Shown here piece by piece: positions 1 to 54,478 of a DNA stretch of 54,478 bases. The stretch lies in assembly GCA_900320955.1 (NCBI GenBank), contig ONUN01000001.1, forward strand, positions 1-54,478, in the 5' to 3' direction. The stretch comes from an uncultured Methanobrevibacter sp. (GTDB taxonomy: Archaea > Methanobacteriota > Methanobacteria > Methanobacteriales > Methanobacteriaceae). Positions within the stretch are counted from its first letter, which is position 1. The number at the start of each line of letters is the position of its first letter. The notes beneath the pieces are model-generated. The model ran no database searches. It saw only the letters and a program-made list of their open reading frames with translations, and had not been told where the DNA came from. A program made the position numbers and the translations under genes.

Positions 1-1
1 C

Positions 2-1738
2 GTATTATCTAATTTTAATGAAACTTATTCTGGAACGTATTTGAAATTATCTGAATTCACTGGAGGAATGGAAGTTCAAAAAGAAAAAGTTCTCCAAATA
101 ATTTCAGGTGATAAAGATCTTAATAAAAATAAATATTTCATAAAACAATCCTATTTTAGAAAAATACCTGGAAGTCCAATTGCCTATTGGGTTGATATAA
201 ACATTATTAAAACTTTTGATAATAAAAATTTAGGTTCAATGGGAAAAACTGTAATGGGCATTAAAACAGCAAATAATGAGAAATATATGAGAATGTTTTG
301 GGAAGTAGATTATACTAAAATAAACAAAAAATGGTTTTTATGTGCAAAAGGAGGTAATTTTAAAAAATATTATGGTAATATTGAGATGGTTATTGATTGG
401 TCAACTGAAGCAAAAGAATTTTATAAAACAAATAAATCATCCAGTATTTTACCAAAAGAAATGTGTTTTAAAGAAGCAATAACCTTTTCAAGCATCACAT
501 CAAAAGGAACAGGATTTAGATATCTCCCTAAAGATAGTTTATTTAGTAGTGGAGGAGATTCTATAGTTAACTTAAAAAATAATTTATATTGTATAGGATT
601 TCTAAATTCAAACATTGCAAGATTTTATTTAAATATTTTAAATCCAACCATAAATTTAAAATTATATAACATTAATTCCTTACCAATAATAATTAAAAAT
701 GAGTATTTAGATGTAGTAGAAAAATTAACATTAGAAAATATAAAAATAACTAAAGACAACTGGGACGCATTTGAAAATTCTTTTAATTTCAAAAAAAGTC
801 CTTTATGTTATTTGAAGGGCAATGTAGAAGAATCTTATAAAAATTGGAAAGCTATTTGTTATAATCAATTTAATAAAATAAAAAATAATGAAATAAAACT
901 AAATAAAATATTTAATAAAATTTATAACATAAACATTGATTCAAATGTAAATGATAATGATATTACAATTGAATTAGCTAATTATGAAAACGATATTCGT
1001 AATTTTATTTCATATTCAATAGGATGTATGTTTGGTCGTTATTCTTTAGATCAAGATGGATTGCAGTTTGCTGGCGGTGAATTTGATCTAAATAATTATC
1101 ATAAATTCAAACCTGACGATGATAATATCATTCCTGTTCTTGATTCTGAATATTTTGAGGATGATATTGTTGGAAGATTTGTTGAATTTGTAAAAACTTG
1201 CTTTGGAGAAGAAACATTAGAAGAAAACCTAGATTTCATTGCAGGAGCATTATCAAAAACAAATAAACCTTCAAGAAACATAATAAGAGATTATTTACTT
1301 AAAAATTTCTTTAATGACCACAAGAAGACATATAAAAAATGTCCAATATACTGGCAATTCAGTAGCGGTAAACAAAATGGATTCAATTGTTTAGTTTACA
1401 TGCATAGATACGAACCAAGTCTCGTTGCAAGAATCAGAACAGATTATTTACACAAAACACAGAAAGCAATTGAACAAAGAATTGAAAATAACAATAACAT
1501 CATTAATAATTCTTCCTCAAAACAAGAGGTAGCTAAAGCAAATAAAGAAAAAGCTAAGCTTCAAAAGCAGTTAAAAGAAACACAGGAATATGATGAAGTT
1601 CTATCACACATCGCAAACCAAAACATTGAAATTGATTTGGATGATGGCGTTAAAGTCAACTATGCAAAATTCCAAAATATTGAAATTAAAAAAGAAGGTT
1701 CCAAAACTAAAAAAGTAAACCTTCTTAAAAAGATTTAA
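2..1738 (+). CDS. pglX: BREX adenine-specific DNA methyltransferase PglX, C-terminal part (5' end outside window)
   Basis: The reading frame is open to the left edge, so only the last ~578 residues are seen; BREX type 1 PglX is usually about 1,100-1,200 residues, so roughly the N-terminal half with the SAM-binding and catalytic motifs is outside. The visible part carries the target-recognition region typical of large class IIG-like methylases (TGGMEVQKEK and GSPIAYWVD near the left edge) and the C-terminal region with the CPIYWQFSSGKQNGF and YMHRYEP motifs, followed by a coiled coil and a Lys-rich end. The known role in BREX is N6-adenine methylation of a non-palindromic site, marking self DNA. 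The stop overlaps by a few bases the stop of the convergent recombinase gene. Other BREX genes would lie to the left; none of pglZ, brxC or brxL is seen to the right. Confidence 0.8.
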   Translation, partial: VLSNFNETYSGTYLKLSEFTGGMEVQKEKVLQIISGDKDLNKNKYFIKQSYFRKIPGSPIAYWVDINIIKTFDNKNLGSMGKTVMGIKTANNEKYMRMFWEVDYTKINKKWFLCAKGGNFKKYYGNIEMVIDWSTEAKEFYKTNKSSSILPKEMCFKEAITFSSITSKGTGFRYLPKDSLFSSGGDSIVNLKNNLYCIGFLNSNIARFYLNILNPTINLKLYNINSLPIIIKNEYLDVVEKLTLENIKITKDNWDAFENSFNFKKSPLCYLKGNVEESYKNWKAICYNQFNKIKNNEIKLNKIFNKIYNINIDSNVNDNDITIELANYENDIRNFISYSIGCMFGRYSLDQDGLQFAGGEFDLNNYHKFKPDDDNIIPVLDSEYFEDDIVGRFVEFVKTCFGEETLEENLDFIAGALSKTNKPSRNIIRDYLLKNFFNDHKKTYKKCPIYWQFSSGKQNGFNCLVYMHRYEPSLVARIRTDYLHKTQKAIEQRIENNNNIINNSSSKQEVAKANKEKAKLQKQLKETQEYDEVLSHIANQNIEIDLDDGVKVNYAKFQNIEIKKEGSKTKKVNLLKKI

Positions 1739-2772
1739 ATAATATTATATTCCTTTCCAGATAAAAAAACATTAATTATTATATTAAATTCTTGTTTTTT
1801 TATCTCAGGACCATTATTTTCATAAATCATCACATTTTTCATAGCCGATTTATAAATTTCTTTTAGTTTTTTAGGATTTGTTTTAATGTATGTTTCATGA
1901 ACTTCGTTTTTGCTACGTCCTTGTAAACTATCAATATATTCGGCTGAAAGCCCAATATTTGATGCATGAAATTTACGTAGTGTATGTGATCTAAAGAAAC
2001 GGTATTTTCCTTTAAATCCCCAATCCATTTTATCATTGATTTCTTGAAAACGAGTTAACAATAACGATGATGTAAAATCAAATAATGAATCTTCTAACTT
2101 TAAGTTTTCACGTGTTTTTAAATATTTAACAATAGCAGAGCTAGCTTCAGGAGAACAAAACGTATAATAATATTTATCTGTTTTAATTCTTTTCAAATAA
2201 AAAGTCGGAACAACATTCGTTTTCTTATCCAGAGTTTCTAAAATAAATTCAATTGATCCACCATGATGATACTCTTGTGTACCTTGAATAAAATGCTCAA
2301 CTGTTAATGATAATGTCTCAGCTTTTGCAGTTCCAGAACTACTCATAAATAATATAACTGCTTTTAAATCAATTGGTGAAATAAGTAATGCTTCACGTAT
2401 ATGTTCACGAGTTGGCAAGTCCAAATAGTTAGTCTCATAAATCTTATCATATTTAGCTTGTGGCAAATGAGGTAGCTCAAACTCAAAGTGTAAATAAAAT
2501 GTCTTTACTTTTGAAAAATATGTCTTTGAAGTATTTGGAGATAAGTTACTGTTAAGTAAATAACTTCTAAAATTAATTAATCTTTTTTTAATTTTCCTAT
2601 CTTTAAGAGGAATTCTTTTATTTTCTTCTAAACGCGCTTCAACAAATAAATTTTCAATTGATTCTCCTTGAAAATTTTCATATAACTTTAAAGCAGAATC
2701 ATAACCTTTTTTAGTACTGGATTTAATATTACGTTCTATACAAAATTTTTGAAATAAATTATTAGAATACAT
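1735..2772 (-). CDS. tyrosine recombinase / integrase
   Basis: A 345-residue phage-integrase-family protein. An N-terminal core-binding region (SSTKKGYDSALKLYENF, SPNTSKTYFSKVKTFY) is followed by the catalytic domain. The C-terminal box is clear: HTLRKFHASN gives the His-x-x-Arg pair and LQGRSKNEVHETYIK gives the Gly-Arg segment and the nucleophile Tyr. The first catalytic Arg, normally in SSGxxRxE, reads SSSGTAKAETLSL here, so Lys or a shifted residue takes its place; activity is therefore uncertain. The gene ends tail-to-tail against pglX. Tyrosine recombinases next to pglX are known in some bacterial BREX loci, where they invert pglX segments; here no second pglX segment is visible, so simple island integration is as likely. 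A relic of a homologous gene lies at 13964-14080. Confidence 0.82.
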   Translation of the reverse strand: MYSNNLFQKFCIERNIKSSTKKGYDSALKLYENFQGESIENLFVEARLEENKRIPLKDRKIKKRLINFRSYLLNSNLSPNTSKTYFSKVKTFYLHFEFELPHLPQAKYDKIYETNYLDLPTREHIREALLISPIDLKAVILFMSSSGTAKAETLSLTVEHFIQGTQEYHHGGSIEFILETLDKKTNVVPTFYLKRIKTDKYYYTFCSPEASSAIVKYLKTRENLKLEDSLFDFTSSLLLTRFQEINDKMDWGFKGKYRFFRSHTLRKFHASNIGLSAEYIDSLQGRSKNEVHETYIKTNPKKLKEIYKSAMKNVMIYENNGPEIKKQEFNIIINVFLSGKEYNII

Positions 2773-2817
2773 GAAAATATATTAAATTTAATATTTTATG
2801 AAAAATAATCTATTAAT

Positions 2818-3445
2818 ATGAATTTAGATAAAATAAAAAAAATAACATCCATAATACTTGTATTAATAATATTTACAGTACTTTATTTTAATATACTCCA
2901 TTTATTGAAGGTTGGAAACTTGAAAATAGAATAACTTTATTTGCTGTTTTAATAAATATTTTTTCAACATTATATTCTAATTATATGAGTGATGAACGAG
3001 TTAAAAAAACAACTTGACGCCTCTGAAAAACAGTTTAAAGAACAATTACTTAATAATGAAAAAAATCTTAAAAAATTACTTTTTTGATAAACAACATGAT
3101 TGTTATGAAAATTTATACAATGATTTAAATGAATTTTGGAGTTATGTCGATATTGAAAGAATAAATTACTATATAGATAAATTCCAAGATGTTCCGAAAC
3201 CAGAAATTGATAATACTACTTTTGAAAAAATACATAAAATTATATTAGATTACAAATTTTCTCCCAATTTTAATTATATGTCTTTAGAAATACAAAATAT
3301 TATGAATAATTTTATTAAATATATTGATAATCACTTAGAACATTACGACTATTATAATTATACTCAGGATACTTATTTAAATGCATTGGATATTTTATCA
3401 GAACTATATCCTTTATTGAAAAAAGAAATTGGAATAACAAACTAA
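2818..3445 (+). pseudogene. decayed small membrane / coiled-coil protein gene
   Basis: Read across frames, this stretch gives one sensible protein: an N-terminal segment from ATG 2818 with a hydrophobic helix (IILVLIIFTVLYF), then from about 2904 in another frame a second hydrophobic helix (ITLFAVLINIFSTLYSNYMS), then from 3010 in a third frame QLDASEKQFKEQLLNNEKNL, then from about 3065 to 3445 KNYFFDKQHDCYENLYNDL and a helical end. Three frame changes, two of them next to A-runs, break it. The last part alone is an open frame from TTG 3014. Two membrane helices followed by a cytoplasmic coiled coil is a common plan for small accessory proteins of defence loci, but I do not recognise the family. 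Confidence 0.55.
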
Positions 3446-3568
3446 AAAAAGTTCTATTTTTGATATTAACTTCCCCATTTATTAAATAATATCAATTTAT
3501 TATAGAAATTATAATTCGTATACTCCACATATCTTTTAGAATAATTGGAGAATATCATATTCTAAATA

Positions 3569-3673
3569 TCACACATTAATAGGACTATAATCTATAAATG
3601 AAGCATATTCTCCGTTGTAATAATCTAAATTTTCAATTAACGTATCATAAAAATCTTTAAGTTTTTCTACCAT
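3569..3673 (-). CDS. possible 34-residue small protein or gene remnant
   Basis: The 3446-3744 stretch holds no long gene. On the minus strand an ATG at 3673 opens 34 codons (MVEKLKDFYDTLIENLDYYN at the start) ending at 3569. The composition is protein-like and acidic, and it may be the 5' remnant of a longer gene or a real small protein. There is no recognisable domain. It lies downstream of the helicase gene in the same orientation. Confidence 0.3.
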   Translation of the reverse strand: MVEKLKDFYDTLIENLDYYNGEYASFIDYSPINV

Positions 3674-3744
3674 AATCTACACCTACATTAATTTTGTTAA
3701 CACAATTATAAAAATAAATATATATGAGAAATAAATTTATTCCC

Positions 3745-6700
3745 CTAAATATTTTTATAATATGGGCTTAAATTAATGAATAATTCATCTAATTCTTTTT
3801 TATCAATATCAAAATCTATTAAAACTGAATCTAACAATTCTTCTTGTCTAGGTTGTCCTAATGTTAATCTATACAATGATAAAATATTTATTAATCTATC
3901 ATAATTATTTTCATCACGACTGAATGGATACATTGGAACTATTCTTTCTATCCTTATCATATCTCTAGAGTCACTTAAACCCCAATAAGGAATTAAATCA
4001 GAACAATTGCCTCTTTTTTCAGCACCACTTGCAACATCAAATAATTCTTCCCAAATATTTTTATCAAATCTTATCCAGCCATATCTTTTAGCCACATTTT
4101 GCCTAATAGCCAAACATTCAAATCTGTTAATTCTACCTTCTCTTTGTTCCAAATCAATAGGATTTGAAGGTAAATTCCAGTGAACTATTTTTCTACAATA
4201 ATTATGGAAATCAAGACCTTCCTGACCAATAGATGTTGAAGCGAGAACAAATGGCCTGAATGGAGAGTTAAATGCGTCCCTTACAGTTTTTCTCCTATTT
4301 GAATCTGATTCATCACTACGGCCTTTAGTAAATGAAGCAGCATAATGAGTTCTTAGAGAATAATTTCTGGTTTTTTCATCATCATTTTCAATTTTTGATT
4401 TGAACCTATCAAATGTATCAAAATCATAGGAAGTAGTTTTAAAGTTAAATGAATCTAAAAATCTATTATTAATTTTTTCAATTCTATCTTGATAATCTTT
4501 ATCCAATCCATTGGCCAATAAATGAACATACTCATCAAATACTGCTTGTAGATTTCCATCTTTTGAGTATTTTAATAAAAATTTCCATTGTTCATTTTCA
4601 AAAGGATTTTTATAAATTAAATTAAGCACAGCTACTGATTCAGGAAGGTTCATAAGCCTTATAAAGCTTCTAGCAACTTTAGTTGGACCAACCATATATT
4701 GTTCCATAGATACATTTGAAGGCAATTCTTTTTGATAAGATCTATAAACACATATTGCAGGTGCTGCAATAGCCATATCACATAAAACATCAATTAAATC
4801 TTTAGGTTTTTTACCTAATTTATCCCTATTATGACTAACTTCATCATATTGTTTTTTTAATAAGTCATAGAAATCTTTAAATCCTTTTCCAAAATCATCA
4901 AGATTTATAGTCAAATCAAATTGCTCAAACCATGATTCGACATCCGAATTTAAATCAAATAATAATGGTGCCAAATAGTACCATCGTGAATCTTCATCTT
5001 TATTTTCATCAAAAGGAAGTTCATCTAATTTATGTTTAATTGTCTTTTTAATTTCAATCTCAATTTCATTAATCCCCAAATTATTATTTAAACATTCTAT
5101 CGGATTATAAACATCAGCTAAAAAAATTGATGGATATAATAATGTAAATAAAGACATTTGAGAATCAATAGCATGCCTTGATGAAAAATTCATTTTTGAG
5201 CTTGAATAGCTTCTAGGATTGAAATATCCTTTATGAAAATGTAAATTTCCAATTGTCTGTCTTTCAACCTCATATGAAACTAAAGAGGAAATCATTCTTG
5301 GAACCATTTCCCATGATGAAAATATTAAAGTTTTTGAGAAATGTTCACTATCTTTAAATTCTCCACCTAATTCATAATAAGGCATGGACGGAGGTATCCA
5401 AAGAATTTTTGAAGCATTATCTTTTAAAACAGATTCCATCAGTTTAGCTAAACGAGCATTATTGTATGGAATTGGATTATAATTATTAATAGTTTGTTGA
5501 TTTAACCAGAATGAATTTTTTTGCATTTTGTTGATATCCTCAGGGTGTTTTTCAAAATATTTTTTAATTTTCTTTTTCAGCTGATAATGATTCATAAAAG
5601 ACATAATATAGGGAGATGATTTAATATAATCAATAGGAACATTAATTCCTAATTTAATATCATCCAATAGTTTTTGAACCTCCAAATATGACCTTATATC
5701 TTCATTTAAAACTTGTAATGAATTTTCAGCATCACTGCTATCAATAATATCTGCTAAATTGTTTTCAGTAAATCTTTCAGTTCTACAAATATTTTTATAA
5801 AGTTCCTCTTCTGCCTGTTTTTTAACAGAAATAAATGAAGTTTTATCTAAATTAAATTCTTTTAATTTAATTGAATAATCGCTCCAAACTTCTGTAAACT
5901 TATCTTTTTCCTCTTCGGATTCTTTTAAAAAATCAACAACCTGTAAAAATTCTGAATAATGCGCATCAACATTTTCTTCAGAGATTTCTTCTAATGTAGA
6001 ATACATTTTATAAGGTGTTGCTGAAAGCATTAAAATTCTTACATCATCTGAATTAAAGAATTTTGTTGTTAATTTCTCCATTTCAGATCCTTTATCACTA
6101 TTTAACAAATGTCTGAACCTTTGAAATTCATCCATGATAATTAAATCTGGATCGAGTTTGTTTAAAGAAATATCTGCAAAATTCTTTCTAAACTCAACAA
6201 TTATTGGTTTTGCCTGTTTTTTATCAAACCCTTTTTTCTTAAATTTTTCACATAGATTAATTAAATTTTGAATATTATCAAAGGGATTACATAGTTTTTC
6301 AAGCATATATCTTTCATATTCTCCCTTGGATTTTTTATTGCATTCTCTAACTTGAATCTCCCAATAGTTTTTAATATCTTCCCAATATTTTACTCCAAAA
6401 CGAAAAGTTTCTTCCAATTCAGATAAATAATCCTCAAGTTCTGGAATTCTTTTTAAAATTGCAAACATCAATGCTCGTTCATGAACGGTTCCAGATGAAT
6501 TAGACACTTTGAATGAAGTTTCAGGAGTCAAAGGTATAAGTTGAATATATTTATCTAAAATTTCTTCATCATATTCCTGATTAAAAATATTTAAATGTTG
6601 CATTGATAATCTGGAAGTATAACTACTTTCGGGTTTTAAATCATCAACAATTTTTAATTTATCTAAATTTTGATCCACAATAGTAGAATTAGAACAAATA

Positions 6701-6930
6701 TACACTACTTTAACAAGATTATCATCTTCTTCTTTTCTTAAACTTGTAAATTTTGCAATAACTCCTTTTGCAACTAATGTTTTTCCAAGCCCCACTTCAT
6801 CAGATACCAAAACACGATTTTGACCATTTCTATAAAGATAATCAATTCGTTCAACAGTAGCTCGTTGAAAATCTTTTAATCCATCCATTATATTAGTTTC
6901 AATATTATCTAATTGTGATACATCAACCAT
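3745..6930 (-). CDS. SNF2/superfamily 2 DNA helicase of a three-gene defence unit (Azaca-like)
   Basis: A large SF2 helicase of about 1,061 residues. Residues near 47-54 form the Walker A motif DEVGLGKT, residues near 270-273 the Walker B motif DEFQ, and LMLSATPYKM is motif III. The C-terminal RecA domain carries STSIGQEGLDFH (motif V-like) and LEQREGRINRF (motif VI) near residues 900-940. A long helical insertion sits between the two helicase halves. The start taken is ATG 6930; a TTG at 6939 is also possible and would overlap the preceding gene. It is the last gene of a unit with the PLD-like and DUF6361-like genes, with stop and start touching. DISARM DrmD helicases also look SNF2-like, but the other DISARM genes are absent. 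Expected role: ATP-driven translocation on DNA in anti-phage defence, with the PLD protein as probable nuclease. Confidence 0.8.
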   Translation of the reverse strand: MVDVSQLDNIETNIMDGLKDFQRATVERIDYLYRNGQNRVLVSDEVGLGKTLVAKGVIAKFTSLRKEEDDNLVKVVYICSNSTIVDQNLDKLKIVDDLKPESSYTSRLSMQHLNIFNQEYDEEILDKYIQLIPLTPETSFKVSNSSGTVHERALMFAILKRIPELEDYLSELEETFRFGVKYWEDIKNYWEIQVRECNKKSKGEYERYMLEKLCNPFDNIQNLINLCEKFKKKGFDKKQAKPIIVEFRKNFADISLNKLDPDLIIMDEFQRFRHLLNSDKGSEMEKLTTKFFNSDDVRILMLSATPYKMYSTLEEISEENVDAHYSEFLQVVDFLKESEEEKDKFTEVWSDYSIKLKEFNLDKTSFISVKKQAEEELYKNICRTERFTENNLADIIDSSDAENSLQVLNEDIRSYLEVQKLLDDIKLGINVPIDYIKSSPYIMSFMNHYQLKKKIKKYFEKHPEDINKMQKNSFWLNQQTINNYNPIPYNNARLAKLMESVLKDNASKILWIPPSMPYYELGGEFKDSEHFSKTLIFSSWEMVPRMISSLVSYEVERQTIGNLHFHKGYFNPRSYSSSKMNFSSRHAIDSQMSLFTLLYPSIFLADVYNPIECLNNNLGINEIEIEIKKTIKHKLDELPFDENKDEDSRWYYLAPLLFDLNSDVESWFEQFDLTINLDDFGKGFKDFYDLLKKQYDEVSHNRDKLGKKPKDLIDVLCDMAIAAPAICVYRSYQKELPSNVSMEQYMVGPTKVARSFIRLMNLPESVAVLNLIYKNPFENEQWKFLLKYSKDGNLQAVFDEYVHLLANGLDKDYQDRIEKINNRFLDSFNFKTTSYDFDTFDRFKSKIENDDEKTRNYSLRTHYAASFTKGRSDESDSNRRKTVRDAFNSPFRPFVLASTSIGQEGLDFHNYCRKIVHWNLPSNPIDLEQREGRINRFECLAIRQNVAKRYGWIRFDKNIWEELFDVASGAEKRGNCSDLIPYWGLSDSRDMIRIERIVPMYPFSRDENNYDRLINILSLYRLTLGQPRQEELLDSVLIDFDIDKKELDELFINLSPYYKNI

Positions 6931-6931
6931 T

Positions 6932-8710
6932 TTAATCAAGCACCCTTATAAAAGTATTATATAACTCTTCAAATCCTTCTGGAATAACATTATCTCCAGA
7001 TAATGTTTTAATTAAGAAATCCAATTCAATGAATTTTTCTGGAGCATCATTAGCAGTTTTCAACATTTTTTCATACAAAGTCGGTAAATGTACAGCATGT
7101 CTTCCTAAAGGAGAAGTAGGACCAGACCCATCATCATTAGGTGGAATCTCAATGTATTCATCCCCTAATAAAAATGCAACATATTTAATGAATGCAGTTT
7201 CATCATCAATAATTGATGACATTACTTCATTTTGCCTATCTTCAGGCATTCCTTCTAATGGAATCTTAACAATCCTTCTAATATGATTATCATTGGAAAA
7301 TACATTTAAAACGAAAAATTCAGACAATTGTATTTTGGATAATTTTTCAAATGACATACTTTCTGAAAAATCAACAAGTAATGCTGGTTTTAATAGTGGG
7401 CTGATTTTAATGTCAAATTCCTTAAAATCATCTTCACTACCGTTTTCAGCATTTAATTCTATATCATAACATTCTTCATTAGATATGACTTTACCAGAAA
7501 TATTCAATCTTACCATTTTTTTAATGATTAACTCAAGATTTTTACCGTCGTTTTCAGGCACTGGTTTAATATTGTTCATGTCAACAAGTTCAAATGGAGA
7601 ATCAATTCCTTCTTTTTGCCCATTAAAAATATCATCTGCCAAATTTTTAACATTAAACTTCTTCTTTTTAGCTGTAAGTTTAATCATAAATTCTATATTG
7701 TTGTATATGGCATTATGTGATGCATTTAATGACCCTAGATAAAATTCAGATTCATTTTCACTTTCCATTAGATACATCTTAGCGTGAATATCCTGTTTTA
7801 ATATTCTTTGAGTTTCATCAGATACAATATCCTCACCGTCAATCAAAACATCTTTAAGCTTGTAAACATCAAAATTACTACAATCTTCTGGTTTTAATTT
7901 GCATAAAGACATTTCACGAGTGATGAGTATTGCTTTTGAATTTTTATTATTTCGACTATTGAATCCTTTTATGACATTTTTACTTAAAAATGGAGTCATT
8001 ATAAATAATTCATCCCAGTTCTCAGTTAACAAAGGTTGATTTTGAATAGAATATTCTTCCCCAATTCCATTGATAATGAATTCAAAATCATCAAATATTT
8101 TAGAATCTAAATTAAACTGAATATAACTCAATTCTTCAATGATTTCATTCATTTTATTGGTTTTAACATCATTTGTAGAATATTTGATTAAATATTCAAT
8201 GAATTTAGCAAGTGCATCATTTTTGTTGGTTTTATCATCTGTTTTAACACCCTCCATTGTAAAAGTAACATCCCAACTCCTATCAAAAGTTAAGTTTCTA
8301 CTTAATACAATAAACCTATAGATTACATTTTCATCTTCACCAATGAACCTCAACAACCAAAATTTTGGATGGAAAGAAGAATAATTATCCTCTTTAGGAT
8401 TATTTGCCTGAAATATAATATCTTCTAATAGAATATATAATTGAGTAGGTTTATTTGGATAATGAATCCTGCCATTCTCACAAAATAATGCAATTTTATC
8501 GGAAGTACTCCTTAATGCCTCTAATAAAAATATTGGATTTTCCCTTAAATTTGAGTCTGTTTCTTGAGACAAACCTAATGATATGGATGAACCTACCAAT
8601 GCATCTAAATCTAGAGAATAAGTAGTGCCAATTGCAAAATCTAATTCATAATTGTTAGGAGGATACAAAATACTTCCATAATTTAAACGATTATTGTTCG
8701 GATTCAACAT
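6932..8710 (-). CDS. phospholipase D-like nuclease of the Azaca-like unit
   Basis: A 592-residue protein with two PLD-type half-sites: HPKFW followed by VLSRNLT near residues 115-145, and HAKMY followed by YLGSLNAS near residues 315-335. These H-x-K plus Ser/Asn pairs are the degenerate HKD motifs found in PLD-family nucleases of defence systems rather than lipid hydrolases; there is no signal peptide. The C-terminal half is a mixed alpha/beta region without a motif I recognise. The start taken is ATG 8710 because GAGGTGAT (8716-8723) lies five bases before it; the TTG six bases further up would leave no room. The start lies inside the end of the DUF6361-like gene and the stop touches the helicase start, so the three genes are translationally coupled. 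Confidence 0.78.
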   Translation of the reverse strand: MLNPNNNRLNYGSILYPPNNYELDFAIGTTYSLDLDALVGSSISLGLSQETDSNLRENPIFLLEALRSTSDKIALFCENGRIHYPNKPTQLYILLEDIIFQANNPKEDNYSSFHPKFWLLRFIGEDENVIYRFIVLSRNLTFDRSWDVTFTMEGVKTDDKTNKNDALAKFIEYLIKYSTNDVKTNKMNEIIEELSYIQFNLDSKIFDDFEFIINGIGEEYSIQNQPLLTENWDELFIMTPFLSKNVIKGFNSRNNKNSKAILITREMSLCKLKPEDCSNFDVYKLKDVLIDGEDIVSDETQRILKQDIHAKMYLMESENESEFYLGSLNASHNAIYNNIEFMIKLTAKKKKFNVKNLADDIFNGQKEGIDSPFELVDMNNIKPVPENDGKNLELIIKKMVRLNISGKVISNEECYDIELNAENGSEDDFKEFDIKISPLLKPALLVDFSESMSFEKLSKIQLSEFFVLNVFSNDNHIRRIVKIPLEGMPEDRQNEVMSSIIDDETAFIKYVAFLLGDEYIEIPPNDDGSGPTSPLGRHAVHLPTLYEKMLKTANDAPEKFIELDFLIKTLSGDNVIPEGFEELYNTFIRVLD

Positions 8711-9905
8711 CTTCAATCACCTCAACAGATTTATTTTCACTATCATAAATATCTTGTATTATTGCCTTTGCATTTTGAAAACGATAATTCAACACGTCTC
8801 CTCCAAACCATACATTATAATCAAATTCCCCAACATGCAGTGATTTGGCCCTATTATTTTTTAAATATATTTCTTGTGATTTAACGCACTCTTTTAATCC
8901 TTCAATATCCTCAGTTTTCATTAAATCTTTTGATTCATTTAAAAATCTTCTAAGTCTTTTATTTTCAATTTCACCTGAAGATAAAATTTCATCAAGATCA
9001 ATATTAGAAATTTCCTTTAAATCCAAAGTATTCAACCATTCATTAGCTTTTTGATTATTTTCATTAGAAATCATGACATTATAAATAACTCTTAATGCAA
9101 ATACAAATTCTGAAAAGGATAATGCTCTGAAATAATCATTTTGAATATTTTTAGGAAACTTATGAATAATGCTTTGCAAATCCATAAAAGATTTACAATC
9201 TAAAACTTCATACAAATCTTCTTTTAAAATATATGCAAACATAGACTCGTTGCAATTTGTTATAATCTGATTTTTTAAAAATTGACATTCATCATAGGTT
9301 AAATGTATATCCAACTCCTCAATCCAGTTTTGATTATATGTAGGAATGTTAAATAAATTAAAATTATTATTGCCTAAAGCAAATTTATCATCCTCAATTC
9401 CTTCTCCTTTATCAATATTATTACCTAAATTAGATTTTTTTCTATTCTTTTTTTGAGCAATAATCCTTTTAATACAATCATCAATAGATAATTTGTATTT
9501 AACTATACCATATTCTCTAAGTCCTGCCCAATAAATGGATGAAGGTTTTCTATTAACCCATCTACCATTTAAAATAGCTCTTTTACCAATAACTCCATTT
9601 TCTTTAGGATTTTTTTCTAAAAAAATATGAGCACAATTTTCTTCAGCACTATCAAATTCCTTTTTAAGTTTAAAAAAATCCAATTGGCTACTAGATTCCA
9701 AATCCTTAAAAATATAAGGAACAATCAAAAAATATTTTGCACGTGTTTGAACAGTTGAAGTTCCAGGGAAAAATAATTCAGAATAATAATCTCTAATGGG
9801 AGCTATACCCAATTCATCCAAAACACCTTTTTCACCTAAAAGATCCAACACGCCCATAACAATATTTCTATCTGTTGATGAAAAATCAATCCATCCTAAT
9901 TCCAT
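8691..9905 (-). CDS. DUF6361-family protein, first gene of the Azaca-like unit
   Basis: A 404-residue protein whose first 80 residues carry the signature of the DUF6361 family as I know it: ELGWIDFSSTDRN, VLDELGIAPIRD, FFPGTSTVQTRAKYF and IVPYIF. The biochemical role of this family is not established. The rest is charged and helical with no membrane segment. It starts the operon that continues with the PLD-like nuclease and the helicase, all leftward and overlapping. From memory, a DUF6361/PLD/helicase trio corresponds to the Azaca system (ZacA, ZacB, ZacC); the assignment of the three names needs a profile search. A possible binding site GTGATT lies just upstream of ATG 9905. Confidence 0.75.
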   Translation of the reverse strand: MELGWIDFSSTDRNIVMGVLDLLGEKGVLDELGIAPIRDYYSELFFPGTSTVQTRAKYFLIVPYIFKDLESSSQLDFFKLKKEFDSAEENCAHIFLEKNPKENGVIGKRAILNGRWVNRKPSSIYWAGLREYGIVKYKLSIDDCIKRIIAQKKNRKKSNLGNNIDKGEGIEDDKFALGNNNFNLFNIPTYNQNWIEELDIHLTYDECQFLKNQIITNCNESMFAYILKEDLYEVLDCKSFMDLQSIIHKFPKNIQNDYFRALSFSEFVFALRVIYNVMISNENNQKANEWLNTLDLKEISNIDLDEILSSGEIENKRLRRFLNESKDLMKTEDIEGLKECVKSQEIYLKNNRAKSLHVGEFDYNVWFGGDVLNYRFQNAKAIIQDIYDSENKSVEVIEDVESEQ

Positions 9906-10269
9906 TTAAATCACTTTAAACAATTTGTTAATTTTTTTCTGAAATTATATGACCATAAAAATTAGTTTACAGTTTTATTATTCATTCAGCGAAAAAACAT
10001 TTGACTAGATAATATAATATTTATAACAATATATTAATAAAAATTACTTAAATTATTAATTAGTTATATTACATATTCATTCATGCCAAAACACAACCAA
10101 AAATTGAATAAACTATCAAAAAATATGATATTTCATTTACAAATTTGTAATCCTTAAAAAAAATTCATATCTAAAGATATTAAGTGCCACAGTCCTGCAA
10201 ATATGTTGATTTTGAGTTAGAATTTTAACTTTAAAAAATATAAATAAAAGAATTTTCAAAAAATGATGT
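9906..10269 (-). promoter_or_regulatory. gene-free stretch with probable promoter of the Azaca-like unit
   Basis: No coding frame of note was seen in these 364 bases. The stretch separates the end of mcrC from the start of the DUF6361-like gene, so the two defence units are probably transcribed separately. On the minus strand two TATA-like stretches occur, one near 9940-9950 (TCATATAATTTC) and a stronger one near 10005-10025 (TTATAAATATTATATTA). Which one is used cannot be decided from sequence alone. Confidence 0.35.
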
Positions 10270-11328
10270 TCAAATAGGAATCTCATTAAAATATTCACTA
10301 ACAATCCCATCTAATTGCTCTTTAATAACATCAAATTCCTGATTTAAATCAAGAGTTTTCACACTTATCTTATTCCCACTCATAACATAATCACTATCTG
10401 GTTGTATAGTTTCATTAGTCATTGCATATAATAACATTCCACTAACTTCCATGCCATATTCTTTAACTTCAAATTGTTTATTTTTAACATATGTGAAAAT
10501 CTGATACAAATTATTAGTGTGATGTATATCCTTCCCAAAGTTTTTTGCAGTATTATGTTTGTAAAATTTTGCATCAATAATCAAAATCTTATTATTATGC
10601 TCCAAAGTAATGTCAGTTTTCATTTTTGGAAGCATTGAATCCTGACCATAATCCAATTGCCATTGAATTTGTGGTGAAGAGGTTGAAATCTGTTTATGTT
10701 CTTGTTTATAATAATTCAAAATAAATTTTTCATATAACTTATTTAAAACCCAATCATTAAAAAAATCCATTATTTTTACATTTCCACTTTTTTCAGTACG
10801 AATTAAACCATGAAAAACCAAATAACAGATATTAATAAGCATCATGTATGTTTGATTGTTTCTATCAAAACGCATTTTCCAATTTATTTTCTTTAAATCT
10901 ATCAAATCTACATCTGCAAAATACATTAATAAACTCTTTAATTTCTTTTTTCTAGAATTTGCAATATCGGTTTTAATTAAAAATTTAATTGTGGATTTGA
11001 TAATGCGATTTAATTTACAATTTACAGAAAATTCATCATAAGTACAATTTAATTGTTTTTTAAGAAAACTTTGTGAATTAATTGACTCAGCAATATTTAT
11101 TTTTCCACGGATAGATGAAGTAGTTTCATTAACATCAATGTAATCTTTAACAAGACCTTGTTTAATTTGTTTTGAAACACCGATAGCTAAAATCTCTGAA
11201 AGTAAATCGGCAACATTTTCAAAACTTTCAGTTGTAACTTTTCTATATCCTTTCTCATTAAGGACTTGAAATGCATAAGAAAGCATATAGTAAATGTTTT
11301 TAATATAAATTGTTTCAGATGCTATCAT
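10270..11328 (-). CDS. mcrC: McrC, nuclease subunit of McrBC type IV restriction system
   Basis: A 352-residue protein (from ATG 11328; a GTG at 11337 is also possible). The N-terminus IYIKNIYYMLSYAF and the region with the SIRGKIN segment are typical of McrC. The C-terminal PD-(D/E)xK nuclease site is visible as MKTDITLEHN followed by ILIIDAKFYK, giving Asp then Asp-Ala-Lys spaced as in McrC and related 5-methylcytosine-dependent nucleases. The gene overlaps the 3' end of mcrB. McrC known role: it binds the McrB ring, stimulates its GTPase and cuts DNA with modified cytosines. Nothing suggests it is broken. Confidence 0.88.
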   Translation of the reverse strand: MIASETIYIKNIYYMLSYAFQVLNEKGYRKVTTESFENVADLLSEILAIGVSKQIKQGLVKDYIDVNETTSSIRGKINIAESINSQSFLKKQLNCTYDEFSVNCKLNRIIKSTIKFLIKTDIANSRKKKLKSLLMYFADVDLIDLKKINWKMRFDRNNQTYMMLINICYLVFHGLIRTEKSGNVKIMDFFNDWVLNKLYEKFILNYYKQEHKQISTSSPQIQWQLDYGQDSMLPKMKTDITLEHNNKILIIDAKFYKHNTAKNFGKDIHHTNNLYQIFTYVKNKQFEVKEYGMEVSGMLLYAMTNETIQPDSDYVMSGNKISVKTLDLNQEFDVIKEQLDGIVSEYFNEIPI

Positions 11329-13909
11329 TAATGACACTTCTTAGTTTATTTGACCATTTTTCAACTTTTCCAGGTTCATCAAACCAATATTCTTTTAAAA
11401 GAGGAATTAATTCATATTCAACAATATCATGTATTTTTTCCTCCACTTCTTCAGAATCAATGTTACATAAATAGGAATGACCAATTCTAAATCCTTCACC
11501 CAAACTTTCATCATCTTGGATTTCTTTGTTTAATTCTTTCATGAAATTAATTAATTTATCAAAACCTGTATCTCCGATATCTTCTTGATAAGATTTAAAG
11601 CCATCCGAATCAAAACCAGGTTTTAAATCGAAAAATGAAAATCTACGTCTTAGTGCAAAATCAATCATAGCAATAGATCTATCTGCAGTATTCATTAAAC
11701 CAATTATATTTAGATTTTTTGGAATAAAAAATGATTCATCAGAATATAATAATTGAATTTTATTTTTTTCACCACGTTTATCTTTTTCAATTAACATAAA
11801 TAGCTCACCGAAAATTTTACTAAGATTTCCACGATTGATTTCATCAATAATGAAGAAATATTTATTATCAGTATCTTTTTCAGCAAGTTTACAGAATTTA
11901 TAAAATGAGCCATGAACTAATTTAAACCCCTTTTCAGAAGGCCTAAATCCCATAACAAAGTCTTCATATGAATAACTTTGGTGAAATTGCACCATCATCA
12001 CTTTTTCTGTGTTTTTTTCTCCAATAATAGAATAAGCAAGTCTTTTAGCTAAAAATGTTTTACCGACACCCGGAGCTCCCTGAATAATAATATTTTTCTT
12101 ATAATCAAGAAGATTCACTAGTTTAATATAATCATCTTCAGTAATATATACCTCTTCAAGGAATTTTTCATCTGAATATGGAGGGTATTTCTCAATTGGT
12201 TCACCATCACCAATTAATTCCGTTAATTCATCAATTATTCCTTTATAATTAGTTATATCATTTAATTTTAATTTAAAATCTTTTAAATTATAATTCCATT
12301 TGCCATTAATCCATTTGACTTTTCTGTAATGCTGGAATTTTTTAGAAGAATCATAATTATAATTTGATTCAACAATACCTTTAGCAACTAATTTTTCTGG
12401 ACCCAATTTAACAAAAATAATGTCACCTATATTAATATTATTTGCAAAATGCCATAAAGAAATAGCATCATTATTACATGAAGCATTATCTTTACTTATC
12501 TCCTGTAATTTAAGTTTAATATCATCTTTTTTAGAATAATCTTTTAAATAACCTATATCTTGAGAATCAATGTAGATACAATTATCTTTTAAACAACTTT
12601 CCCAACATTCCTCATCAATTGAAAATAGCCAATAATGAGTAATATTTATATCATAATCACCAATTCCACTTTCAAAAATTTCATCATCAATTTCATCTTC
12701 ATTGTCTTCATCATTTTTATAAGCACCATGTGAAAATTCAGCAAAATTTTTGAACTTTCCCTCTTTTTTCAAAAGATCATTACATCTTTGACAAATCCTA
12801 AGATAATCATTTCCATAAGGCATTTCTCTTAAAGAATCAATTTCATTTTTAAAATCATCAGAAAAAGCTTCATAAGTTGATAAAAGTTTCCTACTTTTAG
12901 TATCTAACTTCATGAATGTTTTAGGCATCATCGAAAATAACATCATTGAAAGCTTCCAATCTATGGAAGGTTGATTAATAGCTCTATCAAATGCCATTAT
13001 AAAGTCAATTTTAATATTTTCATCTTCAGGATTTCTTGAATATAATAATGCTAATTCCAATACATCCCATAAGTTGTCCATATCTTGTTTGTTAATTTTT
13101 TTATTACGATTGTAGAAAGTTATGGTTTTACTTGGCAATACTTCAATTCCATGAAAAGAATTTGGTGCATCTGCATTAATTGAGAACTCTTTTTTTATCT
13201 GATTTATAAGTTGAATACGATCTTCTACTGATAATATTTTATTAAAAAGACCCCATATAGTGAAAGGATCAATATCCTGAGGCATAGGATTATTTGCATC
13301 ATCAGTTAATTTTGGTAAGTCTTTACCAATATCATTATATATTTTTTTAATTTTCTCAATTAAAATAAACCTATTTTCTTTATAACCAACCAAAATGTTA
13401 ACAAATTCATTATAAAAATCAATCCATTCGATTTCATCATTATTTAATTTTTCTAATAAATTCTTTTTAGTTTTTGAATTATCTCCGATTCTAAAAACAT
13501 TATTTGATGAACTTGGAATATCATCAGGATTATACTTTAAATCAGATATCTTAGTTTTACCAATCCAATCAACATTCCTAAAATGAAAATGAATACAACT
13601 TTTACCATATTTTTCAACTAATCTTTCAGAATAATAATATTCAGAACAAATTCTACCTACAATATAACATCTATTTAAAGAATCTAAAGAAATGACAAAA
13701 TCCCCAATTTCAAAACCTTTTATAAAATTCTTAAATTGACCAAAAGTATTTTCACCCACATAACTATCATCCACTATTTTTTTAATATCATCTTCATTTT
13801 TATCAGTTAAATCACCAGTATCCCCTTCAATGGCTACAACTCCATCTGCTTTAAAATCATCAATGAGAAATTCATTTTCACCTGCACGAACCATCCACAT
13901 CTTTGGCAT
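11315..13909 (-). CDS. mcrB: McrB-like AAA+ GTPase with N-terminal modification-reader domains
   Basis: An 864-residue protein. Residues 611-618 are the Walker A GAPGVGKT; FHQSYSYEDFV (643-653) is a McrB family segment; IIDEINRGNLSKIFGE (687-702) is Walker B plus the NRGN signature, and GLMNTADRS (737-745) is the McrB NTxD motif that favours GTP. Upstream are two PUA/EVE-like segments: residues 1-120 (MWMVRAGEN, GDFVISLD) and 424-540 (HYWLFSIDEECWE, ISLWHFANNINIGDIIFV, VAKGIVES). These are typical readers of modified bases. Between them lies a helical segment and a CQRC pair near 373-376. McrC follows with an overlap. Expected role: DNA recognition and GTP-driven translocation ahead of cleavage by McrC. 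Confidence 0.88.
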   Translation of the reverse strand: MPKMWMVRAGENEFLIDDFKADGVVAIEGDTGDLTDKNEDDIKKIVDDSYVGENTFGQFKNFIKGFEIGDFVISLDSLNRCYIVGRICSEYYYSERLVEKYGKSCIHFHFRNVDWIGKTKISDLKYNPDDIPSSSNNVFRIGDNSKTKKNLLEKLNNDEIEWIDFYNEFVNILVGYKENRFILIEKIKKIYNDIGKDLPKLTDDANNPMPQDIDPFTIWGLFNKILSVEDRIQLINQIKKEFSINADAPNSFHGIEVLPSKTITFYNRNKKINKQDMDNLWDVLELALLYSRNPEDENIKIDFIMAFDRAINQPSIDWKLSMMLFSMMPKTFMKLDTKSRKLLSTYEAFSDDFKNEIDSLREMPYGNDYLRICQRCNDLLKKEGKFKNFAEFSHGAYKNDEDNEDEIDDEIFESGIGDYDINITHYWLFSIDEECWESCLKDNCIYIDSQDIGYLKDYSKKDDIKLKLQEISKDNASCNNDAISLWHFANNINIGDIIFVKLGPEKLVAKGIVESNYNYDSSKKFQHYRKVKWINGKWNYNLKDFKLKLNDITNYKGIIDELTELIGDGEPIEKYPPYSDEKFLEEVYITEDDYIKLVNLLDYKKNIIIQGAPGVGKTFLAKRLAYSIIGEKNTEKVMMVQFHQSYSYEDFVMGFRPSEKGFKLVHGSFYKFCKLAEKDTDNKYFFIIDEINRGNLSKIFGELFMLIEKDKRGEKNKIQLLYSDESFFIPKNLNIIGLMNTADRSIAMIDFALRRRFSFFDLKPGFDSDGFKSYQEDIGDTGFDKLINFMKELNKEIQDDESLGEGFRIGHSYLCNIDSEEVEEKIHDIVEYELIPLLKEYWFDEPGKVEKWSNKLRSVINDSI

Positions 13910-13925
13910 ATTAACACTACCTTAG

Positions 13926-13963
13926 TTTATATAAATAATTTTATAACATTTTAAATATATAAT
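13926..13963 (-). promoter_or_regulatory. probable TATA elements upstream of mcrBC
   Basis: On the minus strand AAATTATATATTTAA (about 13950-13963) lies roughly 45-50 bases ahead of the mcrB ATG, at a distance that would give a short leader. A second perfect TTTATATAAA (13926-13935) is closer and would imply an almost leaderless transcript. No operator repeat was noticed. Confidence 0.4.
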
Positions 13964-14080
13964 TTATTTTAAGAATCCAGTGATAAAATGATTAAAACAG
14001 ATAGATTCATAACCTTTTTTAATACTTGTTTTTTTATTAAGGTCTTTACAAAATTTTTCAAATAATCTATCAGAATTCAT
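13964..14080 (-). pseudogene. 5' remnant of a second tyrosine recombinase gene
   Basis: From ATG 14080 the minus strand reads 38 codons beginning MNSDRLFEKFC and continuing TSIKKGYES before degenerating and stopping at 13964. Over the first 27 residues about 15 are identical to the start of the recombinase at 1735-2772 (MYSNNLFQKFC, STKKGYDS), while the DNA is clearly diverged. The rest of the gene, including the whole catalytic domain, is missing and mcrB's promoter region begins where it is cut. This shows that a related recombinase once stood at this end too, in the same orientation. It is too short to be functional. Confidence 0.7.
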
Positions 14081-14092
14081 AAAATAAAATAA

Positions 14093-14283
14093 CTTTTAAA
14101 AAACACTTTATTTTTAAGTTCTAATTATGAATTATTTGATGATTTACCACTTACTATAAACAGCAATTTTGAAAAAAATTTGAAAAAATTGTTTTAACTA
14201 ATCCAGTTTATACCCCATCTTTAGAATATTTAGAAATAATTGATAATCACCTACATTTGATATTCAAGATAGATTTATTCTAA
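14093..14283 (+). pseudogene. short decayed gene fragment
   Basis: Two overlapping plus-strand frames join into a protein-like stretch: NYELFDDLPLTINSNFEKNL up to 14197, then from 14191 in another frame NPVYTPSLEYLEIIDNHLHL to a stop at 14283. The composition is typical of genes here and unlike random AT-rich sequence, but the family is not recognised. It lies next to the recombinase remnant, so it is probably debris of an earlier insertion or deletion. The remaining bases to 14371 show nothing further. Confidence 0.35.
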
Positions 14284-14371
14284 ATTTTTAACTACATCCT
14301 CAATTTCATTATATCCTTTATTTCCATATATCAATAGTCATAACAAATACGTATAAATCATTAATATAAAA

Positions 14372-15394
14372 TTATTTTCTTCTAAATTCATCTGAAAATA
14401 ATTCATTAAACTGGTCTTCAACAGTTTCCATGCTTCCATGCTCCAAATCGATTTTAATTTGATTACAGGAAAAAATTCTATCAAAATCATCTTCCAAGAT
14501 ATTTCCTTGTTGTTTTTTAAGTTTTAAAGCGTTCATATAATACTTCTGGAATTTTTCTGATGATTTCATTTTAGCACAAAAATATCCAAGCATGCTATAA
14601 CCTAATGCCTTAAAATATAATATTTCACAGTCAATCAAATTTGCAAAAAACATTATTGCTTTTTCAGATTCCAGATATTTGGAATTGATTGCTTTATCCA
14701 AAAGAAAAATTAATGATTGGTTGAATTCGTATTTTTCATCACTAATAGAATAATAGGTATTTCTTTGATAAAAAATTTGATCGCAAAGAGGATATCTGCA
14801 TAGTAGATTTCCGGTGTAATTGTCCAAATCCATTTCATTTTTTAGGTCAAGTCTTTCATGAAGATATTCAGTGTAGTATTTAAAAGCTGATAAAATAACA
14901 TCAGTTACATAAATATCTGATTTTAAAAAGTCATTTATTACCATAAGTGCTTCATCATGGTGGCCTGTTCTTGTATAAAATTCCATCAATGATTTATATG
15001 GTAAATAATCCCCAATAAATAGCTCATTGTCTTTTAAATAATTAAGTGTATTAACAATGTCACTAACGGCTTCAGATGTTTTTTCATGGTATCTGTAATT
15101 ATTAATTTTTGAAAAAATCATTTTTTTCAAGTCATATTTCTCTTTCAAATCATCGTTATAAAATCTGTCATAATTGCGATTTGCTATCAAATCCTTAATA
15201 TGCATGTAATCAGGGTCATTTTTGATTTGATTAGATAAATCATAGAAATATTCAGCTGAAATAATGTTTTTTGAATCTTTAGGTTGATTAACATCATCCA
15301 CTTTAAAGTTATCAACTTCCTCAGCTTCTTTAAGAAGTTCTTCATTATTTAAATCAATACCCTTAAAGATATCATCTATGCTTTTGTTTTTCAT
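14372..15394 (-). CDS. hypothetical helical (TPR-like) protein
   Basis: A 340-residue acidic, soluble protein with no signal peptide or membrane helix. From about residue 100 on it consists of paired helices with the spacing of tetratricopeptide-like repeats (for example LMEFYTRTGHHDEALMVIND and ALGYSMLGYFCAKMKSSEKF), so it is probably a protein-protein interaction scaffold. The start taken is ATG 15394 because GGATGAT lies just upstream; ATG 15403 is an alternative. It follows the HhH-GPD gene by about 25 bases in the same direction, so the two are probably cotranscribed. No function can be assigned. Confidence 0.6.
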   Translation of the reverse strand: MKNKSIDDIFKGIDLNNEELLKEAEEVDNFKVDDVNQPKDSKNIISAEYFYDLSNQIKNDPDYMHIKDLIANRNYDRFYNDDLKEKYDLKKMIFSKINNYRYHEKTSEAVSDIVNTLNYLKDNELFIGDYLPYKSLMEFYTRTGHHDEALMVINDFLKSDIYVTDVILSAFKYYTEYLHERLDLKNEMDLDNYTGNLLCRYPLCDQIFYQRNTYYSISDEKYEFNQSLIFLLDKAINSKYLESEKAIMFFANLIDCEILYFKALGYSMLGYFCAKMKSSEKFQKYYMNALKLKKQQGNILEDDFDRIFSCNQIKIDLEHGSMETVEDQFNELFSDEFRRK

Positions 15395-15419
15395 AACTAT
15401 CATCCAATATTTTGTTACA

Positions 15420-16136
15420 TCATTTATAATAACTACATTCTTTGTTTACAGGGCAATGATAACATTCGGGATCAGTAGGGCGACAATAATCTATGCCAAT
15501 GAATCGGCATGCCAAATCAATGATACCTGGAAATTCCGGATTAATTTCTCTGGCTTTTTCTACTATTTCCTCTTTGTTTGCACTACCGTTGAAAAACATT
15601 CTACCCATTACTGTTGTAACATGAATGTCTGGAGAAACATCTATTGAACTGTAATCACTCATTGGGATTTTGAAATTCCTTGCAAGTATATTTGCTGCCA
15701 TGGATGATATGCTCGGACCGACTCCTTTAAATTCACGGAATCTTTTTACTACTTCTTTACTGCTTGGATTATCAGCCCATATTTTGGAAGCATCTCCCTC
15801 ATAATCATTTTTAATCTTTTGTACACCTTCATAAAAGAATTCAGCACATTGATTATTAAATCTGTGGTATTTGCCCTCATCAAACATTTTTTTATATTTC
15901 TCTACAGAGACATCAGCAAGAACATCAATATCAAAAGTTCCTAATTCTTTAGAAATTTTATATGGTATTGCCCATGCTCTTGGAGCCGCTATTTGTTTGT
16001 CCATTATGCATCCAAGTACGAATGCATTTGGATTTTCATTTAAAAATATATTTAGACGTGCATCAGCTGTAAATTCACAAAAAGTATCTGTTCCTTCATA
16101 ATGTTTTTCAGCTATTTTAACTAGTTCACTATCCAT
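15420..16136 (-). CDS. HhH-GPD DNA glycosylase / endonuclease III-like Fe-S protein
   Basis: A 238-residue base-excision-repair family protein. The helix-hairpin-helix is FKGVGPSISSMAANIL (residues 136-151), and SPDIHVTTVMGRM holds the conserved catalytic Asp (170). The C-terminus has the 4Fe-4S loop with exact spacing: Cys218-x6-Cys225-x2-Cys228-x5-Cys234. The catalytic Lys of bifunctional endonuclease III, normally in the hairpin, is not present in its usual place, so it may act as a monofunctional glycosylase. GGGGG lies just ahead of ATG 16136. An EEP-family nuclease gene is close upstream in the same direction, which would fit a base-excision repair pair. Confidence 0.8.
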   Translation of the reverse strand: MDSELVKIAEKHYEGTDTFCEFTADARLNIFLNENPNAFVLGCIMDKQIAAPRAWAIPYKISKELGTFDIDVLADVSVEKYKKMFDEGKYHRFNNQCAEFFYEGVQKIKNDYEGDASKIWADNPSSKEVVKRFREFKGVGPSISSMAANILARNFKIPMSDYSSIDVSPDIHVTTVMGRMFFNGSANKEEIVEKAREINPEFPGIIDLACRFIGIDYCRPTDPECYHCPVNKECSYYK

Positions 16137-16180
16137 ATTTGTCCCCCAAAACTATTAAATTTCAATAAATAATCTATATT

Positions 16181-16418
16181 TTAACCTATTCTAATTGCTT
16201 TATCTCTCCATCTTTTGTTAAATCGTTTTCTAACAAAATATGCCATTATAATATATACCTGCCCCACTATATATGGAGTTAATACGAATATGCAAAAACC
16301 ACCTACAAAAATTAATAGAAAAATAAAACGAGCTGTTCTCATGGAACTGGCCACATTATTTATTATATCTTTAATTTCCTTATCAACATTTTTAGACCTT
16401 AGTTTTCCAAATACCCAT
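16181..16418 (-). pseudogene. small two-helix membrane protein gene with one-base frameshift near its start
   Basis: The long minus-strand frame ending at 16181 reads SKNVDKEIKDIINNVASSMR, then two hydrophobic helices (FIFLLIFVGGFCIFVLTPYI and VGQVYIIMAYFVRK) and a basic end. That frame has no usable start upstream: it runs back into the stop of the EEP gene. However AGAGGG (16425-16430) stands six bases before ATG 16418 in another frame, which reads MGIWKTK then stops. Removing one A from the AAAA run shortly after gives MGIWKLRSKNVDKE and joins both parts. So it is either a recently frameshifted gene, a sequencing error, or a protein begun at the internal GTG 16354 or ATG 16342. The family is unknown. 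Confidence 0.6.
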
Positions 16419-16429
16419 TTTAATCCCTC

Positions 16430-17263
16430 TTAAATTTTAAAAACGATAGGTAAATGATCACTTAAAGTAATCCATTTATAGTGGTCCAAAATCTCAAATT
16501 CCTTCACAACACCTTCTGCTGCATAAACAAAATCCAAATGGAAAGGATTGTTCAAATGTCTTGATTGATAAAATGTCTTTGCTTTTTCTTCACCCTGCTT
16601 ATCACCAGTCATGTCATGATAAACGCTGATTAAATTTTTACTTTCAAGTTTTTCATTCAATACATCATGATTTTTAGCTTTTGGATGATGGTAATTGAAG
16701 ACAACACTGCTGTTGAAGTCTCCACACATTATAAGATTTTCATTAAATAAATCCTTATGAGCATCAAAATAGTCATGTATCATTTCAACATATTTAGGCA
16801 TTGCCCAAATCCCAAGCAAATTAAATGAACCATTTACATTGACTCCAAGGAAGTGTTTAAACTCTTTATTTTTATTTTTAATCAATTTAAACTCTATATC
16901 ATCTTTTGCAAATATTCCAAGTCCCTTATAATGAATGTCACCTATCCAAAAATAATTGTTTCCTGCAAATTCAGCGTAATCATCATCATTTGACTCAGCA
17001 GGATTTTCACATTCCTGAATTACATAAATGTCTGCATCCTCTTCAACAATCTCTTCGAATTTTTCTCTGAATTTGCCATTGCAGTTCCATGAAACTATTT
17101 TTATTCGACTTTCATCCAGCCATTTAGTTATTAATTTTTCAAATTCTTCAATGGCTTCAGGTTCAATATTGTTTTTACTGTCAGTGAGATACTCGGAATA
17201 AAGTCTATAGATTTTTTCTTGGTCTTTTGTCCAACTGTCCGGAATGTCATCTATTTTAATCAT
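16430..17263 (-). CDS. endonuclease/exonuclease/phosphatase (EEP) family protein
   Basis: A 277-residue protein with the full set of EEP motifs: IVSWNCNGKF (metal-site Asn), VIQECE (metal Glu), GLGIFAKD, MCGDFNSS (Asp-x-Asn), FHLDFVYA and the terminal SDHLPIVF (Asp-His pair). This fold includes exonuclease III/AP endonucleases, DNase I and sphingomyelinase-like phosphodiesterases. The lack of a signal peptide and the neighbouring DNA glycosylase favour a DNA-repair role, but EEP substrates cannot be read from motifs. The first ~50 residues form a helical extension outside the fold. GGTGAT sits just before ATG 17263. Confidence 0.75.
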   Translation of the reverse strand: MIKIDDIPDSWTKDQEKIYRLYSEYLTDSKNNIEPEAIEEFEKLITKWLDESRIKIVSWNCNGKFREKFEEIVEEDADIYVIQECENPAESNDDDYAEFAGNNYFWIGDIHYKGLGIFAKDDIEFKLIKNKNKEFKHFLGVNVNGSFNLLGIWAMPKYVEMIHDYFDAHKDLFNENLIMCGDFNSSVVFNYHHPKAKNHDVLNEKLESKNLISVYHDMTGDKQGEEKAKTFYQSRHLNNPFHLDFVYAAEGVVKEFEILDHYKWITLSDHLPIVFKI

Positions 17264-17349
17264 ATAAAATCACCATAAGTTAATTTTATTTTCTTATATG
17301 AAACTAATATAACTTGTGTTTAAATAGTATTTCTATCAAAGATATTCAC
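17264..17349. promoter_or_regulatory. divergent promoter region
   Basis: This short region separates the leftward EEP gene from the rightward four-gene operon and must drive both. A TATA-like TTATATGAAA at about 17294-17303 is suitably placed for the rightward operon if translation begins at ATG 17350. No inverted repeat that would suggest a dedicated operator was seen. Confidence 0.35.
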
Positions 17350-18156
17350 ATGTCTAACAAAATCCCCTTTGAAAGCGAATTTGCACTGCACACATTAACT
17401 CAAAAATACCTGAAAGAACTATTTGACTTAGAGCTTGTTGCATCTGAAAAACAATTAAACAAATTAAGAGTGGACAATCTTGCATTAGATAAAAAAAATT
17501 GTTCCTTAGTCATCATTGAATATAAAAATAAATTCGACAGCAATGTTTTAAATCAGGTGCAGGAATACCATGATTTAATCTTAGAAAATAAGGATGAATA
17601 CTTAAAACTGGTAAATGAATGTGTTGACTTTTATAACATTGAAATAATGATTATCAGTCCCCAATTCAGCGCTAAGCAAATTAAAACTGCTAATAATAAC
17701 ATAAGCCTTTGGCAGGTTAGCTTATTTGATGACGGCAAAGTAGAATATCAAAATCTAATAAACAATAAAATTGTAACTTTAGAAATTGATTTGGATGAAC
17801 TGAAAATTACAGAAAAAAAGCTACTTGAAGATAAATCTGAATATATGAAAGATTTATACTTTAACCTGAAAAATAACATATTAAAAGAATTTAAAGATTT
17901 GAAAATTAGATATATGGTAGATCAGTTTTCATTTAGAGCAAATGACAAGCTCATTTGTGTAGTTGTATTTTTAAAATCCTCATTTAACATCTACTTTTAT
18001 TCAAATAATCTTAACAATGCGGAAAATACAGTAGACATTTCTTCAAAATCCACAGGAGGAAATGCAAAATACAATTTCAAATATAAATCAAATAAAGATT
18101 ATGACTGCTTTTTAGACTTATTTAAACAAACATATGCTCAAAAGGTGAAAAAATGA
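17350..18156 (+). CDS. nuclease-fold protein with C-terminal DUF5655-like domain
   Basis: A 268-residue protein from ATG 17350 (a TTG start at 17314 would add twelve residues and is less likely). The N-terminal half, FESEFALHTLTQKYLKELF, then LRVDNLALDKKNCSLVIIEY followed by KNKFDSNVLNQVQEY, resembles restriction-endonuclease-like folds of the NucS/DUF91 type, with Asp and Glu-x-Lys in place of the PD-(D/E)xK metal site. The C-terminal ~100 residues (EYMKDLYFNLKNNIL, LICVVVFLKSSFNIYFYS, DYDCFLDLFKQTY) look like DUF5655. Its stop overlaps the start of the next gene by four bases (ATGA). The substrate is unknown; its partners suggest DNA processing or defence. Confidence 0.6.
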   Translation: MSNKIPFESEFALHTLTQKYLKELFDLELVASEKQLNKLRVDNLALDKKNCSLVIIEYKNKFDSNVLNQVQEYHDLILENKDEYLKLVNECVDFYNIEIMIISPQFSAKQIKTANNNISLWQVSLFDDGKVEYQNLINNKIVTLEIDLDELKITEKKLLEDKSEYMKDLYFNLKNNILKEFKDLKIRYMVDQFSFRANDKLICVVVFLKSSFNIYFYSNNLNNAENTVDISSKSTGGNAKYNFKYKSNKDYDCFLDLFKQTYAQKVKK

Positions 18157-18680
18157 TATGTCCGGCATGCAACACAAATAATGACTCAAATGAAGAGTAT
18201 TGCATTAACTGCGGTCAAAAACTGATTGAAAGTGAGCAGGCAGAAGAAATCCCTGAAAGCAAACTTAAAATTCCAAAGGATAAAATAATTCTTCTGGATT
18301 TAAACTACACTCTCATTTCAAACTCATGGGCAATCAGGTTTGAAAAATTTCCTCAAAAAATCAATAAAAGAAAGTATGAACATGAACTGATAAATCTGAT
18401 TAAGGACAACTACATCATTCTAATCACTGCAAGTCCTTACGAAACTTCATACGATTCTCTAAAACACATTGAGGAAAATACAGATTTGAAAATTGACGAA
18501 TCATACTGGAACTTTAAAAAAAGACCACCTGCATTGAAAAAATATTGGCTTGAAACGGCTGTTCTTCCAACTCATGGTGATGACCCTGAAAAATACTTGG
18601 CAATTGAATCCAATGAAAAAACTCGTGAAATGTATGCAGAATTTGGCATAGTTGCAAGACCAAAAGGAGATTTTATTTAA
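18153..18680 (+). CDS. zinc-ribbon protein fused to a HAD-like domain
   Basis: A 175-residue protein. Residues 1-25 are a zinc ribbon (CPAC ... CINC). From about residue 45 the sequence resembles a HAD hydrolase core: IILLDLNYTLISNS at motif I and IILITASPYETS at motif II, with a later acidic region HGDDPEKYLAIESNEKTREM resembling motifs III/IV. In motif I the second Asp of the usual DxDxT is replaced by Asn (D-L-N-Y-T), so it may be a nucleotidase-like variant or catalytically weak. It is cotranscribed by ATGA overlap with the nuclease-fold gene; the helicase gene follows after about 70 bases. Confidence 0.6.
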   Translation: MICPACNTNNDSNEEYCINCGQKLIESEQAEEIPESKLKIPKDKIILLDLNYTLISNSWAIRFEKFPQKINKRKYEHELINLIKDNYIILITASPYETSYDSLKHIEENTDLKIDESYWNFKKRPPALKKYWLETAVLPTHGDDPEKYLAIESNEKTREMYAEFGIVARPKGDFI

Positions 18681-18749
18681 TTATTTTATCACAATAATAA
18701 ATAAATTATTAAATCAGCGAAAAACAAAAATATATTTAAAAACTTCCAG

Positions 18750-21143
18750 ATGAGAAAAATGAAACAGAATGCATTTACGGGAAACAATAATGATTTCTAC
18801 AGTCAGCTTAAAGAAAGCATTGTCAATGCCCAATCCATTGACATCATTGTTTCATTTCTTATGGAATCCGGAGTTAAATTAATTATTAATGATTTAAAGA
18901 AATCCAACTTAAAAATACGCATTTTAACAACAGATTACCTGAACATCACCCAGCCCGAGGCACTTTTCATTCTAAAAAGTGAGCTTAAGGATAATTTGGA
19001 TTTGAGATTTTATTCAGAACCAAACAGCTTTCATCCGAAAGCCTACTTTTTCCATTATGACTGGGATTCAGAAATCTATGTTGGTTCATCTAATATTTCT
19101 AAAGGAGCCCTAACCACTTCCATCGAATGGAATTATCACTTCAAAAAATCCGAAAAGCCCAATGATTTCAAGCATTTCCAGGACACATTTGAAGACCTCT
19201 TCGCCAACCATTCCATCGAAGTCACTGATGAAATTCTGAGAGACTATTCAAAATCATGGATCAGACCCAAGATTTCAAGACCACACACAAATGAAAAAGA
19301 CACTAAAGAATTCGAACCTAATCCAGTGCAACTTGAAGCATTATACATGTTAAATCAATCTCGTGGGGAGGGTTATGAAAAAGCATTGGTTGTTGCCGCC
19401 ACAGGTACAGGAAAAACGTATCTTGCAGCATTCGATACAAAAAATTATGAAAAAATATTGTTTATAGCACATAGGGAAGAAATCATCAGACAGGCTGCCA
19501 AAACATTTAAAAATATCCATCCGGACAAATCCATTGGATTTTTCTACAACAATAAAAAGGATACAGACACAGACATTACTTTTGCACTGGTTCAGACAAT
19601 GGGAAAAAGCAATTATCTTAATGACAACTACTTCGAAAATGGTCATTTTGATTATATCATAATCGATGAGTTTCATCATGCCGTTGCAAACAATTACAAA
19701 AGAATTCTAGACTATTTCAAGCCTAAATTCCTTCTGGGACTAACGGCAACACCGGAAAGGCTGGATACCAAAGATGTCTTTGCACTATGCGACTACAATA
19801 CCGTCTATGAAATAAGGCTTAAAGAAGCAATCAACAAAGGATTCCTCTCACCATTCAAATATTACGGAATCTATGACGATACGGTCAATTATGAAGACAT
19901 CTCTATGAGAAGGGGTAGATATGATGAAAAGGACCTGGAAGATAAACTGATGATTAACAAAAGGGCAGATCTGGTTTTAAATCATTACCTGAAATACCCC
20001 TCCAAAACCGCAATCGGATTCTGCTCATCCAGAAATCATGCAGAATTCATGGCAGAACATTTCACAAAGAATAATATTCCATCAGCTGCAGTTTACAGCG
20101 GTGAACCGGGTGAATACACCCATGAAAGACAAACTGCAATAGCCAAACTGAAAAACAATGAACTGAAAATTCTATTTACGGTTGACATGTTCAATGAGGG
20201 TGTAGACATACCATCAATCGATACTGTTTTATTCCTAAGGCCAACCCAGTCCCCAATCGTGTTTCTCCAGCAGCTTGGAAGAGGACTTAGAAAAAGCGAA
20301 GACAAAAAATATCTAACAGTATTGGATTTCATAGGCAACTATAAAAAGGCAAATCTCGTTCCATTCCTCCTAAGCGGCAATGAATACGACACAAAAACCC
20401 TTTTGAATGAATCAGTTATGGATTTTGAATATCCTGAAGACTGTTACATTGATTTTGATTTCCAGCTGGTTGACCTTTTCAAAATACAGGCAAGGCAAGA
20501 GCTGAAGATTAAAGACAAAATCATTATGGAATTTGAATCAGTCAAGGAAAGCCTGTCCCACAGGCCTTCAAGGGTTGAACTCTTCCTAAGGATGGATGAT
20601 GCCGTCTACAGTGCAATGAGAAAAAGGTCCAAACTGAATCTGTTTAGGGACTACATCACATTCCTATCCGACAACAATGAGCTTGAGAGTGATGAAAAGT
20701 CAATCGTCAGCACAAAGGCACATGAATTTTTAAATGCACTTGAAACCACCAGCATGACAAAATCCTACAAAATGCCAATATTTTTGGCATTCTACAATGA
20801 CGGTGAAGTGAAAATGGAAATCACCGATGAAGACGTATACAAATCCATGTGCAGATTCTACAGCGACCCATCAAATGGAGTGGACATGCTTAAGGACAAA
20901 AGGACAAGAAACTACAAAGAGTGGGGCATGAAGGAATATGTTTCACTTGCCAAAAGAAATCCGATAAAGTTTCTCAACAAGTCTACAAGCGAATTTTTCA
21001 TCAAAAAGGATGGATGTGCACTTGCCTTAAGCGATGATTTGAAAGACTACATTAAAATGGAAAGCTTTATCGAACACTTTAGAGATATTATTGAATATAA
21101 AACTTTATACTATTACAAGACCAGATTCGAGGATAGAAAATGA
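18750..21143 (+). CDS. PLD-like nuclease fused to DEAD/DEAH helicase with DUF3427-like C-terminus
   Basis: A 797-residue multidomain protein. Residues 1-170 are a PLD-like nuclease domain with a single H-x-K site (FHPKAYFF, then IYVGSSNIS). Residues 190-550 are an SF2 helicase: VAATGTGKT (Walker A, 215-223), IIIDEFHH (303-309), GLTATPERLD (motif III), FTVDMFNEGVDIP (motif V) and FLQQLGRGLRKSEDKKY (motif VI). The remaining ~250 residues match the DUF3427-type C-terminus I associate with this architecture (YIDFDFQLVDLF, SRVELFLRMDDAVY). Such proteins occur as stand-alone genes and in defence islands. ATG 18759 is an alternative start. The stop overlaps the methyltransferase start (ATGA), so those two are coupled. 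Codon use here is somewhat less AT-rich than in the neighbours. Confidence 0.82.
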   Translation: MRKMKQNAFTGNNNDFYSQLKESIVNAQSIDIIVSFLMESGVKLIINDLKKSNLKIRILTTDYLNITQPEALFILKSELKDNLDLRFYSEPNSFHPKAYFFHYDWDSEIYVGSSNISKGALTTSIEWNYHFKKSEKPNDFKHFQDTFEDLFANHSIEVTDEILRDYSKSWIRPKISRPHTNEKDTKEFEPNPVQLEALYMLNQSRGEGYEKALVVAATGTGKTYLAAFDTKNYEKILFIAHREEIIRQAAKTFKNIHPDKSIGFFYNNKKDTDTDITFALVQTMGKSNYLNDNYFENGHFDYIIIDEFHHAVANNYKRILDYFKPKFLLGLTATPERLDTKDVFALCDYNTVYEIRLKEAINKGFLSPFKYYGIYDDTVNYEDISMRRGRYDEKDLEDKLMINKRADLVLNHYLKYPSKTAIGFCSSRNHAEFMAEHFTKNNIPSAAVYSGEPGEYTHERQTAIAKLKNNELKILFTVDMFNEGVDIPSIDTVLFLRPTQSPIVFLQQLGRGLRKSEDKKYLTVLDFIGNYKKANLVPFLLSGNEYDTKTLLNESVMDFEYPEDCYIDFDFQLVDLFKIQARQELKIKDKIIMEFESVKESLSHRPSRVELFLRMDDAVYSAMRKRSKLNLFRDYITFLSDNNELESDEKSIVSTKAHEFLNALETTSMTKSYKMPIFLAFYNDGEVKMEITDEDVYKSMCRFYSDPSNGVDMLKDKRTRNYKEWGMKEYVSLAKRNPIKFLNKSTSEFFIKKDGCALALSDDLKDYIKMESFIEHFRDIIEYKTLYYYKTRFEDRK

Positions 21144-21709
21144 ACTATTATGATGAAAATGCCCAAGATTTCTTTGACGGAACCGTTGATGCAGACATGA
21201 CCCCACATTATGAAGAATTTCTAAATTACTTACCCAAATATGGAGAAATTCTGGATTGCGGATGCGGATCAGGACGTGACACTCTTAAATTTAAAAATTT
21301 GGGTTATGAAGTAACAGCAATCGACGGATCATTGGAGATGTGCAAACTGGCAAGTGAGCATAGTGGCATTGACGTTAAACACATGCAGTTTCAGGAAATT
21401 GAATTTGTTGAAGAATTTGACGGAATCTGGGCATCAGCATCACTACTTCACGTTCCATCATCAGAAATTGAAGATGTGCTAAAACGATTGAAAACAAGCC
21501 TAAAGGATGATGGAATATTTTATGCTTCATTTAAATACGGTGATTTTGAAGGCCATCGCAATGGTAGATATTTCAATGATTTAACAGAAGACGCAGCCAA
21601 GGAACTGTTTGAAAAACTGGACTTCAATGTCATCAAAACATGGATAACAACTGATGCTAGAAAAGGAAGGGAAAATGAAAGATGGGTTAATATTTTGGTT
21701 AAAAAATAG
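21140..21709 (+). CDS. class I SAM-dependent methyltransferase
   Basis: A 189-residue Rossmann-fold methyltransferase. Motif I is ILDCGCGSGRDTLKF (SAM binding), motif II is VTAIDGSLEMC with the acidic residue for ribose, and FDGIWASASLLHVP is the motif IV region typical of the Methyltransf_11/25 and TehB-like groups. No target-recognition domain or DNA N-methylase motif (NPPY/DPPY) is present, so a small molecule, RNA or protein substrate is more likely than DNA. It is translationally coupled to the helicase gene. Confidence 0.8.
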   Translation: MNYYDENAQDFFDGTVDADMTPHYEEFLNYLPKYGEILDCGCGSGRDTLKFKNLGYEVTAIDGSLEMCKLASEHSGIDVKHMQFQEIEFVEEFDGIWASASLLHVPSSEIEDVLKRLKTSLKDDGIFYASFKYGDFEGHRNGRYFNDLTEDAAKELFEKLDFNVIKTWITTDARKGRENERWVNILVKK

Positions 21710-21818
21710 TTAAAAAATTATTGTATAATTAAATATATATGAAAATGTGTATTATTAATAAAATAAAAATTCAATATTTATGTTCTAAAAAATTAGCAAC
21801 CAAAAATTAAACCATTGA

Positions 21819-22216
21819 AAAATCAATGAAATCCCCAACACTGCAGCACATGACAAGTCAGCTGTGCAGTATATTGAACTCGACGGGAGCACAGGTAAAA
21901 ACTTTGAATTATTAATAATTAATGAATTGACAAGAAGAGGATTTACTACAGGTACTAGTAATTGAAGAGAAAATAGGATAGGCCGTGCAATAAGAGTTTC
22001 TGCAGATATTCAAAAAAAAATGGAATTTACTTAGTTGGAAAGGATTCAGCCAGGTTCACGAAAAAATGGGCGATGGAATTTATTGAAAAAATAACTTCAT
22101 ATCCCAATGAATCTATTCAAGATGACTGTGTTGTGATATTCACCGGAGGATATGAAAAAATAACTACAGATAAACAACCTAGAAGAGTTAATGTGGATAA
22201 GTGGTATTTTACATAA
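21819..22216 (+). pseudogene. decayed viral terminase large-subunit-like gene, C-terminal nuclease part
   Basis: The frame beginning near 21819 reads NTAAHDKSAVQYIELDGSTG, then ELLIINELTRRGFTTGTSN, is interrupted by a TGA at 21963, continues in the same frame as RENRIGRAIRVSADIQKKM, stops at TAG, and continues in a different frame as YLVGKDSARFTKKWAMEFIE, then SIQDDCVVIFTGGYEKI and ends at 22216. Order and motifs (acidic residue near the start, ENRIGRAIRVSADI, DDCVVIFTGGYE) look like the C-terminal nuclease domain of phage or archaeal virus terminase large subunits. At least one stop and one frameshift make it dead, and the N-terminal ATPase part is absent. It suggests a lost provirus. Confidence 0.55.
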
Positions 22217-22222
22217 TAATAG

Positions 22223-24151
22223 TTATAAAAATTCGTCTATCCAACTAGGTGGTAGTTTTTTATTAGATTTTCTTTTAGGTGCATGTTTTTTCATAAATTC
22301 AAAAGCATCACCAATATTGTCTAATGAAGAATCTTTCATATGGTTTATTAAATTTTCTTTTGTAGGAGGAGTCAAAGAAAAATATTTACATAATAAAACA
22401 ATTCTATATTCTTCAGTTAAATTGAATTCAAGGCTTTTAATTAAATCATCTTTACTTAGATTATTTTCATTTGAATCATTTTTAATTAAATTTTTTCTTA
22501 AATATTCTATTTCATCTTCAGTATAATTCTCGACCAAGTAACTTGCAACTTCTAAATTACTAGAATTCATTAATTTAAATTTATCTCTAAAATGAGATAA
22601 TTCTTCTGATGTTAATGAATTTAATAAATTATTTATTAATATTTTCTTCACTTTAACTAATTTATTTTGTTTTTTATCATTTGAATTATTGGATATAATA
22701 TCCATAGTAGATTTTCCATCATTATCATCCATCAATTCAATAGCCCTTCTAATAGTTTTTATTGAGCATCCTTCCAAATGATTTATTAAACTATTTTTAG
22801 TGCATTGTTTTAATGAAAAATGTTTACATAAAAATATTAATTGCTTAACCTCTAATGAAAATCTTAATTCATTAATCAAATCTTTTTTAATTAGTTTTAG
22901 TCTTAAATCTTCTATTTCTTTTTCAGAATAATTCTCAATTAAATAATCTACTATTTTTGAATCATTTAACGGCAAATAAAATTCCTTACTAAAAAGATAT
23001 AACTCTTCAGGAGTTAATGTTTCAAGCAATTTAGTTCTTAAATTATTTATTCTTTCGTCTTCTTTAATTAGTTTTAGTCTTAAATCTTCTATTTCTTTTT
23101 CAGAATAGTTTTCAATTAAATAATCTACTATTTTTGAATCATTTAACGGCAAATAAAATTCCTTACTAAAAAGTGATAACTCTTTTTTTGTCAATGAATT
23201 AATCAAATCATTTTTTAATTTGTCTTGTTTTAATTTAGCTAATCTTTCTTGCTCTTTTTTAACTAATTTTACTTTTAATAAATTTATTTCTTCTTCTGTA
23301 TAATTATATACTAAATAATTTAATAATTCCTGTTTAGAACCTTTAAATGAAAATTCATTAACAAATAAAATCATTTCATCAGATGATATTGTATTATCCA
23401 ATTTATCATATAGGTCTTTTCTATGAGCTTCTTCTTCTAATTCTTTTTCAATTAACTTTATAGCAGTATAAATCTCTTGTTCACCATATTTATCAATTAA
23501 CAACCTAATATTATCCTTATCTGATGATTCAGTTAATGAAAAATGATTGCATACTCCTAAAAGAAGTTCTCCTTCAACCTGGACATATAATTTATTAAAA
23601 AGATTTTTTCTTCTTTCATTTTCTTTTAGTTGTGCTTTTCTTTCAGCATTTATACGTTCTTCATCTTGCATTAATTCTTTAAGTTTTTTCTCATCGTGAG
23701 GAATTTTATTTTCCTTTAAATCTTTAATTTTAGCTTTCAAAGCAAACATTTCTTCATCCGTTGCGGTAACATTTAAACTTTCTTCAGCTTCATGAAGTTG
23801 ATTTTCTAAATTAGATAATGCATTTTTAACTACTTCAATTTCATCATCTTTCCAGACATTATCCTTTTTAGCTTGATTACATTCTCTGCATAATACCCAT
23901 AGATTATCTTCTGTTGTTAATCCTCCTTTAGATAATGGATATATGTGATCTATTTCTAAACTTGTTTCTTCGTTACTTCTACCACATTCTCTGCAGCGAT
24001 ATCCATCTCTAACAAATATTTCATGTCTTAATTTTGGAGGAATTGGTTTTCTTTTTTCTCTAGTTTTTAATTTGGTTCCACAATTTAAACAAAATTTATT
24101 GTTCTTATTATTATCATAGATTTTGTGACATTTGGGACAATATTTTTCCAT
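22223..24151 (-). CDS. zinc-ribbon HNH endonuclease with long helical repeat tail
   Basis: A 642-residue protein. Residues 5-24 form a zinc ribbon (CPKC ... CLNC). Residues 36-100 are an HNH nuclease: EIFVRDGYRCRECG, LEIDHIYPLSKGG, then NLWVLCRECNQAKKD, with the Cys-x2-Cys pairs and the Asp-His catalytic pair all present. Residues 100-180 are a charged coiled coil. The rest holds about seven repeats of roughly 55-60 residues of the type L-x5-EL-x-F-x-K-x-F-x-L ... YLIENYSEKEI, resembling SAP-like helical DNA-binding modules. Two of these are nearly identical in DNA (22887-22996 and 23064-23173). The gene follows a helical protein gene at 24172 by 20 bases. A DNA-targeting role is inferred; the substrate is unknown. 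Confidence 0.72.
   Translation of the reverse strand: MEKYCPKCHKIYDNNKNNKFCLNCGTKLKTREKRKPIPPKLRHEIFVRDGYRCRECGRSNEETSLEIDHIYPLSKGGLTTEDNLWVLCRECNQAKKDNVWKDDEIEVVKNALSNLENQLHEAEESLNVTATDEEMFALKAKIKDLKENKIPHDEKKLKELMQDEERINAERKAQLKENERRKNLFNKLYVQVEGELLLGVCNHFSLTESSDKDNIRLLIDKYGEQEIYTAIKLIEKELEEEAHRKDLYDKLDNTISSDEMILFVNEFSFKGSKQELLNYLVYNYTEEEINLLKVKLVKKEQERLAKLKQDKLKNDLINSLTKKELSLFSKEFYLPLNDSKIVDYLIENYSEKEIEDLRLKLIKEDERINNLRTKLLETLTPEELYLFSKEFYLPLNDSKIVDYLIENYSEKEIEDLRLKLIKKDLINELRFSLEVKQLIFLCKHFSLKQCTKNSLINHLEGCSIKTIRRAIELMDDNDGKSTMDIISNNSNDKKQNKLVKVKKILINNLLNSLTSEELSHFRDKFKLMNSSNLEVASYLVENYTEDEIEYLRKNLIKNDSNENNLSKDDLIKSLEFNLTEEYRIVLLCKYFSLTPPTKENLINHMKDSSLDNIGDAFEFMKKHAPKRKSNKKLPPSWIDEFL
22887..23173 (-). 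repeat. two near-identical 110-bp direct repeats, 177-bp period, within the HNH gene
   Basis: The stretches 22887-22996 and 23064-23173 differ at only a few positions and encode the same segment twice (FSKEFYLPLNDSKIVDYLIE and the following NYSEKEIEDLRLKLI). The 177-bp period is exactly 59 codons, so the frame is kept. It is the footprint of a recent internal duplication and allows loss or gain of repeats by recombination. Confidence 0.85.
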
Positions 24152-24171
24152 TTAATCACCGAACACATTAA

Positions 24172-25119
24172 TTAAAAAATTTTAATCCTTGTTCTCTTTT
24201 TATTAGATTTCTTTTCGAGTTGATTTAATTTTATATTATTTTTTTCCAACAATATTTTAGCATTCTTAGAATGTTCTTCATCCAAACGGGAAATAAAAAA
24301 TTTAAGTCTCTTATTTTCCTTTTTCAATTTTTTTATATATTTTTTAAGATATTCCTCTGAATTGTTTTCTTCAATATTAAGATTTTCCAATAAGGATAAA
24401 TATCTTAATTTTTTTCCAATAGCTTCATCAATCTTTCTTTGTATGAAGTTTAAACGTTTTCCACCTAGAAGCATTGCATAAAATCCATTACCCTTAAGTT
24501 GTTCATCTATTTGATGTATTTTTTCATTTATACAATCAGGACTCTTTTCACAATCTTCTTTTTGTTTTCTTTTTCTTTCTGCTTCTTTTATCTCATATTC
24601 TTCCAAACGTTTTTTCTGGTATTCTTCCCATTCTTCTTCATTTAGTAAGTGCATTTTAGGATTATAATTTTTGTGAAATTCTTTCCGGTTACCTGATTTA
24701 GTTAAAATTTGCTCAAGAGTTCTTAATTCATTATCAAAAATTATGCTGCTCTTTTTATGCAGATATTTATCATGTAGTTTAGAGCATCTGTTAATATCTT
24801 CTCCATTTAACAGGTGATTTTTATCAGGAATATCTCCACCAGTCAAATTCAATTCTTTTACTGATTTCCAATACTCTAAACCAGCATCAACGGCTTTTTT
24901 ATAATAATTTATAATACCATAATCATCATTAGATTTTCGTGCAAGGCCTATATAAGTATTATAACTGTCTTTATAAATTATGTCTCTCCTAGGAAGCTCA
25001 AATGAACCGGAACCATCTGAATCCGCATAATCATTATTGAGATATCCCATATATTTAGTGTCAGGAACACCAATGTCATTACCGTCCCCAACAGAATCTC
25101 CTACTTGCCATTCCCTCAT
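24172..25119 (-). CDS. hypothetical helical protein with E-W-x-V-G-D N-terminus (paralogue of 29124-30143)
   Basis: A 315-residue soluble, highly charged protein. The N-terminus MREWQVGDSVGDGND is followed by an acidic Gly/Ser-rich linker, then a helical region with IPDKNHLLNGEDINRCSKLH and long coiled coils rich in Glu and Lys to the end. The same layout, E-W-x-(V/I)-G-D, disordered linker, PDxKHLL-x3-DI and helices, occurs in the protein at 29124-30143, so they are paralogues. Neither belongs to a family I recognise. It lies 20 bases upstream of the HNH gene and is probably cotranscribed with it. Confidence 0.55.
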   Translation of the reverse strand: MREWQVGDSVGDGNDIGVPDTKYMGYLNNDYADSDGSGSFELPRRDIIYKDSYNTYIGLARKSNDDYGIINYYKKAVDAGLEYWKSVKELNLTGGDIPDKNHLLNGEDINRCSKLHDKYLHKKSSIIFDNELRTLEQILTKSGNRKEFHKNYNPKMHLLNEEEWEEYQKKRLEEYEIKEAERKRKQKEDCEKSPDCINEKIHQIDEQLKGNGFYAMLLGGKRLNFIQRKIDEAIGKKLRYLSLLENLNIEENNSEEYLKKYIKKLKKENKRLKFFISRLDEEHSKNAKILLEKNNIKLNQLEKKSNKKRTRIKIF

Positions 25120-25314
25120 GTTAATGTCACTTCTTAAACTTCAATTATTTAATTAAATGCTTACAGTAACTAGTTATATCAATTGCTATTATTGTGCTAA
25201 TAACTATTGAATAAGTTTTTATTAATCTGATTTACCAACTCTCTTTTTTAATATCTTCAATATCTTTTATTATTTATTAGTCCAATACCAACATTTCCAT
25301 CCAAAGCGGATTGC

Positions 25315-25962
25315 CTAATCATAACCTTGAGATTCCAGATAGTCATCGATATCGGGATTGTCCCCATATTCATAGTGGTCATAATACCAGTCCGGATCAT
25401 TTTTAGCAATCGTATTTGGAGATGTATCGACTCCACCGTAATGTGAGGAATGTGAAGAGTGTGAATAACTTCCTCTGCTGCTTCCGCTTCCAACATCATA
25501 GTAGTGGGTGTTTGAATTGCTTGGCGTATAGTTTTCCACTACAAAAATGCTAATGCATCCGACTACAATAACAGACAAAATTACCAATGCTATCAGAATG
25601 GCTATAATCTTTTTGTTCTGATCCCATCCTTTGAAGTCATCAAGCAGTTTTGGATTTGCATGTCCGTTGGCTATCTGGACATCCTTGTAGACCTCATAGA
25701 ACGCATAGGCCCAGACCAGAAGTGAAAAAACAAGGAATATACTTAAATATCCTCCCAAAAATGCAAAAAACAACCTGGCAGCCAGCAGTATCAGTCCCTT
25801 TTTAATATTTCCAGCATAGATTGAGCCGAGTCCTGTCAGAATGAATGTCAGCACCAGGGCAATGTAAATGTTCTTTTTCTTATTTGCCCCGACCCTGTTT
25901 CCGCAATTGGAGCAGAATGTCGCATTATCTGCAAGTTCGGTTCCGCAATTATCACAAAACAT
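25315..25962 (-). CDS. zinc-ribbon, multi-helix membrane protein
   Basis: A 215-residue protein. Residues 3-22 are a zinc ribbon (CDNCGTELADNATFCSNCG). Three to four hydrophobic helices follow (IYIALVLTFILTGLGSIYAG, LILLAARLFFAFLGGYLSIF, FSLLVWAYAFYEVY, then IIAILIALVILSVIVVGCIS), with the G-L-G-S-I-Y-A-G-N-x-K-K-G motif resembling TM2-type domains. The end is Ser/His/Tyr-rich and acidic. The protein at 32733-33524 has the same plan and motif, so they are paralogues. Function unknown. The 25120-25314 stretch downstream shows no gene. Confidence 0.65.
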   Translation of the reverse strand: MFCDNCGTELADNATFCSNCGNRVGANKKKNIYIALVLTFILTGLGSIYAGNIKKGLILLAARLFFAFLGGYLSIFLVFSLLVWAYAFYEVYKDVQIANGHANPKLLDDFKGWDQNKKIIAILIALVILSVIVVGCISIFVVENYTPSNSNTHYYDVGSGSSRGSYSHSSHSSHYGGVDTSPNTIAKNDPDWYYDHYEYGDNPDIDDYLESQGYD

Positions 25963-26098
25963 ATTATACTATTTATTAATAACTTATATTTAACTTATCT
26001 TCTAGAATAGACATCTCATTTGATATTGGCAGTACGATATCTCGAAGGCTGTTTTTCCTAGATGTCGAAACTGACTGCGCTGTCTTACAAGTCACGAA

Positions 26099-26179
26099 TC
26101 ACCCGTGATGTTCCATCTCAATCAGTTTCATGTTATCCTCATCTGGAAGGTAAACCTTATCATCACTACTAACTGTCAT
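26099..26179 (-). pseudogene. possible short gene remnant in the 25963-26279 gap
   Basis: A minus-strand frame from ATG 26179 reads 26 residues (MTVSSDDKVYLPDEDNMKLI and so on) to a stop at 26099. The local base composition is noticeably richer in G+C than the flanks, like former coding sequence. No family is recognised, and the rest of the gap shows only a probable promoter for the rightward gene at 26280. Confidence 0.25.
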
Positions 26180-26279
26180 TTGAAATACCGGTGCATGAAA
26201 TTTGTTAAATATTTAAAGCATCTAAATATTATTGTAAAGACATCGGAAAAATAATATTAATCAATATGGAGGATTAAAT

Positions 26280-27239
26280 TTGCAGCTTCAAAAACCTGAC
26301 CATGATGAAAAAGAAATTAAAGACCTAATAAATAAAAATATAGCAAGTGCTTTTAAAACACAACAGCCATTTGCTGAATTATTGCTATTAAATGGATGTC
26401 CAAAAATAAAATTAGGTTTGATTGGAAGCAAAATCAGAAAAGAATTATTATACGAAGCTGAAAATGATGATTTGACTGCTGATACTGTGATGCCAAGGGC
26501 TTATGAGTTAATCGCCAAATTTCTAAAAATCTCTGAAGTAAAGACATTTGACGATATTGGAATTGAAAATTCAAATCATGAAATAATTTCCAAAAAAGAA
26601 TTGCTCAAAGAGAAAGACATTGAAGAAAAATTCGGGGTTGATTTAACTAATAAACAATGGTTCCAATGCACTATTGAGGAAATAAAATACAGCACATTCT
26701 CCAATCAGCCGCAAAGAAATATCGATAATGCATACGTAATAATTAATGAGGATAATTTTGAAATCATTAAGGAAAGCGTTTGGCTAAAATCAAACATGGG
26801 AACACGCAGGCTTTATTTCTATAACCTCACCAGCTTGGATTTTGATGCAAGAGGAAGACTGCATGCATCAAGCAGTGTCATAATCAATACGAAAGGAGCT
26901 GAACATGTACAGTTAAAATTCGTTACCAAAGATGATTTTGATTTGATGAATAATGCTTTTGAATCATATCTTGAAAAGACACACAAGCCACGGCAAAGCA
27001 TTCCAATTGCATCCAGTGCAGATGAATTGCTTAAATACGCCGAATTATATGAAAAGGGATTACTGACCAAGGAAGAATTTGACATGAAAAAATCAGAGCT
27101 ATTGGGAAATTCCAAAAAAGATTCTGCAGAACAAAACAGCGTTGATACTGAATACATACCTAATTTTTGTCCGAATTGCGGAACACCTGTTGAAACTGTC
27201 TCAAATTTCTGCCGCAATTGTGGAAACAGATTAAGATAA
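26280..27239 (+). CDS. PH-like, SHOCT and zinc-ribbon protein
   Basis: A 319-residue soluble protein. Residues 1-120 are helical; 125-235 look like a bacterial-type PH domain (YVIINEDNFEIIKESVW, RLYFYNLTSLDFDARGRLHA); 240-275 match a SHOCT helix pair (DELLKYAELYEKGLLTKEEF); the C-terminus is a zinc ribbon (CPNCGTPVETVSNFCRNCG). SHOCT and zinc ribbon tails are typical of oligomerising or tethering proteins. The start is the TTG at 26280: GGAGG (26268-26272) stands seven bases before it and no ATG is in reach. It runs convergent with the DUF4268 gene. Confidence 0.68.
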   Translation: MQLQKPDHDEKEIKDLINKNIASAFKTQQPFAELLLLNGCPKIKLGLIGSKIRKELLYEAENDDLTADTVMPRAYELIAKFLKISEVKTFDDIGIENSNHEIISKKELLKEKDIEEKFGVDLTNKQWFQCTIEEIKYSTFSNQPQRNIDNAYVIINEDNFEIIKESVWLKSNMGTRRLYFYNLTSLDFDARGRLHASSSVIINTKGAEHVQLKFVTKDDFDLMNNAFESYLEKTHKPRQSIPIASSADELLKYAELYEKGLLTKEEFDMKKSELLGNSKKDSAEQNSVDTEYIPNFCPNCGTPVETVSNFCRNCGNRLR

Positions 27240-27263
27240 TGCTATCCAATGCAAAAAGTTTCA

Positions 27264-28193
27264 TTAATAATTTTTAACCCTATCGGCAAATACCTCATGG
27301 AATTCAGATGCTCGGCTAAGATGCCATTTAATGTTTTCATCCCACTTAGAGTAGTCATTAATGTCGGATTTTTCCATTATTTCAATATGTGATACTTTAT
27401 TATCGTCTAACCTTTTCCAATCTAATTCATAACATAATTCAGATTCAATTTCGTCTTTTGAATCGTAGAGGTAATCAAAAAATTCTTTACTATCAGGAAT
27501 AGTTAATTTAACTTTCATTTCAGAGGGTTGTGTTTTGAAAATAAGTTTTATATATGCTAAAGGTCTACCAATAGTTAAATCATGCCAAGGTTTTCCCAGA
27601 GGTTTCCTAGATTTAAACATTGGATAATTTTTATCAATTTCCTCATTTAATTTGGTCCAATATTCATATTGAATCATATTATTATCAGCAGCACTGCTAG
27701 TACTGCTTCTTTTAACTGTTTTACTCCAATTGTTTGGGCTGGAAACAATTTGGAATTTAGGAGCTATTGGGGAGTCGCCAATTTCCCATAATTCAATTTT
27801 ACATAAGAAAATATTAATTTCTTCATCTGTGTGTTCATTTAACCAGTCAATAGCTTGTCTGTGTTCTTCGCGTGCTTCTTTAACAATCCAAATAATAGTT
27901 TTAGCATCATGTCCTGAAGCATAAGTTATAATTTTACCTAAGTGGTCATGATCTGTTGATTCAAGTTGATTTTCAATTATAATTTTATAATTTGTATTTG
28001 ATTCAACTGCCAGAATGTCAGTGCTGAATGAACCTGTTTTTGCTTCGGTAGAAATCAATTCAATATCAATGCCTATTTCTTCACCTAATGTGTTCAGGTT
28101 TTCCTCTTCAGCCAGCCAGTTGGTGAAATCATTGGCTTCATGTTTCCAGACAGAACGCAAATCCTTAACCTTTTCCAGTTTACCCAATTTCAT
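27264..28193 (-). CDS. DUF4268-family nuclease-like protein
   Basis: A 309-residue protein from ATG 28193 (GTG 28202 possible). The N-terminal half has a restriction-endonuclease-like core: WLAEEENLNTLGEEIG, then GSFSTDILAVE, KIIIENQLESTDHDHLGKII and ASGHDAKTIIWIV, giving Asp and Glu-x-Gln in place of Asp and Glu-x-Lys. The C-terminal half (YWTKLNEEIDKNYP, LKVKLTIPDSKEFFDYLY-like, SKWDENIKWHLSRASEFHEV) matches DUF4268 as I know it. Such proteins are often found alone or in restriction loci. The downstream gene converges on it. Confidence 0.72.
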   Translation of the reverse strand: MKLGKLEKVKDLRSVWKHEANDFTNWLAEEENLNTLGEEIGIDIELISTEAKTGSFSTDILAVESNTNYKIIIENQLESTDHDHLGKIITYASGHDAKTIIWIVKEAREEHRQAIDWLNEHTDEEINIFLCKIELWEIGDSPIAPKFQIVSSPNNWSKTVKRSSTSSAADNNMIQYEYWTKLNEEIDKNYPMFKSRKPLGKPWHDLTIGRPLAYIKLIFKTQPSEMKVKLTIPDSKEFFDYLYDSKDEIESELCYELDWKRLDDNKVSHIEIMEKSDINDYSKWDENIKWHLSRASEFHEVFADRVKNY

Positions 28194-28404
28194 AATATCC
28201 ACACACGAGTATATCTCCCATATTATATTATTGATTTTAATGTTAATTAAATTGAATGTATAATTTAAATTTTAATTTTGTGAATGGCATTTTTACATTA
28301 ACGATAATATCTTCACAAATCAAATCTGATTTTAACCTGCCATATATATGCAAGACTTTAAAAAAGTAGTTTATGGTAGATATTAATGTCCCAGTTATGA
28401 ATCA

Positions 28405-28703
28405 TCAGCAGTGTTTTGCAATAGACACTCCAATTATTTCAGATTTATCAAACTGTAAAAACAGTGACATACCATCTTCCAGCATTTGACTGAGATAATG
28501 GAACTGCCCAGTTAATTCGTATAATCCTTGTTTGCTACATAACATATTTTTTCATCTTCTGCATACACTGCAATCGCATCATTATCAAATTCATTATTAG
28601 CTTCCTTGACAAGTTTTAAGGAGATTCATGGAGAAAGTATTACATAATTTTTATAAAAATTCCTTCCTGTTTGACCTCTTATAACATTGTTCGGACCCGA
28701 CAT
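28405..28703 (-). pseudogene. decayed HIRAN-like domain gene
   Basis: From ATG 28703 the minus strand reads MSGPNNVIRGQTGRNFYKNY followed by VILSP and a TGA, then in the same frame LVKEANNEFDNDAIAVYAED followed by EKICYVANKDYTN and a stop, then in another frame YELTGQFHYLSQMLEDGMSL up to a stop at 28405. The middle part (V-K-E-x-x-N-x-x-D-x-x-A-I-A-V-Y ... V-x-Y-V) is the core of a HIRAN domain, known to bind DNA ends in helicases. One stop and one frameshift inactivate it. It lies just downstream of, and in line with, the 28749 gene. The remaining bases 28203-28404 show no gene. Confidence 0.55.
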
Positions 28704-28748
28704 ATTTTCATATCTTCCAGAATATTTTATAATCAATTCCAACCCGAA

Positions 28749-29111
28749 TTATTCTCCTGCTTTCGGCAGACCTTTCATACCAGGAGACATTTTGACATTT
28801 CTTTGATAAGAGCGATATTTCTCCAATATATCCCTATTTTCTCCAGGATAATATACGTCATGGCATTGCCAGCTGTCCTCATCGATGAAGCATATTGAGT
28901 TCAGATCCATTCTTGAGACTGCATGTGCAAATATCACAGGTTTTTCATCTTCAATGACCAGAAAATATTTCATGTGCCCGAATGGTATGTATAAGGTTTC
29001 TGATTGTGTAAGCAGCTCTTCAGTTATTCTGATTTCATTTTTATCATAATTTTCATAAGTTTTTATGAATTCCCAAAATTTCTCTTCCAGTTCAGTTAAA
29101 TCGTATGTCAT
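28749..29111 (-). CDS. hypothetical protein, 120 residues
   Basis: A small soluble protein starting MTYDLTELEEKFWEFIKTYE. ATG 29111 is preferred over the TTG at 29123 because GGGAGG lies directly in front of it, just after the stop of the upstream gene. The middle is beta-rich (YIPFGHMKYFLVIEDEKPVI), and the tail is Lys/Pro-rich. No family is recognised. It is the second gene of a probable operon with the E-W-x-I-G-D protein, followed by the decayed HIRAN gene. Confidence 0.5.
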   Translation of the reverse strand: MTYDLTELEEKFWEFIKTYENYDKNEIRITEELLTQSETLYIPFGHMKYFLVIEDEKPVIFAHAVSRMDLNSICFIDEDSWQCHDVYYPGENRDILEKYRSYQRNVKMSPGMKGLPKAGE

Positions 29112-29123
29112 GCCGCCTCCCAA

Positions 29124-30143
29124 TCATCTTCTGAATCTGTTCAAGATACTGTTTCCGACAATGCGTGCTCCTACAATCACATCAACTGCAATGTCTTCAA
29201 CCTTTTCCTTTCTTTTCTGCCTTTCAAGATTTCTTTGTTCTAGAATCTGTGCAACTTCCCGGTCGGCTTCATCCAGACGGTCATCCCAGTACCAGCCGAG
29301 CATATCACGGATTTCACCATTAATCTTCCTGCTACCCTTATTTGATGTAAGAAGCGGATGGGTCTTTTTGTAGATTGTCATGATCTTGTCAACATCATCC
29401 GAAGTCAGTTTTTTCTCCGGCATTTGGCGCTTCATGGTGTTTGTTGCATAATTGCTTTGGAAGAACTCGTTATAGGAACTGATGGCCTTTTGATATTGTT
29501 TGATTGCGTGGCGGGGTTTGTTTTTCAAGATAAATTCATTTGCTTTTTCAATGTGCTTGAAATAATCTTCCATCAAATATTTTGCATAGTCAATACCCCT
29601 CTTCCGGGCATTCTCTTCACTTCTTGCCCTGCGGATTTCCTCATTGCTTTTGATTCTCTCGCCATTGCCCGAATCTTTTAGAAGCTTTTCCAGATTCTCA
29701 GTTTGGTCAGTACTTAAGATGTGAAGCTTAAAGAATTCGTCATAATGCTTTTTTGAAATCCATTCGATATCATCTTTTGAGAGCAGATGCTTCCTGTCAG
29801 GCATTCCGTCAACTGTGATGCCCAGTTTTTCGGATTCTTCAAAATATTCCTCGGCACATTTCAGTGCTTCACCATAATATTTGATCCGGTATTCATCGTT
29901 TGTCTGCCGTCTCGCCTCTTTCAGTTTGCGTTCATAGTCATCCTTTTTATAGCTTAACCTTCTCCTGTTCCTTTGTTCACGGCTAGGTTGTGGTCTGTAG
30001 CTTCCATAACTGCTATGACCACCATTACTTTCTGAGCTATGGTCATCATCTTCATCATCACTTCCATGACCCCAGTTCATGGCATCCATTGTGCCGCCAT
30101 TGGAATCATCAACCGGATCACCAATTTTCCATTCCCAAGTCAT
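29124..30143 (-). CDS. hypothetical helical protein with E-W-x-I-G-D N-terminus (paralogue of 24172-25119)
   Basis: A 339-residue protein from ATG 30143, chosen because AGTGATT lies upstream and it reproduces the short N-terminus of its paralogue. MTWEWKIGDPVDDSNGG is followed by a Ser/Gly/His-rich disordered stretch, then by helical repeats (NDEYRIKYYGEALKCAEEYF, MPDRKHLLSKDDIEWISKKH, HAIKQYQKAISSYNEFFQ) that look TPR-like. It is basic and charged at the end. The function is unknown. Compared with its paralogue, the PDxKHLL-x3-DI block is the best conserved segment. Confidence 0.55.
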   Translation of the reverse strand: MTWEWKIGDPVDDSNGGTMDAMNWGHGSDDEDDDHSSESNGGHSSYGSYRPQPSREQRNRRRLSYKKDDYERKLKEARRQTNDEYRIKYYGEALKCAEEYFEESEKLGITVDGMPDRKHLLSKDDIEWISKKHYDEFFKLHILSTDQTENLEKLLKDSGNGERIKSNEEIRRARSEENARKRGIDYAKYLMEDYFKHIEKANEFILKNKPRHAIKQYQKAISSYNEFFQSNYATNTMKRQMPEKKLTSDDVDKIMTIYKKTHPLLTSNKGSRKINGEIRDMLGWYWDDRLDEADREVAQILEQRNLERQKRKEKVEDIAVDVIVGARIVGNSILNRFRR

Positions 30144-30272
30144 GAAAATCACTTTCTATAGTTTAATTATGTGACTTATTTGTTAATAACTTTTTTTAAT
30201 TATATGAAAATTGGAAAAGTTAAATAACACCAAATCTAAAATTTTAATTAGATATTCAATCTGGTGAGAAAT

Positions 30273-30920
30273 ATGGGTCTTATGGCTTTTGATAACACAT
30301 GGTACTGTGATAAATGCGGTGAACACATCAAGAATGAAGATGATTTTATTTACTGTCCGAAATGTGGAAATGTCTTAAAAAATGACTGGTATCAGATGGC
30401 CTTGCAGTCAATTGAAAAGTGTTTAGGCAATTTTTCAAAAAGCATATGTGAAGACTGTGGTGAGGAATTTGATGAAGACTATAACTTCTGTCCGTTATGC
30501 TCAAATGAACTTAAAAAAGAAGGCATCATGAAAAGAGTGGAAAAGGACAATTCAATTATTGCCCAATGGAATAGTGAAGAAGTCTGCGTATTTGATAAAG
30601 AGATATTTTTATCATCACCCCATTTTTCAGGAACAACAGTAACAGACTGTTTTGAATGGAAAGATTATCTGGACAGTAAACTTGAATCAGACTTTATGAA
30701 AATTGATTCTAAACCCCCACAAAGACTTTCTTTTAAAGAAACTTACTCAATATTTATATTAAAAGGAAGTGGAGAAATAGTAAGGGGAATAATAAAATTT
30801 CTTCCGGAATATAATAAAGAAAATTTCAATTATGAACCCTATAAAGCAGAAATGATTGATGTTTTAAAAATAAGAGAAGATTTATATGTTATAGTAGCAG
30901 TAGACAATGTAGTTTATTAA
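30273..30920 (+). CDS. double zinc-ribbon protein
   Basis: A 215-residue soluble protein with two zinc ribbons, CDKCGEHIKNEDDFIYCPKC and CEDCGEEFDEDYNFCPLC, in the first 85 residues. The rest is a mixed alpha/beta domain (SIIAQWNSEEVCVFDKEIFL, SIFILKGSGEIVRGIIKFLP) that I do not recognise. ATG 30273 is the likely start; the GTG at 30264 is part of the GGTGAG binding site. Confidence 0.6.
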   Translation: MGLMAFDNTWYCDKCGEHIKNEDDFIYCPKCGNVLKNDWYQMALQSIEKCLGNFSKSICEDCGEEFDEDYNFCPLCSNELKKEGIMKRVEKDNSIIAQWNSEEVCVFDKEIFLSSPHFSGTTVTDCFEWKDYLDSKLESDFMKIDSKPPQRLSFKETYSIFILKGSGEIVRGIIKFLPEYNKENFNYEPYKAEMIDVLKIREDLYVIVAVDNVVY

Positions 30921-31378
30921 ATTAAATAATTTATTCTTAACAATCATTCTAACACTCCAGATATATAAATGAATCTCGATAAAATGACTAAAATAGATGT
31001 TAAATCATTACAAATCCAATATTGGAAAAAGTTAATTGGATACAAACAATCAAAGAATTTACAAAATTAAACTCCGCAAAAGTCAGACAAAGTCTTACAG
31101 GATTCTAAAAACTAATTACCATCACCATATATATTTAAAAAGTTCAAATTGATTTATAATCAATTTAATAGCATGAAAAAATAAAAATAGTCGTAGGTGA
31201 TGTTACTCCTACAAATGTATATGAAAATATAAAAAAGTAAAGTAACTGCTGAAGCAATTACTTTTTATTTTTTCTTAACATCCAATCTTACAACATACCT
31301 AACAATAACAGAGGCATTTCATTAACTGAAAAAAATAAACTCATTGAAATAAAAAAATTTAAGAGACTTATTATCCTC
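30921..31378. other. gene-free stretch with two hairpins and an adhesin 3' remnant
   Basis: This stretch has no full gene. It holds the hairpin GTAGG/CCTAC at 31193-31212 and the adhesin-type terminator hairpin at 31241-31262. The minus-strand frame ending at a TAA at 31265 reads ASVIVRYVVRLDVKKK over about 31265-31315, which looks like the last strand of an Ig-like adhesin domain. So an adhesin gene probably once ended here before its body was lost. Confidence 0.4.
31241..31262 (-). terminator. hairpin terminator of the adhesin type
   Basis: AGTAACTGC (31241-31249) pairs with GCAATTACT (31254-31262) over nine positions with one mismatch and a TGAA loop. On the minus strand it is followed by CTTTACTTTTTT. 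The same hairpin recurs at 39712, 45899 and 54096. Confidence 0.6.
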
Positions 31379-32674
31379 CTAGAACACCATCTTACCAGAT
31401 ATATAAATCCAATCATGAGGATTATCATTTGGCATTGCAATATATTGATATCTTACAAGATTAGTTAATTCACCATTTAACCTGCCGCAATAACCATAAA
31501 AGAATACATAAATTGGAAGTTGATTATTATAGTACTGGTTTGTTTTTACTTTAAAGTAAAGGTCTATCGGATAGCCAGCATGCCTATGATTTTTGATATA
31601 TTTAATTTTTTTATATTGCGCTGCTGTAAGAGCAAATACATATTTGCCTTTTTTAACAACTACATTATTGACAACAACTTTGGAAGTGCTCAGTTCGGAT
31701 TTATAATATTTGGAAACAAATTTGGCAGTATAATAATAAGTTTTTGCTTTAGACAATAGGATTTTCTTTTTAGCTATCCCATTTTTAACATTTACATTAA
31801 ATGTTTTGCCATTGATTTTAAACTTTACATAACCCTCATCCATAGATTTTCCATTGCTTTTTTTAACAATGGCCTTCAGAATAACTGGTTTTACCACATT
31901 AGTTTTAGCATTTTTTGTTGTGACTTTAGCAACAGATTGTTTTACAACTATTTTCGAAGAACTGGTTTTACCAGCTAATAGGGAGTGAGGATAAACATTA
32001 TAAGTATAGGTCTTAGCGTCTACAAGTTTAATCTTCTTTTTTGCTATTCCATTGATAACATTGGCACAATATATCTTCCCATTAATCTTAAATTTAACAG
32101 AACCAAAATTGACACGTTTTCCATTCTTATCTTTTACAACAGCTTTTAAAATTGAGGAAACAGTTGTTCCCTTACAATTCATTGCATTTATTTTAACATC
32201 ATATTTTGCAATTTTTAAAGCATTGTCCATATAAAAGTCCGTATCCCCTATGAAGACATGAATTTTATAATTACCTGGATGTATATCCCCTAATTTAAAT
32301 TTAAAAATACCTTTTGAATTAGTGGTTCCCCAAAATGGAGCAAAATCTGCATTTCCTCCTAACTCCAAATCAATGTTTTCATTTTTAAAGGGTTCATTGC
32401 CATTTGTAATTTTTATTTCAACAGAATCTCCATAATGATAATTTTTTTTATAATTGTTTACAGAAGCTTTAATTTTGCTCCAATCTTCTTCAATTTCATA
32501 CTCTTCGCCATCTTCATCATCTAACTCGTCACTTAAGTCAGACAGTTTACCATCTACCTTAACTTCAGTTATATCATCTACATTATCAGTTGCATTTTCT
32601 GCGGCACTTACTGCCGAAACTGCCAATAATGAAACAATAATTATTGATAGTGCAATTACTTTCTTATTAAGCAA
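31379..32674 (-). CDS. secreted Ig-like adhesin-type protein with C-terminal AQYKK domain
   Basis: A 432-residue protein starting at TTG 32674, chosen because GGAGG (32684-32688) stands nine bases ahead and the TTG at 32689 would lack a site. The N-terminus has a signal peptide (KKVIALSIIIVSLLAVSAVS, then AAENATD). An acidic linker leads to three Ig-like units: a carboxypeptidase-regulatory-like unit (residues 70-150), then two units with the segments FKINGKIYCANVINGIAKKK and FKINGKTFNVNVKNGIAKKK. The last ~90 residues (YVFALTAAQYKKIKYIKNHR, VFFYGYCGRLNG) form a domain shared with the protein at 34033-34848. Cell-surface location is inferred; partners are unknown. Confidence 0.68.
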   Translation of the reverse strand: MLNKKVIALSIIIVSLLAVSAVSAAENATDNVDDITEVKVDGKLSDLSDELDDEDGEEYEIEEDWSKIKASVNNYKKNYHYGDSVEIKITNGNEPFKNENIDLELGGNADFAPFWGTTNSKGIFKFKLGDIHPGNYKIHVFIGDTDFYMDNALKIAKYDVKINAMNCKGTTVSSILKAVVKDKNGKRVNFGSVKFKINGKIYCANVINGIAKKKIKLVDAKTYTYNVYPHSLLAGKTSSSKIVVKQSVAKVTTKNAKTNVVKPVILKAIVKKSNGKSMDEGYVKFKINGKTFNVNVKNGIAKKKILLSKAKTYYYTAKFVSKYYKSELSTSKVVVNNVVVKKGKYVFALTAAQYKKIKYIKNHRHAGYPIDLYFKVKTNQYYNNQLPIYVFFYGYCGRLNGELTNLVRYQYIAMPNDNPHDWIYISGKMVF

Positions 32675-32732
32675 AGCTTTTTCCTCCAAACTTATTATAT
32701 GTTAATTTCATTGATTTTAAATGAAAACGCAT

Positions 32733-33524
32733 TTAATTGTTCACATGATATGTTTGGCCTCCAACATCCACAGTTCCATGGATGTTACCGTTACTGTCCA
32801 TATATGAATCGACTTTATAGTCCCCATAATCTGTATGTCCGGTCTGGTGTGATTCCACGCTTCCATCATCATATACAGTACCATGCGTATCTGCTGAGCC
32901 GTATTCTCCCTCATAATGTGATTGCACATCCCTGCCGTTTGAAGATGAGGAATACCTCTCTGAACTGCCTGAGCTGCTGGAACTACCAGAACTGCCAGAA
33001 CTGCCAGAACCTGAAGAAGAGCCCAAATCAGATGAAGAAGAATGTGACGGAGAATTGTCGTGATTAACGTTGCTTGAAGTGTAGTGATGTGGTGAAAGTG
33101 CACCCATTACACTGCCGGATAGTGCCAATACAATTACCAACACCAAAATAATGACTCCTATTTTCTTGTTGGTTGAAAGGCCATTGAAATCATCCCTAAT
33201 ATTGGGATTTTCATTGCCGTTTGCGTTTTCAACTTCAATATATGTCAAATACAATCCAGCTGCCCAAATTAGCATTCCAAATATGCCAAATACTGGAACA
33301 CCAAATCCGATCACATTACATATCAAACCGACAATAAATAATGCAACCCCTTTTTTAACATTTCCGGCATAAGCAATACCCAATCCGGGCAATATAAAGG
33401 ATATTATTAATGCAGTAATCATGTTTTTTTCATTTTTAACCTGTATTGCATTTAATCTCTTTCCGCATTCCCTGCAAAAAGTCGCATCATCAGGGTTTTC
33501 AGCCCCACAATATTCACAAAACAT
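32733..33524 (-). CDS. zinc-ribbon, multi-helix membrane protein with Ser/Gly-rich linker
   Basis: A 263-residue paralogue of the protein at 25315-25962. Zinc ribbon CEYCGAENPDDATFCRECG, then hydrophobic helices (MITALIISFILPGLGIAYAG, VALFIVGLICNVIGFG, GIFGMLIWAAGLYL, IGVIILVLVIVLALSGSVMG), a ~60-residue Ser/Gly linker, and a hydrophilic end (YKVDSYMDSNGNIHGTVDVG) probably outside the membrane. It is divergent from the gene at 33568. Confidence 0.65.
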   Translation of the reverse strand: MFCEYCGAENPDDATFCRECGKRLNAIQVKNEKNMITALIISFILPGLGIAYAGNVKKGVALFIVGLICNVIGFGVPVFGIFGMLIWAAGLYLTYIEVENANGNENPNIRDDFNGLSTNKKIGVIILVLVIVLALSGSVMGALSPHHYTSSNVNHDNSPSHSSSSDLGSSSGSGSSGSSGSSSSSGSSERYSSSSNGRDVQSHYEGEYGSADTHGTVYDDGSVESHQTGHTDYGDYKVDSYMDSNGNIHGTVDVGGQTYHVNN

Positions 33525-33567
33525 ATTATATAATCTGTCATATAAACTATATATAAATGGTGATTAT

Positions 33568-33939
33568 ATGAAATGTCCAAAATGCGGAAAAGTATACAAT
33601 GATAATGTCAGCAAATTTTGCACAGATTGCGGTGCCAAACTCATAAAAGAAAAAAATGAAATAACTCCAACAATGATACCGACCATAGATCCAGAAAAGG
33701 GTTCTCTCGATAACCAATTGGTCAACCAGAAAATATCCGAGTATTCCCATGAGGCAAAACTGGCAGACAAGGTCTACAAATCATATGTTACAAATGGCAT
33801 TTCAAGGCTTGATAAAGTAAATGGGAGATTTTTAGCATCACAGACAATCAAATTGGATGTCTTGATTGAGCAAAACAAGCAGCTGATCCAGCAAAATGAC
33901 AAAATAATAAAATTGCTTGAAAAGATTAGTGAGAAATGA
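33568..33939 (+). CDS. zinc-ribbon coiled-coil protein
   Basis: A 123-residue protein starting at ATG 33568 with GGTGAT just upstream; longer frames to the left are not preceded by a site. A zinc ribbon (CPKCGKVYNDNVSKFCTDCG) is followed by a linker and two helices, the last being a Gln-rich coiled coil (LDVLIEQNKQLIQQNDKIIK). There are no membrane helices. Probably an oligomeric partner of the neighbouring zinc-ribbon membrane proteins, by inference. Confidence 0.6.
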   Translation: MKCPKCGKVYNDNVSKFCTDCGAKLIKEKNEITPTMIPTIDPEKGSLDNQLVNQKISEYSHEAKLADKVYKSYVTNGISRLDKVNGRFLASQTIKLDVLIEQNKQLIQQNDKIIKLLEKISEK

Positions 33940-33975
33940 TTACAATCCCAGAATCAACTTAAAAAAAATAGAATA

Positions 33976-34000
33976 AAAATTGAGGAATAACCCCAATTTT
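33976..34000. terminator. bidirectional hairpin between convergent genes
   Basis: AAAATTGAGG (33976-33985) pairs with CCCCAATTTT (33991-34000) with one mismatch and an AATAA loop. It is flanked by T-rich sequence on the right and A-rich on the left, so it can serve both the rightward gene ending at 33939 and the leftward gene ending at 34033. Confidence 0.6.
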
Positions 34001-34032
34001 ATTTTAAAAAATTTAAACAAATATTGCATTCT

Positions 34033-34848
34033 TCACCATTTTGAAAACTTCTTAAAAATAGTTATTTTATTATAAAGTTTAGAGTTATTCAATTTTGTGA
34101 AAGAACCACTACATTTACATTTATTAAAATATTTGGCATTTTTTCCAATAACTTTAACATAATCATAGTAACGGTTATAAAATCCAAAGTAATGAATTAC
34201 TTGAACAATATGTTTATAAGCTACACCAGATTGGCCCTGACCATATGAAAACAACATGAAAACACGAGATTTTTTATAATAAGTCTTTTTACCAGCTTTA
34301 AGTTTTACTTTAACAAATTTATTAGTATTAACTGTTACATATGTCCTTAATCCTGTGGAAGTAATGTCATAACCTTTGTATTTTTCTCCAACATAGTAAT
34401 AATTGTAATCATCTTCAAAGAAGTAATCTTCAACTGGTGAAATCCTATAAAGTTTTTTATATTGTGCATTGCTTAGAACTACCTTATATCCCCCTATATT
34501 GAATGTTCTTTGTTTTTTAGTTGGTTGTTTGTATGCGGATGAAACGCTAACACTGCTGCTTAAAACATTGTCAGATGATGAAACACCCAATATTGTACCA
34601 TTTTCACATATGCTTAATACTTCACTCTTATCTGTTTCATTTGAGTTTGAAGAATTGCTTTCAACAGATATACTTACAGATTCATTTTCGTTAGAAAGTG
34701 AAACCGTGTCATTTTCCTGTCCATTAATTGAAATTAAATCATTATTTTGTTCTTTAACTACATCCGTACCATTATCAATAGCACTTACACAGGACATACT
34801 TAAAATAACAAGCAGAATGCTTAAAATCAAAACATATCTTTTTTTCAA
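34033..34848 (-). CDS. secreted protein with AQYKK-type C-terminal domain
   Basis: A 272-residue protein, start taken as TTG 34848 (AGGTGG just upstream; a GTG at 34857 is less likely). Signal peptide RYVLILSILLVILSMSCVSA, then a Ser/Asn/Glu-rich stretch of about 75 residues typical of methanogen surface proteins. The globular part begins FNIGGYKVVLSNAQYKKLYR and ends in basic, Tyr-rich strands with CKCSG near the C-terminus. It resembles the end of the protein at 31379-32674. Function unknown; surface location is inferred. Confidence 0.6.
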   Translation of the reverse strand: MKKRYVLILSILLVILSMSCVSAIDNGTDVVKEQNNDLISINGQENDTVSLSNENESVSISVESNSSNSNETDKSEVLSICENGTILGVSSSDNVLSSSVSVSSAYKQPTKKQRTFNIGGYKVVLSNAQYKKLYRISPVEDYFFEDDYNYYYVGEKYKGYDITSTGLRTYVTVNTNKFVKVKLKAGKKTYYKKSRVFMLFSYGQGQSGVAYKHIVQVIHYFGFYNRYYDYVKVIGKNAKYFNKCKCSGSFTKLNNSKLYNKITIFKKFSKW

Positions 34849-34857
34849 TAGCACCAC

Positions 34858-35207
34858 CTTGATTGTATTAATATTATGTTTATTGTATGATAATATTAAA
34901 TATTACTGTCTGAAAAAAATAATATTTTCAGCAAATTCCAAGGTTCCTATATTTATTGACAACATGTACTATTTTAATAACTATATTATTAAAGAGGAAG
35001 TAAAATGGAAAAGAGAGATAAACGACAATAACAATCATCACCCGTCACCATTTCCCATTTCCATAATCATAAGCTATTTCATCGGATGCCAGATTTCAAA
35101 TTGTCGGATTTGCATCATATATTTATACTTTTAAATAAAGATTTAATATTAATGTAATAAGATGTGTTTAATTAAAAAGAATCTTATTATACCTAGGAGG
35201 AAAACTT
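34858..35207 (+). promoter_or_regulatory. gene-free stretch with promoter of the zinc-ribbon operon
   Basis: Only short frames were seen, for example from ATG 35005 (MEKRDKRQ) behind a GAGG site, followed in another frame by a hydrophobic stretch (ISIIISYFIGCQ); this may be a decayed small membrane protein gene. Near 35112-35125 the plus strand has a TATA-like ATATATTTATACTTT, and AGGAGG lies eight bases before ATG 35208. Confidence 0.35.
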
Positions 35208-35735
35208 ATGGGAATTAGTTTAAATATTGATACGAATAATGAAAATGAGTTTAATCAACAATTGCAAATGTATTTAGCTCAAGGCTACAGCATGCAAAGT
35301 AATTTTAATGGAACTGCAATTTTAAAGAAGAAATCTTTTAGTATGGGATTATTAATTGTTTTAATTATTTTCTTTTTCCCTGCAGCAATTATCTATTATC
35401 TCGTTTCATCCGATGATGTTGTAACAATCAGGAATAATAATGTACAGGCACCTAGCAGCAATACCAATGCGAGCTCAACTGCAAAACCATTTGATTTATA
35501 CTGCGAAGAATGCGGTCAAGGATTATACAACGACTCCAAATTTTGCCCTAATTGTGGAAAAGACTTAACAGAACAACCGGTTAAAGAAGAAGCTCCAGCT
35601 GAAGAGGCACCTGCTGAAAACCTTATTGAAGAAAGTAAGGAAGAGTTAAAGTGTAAAAGTTGCGGTACCGAATTAAATGAAAATAACAGATTTTGCCCAA
35701 ATTGTGGTGAAAGCGTAAACACAACAGAAGAGTGA
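35208..35735 (+). CDS. membrane protein with two C-terminal zinc ribbons
   Basis: A 175-residue protein. A short N-terminal domain (MGISLNIDTNNENEFNQQLQ, FNGTAILKKK) precedes one or two hydrophobic helices (MGLLIVLIIFFFPAAIIYYL). Then come two zinc ribbons, CEECGQGLYNDSKFCPNCG and CKSCGTELNENNRFCPNCG, separated by a Glu/Ala/Pro linker. AGGAGG precedes the ATG. It opens a run of four short rightward genes spaced a few bases apart. Confidence 0.65.
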   Translation: MGISLNIDTNNENEFNQQLQMYLAQGYSMQSNFNGTAILKKKSFSMGLLIVLIIFFFPAAIIYYLVSSDDVVTIRNNNVQAPSSNTNASSTAKPFDLYCEECGQGLYNDSKFCPNCGKDLTEQPVKEEAPAEEAPAENLIEESKEELKCKSCGTELNENNRFCPNCGESVNTTEE

Positions 35736-35741
35736 GGAAAA

Positions 35742-36206
35742 ATGCCATATTGCAGCAATTGCGGTAAAGAATTAAAAGAAGGAACCAAGTTTTGTTCCGG
35801 ATGCGGAGCCCCGCAAACTGATGAAACTCCATCATCAGCCACCCAACAAAACAATACTTCAGGAACTGTATGCCCAAAATGCGGGTCAATAATACCAGTC
35901 GGAAATGTGGCATGTACAAATTGCGGCAGTTTATTGAATCCAGACAAGCATACTACGGCCATTGTTTTAGGATATATATGTTCAGTATTCCTCCCATTAT
36001 TTGGAATAATAATTGGAATATATCTCCTAACTAGGCCTAATAAGGACGTTCACAAACACGGGATAATTATGATAGTTCTAGCTATAGTAATGACCATTAT
36101 TTGGTGGTTATTCTTTTCATATATGGCCTATAGAAGTAGAATGAGCTATTACAATAACTATTACAGATCACCAAGCTATGGACGCAGCAGCTATTATGGA
36201 TATTGA
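35742..36206 (+). CDS. double zinc-ribbon membrane protein
   Basis: A 154-residue protein. Two zinc ribbons (CSNCGKELKEGTKFCSGCG and CPKCGSIIPVGNVACTNCG) are followed by two hydrophobic helices (TAIVLGYICSVFLPLFGIII and GIIMIVLAIVMTIIWWLFFS) and a Tyr/Ser-rich tail (YYNNYYRSPSYGRSSYYGY). GTGAGG lies four bases before the ATG. Same operon as the gene before, six bases apart. Confidence 0.65.
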   Translation: MPYCSNCGKELKEGTKFCSGCGAPQTDETPSSATQQNNTSGTVCPKCGSIIPVGNVACTNCGSLLNPDKHTTAIVLGYICSVFLPLFGIIIGIYLLTRPNKDVHKHGIIMIVLAIVMTIIWWLFFSYMAYRSRMSYYNNYYRSPSYGRSSYYGY

Positions 36207-36513
36207 ATTAGGTGAAACCATACCAATATTTTGTGATAAATGCGGAGCGAAAATAAGAAACGAAAATGCTAAATTCTGTGATAAGTGCGGAAATGAAATT
36301 ACCACAACAGGCAATAATATCCATTCAACCAGCACTTCATATTCCTGTCCTTATTGTGGTCAAAAAATTCCATATTCGACCAAATGTCCCAAATGCGGAA
36401 AATCATTGCAAAATGATGATGCGGTAAAGGCAGGATTAGGTGTAGTTGGTATTGTCATATTATTATTTTTAATAAGTGGAATTTGTGGATTTTTATTACT
36501 TCTATTTGCTTAA
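36196..36513 (+). CDS. double zinc-ribbon protein with C-terminal membrane helix
   Basis: About 105 residues if begun at ATG 36196. Two zinc ribbons (CDKCGAKIRNENAKFCDKCG and CPYCGQKIPYSTKCPKCG) are followed by one helix (AGLGVVGIVILLFLISGICG). The start is unusual. The in-frame ATGs (36178, 36196) lie inside the end of the previous gene and have no binding site, while AGGTGA at 36210-36215 stands four bases before an ATA at 36220 that would begin I-P-I-F-C-D-K-C-G, exactly where its neighbours begin. So an ATA start or a mutated ATG is possible. Confidence 0.6.
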   Translation: MDIELGETIPIFCDKCGAKIRNENAKFCDKCGNEITTTGNNIHSTSTSYSCPYCGQKIPYSTKCPKCGKSLQNDDAVKAGLGVVGIVILLFLISGICGFLLLLFA

Positions 36514-36526
36514 TGGAGGCATAATA

Positions 36527-37054
36527 ATGGTAAAGTTTTGTGATAAATGTGGAGAACAACTAAAAAACGAAAATGCAAATTTCTGCGATAAATGTGGAGC
36601 GGAAGTTAAAATAAACAATAATCAAAACAACACTGGAATAACCAATACCGGACCGATGACAGTATGTCCTCATTGTGGCCAAACCACATCCAGTGAACTA
36701 ACTCATTGTGAAAAATGCGGATTATCTCAAAATGAATATACTGCCGGAGTTATTGTAGGTTATATTGTTACATTCATACTGGGCTTTTTTTTAATTCGAG
36801 TACTCCCTATAATAACCTATAATATTTTTGCATCCATATTTTTGATTATAACTTTAATTCCGGCTATTTACCTGTTAACAAGGAAAAGCGGAAAGGCAAA
36901 AACTCAAGGAGTATTCCTTATTGGATTAATTATACTATGGTGCATACTATCCTATATATTCAGATACTCAGTTGAGATTACCTATTTAATAGTAATTCTA
37001 TTAATGGCCGCAGGAATATATTTATGGTTTAAAGATTACTCTTTATTCCATTAA
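36527..37054 (+). CDS. double zinc-ribbon, multi-helix membrane protein
   Basis: A 175-residue protein starting MVKFCDKCG at ATG 36527, with GGAGG (36515-36519) seven bases upstream. Zinc ribbons CDKCGEQLKNENANFCDKCG and CPHCGQTTSSELTHCEKCG are followed by four hydrophobic helices (AGVIVGYIVTFILGFFLI, IFASIFLIITLIPAIYLL, GVFLIGLIILWCILSYIF, ITYLIVILLMAAGIYLWF). It is the last gene of the zinc-ribbon run; the first ribbon is nearly the same as in the gene before, which points to recent duplication. Confidence 0.65.
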   Translation: MVKFCDKCGEQLKNENANFCDKCGAEVKINNNQNNTGITNTGPMTVCPHCGQTTSSELTHCEKCGLSQNEYTAGVIVGYIVTFILGFFLIRVLPIITYNIFASIFLIITLIPAIYLLTRKSGKAKTQGVFLIGLIILWCILSYIFRYSVEITYLIVILLMAAGIYLWFKDYSLFH

Positions 37055-37098
37055 ATATTCCCTTTTTCAATTTTTCAACTATTTCATCATCAGATTAG

Positions 37099-37320
37099 TT
37101 AATCTGTACAACATCCTTTCCTTACGGATTCATCAAGACATTCAGCGACTTTCGCATCTTTGAGCTCATGCAAGACCTTTGAAATGTGGTTTGGTCTGAT
37201 TCCAGTGTCTTTGGCTATCTGTGTTGGCATTTTCACTTCATCTTTCAATGCATTGACAGTTTTTACGCGATAAGAAGAAATATTTACATAAGCGTAGGTT
37301 TTTAATGTTTCATCATCCAT
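37099..37320 (-). CDS. winged-helix transcriptional regulator with frameshifted C-terminus
   Basis: A 73-residue protein with a winged-helix core: VNISSYRVKTVNALKDEVKM, then PTQIAKDTGIRPNHISKVLH (recognition helix) and ELKDAKVAECLDE. Related small archaeal regulators end in a wing KGRLYRLT. Here the frame ends RKGCCTD, but the alternative frame reads M-L-Y-R-L-T-N-L-M-M-K to a TAG at 37079. One missing G in AAAGGATG explains both, so the wing tip is lost or the base was mis-read. It probably controls itself or the neighbouring surface genes (see the palindrome at 37370). Confidence 0.65.
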   Translation of the reverse strand: MDDETLKTYAYVNISSYRVKTVNALKDEVKMPTQIAKDTGIRPNHISKVLHELKDAKVAECLDESVRKGCCTD

Positions 37321-37369
37321 AGTAACAACTCTCCCTTAGTTATATAATTTATAGATAATCAAATTTAAA

Positions 37370-37386
37370 TGTTGTTACTTACAACA
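37370..37386. promoter_or_regulatory. palindrome upstream of the winged-helix gene, possible operator
   Basis: TGTTGT-tactt-ACAACA is a perfect inverted repeat with six-base arms, about 50-65 bases ahead of ATG 37320. A further AACAAC half-site lies at 37324-37329, and a TATA-like CTATAAATTATATAA (about 37340-37354) lies between. This layout would fit autoregulation by the small winged-helix protein. Confidence 0.4.
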
Positions 37387-37469
37387 ATTATCTGATTCGA
37401 AAAGCCCTGAAAGCTCCCTTAAAAATCAGATAATGCAGATTAATAGACTCAATCTAAAAAAAGAAAGTT

Positions 37470-37489
37470 GTAGGCGGATTTGCACCTAC
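37470..37489 (-). terminator. GTAGG/CCTAC hairpin downstream of the paralogue array
   Basis: GTAGG (37470-37474) and CCTAC (37485-37489) form the arms; on the minus strand a T-rich run (TTTCTTTTTTT) follows at 37466-37455. It lies beyond the last gene and the 3' relic of the array and probably ends its transcript. The same motif recurs at 31193 and 49443. Confidence 0.5.
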
Positions 37490-37542
37490 CAAAAATCATT
37501 TAATGAATTAATATCCTACTTTCATAGATATCGTTAGCGCCG

Positions 37543-37602
37543 TCAAACATCCTTAATGGTTAATTTCAGTGTTGTGTTGCCAGTGCAGTTTTCATTTCAA
37601 CT
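37543..37602 (-). pseudogene. 3' relic of a sixth array member (Ig-like domain end)
   Basis: The minus strand reads NENCTGNTTLKLTIKDV and a TGA at 37543. This matches the end of the Ig-like domain in the five full genes (NENYTGNNTTQKLTIKEK) with several changes. Nothing upstream of it belongs to the same copy, because the stop of the 37612 gene lies only ten bases away. It marks the downstream boundary of the array. Confidence 0.6.
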
Positions 37603-37611
37603 ATTTTCCGT

Positions 37612-38211
37612 TCATTTAAATCCGAGACTGTGAATTTCACCAGTCCGCACATCCACAGTCCTCATGTAGCCGTCTGCATATTCCTGTTTAACATGATATT
37701 CATCAATGAAATATCTTTTAGTTTCAGGATAGGGATCATTGGATGGGGGCAAATTATTAATGTCATACCAGGATCCGGATGAAGACTTGGAATTGGATGA
37801 AACCAATTGGGCCTGTGCAGTTTTTTCCTTGATTTCCAATTTCTGTGTCGTGTTGTTTCCAGTGTAGTTTTCATTTCCACTATAACTAACAGCAACATCA
37901 TATTTACCTTTATCCAGCTTCAAATCCATTTTGGCATTACCCTTGTCATTGGTCTTAACAGTTTTATTTGCAACAACCTTACCTTTGCTGTCCTTGACTG
38001 TGATGTTGACATTCTGCTTGGATAGTGGAGTCTTATTCAAGTCAGTCAGCTTAACTGAGAGTTTATCTCCTTCGTATAAAGTCTTATTGCTGGTAATTTT
38101 AATTTTAGTTGGTTCCTTGGCATGAATTGGATTCAGTACAGCAAATCCGATAGCTGCTGCAAGAATAACAATTATCACAACCAGTATTATGATTATATTT
38201 TTGCTTTCCAT
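37612..38211 (-). CDS. array member 1: membrane-anchored Ig-like protein with variable tail
   Basis: A 199-residue protein from the MESKN start at ATG 38211, with GGTGAT three bases further up. An uncleaved N-terminal helix (IIIILVVIIVILAAAIGFAV) anchors it, probably with the rest outside. Residues 35-125 are one Ig-like domain (LYEGDKLSVKLTDLNKTPLS, VNITVKDSKGKVVANKTVKT). The tail (WYDINNLPPSNDPYPETKRY, then DVRTGEIHSLG) is closely related to that of array member 5 at 40631 but not to the others. Its start follows the stop of the previous gene by ten bases and it has no promoter block of its own. The binding partner is unknown. Confidence 0.65.
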   Translation of the reverse strand: MESKNIIIILVVIIVILAAAIGFAVLNPIHAKEPTKIKITSNKTLYEGDKLSVKLTDLNKTPLSKQNVNITVKDSKGKVVANKTVKTNDKGNAKMDLKLDKGKYDVAVSYSGNENYTGNNTTQKLEIKEKTAQAQLVSSNSKSSSGSWYDINNLPPSNDPYPETKRYFIDEYHVKQEYADGYMRTVDVRTGEIHSLGFK

Positions 38212-38220
38212 CATATCACC

Positions 38221-38844
38221 TCATGTATGGTATGTTCCGGTATTCGGATCACGGGAAGTATAGCCCCCAACAGTCACATACTCTCCAGGCCTGTCGCCAT
38301 CCACTCTCATTTCAATATAGTGCATGTCATTTGCAATTGCATACTCTCGGGTTATGCCCTGAGAATCAACTTCAGGCCCATATTCAGGATATATTCCACC
38401 ATCAGGAGCATTTTTGCTTGCATGAGTTGTGGTTGAGGTTTGCTTTCCACCAACCAATTCGGCAGTTGCCTTTTTAACTGTGACATTATCAGAAACGGCA
38501 GCTGATGCGTATTTATTATTCCCTTCGAATTTGCATTCGACGGAATACTTGCCTTCCTCTTTCATTTTATATTTGGCCTGACCTTTGGAATTGGTTTTTA
38601 TTCCCTTTTCGGTTGTTGATCCGCTTTTGTCTTTAATTTTAATTTTAATTGTTTCATTTGAAATTGGATTTCCATTGATATCGGTTAATTTGACGGCCAA
38701 TGAATCACCGGCCTTAACGCTCTTATCCACAATTTTCAGATTTGACTTTTCCTTTGTCATTTGCTGAGAAAACATCACGCCTATGGCCGCCGCAAGAATA
38801 ACGATTATCACAATCAATATTATAATAATGTTTTTGTTTTCCAT
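38221..38844 (-). CDS. array member 2: divergent membrane-anchored Ig-like protein
   Basis: A 207-residue protein from ATG 38844 (MENKN), six bases after GGGATG; ATG 38853 is an alternative. It has the same plan as the others, with an N-terminal anchor (IIIILIVIIVILAAAIGVMF) and one Ig-like domain (VKAGDSLAVKLTDINGNPIS, KYSVECKFEGNNKYASAAVS), but is much more diverged. The tail (GGIYPEYGPEVDSQGITREY, VGGYTSRDPNTGTYHT) is unique. Only about 45 bases separate it from the gene upstream and no promoter block is present, so it is cotranscribed with members 3 and 1. Confidence 0.62.
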   Translation of the reverse strand: MENKNIIIILIVIIVILAAAIGVMFSQQMTKEKSNLKIVDKSVKAGDSLAVKLTDINGNPISNETIKIKIKDKSGSTTEKGIKTNSKGQAKYKMKEEGKYSVECKFEGNNKYASAAVSDNVTVKKATAELVGGKQTSTTTHASKNAPDGGIYPEYGPEVDSQGITREYAIANDMHYIEMRVDGDRPGEYVTVGGYTSRDPNTGTYHT

Positions 38845-38888
38845 ATTATGCATCCCATGTATAATCTATTTAGAAATAATCCCATTAG

Positions 38889-39485
38889 TTACAGTTGAGA
38901 ATAGAAATCACCATCTCTCATGAACGGTTCCTTCGGATCCTGTCCGCTGATTGCACGGCTCTTGTCCTCTATGAAATTACCGCTTGGAGTCCAGAACCCA
39001 TATCTTCCATCCTTATATCCATATTTAAGGTTTCCTTCAGTTCTTTCAATATAAGTGTCAGTTGAGTGGGTTGGCTGTGATTGTGCAACTTTCTCCTTTT
39101 CCTTGACAGTCAGTTTTTGTGTGGTGTTGTTTCCAGTGTAATTTTCATTTCCACCATAAATTACAGTAACATCATATTTTCCTTTCTTCAAGTTCAAATC
39201 CAGTTTTGCATTACCCTTGTCATTGGTCTTAACAGTTTTATTTGCCACAACCTTGCCTTTGCTATCCTTGACAGTGATATTGACATTCTGCTTGGACAAT
39301 GGAGTCTTATTCAAGTCAGTCAGCTTAACTGACAAGTCCCCACCTTCATATAAAGTCTTGTTGCTTGTGACTTTGATTTTAGTTGGTTGCTTGGCATGCA
39401 TCGGATTCAATACAGTAAATCCGATTGCCGCTGCAAGAATAACAATAATCACAATTAAAATTACAATGATATTTTTGCTTTCCAT
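38889..39485 (-). CDS. array member 3: membrane-anchored Ig-like protein with WTPSG tail
   Basis: A 198-residue protein. N-terminal anchor (IIVILIVIIVILAAAIGFTV), the conserved Ig-like domain almost identical to members 4 and 5, then a unique tail (YGYKDGRYGFWTPSGNFIED, SGQDPKEPFMRDGDFYSQL). GGGGG lies ahead of ATG 39485, and the shared promoter block lies at 39500-39544. It heads the transcription unit for members 3, 2 and 1. Confidence 0.65.
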   Translation of the reverse strand: MESKNIIVILIVIIVILAAAIGFTVLNPMHAKQPTKIKVTSNKTLYEGGDLSVKLTDLNKTPLSKQNVNITVKDSKGKVVANKTVKTNDKGNAKLDLNLKKGKYDVTVIYGGNENYTGNNTTQKLTVKEKEKVAQSQPTHSTDTYIERTEGNLKYGYKDGRYGFWTPSGNFIEDKSRAISGQDPKEPFMRDGDFYSQL

Positions 39486-39499
39486 ATTGAGTTCCCCCC

Positions 39500-39544
39500 T
39501 ATAAACTAATACTATTTATACACAACTTGCATAATAACATTTTC
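39500..39544 (-). promoter_or_regulatory. shared promoter block of array member 3
   Basis: On the minus strand this block reads GTTATTATGCAAGTTG, then the TATA box GTATAAATAGT, then ATTAGTTTATA, ending in the G-rich binding site. The TATA box lies about 30 bases before the ATG, giving a very short leader. The same block is present upstream of members 4, 5 and the 5' relic with almost no changes. Confidence 0.65.
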
Positions 39545-39711
39545 GACCACCAAAACAAACCCCACAATAATGAAAAGAACATGCGAATATTTTGACAGAT
39601 GAATATAGAAACAGTAAAATAAATAGTCAATTGTTGAATTAAACAGAATTGATTATAAAAAATAGTGCAAACATACAAGTGAATGTACTAGAAAAAAAAT
39701 AAAAAAAGTAA

Positions 39712-39734
39712 AGTAACTGCAAAAGCAAGTTACT
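39712..39734 (-). terminator. adhesin-type terminator hairpin
   Basis: AGTAACT (39712-39718) pairs with AGTTACT (39728-39734); the minus strand continues into T-rich sequence. The TAA ending the in-frame adhesin-tail relic (39730-39732) lies in the stem. Confidence 0.55.
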
Positions 39735-39813
39735 TTTTAATTTTTGCAGTTTTCTTAACAGTGTCCTTGAGGTATGTTGCCTGATAGGTTATCATTTTGC
39801 CGATCTTGGGCTT
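39730..39813 (-). pseudogene. adhesin C-terminal tail fragment in frame after the stop of array member 4
   Basis: Directly after the stop of member 4, and in the same frame, the minus strand reads KPKIGKMITYQATYLKDTVK followed by KTAKIKK and TAA. This is nearly identical to the end of the adhesin at the right edge of the window (ATYQATYLKDTVKKTAKIKK). Only the last strand of the domain is present. It shows that member 4 recombined with the 3' end of an adhesin gene. Confidence 0.7.
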
Positions 39814-40395
39814 TTATTCCACCATTGCCTGGTATTTTTCAACCAATTCCGGAGACTTTGTATATACATACATCGGTATTCCATCATCTGCTGCTTTTTG
39901 CCTTGCAGCATATATTTTTCTTGTCTCTTCAGGCATATGACTGCCAGAAGTTTGGTCTGATGAATCTCCGGAGTTTACCTGTTCAACAGTAGCCTTAGCA
40001 ACTTCCTTTTCTTTAACTGTTAATTTCTGTGTGGTATTGTTTCCAGTGTAGTTTTCATTTCCATCATAAATTACAGTAACATCGTATTTTCCTTTCTTCA
40101 GGTTCAAATCCAGTTTTGCATTACCCTTGTCATTGGTTTTAACAGTTTTATTTGCCACAACCTTGCCTTTGCTGTCCTTAACAGTGATGTTGACATTCTG
40201 CTTGAACAGTGGAGTCTTATTCAAGTCAGTCAGCTTAACTGACAAGTCGTCACCTTCGTATAAAGTCTTGTTGCTTGTGACTTTGATTTTAGTTGGTTGC
40301 TTGGCATGCATCGGTTTTAATACCATAAATCCGATTGCAGCTGCAAGAATAACAATTATCACAAGCAATATTATGATTATGTTTTTGCTTTCCAT
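39814..40395 (-). CDS. array member 4: membrane-anchored Ig-like protein with helical tail
   Basis: A 193-residue protein. N-terminal anchor (IIIILLVIIVILAAAIGFMV), conserved Ig-like domain (LYEGDDLSVKLTDLNKTPLF, KYDVTVIYDGNENYTGNN), then a short helical tail (MPEETRKIYAARQKAADDGI, SPELVEKYQAMVE). GGAGG stands ahead of ATG 40395 and the promoter block lies at 40409-40453. After its stop an adhesin tail continues in the same frame. Pro-to-His and other changes relative to members 3 and 5 are few in the shared part. Confidence 0.65.
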   Translation of the reverse strand: MESKNIIIILLVIIVILAAAIGFMVLKPMHAKQPTKIKVTSNKTLYEGDDLSVKLTDLNKTPLFKQNVNITVKDSKGKVVANKTVKTNDKGNAKLDLNLKKGKYDVTVIYDGNENYTGNNTTQKLTVKEKEVAKATVEQVNSGDSSDQTSGSHMPEETRKIYAARQKAADDGIPMYVYTKSPELVEKYQAMVE

Positions 40396-40408
40396 TTAAG
40401 TTCCTCCA

Positions 40409-40453
40409 TATAAACTAATACTATTTATACACAACTTGTATAATAACATTTTC
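40409..40453 (-). promoter_or_regulatory. shared promoter block of array member 4
   Basis: This is a copy of the block at 39500-39544, differing at one or two positions (CAAGTTGTGTATAAATAGT core). It is followed on the minus strand by GGAGG and the ATG. Confidence 0.65.
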
Positions 40454-40580
40454 TGAAATGAAAACAATACCTCAATAATCAAAAGAACATATAAATATTT
40501 TGATAGTTGTTTCCAAAACAGCCCAATAAACAATTAATATTTAAAGCAGAAGAAATGAATTATAAAAAAAAGTGAAATGA

Positions 40581-40624
40581 TACAAGTGAATGTATATGAA
40601 AAAATAGAATTGTGGTGGATGAAG
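40581..40624 (-). terminator. terminator-like hairpins downstream of array member 5
   Basis: ATACA-AGTGAA-TGTAT (40580-40595) is a short hairpin that recurs at 39674 and 45861 in similar AT-rich surroundings. Next to the stop of member 5, GGTG and CACC arms are followed on the minus strand by TTCTATTTTTTC, which looks like a transcription end. Confidence 0.4.
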
Positions 40625-40630
40625 TTTCAC

Positions 40631-41221
40631 CTAGAAAAATCCACCATGCCTTTCACCTGTTCTTAAGTCTACAATACTTCGATAATGATCAGAATACTCC
40701 TGCGCCACATGATTTTCATCAATTTGATATCTCCTGGTTTCAGGATTCGGGTCATTGCTTGGCGGCAAATTATTAATATCATACCGATTTCCTGATGAAG
40801 ATTGAGAACTGGTAGGTTGTGCTTGAGCAACCTTTTCTTTAATAGTCAATTTCTGTGTCGTGTTGTTTCCAGTGTAGTTTTCATTTCCACCATAAGTAAC
40901 ACTGACATCGTATTTTCCTTTCTTCAGGTTCAAATCCATTTTTGCATTACCCTTGTCATTGGTTTTAACAGTTTTATTAGCCACAACCTTGCCTTTGCTG
41001 TCTTTTACTGTAATGTTGACATTCTGCTTGGACAGTGGAGTCTTATTCAAGTCAGTCAGCTTAACTGACAAGTCGTCACCTTCTGATAAAGTCTTATTGC
41101 TTGTGACTTTGATTTTTGTTGGTTCTTTTGCATGCATCGGATTCAATACAGTAAATCCGATTGCAGCTGCAAGAATAACAATAATCACAAGCAATATTAT
41201 AATTATATTTTTGCTTTCCAT
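40631..41221 (-). CDS. array member 5: membrane-anchored Ig-like protein
   Basis: A 196-residue protein. N-terminal anchor (IIIILLVIIVILAAAIGFTV), conserved Ig-like domain (SVKLTDLNKTPLSKQNVNIT, KYDVSVTYGGNENYTGNN) and a tail (RYDINNLPPSNDPNPETRRY, DLRTGERHGGFF) shared in kind with member 1 although the two genes lie at opposite ends of the array. GGGG lies ahead of ATG 41221, with the promoter block at 41235-41279. The gap to 41486 upstream holds nothing else. Confidence 0.65.
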   Translation of the reverse strand: MESKNIIIILLVIIVILAAAIGFTVLNPMHAKEPTKIKVTSNKTLSEGDDLSVKLTDLNKTPLSKQNVNITVKDSKGKVVANKTVKTNDKGNAKMDLNLKKGKYDVSVTYGGNENYTGNNTTQKLTIKEKVAQAQPTSSQSSSGNRYDINNLPPSNDPNPETRRYQIDENHVAQEYSDHYRSIVDLRTGERHGGFF

Positions 41222-41234
41222 TTAATTTCCCCCA

Positions 41235-41279
41235 TATAAACTAATACTATTTATACACAACTTGCATAATAACATTTTC
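41235..41279 (-). promoter_or_regulatory. shared promoter block of array member 5
   Basis: This is another copy of the block at 39500-39544, with the TATA box GTATAAATAGT about 30 bases before the ATG. Confidence 0.65.
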
Positions 41280-41486
41280 TGAAATGAAAATACTCAAAAG
41301 GACATAATGGCTCGATGGAAAATCAAAAAAAAATTTATTTATAATTATTTTTATTAATGCAAATTGCATCTTGATTAATTTTAGATGGGTGTTTGAAATT
41401 TGTTTAGTAGGTTAAGTGGTATTCAAAGTTTGTGATAATAGGTTGATTACAAATCTTTGTTTTTTATTACTTTTAACAGAAACTAT

Positions 41487-42155
41487 TTAAATTTCTTTAA
41501 TTACCTCTACTTTTCCTCCTATATTATTAAACCAACTTATTACTTCCTTTTTTTCAATATCCATGCCGTTAGCACCTTTCCACGCATATCCTGATTTTCC
41601 TCCATAGTGATGGATGTATTTTTCATGATTTCTAACTGCCCGAATTTTTAATCCTTCAGACAAAATTTGGCTTTGAATTTTTGTTATAGACCACCACCAT
41701 TCGAAATATTCGTCAAGTTGATATTTGTCATATAAGTATTTATCAATCAAAAAGCAATATCCATCTGCTCTAACAGGATCTGAAAGAACTGCTCCAAATG
41801 ATGAGATTCCCCCTTTTTCTGGATGAATTTCCATTAATTTATTAAAACAGTTGGGGTCATTAATTTTTATATCTGAATTAAGAAGCAAATAATGGGTTGT
41901 GTCAGGGCTTGCATATTTGCTAGCTAAATTATTTCCTTTAGCAAATAAATCATTTTTAGAATTAAAAATTAATTTGTCGATTAGTCCTTTTTCGTTTAAA
42001 TTATTTAAAAGATTTTTTGTTTGAAATTGGGAGTTATTGTCAAGTACGATTAACTCTAAATTATTTGTTTTTTCTTTTGCTTTGTTAACTCCCTTCACTG
42101 ATTCAAGAACACATCTGGGAGCATTAAAAGTTAACATTAATATGGATATTTTCAT
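41487..42155 (-). CDS. family 2 glycosyltransferase
   Basis: A 222-residue GT-A fold protein: MKISILMLTFNAPRCVLESV (nucleotide-sugar binding strand), LELIVLDNNSQFQTKN, AKGNNLASKYA and HYLLLNSDIKIND, in which the Asp-x-Asp metal motif of the family is represented by NSD. The C-terminal half (GYCFLIDKYLYDKYQLDEYF, HHYGGKSGYAWKG) holds the acceptor side. It probably adds a sugar to a cell-surface glycan or protein; the donor is unknown. Its only apparent promoter is the array-type block at 42320-42364, carried by the relic upstream. Confidence 0.78.
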   Translation of the reverse strand: MKISILMLTFNAPRCVLESVKGVNKAKEKTNNLELIVLDNNSQFQTKNLLNNLNEKGLIDKLIFNSKNDLFAKGNNLASKYASPDTTHYLLLNSDIKINDPNCFNKLMEIHPEKGGISSFGAVLSDPVRADGYCFLIDKYLYDKYQLDEYFEWWWSITKIQSQILSEGLKIRAVRNHEKYIHHYGGKSGYAWKGANGMDIEKKEVISWFNNIGGKVEVIKEI

Positions 42156-42192
42156 TTTTACAACCTATTATTGAACTGATGTTAAATATTTT

Positions 42193-42306
42193 TTACTTTT
42201 TAGTATATAAATTTTGTTTAGATTTTTTTGTTGAATTTTGAGTGAATTTCAGACAAATCAATGAAATCATAATCCCCAAAATTATGATTATGTTTTTGCT
42301 TTCCAT
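42193..42306 (-). pseudogene. 5' relic of an array member: start and anchor only
   Basis: From ATG 42306 the minus strand reads MESKNIIIILGIMISLICLK, then FTQNSTKKSKQNLYTKK, and stops at 42193. The first nine residues and the leader are identical to the array genes, then the sequence departs. It could be a 37-residue membrane peptide in its own right, or the leftover 5' end of a deleted copy. Forty bases further on begins the glycosyltransferase. Confidence 0.6.
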
Positions 42307-42319
42307 TTAATTTCCCCCA

Positions 42320-42364
42320 TATAAACTAATACTATTTATACACAACTTGCATAATAACATTTTC
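42320..42364 (-). promoter_or_regulatory. array promoter block in front of the 5' relic and the glycosyltransferase
   Basis: This is an intact copy of the array promoter block with the TATA box GTATAAATAGT, identical to that of member 5 over its whole length as far as I can see. Because the relic is so short, transcripts from here would run into the glycosyltransferase gene. Confidence 0.6.
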
Positions 42365-42519
42365 TACACTGAAAAGGACATAACGGCAGGATGGAAAATC
42401 AAAAAAAAAGTTCCATAAATTGAAAATGTCTCCTTTCTATCATTTATATATTTAAACATCCAAAAATATTATCATTATAAAATATTTTTAATATTTAGGA
42501 AAATTTAGGAGAAATGAAA

Positions 42520-44037
42520 ATGTTTAATAAGAAAATATTTTTAATACTACTATTGTTCATAGTCAGTATTTGCACATTATCAGCGGCAAGTGCATCTGAA
42601 AATGTTACCGATGCAGCAGCCATTGATGATGCAGCAACGATTTTAAATGAAAATTCAAGTTTAGAAATTGACGATAATTCAAAAAATCAGGAAGTATTGG
42701 CTAACCCTGAAAGTGATGATTCAACATTGTCTGAAGCAAAATCCGATGATGTTTTATCTGGAGCAGGTATCCTGCCAATCCAATACTCCATAAATCTTAA
42801 TGATGAATATCAAATTGATGGGAAAAACGGAGGAACAATAATCTATGGTCTAACCCCTTATCAAATGAGTGGCATAAACGCTTATAATTTCTATTTTAAA
42901 TTAGATGCTGTTGTTGACTATAAGGGCAAAACCCAAATGGTCTATCAATCCGGCATATTTGCCAGTGACATCGATAGGACTATAGGCAATCGCCAGTTCA
43001 CATTTCCGGCCAAAACAATTGCTCCTGGAAAATACATTTTATCTGCAGTGAACAGCTACATGCAAAATACCGTCATGGACGCCGCAATTTTAAACGTTAA
43101 AGGAAATGCAATAATAACCGCCAGCTATTACACCTCAAATTATAAATCCGGTACTGCAACAACAGTTAAAATAACTGATAAAGACACAGGATTGCCACTT
43201 AAATATGTTGAGGGTAAAATTGAACTTTCAAATGGCAAAACCCAACATTTCTTTACTGATTCCAAAGGACAGTTCAGTTGGGTGCCTTCTTTAAGTGCAG
43301 GAACATACAGAGTCACATATTCACTGTCTCAAAGCTTTAACCATGTAAGCGCAGCTTCCATTACAAGAAATGTTGTTATCAATAAGGCTCCCGTAAGCGT
43401 TAAAGCGACTAAAGCAAGTGCATATATAGGATCTAAAGTAAGACTTAAGGCAACTGTAAAAAGCCTTGGAAAAAATGTTAATGAGGGCAAAGTTACATTT
43501 AAAATAAATGGAAAAACATATACTGCCAACGTTAAAAATGGAGTTGCCACAAAATTGGTTAAGTTGCCAAAAGCCAAAAAATATACATATACTGCAAAAT
43601 TTAGTGCAGGCAACTTCAAAAATGTAAAAGCCGCCTCTGCAATTGTCACAATCAAACCAAAAATCACAACCAAACTGATTGTTAAAAGCCAAAAGGCATA
43701 CAGAGGATCTCCAAAGGCATTTTATGTAACAGTTAAAACTGCAAGCGGTAAAATCGTTAAAAGCGGTAAAGTCAAAATCATAGATACAGTTAATGTCAAC
43801 AAAAAAGGACAAGCTAAATTCTATGCTACAGCTAACTGGAATTACATCAAACAGGTTGGAAACACAGTCTACTTTAAAAAGAGCGTAACCAAAACATTGA
43901 CTGTGAAATATACTCCTACATCTGTCGCATACAAGCCATCAAAAACAAAAATGAAAATTACCATACTGTACAAATGTACCTACTGCGGCAGCAAAACAAG
44001 CCATTCCCATAACGGAATGAGATACATTGTAAGATAA
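42520..44037 (+). CDS. secreted Ig-repeat adhesin-like protein with C-terminal Cys-x2-Cys end
   Basis: A 505-residue protein from ATG 42520, placed eight bases after AGGAG (ATG 42514 is too close). Signal peptide KKIFLILLLFIVSICTLSAA, then an acidic linker. From about residue 90 there are a beta-rich domain (YSINLNDEYQIDGKNGGTII), a carboxypeptidase-regulatory-like unit (TGLPLKYVEGKIELSNGKTQ), an Ig-like unit (VTFKINGKTYTANVKNGVAT) and further strands. It ends YKCTYCGSKTSHSHNG, a possible metal- or disulfide-forming site not seen in the other adhesins here. There is no C-terminal anchor helix. A strong hairpin at 44050 ends the gene. Confidence 0.7.
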   Translation: MFNKKIFLILLLFIVSICTLSAASASENVTDAAAIDDAATILNENSSLEIDDNSKNQEVLANPESDDSTLSEAKSDDVLSGAGILPIQYSINLNDEYQIDGKNGGTIIYGLTPYQMSGINAYNFYFKLDAVVDYKGKTQMVYQSGIFASDIDRTIGNRQFTFPAKTIAPGKYILSAVNSYMQNTVMDAAILNVKGNAIITASYYTSNYKSGTATTVKITDKDTGLPLKYVEGKIELSNGKTQHFFTDSKGQFSWVPSLSAGTYRVTYSLSQSFNHVSAASITRNVVINKAPVSVKATKASAYIGSKVRLKATVKSLGKNVNEGKVTFKINGKTYTANVKNGVATKLVKLPKAKKYTYTAKFSAGNFKNVKAASAIVTIKPKITTKLIVKSQKAYRGSPKAFYVTVKTASGKIVKSGKVKIIDTVNVNKKGQAKFYATANWNYIKQVGNTVYFKKSVTKTLTVKYTPTSVAYKPSKTKMKITILYKCTYCGSKTSHSHNGMRYIVR

Positions 44038-44049
44038 CAAATTTGCATT

Positions 44050-44084
44050 ATTAAGAGGACAATTCCTCTTAATATTTTTCTATT
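44050..44084 (+). terminator. strong hairpin terminator of the rightward adhesin
   Basis: ATTAAGAGG (44050-44058) and CCTCTTAAT (44065-44073) form a perfect nine-pair stem with an ACAATT loop. ATTTTTCTATTTTT follows, the usual T-rich archaeal end. Confidence 0.75.
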
Positions 44085-44226
44085 TTTATAAATTTTTCAC
44101 AACTCACCATCATTTTTAGTTTTGTTCCAAATCAGAAATTTCATGAAAAAACAATTATAAATATCACTTAAATTAAAAGAAGTAAAATGAAAAACAATCC
44201 AATCAGCTAAGCAAAAAAAAAATAAT

Positions 44227-44248
44227 TTAAGGGAAATTAATCCCTTAA
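44227..44248 (-). terminator. hairpin terminator of the leftward frameshifted adhesin
   Basis: TTAAGGGA (44227-44234) and TCCCTTAA (44241-44248) form a perfect stem with an AATTAA loop, about 17 bases past the stop at 44265. On the minus strand it is followed by ATTATTTTTTTTT. Between 44038 and 44264 no gene was seen. Confidence 0.7.
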
Positions 44249-44264
44249 CAAAAAAACAGTATTA

Positions 44265-45612
44265 TCAGCCATCAAGGAAATAATAATATGGATGGGACTG
44301 TGAACGTACATTCAATGTTCCCCAATTATTTTCCTTCAGATATGAAATTTTAACATGAATAAGCAGACCTTCCAACTCCCTTGATGAAATTTTAAAAGGC
44401 AGCCTCTTATAGGTGAACTTGACAACGCCTTTGCTATCTGTTTTCTTGGTTGCTGAAAAGGCCTTAAATAATTTACCATTTTTATTCCACCTGTAGAAAG
44501 TTATCTTGACCTTTTTGCCTTTGAGATATTTGCCGTCCACCTTTTTCAGGGTCGCCTGAAAGACAAAGTTCTTGGCCTTTACCAATTGGGACAGTCCATT
44601 ATATCTCTTATACTTCTGGACATTTTTAGTTGTGATAATTGGCTTTACAATGTAGTTCTTGGTGACTGATGTTAACCCATATTTAGTCTTGACCTTATAT
44701 TCTCCCGGCGCTAAATTGAAATTAACTTTGGCATATCCTTTGGAATCTGTCCTGGAGGTTTTTGTGCTTAATTTTTTTTCCTTTATAAATGTAGAATGTG
44801 ACTGTTTTACCTGCAACAGATCTGTTATTATTGTCTATAATGCGTACCTGATATTTCTTTTTAGACAAATAATCCACTTTAGAGTTAGCCACTTTAATGG
44901 ATGGTTTTTTAAGAATGTTAACTTTAAAATAAGCTTCATAGCTATGGTCATTATATTCATAATAATAACGTATTGTTTCTTTGCCCGCATAAAGGCCATT
45001 AATAGTTACAGTAGCTTTTCCATTTTTAATCCTTTTGACATCACCACGACCATAATCAACACGATCAAATTCTCCGTTTAGGTCTTTAGGACCTGTGAAA
45101 TTGACTTTAAAGGACTGTAATTCATATATTTCATTTGGAACTGATATGTTAAATAAAGGCAAAACATTTTTCACTTTTAACTCGCCATCATAACTCGGAC
45201 CATAATCCGTAATCAAATCATATCTAATAGTATTGACTCCCTGATTGTAGAATGTAATGTTAAATACGGCAGTTCCGTTTTCATATGCCGGTGAAAAATA
45301 TTGTGCATCACCCAAAATATATAAAGAACCTGAAATATCTGATGGTCCTCTGAATTTAACTTCAGCCGGAATTCCCTGATATACCTTATCAAGTATTTCT
45401 AAAGTGAACTTAGGCTCATCAACGCTTTCATTTTCACGTACAATATCCTGTGATGAATAAGACAACACCTGCGCTTCACCAACCGAATCAGCAGTTTCAT
45501 CTTCAATCGCCAGAGTATTTGACGTTACATTTTCATCAGCTGCACTTACAGCGCCGATTGCAAAAATCGCAAGCAAAATCATGCTGACAATCATTATCCT
45601 TTTAAACTTCAT
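44265..45612 (-). pseudogene. secreted adhesin-like protein gene, frameshifted in an A8 tract
   Basis: Two overlapping frames make one ~445-residue protein. The first part (45612 leftward to about 44780) has a signal peptide (MIVSMILLAIFAIGAVSAAD), a linker and three Ig-like strands sets (VYQGIPAEVKFRGPSDISGS, QSFKVNFTGPKDLNGEFDRV). The second (about 44790 to 44265) continues STKTSRTDSKGYAKVNFNLA and a C-terminal domain (FVFQATLKKVDGKYLKGKKV). The frame is lost in AAAAAAAA at 44772-44779: with seven A the text reads GKKLSTKTSRTDSKG without a break. All else is intact, so it may be phase-variable, freshly mutated or mis-sequenced. Confidence 0.7.
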
Positions 45613-45916
45613 AATTTTTCTCCCATGCTACCGCAAATATTGCAGGCAACATCATATGCAATAATCTTTGTTGAAAAATGAAAATAAGTAAACTAAAGCA
45701 ATCGCTTTCATTAAAGTGCATGACACATAAAAACAATTGCAATCCCGAACTAAAATAATTAAAAGGACATGCAAATATTTTGATACTTGATTCCAAAAAC
45801 AGTTGAATAAGTTGTTGATAATTAAAGCAAACGAATAGACTTATAAAAAACAGTGAAATAATACAAGAGGATGTATAGGAAAAAAATAAAAAAAGATAAG
45901 TAACTGCCGAAGCAAG
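45613..45916. other. gene-free stretch with recurring AT-rich module
   Basis: No gene was seen here. The part 45838-45885 (TTATAAAAAACAGTGAAATA, then ATACAAGAGGATGTAT) repeats with changes a module also found at about 39648-39690 and 40559-40600, always just downstream of a leftward surface-protein gene. It is probably part of a transcription end region. Confidence 0.4.
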
Positions 45917-45922
45917 TTACTT
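45899..45922 (-). terminator. adhesin-type terminator hairpin containing the stop codon
   Basis: AGTAACTGC (45899-45907) pairs with GCAAGTTACT (45912-45921) in part; on the minus strand a T-rich run follows. The TAA of the 1131-residue adhesin (45917-45919) lies in the stem. Confidence 0.55.
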
Positions 45923-48900
45923 GACAGTGATTTTAGCTTTCACGGTTTTGGCATTGTAATATGCATTTCCGGGATATCTAACCAGTGCAGTGTACTTGCC
46001 TTTTTTGGTCAGTTTTGTGATTTTAAATGTTGCCTGACCTTTGGCGTTGGTTTTTGCAGAGAAAGTCTTGCCGTTGACTTTCAAGGTAAGCTTGACGCTT
46101 TTCATTGCCCTGTTCTGATTGGTCTTTAAGGTTACAGTGTATTTTTTGATTTTAACTGATTTTTTGAATGTCTTTGCTTTGGCAGTCAGTTTTGGATTTG
46201 CTTTTATAACGCTAAGCTTAACAGTTTTTGTTGCCTTGTTATACAAGATGCTTCCACCATATGCTACAGTTGCCTTATAGCTTGCCTTTTTTGAAAGACC
46301 AGTGATTTTAAAGGTGGCCTTTCCCTTGGAGTTGGTTGTGGCCATGTAAGTTTTTCCACCAACTTTCAAAGTGACTTTCGCATTGACTATCGCCTTTCCT
46401 GCATTGTCCTTTAAGGCTATTGTGTACTTCTTGGTTTTGGTGGTTGTGAGGAATGTTTTTTTAGCGGCCACAATCTTTGGAGTGGACTTTTTGGGTTGAA
46501 GAACGGTAATGTCATAGGACATTTCAAGTCCGGTCAACAAATCAACAGCCACCAGCACATATTTGCCCGGCTTTTGATTGATGTCTAAGCTGGCCTTTCC
46601 ATCCTTATCGGTTGGTCGGCTATATGATACGCCACCTATCTTCATTTCAATATTTGCATTTGCAACAGGATTTCCGGCAGTGTCAATCAGTGAAATGTAA
46701 AACTTTGATTTGTCCCCATAGCGTTTAACCAGATTTTTGGCTATAAGTGTAGGCAACACTTCAATATTGTTTACATTGCTGAAATTCACGTAGCGGGTTT
46801 GAATTGTATAGTTGCCCGGATTCAGGTCAATTTCCAGTTTAGCCACTCCATTTTCATCGCTTAAGCGGGTATGGTTAATGCCGTCAATCTCAAATAATAT
46901 AGTTTTATTGGCCTCACCTATTTTAGCTTCAAACATTGAATCGTTTTTATAGATTTTAACCATGTCCTGTGTAATTATTCCGAAATCGTGTGTGAATGCC
47001 TTTAAACAGACGACTGCATTTGAAAAATCAGCATAATTTACGCTGCCAGAGTTTTGATAGAGAGCCTTATGTGCGTAGTGCAGGTCTATCCAGTTGATGC
47101 CGTCAGGACTTATGAAGGAATGGTTTGGAGATGATGAGGTATTTGAAATCCACGCATCGACATCGCAGCTGACGGGAATCGGATATGTGCAGTTTGGAGT
47201 GGTTAGCTTTATTTCAATCCTGAAAACATCATTTCTTTTCAAATCAACGTAATCGCTCAATTTGACTGTATTGTATCCGGGATTGTGAATGACTCCTGAT
47301 TGGGTGTGTGATAGATTGTCATTGACATAGACATAAGCTTCATAGGCGGAATCGACACCAAATGTATATAGGCTGAAAGCTGCAAGAGGATAAGAATTGT
47401 TTGAAACGAACTGATTGGAAAACCATGCTGTTTGGTTATTGAATCCGAAATTGACGAGTGTTCCGGCAGGATCATAATAGTAATTCTCCTTATAGTTGTC
47501 TGTATCCTCCATGTTCACTATTGCATATGGAATGTTTTCCATTGACAGTGCCATGTCATAATATGAGATGTAGTTGAAGCCCTTGCCTTCATAATAGATT
47601 GTCTTGTTCAGTTTTGTGTTATACTCGCTTGTACCGAAACTGTTTTTTAATATGAATGCTCCGTCAGGAATGTTTTCACCAAAATTGGAGCCCAGATAGT
47701 TATCATCCCATCCGACGATATCGACCACATGGGAAGAAAAGCGAGGCAATGTCACTAACGGTGAAACTTCACTTTCAAAGGTTGTTCCATTGATTGTCTT
47801 GAGTTCAGGCTGAACAAATTTATATCCGATAACTACAGAACCATATTTCAACACAGCAAGCTTTAACTGAACAATATCCATTACCGGAAGATATACAACA
47901 TCCTGAACATGTTTAATGACAGTCAGGTTGGTTGGGGATACTGTGGAGTTTTCATTGAAGGGATCATCACTGGCATTGACAGGTCCTGACCACCTGCTCC
48001 AGTAAGCAAGCGTTTTGGCAGTTCCACCTCCTCTCATGAATGCCCAGCCGCCTTTTGTATATGGACCCATTATGTTTTTCTGATGGTTTTCAGAAAAGTT
48101 ATACAACCTGTTTTCACTTTCCAGAAGATATGACTCCAAAGCACCGATTGCTGCAAAAGCCCAGCAGGTACCTGAATTTTCCTGGTTCTTGACTGGAGAC
48201 ACATATGATACTATTGTGCCGTTTTCTAGAGTAACGTTTCTCAAGTCATACTTTGCCGGAATGACAGTATCTGCCTCATCCAATACCTTGTCAAATACCA
48301 TTGGCCAAAAGAGAGCATAGATTATGTCTTCATCACCAGTGCAGGAATTGTTTTCTACAGTTGAGCTTTTCAGATTAGCCTTTCCGATTATGGTGTAAAT
48401 GGTATCGTCAATTCTGTTTCGGGTGTTTTGAGTGTTGTTTATAATTGTGGTGTTTTCCACATTGACAATGCCGTAATTAAATATGGAGCTTCCATATCCA
48501 TAGTCTCCCATGATTGAATTGCCGATGAATCTGGAATTGCTTATATTACTTTCATATTGATAAAAGGCAATTGCTCCACCAAACGGAGACTCACCGCTGA
48601 CGGAATTGTTGATGAAATCGCACCTGTCTATCGAATTGACCGAAAGCATGCTAAAAATAGCGCCAGAAGCATTGGTTGCACTATTATTTATGAATGATAC
48701 ATTTATAAAATCAGCAATTGAATATGCAACATATACGCAACCGCCTTCGACTGCAGAATTGCCTGAAAAGAAACAGTCAGTAAAACATAGTGTTGATAAC
48801 GATGCATATACAGCACCTCCTTTTGATGCCGAACAGCCCTCAAAAGTACAGTTGCTCAGGATGCCGTCATCTGCCTTCCAGTTAATGGCACCGCCGTTGC

Positions 48901-49312
48901 CTGTGAATTTAGCATTAATGAATTTCAAATTCTTTAAAGCCACATTGCCTGCAGTGACATCGAATATTCTGGAGACATTTTTTCCATCCAGCGTGTTTCC
49001 ACCTCCGTCAATGGTTATTGACTTATTTATTTTGATTCCACCGGTTCGGCCGTCAGAATATATGTAGTCTTTTGTAAGGTTCAATACTCCCCCATCCTCA
49101 ACGGCATTAATCTCATTAGTCAAATCTTCAAAAGTACCTGCATCTGAAGCATTAGCGCCAATTAAACGATTGTTAGAATCAGCACCCATAACCTCATCGG
49201 ATATTTCAATACCTGCAACTTCATCTGTATCGTTATCTGCCGCACTTACCACAGAAACGGCAAGAAAGCAAGCAAGAATTAATGTTATCAAAATTAATTT
49301 TCGATTAAACAA
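45917..49312 (-). CDS. large secreted adhesin-like protein with papain-family cysteine peptidase domain
   Basis: An 1131-residue protein begun at TTG 49312 behind GGAGGG. Signal peptide LILITLILACFLAVSVVSAA. Residues 60-330 are a right-handed beta-helix (ITIDGGGNTLDGKNVSRIFD, FINNSATNASGAIFS and similar turns). Residues 350-590 are a C1 peptidase: VKNQENSGTCWAFAAIG holds Gln377 and nucleophile Cys383, SSHVVDIVGWDDNY holds His528, and FILKNSFG holds Asn557, so all catalytic residues are present. Residues 600-790 form a beta-rich domain (YTFGVDSAYEAYVYVNDNLS) and the remaining part holds four Ig-like units (VTLKVGGKTYMATTNSKGKA, LTLKVNGKTFSAKTNAKGQA). Probably on the cell surface; the substrate could be host or neighbour peptides or the cell's own wall. 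Confidence 0.8.
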   Translation of the reverse strand: MFNRKLILITLILACFLAVSVVSAADNDTDEVAGIEISDEVMGADSNNRLIGANASDAGTFEDLTNEINAVEDGGVLNLTKDYIYSDGRTGGIKINKSITIDGGGNTLDGKNVSRIFDVTAGNVALKNLKFINAKFTGNGGAINWKADDGILSNCTFEGCSASKGGAVYASLSTLCFTDCFFSGNSAVEGGCVYVAYSIADFINVSFINNSATNASGAIFSMLSVNSIDRCDFINNSVSGESPFGGAIAFYQYESNISNSRFIGNSIMGDYGYGSSIFNYGIVNVENTTIINNTQNTRNRIDDTIYTIIGKANLKSSTVENNSCTGDEDIIYALFWPMVFDKVLDEADTVIPAKYDLRNVTLENGTIVSYVSPVKNQENSGTCWAFAAIGALESYLLESENRLYNFSENHQKNIMGPYTKGGWAFMRGGGTAKTLAYWSRWSGPVNASDDPFNENSTVSPTNLTVIKHVQDVVYLPVMDIVQLKLAVLKYGSVVIGYKFVQPELKTINGTTFESEVSPLVTLPRFSSHVVDIVGWDDNYLGSNFGENIPDGAFILKNSFGTSEYNTKLNKTIYYEGKGFNYISYYDMALSMENIPYAIVNMEDTDNYKENYYYDPAGTLVNFGFNNQTAWFSNQFVSNNSYPLAAFSLYTFGVDSAYEAYVYVNDNLSHTQSGVIHNPGYNTVKLSDYVDLKRNDVFRIEIKLTTPNCTYPIPVSCDVDAWISNTSSSPNHSFISPDGINWIDLHYAHKALYQNSGSVNYADFSNAVVCLKAFTHDFGIITQDMVKIYKNDSMFEAKIGEANKTILFEIDGINHTRLSDENGVAKLEIDLNPGNYTIQTRYVNFSNVNNIEVLPTLIAKNLVKRYGDKSKFYISLIDTAGNPVANANIEMKIGGVSYSRPTDKDGKASLDINQKPGKYVLVAVDLLTGLEMSYDITVLQPKKSTPKIVAAKKTFLTTTKTKKYTIALKDNAGKAIVNAKVTLKVGGKTYMATTNSKGKATFKITGLSKKASYKATVAYGGSILYNKATKTVKLSVIKANPKLTAKAKTFKKSVKIKKYTVTLKTNQNRAMKSVKLTLKVNGKTFSAKTNAKGQATFKITKLTKKGKYTALVRYPGNAYYNAKTVKAKITVK

Positions 49313-49442
49313 AAACAGCCCTCCACAATATGAAATTATTTGTTGAGTATATTTTTGTTAAAATAAAATATATTTTTTTTTTGATAACTTTTCAAAAAAT
49401 AGTGTGTTGACCCCACATTCTAAAAAAAAGAAAAAAAAAGTT

Positions 49443-49459
49443 GTAGGCATGACGCCTAC
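49443..49459 (-). terminator. GTAGGC/GCCTAC hairpin terminator of the four-frame adhesin
   Basis: GTAGGC (49443-49448) and GCCTAC (49454-49459) form a perfect six-pair stem with an ATGAC loop. On the minus strand it is followed by about fifteen T with one or two C, just past the stop at 49503. Confidence 0.7.
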
Positions 49460-52176
49460 GTTTAATATTTTATTCGTGTTTTAGCGATATAGAACTGTTT
49501 ATCTAAGCCACAACTTTAATGGTTGCCTTTTTGGTAACCTTGTTGTAGTATATGTTTCCAGGATAGGTTATTGTTGCCCTGAAAGTTCCTTTCTTGTTTA
49601 GCTTGGTAATTTTGAAGGTAATTTTACCTTGGGAGCTTGTTTTTGCCTTATAGGTCTTGCCTCCAACTTTCAAGTATGCAATGGATTTGGTCATTGCCTT
49701 ATTGAGATTGTTCTTTAAGGTTACGGTATACTTTTTGACCTTGGTAGCTACCTTGAATGTCCTGGTTGTTGCGGTTATCTTAGGAGTTCCCATTTTAAGA
49801 GTAACCTTAACGTTTTTGGATGACTTGCCATATACGTTGTCGCCTTTGAATGTTATTTTTGCAGTATATGTCTTAGGAACACTTGTTTTGGTTGAAGCCT
49901 TAACCTGACCGTTTTTACCAGTAGTATATGTTTTAGCACCGTTCAAGTCAACAGTTATACTGGCTCCACTAATCGGTTTGCCGTTTTTATCCTTTAAAGT
50001 GATGATGATGTTTTTCTTAACATTAAATACAGTTGCAATATTGGAAGCGGAAATTTCAGTGGAAATCTTGTTTACGGTCACAGTAACATTTGTTGAATTT
50101 TCAGCGTAAACACCATCACCGCCAACTTTAACAGTAATGACTGCACTGCCCAATTTCAAAGCGGTGATTTTACCCTTTTCATCAACGCTGACAACACCGG
50201 AGTTATCCGGAACATAAGTCACATTCAAACCGGAAGGATTTGTGGTGGCAACAACAGTAAATGTATCGCCAAGTTCCAAATTCAAAGCAGCCTTGTTTAC
50301 ACTGACACTAACATCGCGCAACTTAACGGTAACAGTAATGACAGTTGAATTTAAAGCATACTTCTTATTATCTCCTGTGCGAATGGTAACATTGGCAACA
50401 CCGGTTTTCAAAGCAGTGACAACACCTTTATCACTGACACTGATAACACCTGAATTATCCGCAATAAAAGTAACGTTCAAACCTGCAGGAACGGCATCAT
50501 AACTGATAGTGGCATTGTCACCGACACGCAGGTTCATATCCTTAGCAACAACACTGGCATCATTTAAAGTAACGGTAACATTAACGGTTTTATTTTTAGC
50601 AGCAAGGTATTTGTCATTGCCTAAGAATCTGACAGTAACTGTAGCTCTGCCGGTACCTACACCAATGAATTTACCGTTACCATCAACGCGAACAACACTC
50701 ACATCACTGGAGATGTAATCCAACTCACCGGCACCGGAAGGAGATATACTAATGCCAGGATCAATCTCATCGCCGACCTTCATATCAACAGTGGAATTGC
50801 CAACAACAATTGAGGTAGGAATCTTAGTTACGCTAACAGTGATATTTTTACTATCAGCAGGTTCAAACTTGTTATTTCCATCAAATGAAATGGTAACGAC
50901 GGCAGTACCTGCACCTACAGCAATAAATGTACCGTTATCATCAATGCGAACAACACTTACATCACTGGATGTGAAATTCAACTTACCGGCATCAAAAGGT
51001 GTAATGCTAACGCGAGGATCAACTTCATCATCAACCTTCATATCAATAGTGGAATTAGTAACATAAATCTCAGTAGGAATCTTACTTACTGTTACATAGA
51101 CGATTCTGCTTTCAGCAGCAGTATATCTGTTATTGCCCTTGAATGAAACAGTGACATTGGCACTGCCGGTACCTACAGCAGTAAATGTACCGTTAGCATC
51201 AACAACAACCACATTCTCATCACTTGATGTGAAATTCAACTTACCAGCATCAGAAGGCAATAATTCAGCAACAGAATCAACCTTATCATCAACACCCAAA
51301 TCAAGTGTATGATTGTTAAGATCAATCCTAGTAGGAATTTTGCTTACGGTAACGGTGATGACAGTTGAATTTTTAGCATAAACCTTATCATCGCCAACTT
51401 TAACAGTAATATTGGCCTTACCTTCTTTTAATGCTTTGACAGTGCCGTCTTCTATTATATTTAATAACGCCTGAATCACTTACATTCAATTTCATGTCTT
51501 CAGCTTCAACACTGGCATCATTTAAAGTAACGGTAACTGTTATGACTGTTGAATTTTTTGCATATACCTCATCGTCACCAACATTAAGGGTAATTTCAGC
51601 AGTACCATTTTTCAACGCTTTGACTTTACCATCTTTATCCACACTGACAATGCCTGAGTTATCAGCTACAAAATTAACTTTTAATCCTTCAGGATTTTCA
51701 ATATAATCAATAACGCCTGATTCACCGACCTTTAATTCCATGTCTTCAGCTGCAACGCTAGCATCATTCACGTTAACAATAACAGAGATTGTTTTATTTT
51801 CTGCTGTTGCATATCTATCATCACCAGCAAATGAAACTGTAATTGTGGCGTTACCTTTTTTAATACTTTTGATTTTTCCATTTTCAACTATAACAACATT
51901 TGTGTTGTTTGAAGTATAGGTCAAGTTACCTGCATCAGCAGGAGTTAATGTAGCGCCAACGTCAGCTTCTCCACCGGCATTTAAAGCGATGGTGGATTCA
52001 GTAATATTAATTTCAGTAGGAATTTTGACATTGTTCAATGCAATGGTATATGATGCAGTTTCATATTTTGCTGTCACACCGGAATTTCCTCCCTGTCTTG
52101 CAGTATATGTTATATTTTCACCAATTAAAGCGGCAGTTTTATCCAATTCTCCCAATGTTTGAGTGAAATCTAAAAT

Positions 52177-52202
52177 AAATTTCATTTTTAAATTTCATTT
52201 TT
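52177..52202 (-). repeat. exact 13-bp tandem duplication causing a frameshift
   Basis: AAATTTCATTTTT occurs twice without a gap (52177-52189 and 52190-52202). Removing one copy restores the frame: the text becomes ASKMKFILDFTQTLG. Because 13 is not a multiple of three, gain or loss of one copy switches the frame. Confidence 0.9.
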
Positions 52203-52519
52203 GAAGCATCATATGACTTAATCTCTCCTGAAGAATTGTCGTATGAGTCTAATTTGAAGGTAATTATTGAATTTTGGTCTACTGAAACATCAGTTGGATT
52301 AGCTGTTGCATTTAAGAATAGCCATCTGTCCATAACTGCCTTTCCTGCATCCGGCCTGCTATTGTAATTTGTCGCATTATTTCCAAACCAGCAATCAATA
52401 GTTTTAATATAACTTCCCATACCATCAGATAATACATCACCATTATTTAAAAAAATAGAATCTTTAATAGTTATAGGTTCCATCAATTGATTGATATGGA
52501 TAGCACCACCACTACTTGC

Positions 52520-53110
52520 ATTGTTATTAATAAATATACCGCCTAAAGAAACAGGATCTTCATTAGTAAACTCGATATAAATAGCACCACCACTATTTGT
52601 TGCTTTGTTATTAATAAAAATACCTTCTAAATTACCTGTAGGCCATTTTTCTGAATTGGCAATGCAGATAGCACCACCACGATAATATCCAGTGTTATTA
52701 ATAAAAGTACCTTTTATATTACCAGAAACAGTACCAGCATCACCAACAGCGATTGCACCACCCCGATTTGCGATGTTATTAATAAAAGTACCATTTATAT
52801 TGCCCTTAACATCACCATTATAAATATAGATGGCACCAAGGCCCTCTGCTTCGTTATTAATAAAAGTACCATTTATATTACCCTTAACATCGCCAGCAAC
52901 AAAGATAGCAGAACCACTACTTCCTCTGTTATTAATAAAAGTACCATTTACTTTACCAGAAATACCGCCGCTATCAATATATAGCACCACCATATGATGA
53001 TGCAGTGTTATTAATAAAGATACCATTTAAATTACCGGAAATACCACCGCTTACAACATAGATAGCACCACCCTGTTTTTCTGCTGTGTTATTAATAAAA
53101 GTAGCGTTTA
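52520..53110 (-). repeat. beta-helix coding repeats of about 75-82 bp
   Basis: The plus-strand motif GTTATTAATAAAAGTACC recurs at 52694, 52775, 52853, 52928, 53006 and 53088, i.e. at 75-82 base intervals; each unit codes for one helical turn of the type G-T-F-I-N-N. The spacers are coding and similar to each other, so this is a protein repeat and not a CRISPR array. Confidence 0.8.
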
Positions 53111-53663
53111 TATTGGATTTAACTTCATGTGAAATATAAATTGCACCACCATTAGTTGAATTTCCATTTTTAAAGGTCAAACCTGCTATATTTATGGATT
53201 TAGAATTAACAGTCCAAATCCTACCTGATTTTTCTGCATCAAAGATTGCTTCACCATCACCATATTTTATGAAGTTTAAATCTTTAGTAATATTTAATCC
53301 GATATTCTTATTTCCAGTATATTCTCCTGATGCAATCCTAATAGTGTCTCCATCCTGAGCTGCATTTAAAGATTCATTCAATGTTTTAAATGGAGCATCT
53401 TCACTTTTTCCATCACCACTACTTGTTTTGCTTGAATTAACATACCAGTCATTTCCAGCAGTTAATAATTCATCATTAGATGATTTTAAAATATCATTAC
53501 TTTTTACATTATTATCCGCAGATAATAAATTATTTTCCAGGTTGATTGATTCGTCAATGGAGATTACATCTGTTTTATTAGCATCAGCAGCGCTTGCTGA
53601 AGCGATGAACATGAGTAAAATCAAAACTGATAAAACAGCCAACAAATACTTTTTAGATTTCAT

Positions 53664-54112
53664 AATATTATTCCCCATCAAACAAAGGCCCTTAAAAGAG
53701 GGTTTTTGTCAATTTTATAAATAAATTATCAATATAAAATGTTTTTTTATTACAAACACTGTCAACAGCATTTGCTATCAAAATAATTTTTACAGTATTA
53801 ATTCTGTAAATAATCAAATAAAAATATTATGAAAAGTAGATTGATTTAGTCATTATTGTCAATAACTGTTCAAATCACCAAAACTAAAAAGATAATGAAC
53901 CTATTCAAAAACAAATGACTTCTACCAATATTCAATTTAAGAAAAAAATTTGCATATGCCATATGAAATCAAGATTGATGAAGTGTTAAAAATTATTTTC
54001 GGGAGATATTTCTTTTGATGATTTCAAATAGGTCATGTCACTCTAAAATTGGTGAATTTATAATCTCAAATGGAGAGATTTAAAAAAAAAAGTAAAGTAA
54101 TTGCCGAAGCAA
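53664..54112 (-). promoter_or_regulatory. gene-free stretch with promoter of the four-frame adhesin
   Basis: No gene was seen in these 449 bases apart from very short frames. On the minus strand ATTTATTTATAAAA at about 53714-53727 is a likely TATA box for the adhesin starting at 53663. The far end holds the terminator hairpin of the next gene. Confidence 0.4.
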
Positions 54113-54117
54113 TTACT
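54096..54117 (-). terminator. perfect adhesin-type terminator hairpin containing the stop codon
   Basis: AGTAATTGC (54096-54104) and GCAATTACT (54109-54117) form a perfect nine-pair stem with a CGAA loop; the minus strand continues TTTACTTTTTTTTTT. The TAA of the edge adhesin (54113-54115) is inside the stem. Confidence 0.75.
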
Positions 54118-54478
54118 TTTTGATTTTTGCAGTCTTTTTGACAGTATCTTTCAGGTATGTTGCCTGATAGGTTGCCTTTTTGCCGACTTTGAGGTTTTTA
54201 ACCACACTAGGATTTTTAATGGTAATCTTTGCGACACCTTTGCTGTTTGTTTTTGCGGTTGCAACTTTCTTACCATTGATTTTGAATGTGATTGTTTTTT
54301 TAGCAAGGTATTTGCCGTTTGCCTTAGCCAGTGTTGCCTGCAGAGTCAGTTTTTTGGCAGATTTCTTAAGGGTTGCTGTTTTTAGTGTTACAATGTGTTT
54401 TACTGTTATTGTTTTAGTTACTTTTTTACCCAATGCATTTATGGTTATTTTGTATTTTCCAGGCACCTGAGTTATTTT
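54113..54478 (-). CDS. C-terminal part of a further Ig-like adhesin (5' end outside window)
   Basis: The frame is open to the right edge, so about 121 residues of a larger protein are visible. They form the end of one Ig-like unit (PGKYKITINALGKKVTKTIT) and a complete last unit (LTLQATLAKANGKYLAKKTI, TFKINGKKVATAKTNSKGVA, ATYQATYLKDTVKKTAKIKK). There is no membrane anchor at the end. A fragment with the same last strand lies at 39730-39813. Confidence 0.7.
   Translation of the reverse strand, partial: KITQVPGKYKITINALGKKVTKTITVKHIVTLKTATLKKSAKKLTLQATLAKANGKYLAKKTITFKINGKKVATAKTNSKGVAKITIKNPSVVKNLKVGKKATYQATYLKDTVKKTAKIKK

Follow-up and report, generated by a model that had tools for sequence, protein, structure and literature searches.

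What kind of system is encoded by a tandem array whose genes share a common head and carry different tails? Five such genes lie on a contig of an uncultured Methanobrevibacter species, and the original prediction took them for a recombination-driven surface variation system. The window analysed here is that whole contig (C37; 54,478 nucleotides), part of a MAG of 230 contigs that is 84% complete. The relatives that protein search brought up are ruminant Methanobrevibacter MAGs; the genome collections used for comparison hold one genome per species.

The array itself is as predicted: a common anchor and Ig-like domain recur in five intact open reading frames (ORFs), g1 to g5, on the minus strand between 37612 and 41221 (Table 1). 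By ORF call, each encodes a product of 193–210 aa in which a transmembrane (TM) anchor is followed by a single Ig-like domain, and a Ser-rich linker leads to the tail. Every gene has a promoter or an operon position, and g1 starts only a few bases after g2 ends. A second contig, C36, carries one more family member with a different tail (class E).

Table 1. Positions in the window of the array genes and of the remnants and neighbours that adjoin them
Feature	Position	Strand	Description and basis
Degenerate head 3' end behind g1	37550..37604	-	81% over 58 nt, frame broken
g1	37612..38211	-	Head as g3–g5, 38211-37825; tail class A1, 37824-37615; basis: ORF call, A1 clade in tail tree, AlphaFold2 model
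g2	38221..38844	-	Divergent head type, 38844-38470; tail class B, 38469-38224
g3	38889..39485	-	Head as g5, 39485-39099; tail class C, 39098-38892
Upstream arm before g3, similar to that of g4	39486-39695	-	Local alignment; C36 copy also has one
Adhesin-like 3' end and terminator, abutting g4 stop codon	39697..39815	-	Scar
g4	39814..40395	-	Head as g5, 40395-40009; tail class D, 40008-39817
Shared upstream arm of g4	40396..40605	-	Terminator-like stretch, promoter TATAAATAG, RBS; local alignments
g5	40631..41221	-	Anchor and Ig head, 41221-40835; linker/tail class A2, 40834-40634; basis: ORF call, Pfam Big_3_5 below cutoff, A2 tail clade, positional counterpart in G016
GT2 family glycosyltransferase ORF	41487..42155	-	PF00535, E=1.1e-7; after truncated sixth copy
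Truncated sixth copy	42277..42412	-	Upstream arm and first ~10 codons; 87.6% over 145 columns against g5 unit

The heads are of two types. Those of g1, g3, g4, and g5 are 86–92% identical in DNA and 88–95% in amino acids, so that their first description as nearly identical in DNA was a little strong; the g2 head, at only 64–66% DNA identity to the others, is a second type. Head homology ends sharply near codon 130, where sliding identity drops from about 90% to 25–50% at +390 from the ATG. The pattern is far beyond chance: a 300-nt direct repeat is present in four copies at 86–93% identity. Within the genome, head dS for pairs of g1, g3, g4, and g5 is 0.30–0.56. The head was found in 28 of 37 same-genus genomes (this one included), whereas 24 genomes from other genera yielded none.

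The likeness continues upstream. An arm of about 205 bp, with TATAAATAG and a GGAGGAA-type RBS, is 82–88% identical among g4, g3, the C36 copy, and genes of the related genome G016. The g5 arm has about 70 bp in common with that of g4 and more than 100 bp with that of the truncated sixth copy, and the C36 copy combines the same head and upstream arm at a separate locus.

In the AlphaFold2 model of g1, a helix (residues 3–26) precedes an Ig sandwich (35–127; pLDDT mostly 80–89) and a disordered linker, and the tail is predicted, at modest confidence (about 60–66), to form a β-meander. For the Ig part, the likeness in PDB is to macroglobulin/complement MG domains (best Foldseek match, a macroglobulin MG4 domain; E 2e-4), and Pfam matches of the array heads to Big_3_5/Big_1 lie just under the cutoffs. 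For the tails, no Pfam match was found for ten classes at E up to 1, and a PDB profile search found nothing. A model of tail K, a class absent from the window, gave weak SINA/TRAF-like PDB matches (E >0.004, partly from low-confidence models), which were set aside. No RNA families were found in the region. (A viral origin was also considered and rejected: viral contigs and phage records hold no relatives.)

Two families of anchored proteins bear comparison. Passages of PMC2812497 and PMC11532034 describe the adhesin-like proteins (ALPs) of Methanobrevibacter and Methanosphaera as mostly large proteins with a TM anchor, Ig-like domains, and many paralogues per genome. The array proteins likewise join an N-terminal TM anchor to an extracellular Ig-like (Big_1/Big_3-like) domain, but at about 200 aa they are small, have one Ig domain followed by a modular tail that is conserved, and lack repeated Ig or beta-helix domains. 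Those passages make no mention of exchangeable C-terminal tails or of recombination in ALPs, and recombination likewise goes unmentioned in the searched text of the published adhesin papers on M. ruminantium and M. smithii. The second family is the archaeal type IV pilins (PF07790), which also place a hydrophobic N-terminal helix before a beta-rich domain. The Pilin_N profile scores g2 at 26.3 bits, against a cutoff of 25.2, and the other four below cutoff. Inspection by eye found no cleavage site of the type III signal-peptide kind (charged residue plus G/A) before the helix; the N-termini read MESKNIIII or MENKNIIII.

The tails, as predicted, differ in most array members, the exception being g1 and g5 (70% aa identity). 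The family was assembled from fetched loci (about 100 members) and an enlarged set of 135 rows, a few of them overlapping copies of one gene; the rows were selected for their likeness to the head and tails in the window, so that the sampling is biased towards the query. Family members have in common the anchor, Ig domain, linker (usually Ser-rich), and tail; about 20 tail classes recur, beside some singletons. These classes were re-assigned by core motifs chosen by eye, because automatic BLAST clustering had fused low-complexity linkers (class T0).

Among 67 genus genomes, the tail search found tail A in 13, B in 22, C in 10 (two of these weak matches), and D in seven (one copy each). Copy number is mostly one per class and genome, and tail content varies among species. 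Further tails without heads, for which the original prediction had proposed a search as a check, did not appear: a search of this 84% complete genome found no extra or headless tails A–D beyond the array genes.

Across Methanobrevibacter species, same-class tails mostly show 78–96% aa identity, and heads usually 63–75%. Compared with the A1 gene of G023, g1 is 64% identical in the head and 96% in the tail; for g5 and the A2 gene of G026, the values are 39% and 88%. (Exceptions to this pattern are tail E and the relatives in G014, which are divergent, as well as g4 and its G076 relative, with heads 85% identical.) A1 tails have dN of 0.02–0.08 and dS of about 1–1.8, for a dN/dS of about 0.02–0.06; per-tail dS is noisy because the tails are short, and several tail C comparisons are saturated. 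Judged by these sequence comparisons, the tails are conserved modules under purifying selection, not hypervariable ones.

Heads and tails have separate histories. Built from 63 rows, the head tree requires 21 changes of tail label, against a shuffled mean of 22.9 (16% of shuffles are as low), and 39 changes of genome label, against a mean of 51.7 and a minimum of 46 in 2000 shuffles. AU tests reject a single head clade for tails C (p 5e-4), D (2e-6), and A1 (3e-4). Scattered tail labels, clustered genome labels, and these rejections together indicate that heads have become homogenised inside each genome and are uncoupled from their tails. In the tail tree, the split between A1 and A2 has 99/98 support, and testing rejects a clade of g1 and g5 (p ~1e-29). 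The related tails at the two ends of the array, once taken to point to exchange, are therefore better read from their phylogeny as old paralogues than as products of recent exchange.

Tails also occur without the Ig head. Classes D, F, G, K, and Q are found on other carriers: a bare anchor; a zinc-ribbon TM protein; a secreted protein with another domain; and an anchored protein with a different domain. This makes the tail the portable unit.

Several single loci illustrate the range of layouts. In G016 (L042 13349-13795), tail K is joined directly to an anchor, and the Ig head is missing; tail B and tail M genes belong to the same run. In G017 (L087 2103-2480), a head-only member of 125 aa, with no tail, is flanked by two tailed genes. 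Several proteins that combine a zinc ribbon with TM segments are encoded in the window itself (25315-37054); their linkers are Ser-rich and their tails short, and this kind of carrier bears tail G in G014 and G009.

The array borders carry recombination scars (Table 1). The adhesin-like 3' end against g4 is 84% identical over 118 nt to window 54198-54082, and 82% to locus L045 of G016; shortly beyond it, the array's intergenic unit picks up again. The same unit also lies directly downstream of a gene for a 1131-aa protein, both here and in G016, and the region of that gene is 86% identical in DNA between the two genomes over 3.6 kb. After the orthologous gene, G016 has A2 then F, whereas in the window extra genes intervene before A2 then D. 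The order B then A1 recurs in G078 and G084, and in G023 with H between; the array is thus not freely reshuffled.

(The 1131-aa product, at window 45917-49312, is adhesin-like or peptidase-like and by eye has a papain-like protease motif. On the other side of the array, window 37099-37320 encodes a 73-aa winged-HTH protein whose multicopy family occurs in 66 of 67 genus genomes, with copies adjoining tail genes in some, such as G070 C8 and G071 C11. A multicopy, genus-wide family is useless as a synteny anchor, and the gene was dropped from that role.)

Defence-like genes occupy another part of the window. Positions 41-2772 encode the C-terminal part of PglX, the BREX methyltransferase (565 aa; E 8e-195), convergent with a 345-aa ORF that by eye is tyrosine-recombinase-like; lying at the contig edge, this may be a BREX pglX that is phase-variable or truncated. 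One operon at 3745-9905 holds ZacA, ZacB, and ZacC homologues and looks like a complete Zac (Azaca) defence system by PADLOC profiles. An AAA protein and its partner at 10270-21143 resemble McrBC by eye, and a profile for type IV methyl-directed restriction enzymes matches at 18750-21143.

What, then, does the array do? On balance, it probably encodes display proteins of the wall space: a modular repertoire, shuffled by recombination, in which the tails are functionally constrained. Each product would be a small membrane-anchored display protein, with an uncleaved N-terminal helix, an Ig-like spacer, and a flexible Ser-rich linker that ends in a small beta-rich module, the tail. Across the genus, the tails would form a shared pool of conserved modules, each distinct from the others. 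The repeated promoter and head arm would serve for recombination, whether homologous recombination or gene conversion, which presumably keeps the heads of one genome alike and attaches different tails to resident heads; tails may move onto further anchored carriers as well. The most likely role of every tail is to recognise a fixed target of its own, within or close to the pseudomurein wall; the wall polymer, a partner protein, and a neighbouring cell are candidates. Array members are probably expressed together rather than switched, and with a separate target for each tail, the array would widen the repertoire.

A more static alternative holds that the tails are old orthologous genes that stay in place, while gene conversion from a resident donor overwrites heads only. 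It deserves a hearing, as a tentative second choice: it accounts for the homogenised heads and upstream arms, for the B-then-A1 order kept in several species, and for the mostly single copy of each tail class. It does not readily explain why the same tail sits on wholly different carriers, why the D-tail abuts an adhesin 3' end, or why A2 is followed by D here and by F in G016. Some movement of tails, at least, is favoured by the variety of carriers and by the A2-D/A2-F contrast.

Surface (antigenic) variation was the sense of the original prediction; on this reading, tails would be swapped often to evade hosts, phages, or antibodies. Part of that prediction stands: a constant head is joined to different tails, and the two have decoupled histories. 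Moreover, in the pilE/pilS and vlsE systems, homologous arms flank different modules in a tandem array; this array has such repeated arms, together with remnants of further copies, and its tail content differs among species. However, promoterless silent cassettes were not found in this 84% complete genome, the tails keep their sequence from species to species and have low dN/dS, classes are mostly single copies with no extra or headless A–D tails here, all five ORFs are intact, and the g1/g5 similarity is ancient. (A 200-aa protein with one Ig domain may also fail to cross a pseudomurein wall.) Heads that recombine against constrained tails argue for a display repertoire with fixed targets, and an antigenic variation system is improbable.

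Less probable still are contact effectors like those of polymorphic toxin systems, with tails as exchangeable effector domains delivered from the surface. Those systems join a constant N-terminal part by recombination to C-terminal modules, on several carriers and with patchy distribution (PMC3482391), and the array shares the constant N-terminal region, the exchangeable modules, the variety of carriers, and the patchy distribution. However, no ORF lies between array genes, hence no immunity-like gene follows any tail; the tails, mostly 40–60 aa, match no toxin or other known domain; the proteins are permanently anchored in the membrane; and archaea rarely have the classical systems. A history of plain tandem duplication and later tail divergence, without exchange, would suit the tandem units with similar intergenic stretches, and is scarcely credible given that tails have their relatives in other species and heads in the same genome, that AU tests reject co-inheritance, and that the C36 copy has the same head and arm at another locus.

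The fixed-target display repertoire may have a wider counterpart. The case seems evenly balanced for a genus-wide pool of portable tails, in some 20 or more classes, that recombination joins to several unrelated membrane carriers in intestinal methanogens and that would constitute an archaeal form of polymorphic display with fixed targets. The portable classes tested appear, from sequence searches, to belong to no known domain family.

Methanobrevibacter is the dominant methane producer in ruminants. Conserved, interchangeable small tails without a known family offer testable candidates for the recognition modules by which it may contact its partners. Moreover, because head and tail have different histories, orthology calls will mislead, as will any choice of antigen that relies on the shared Ig head.
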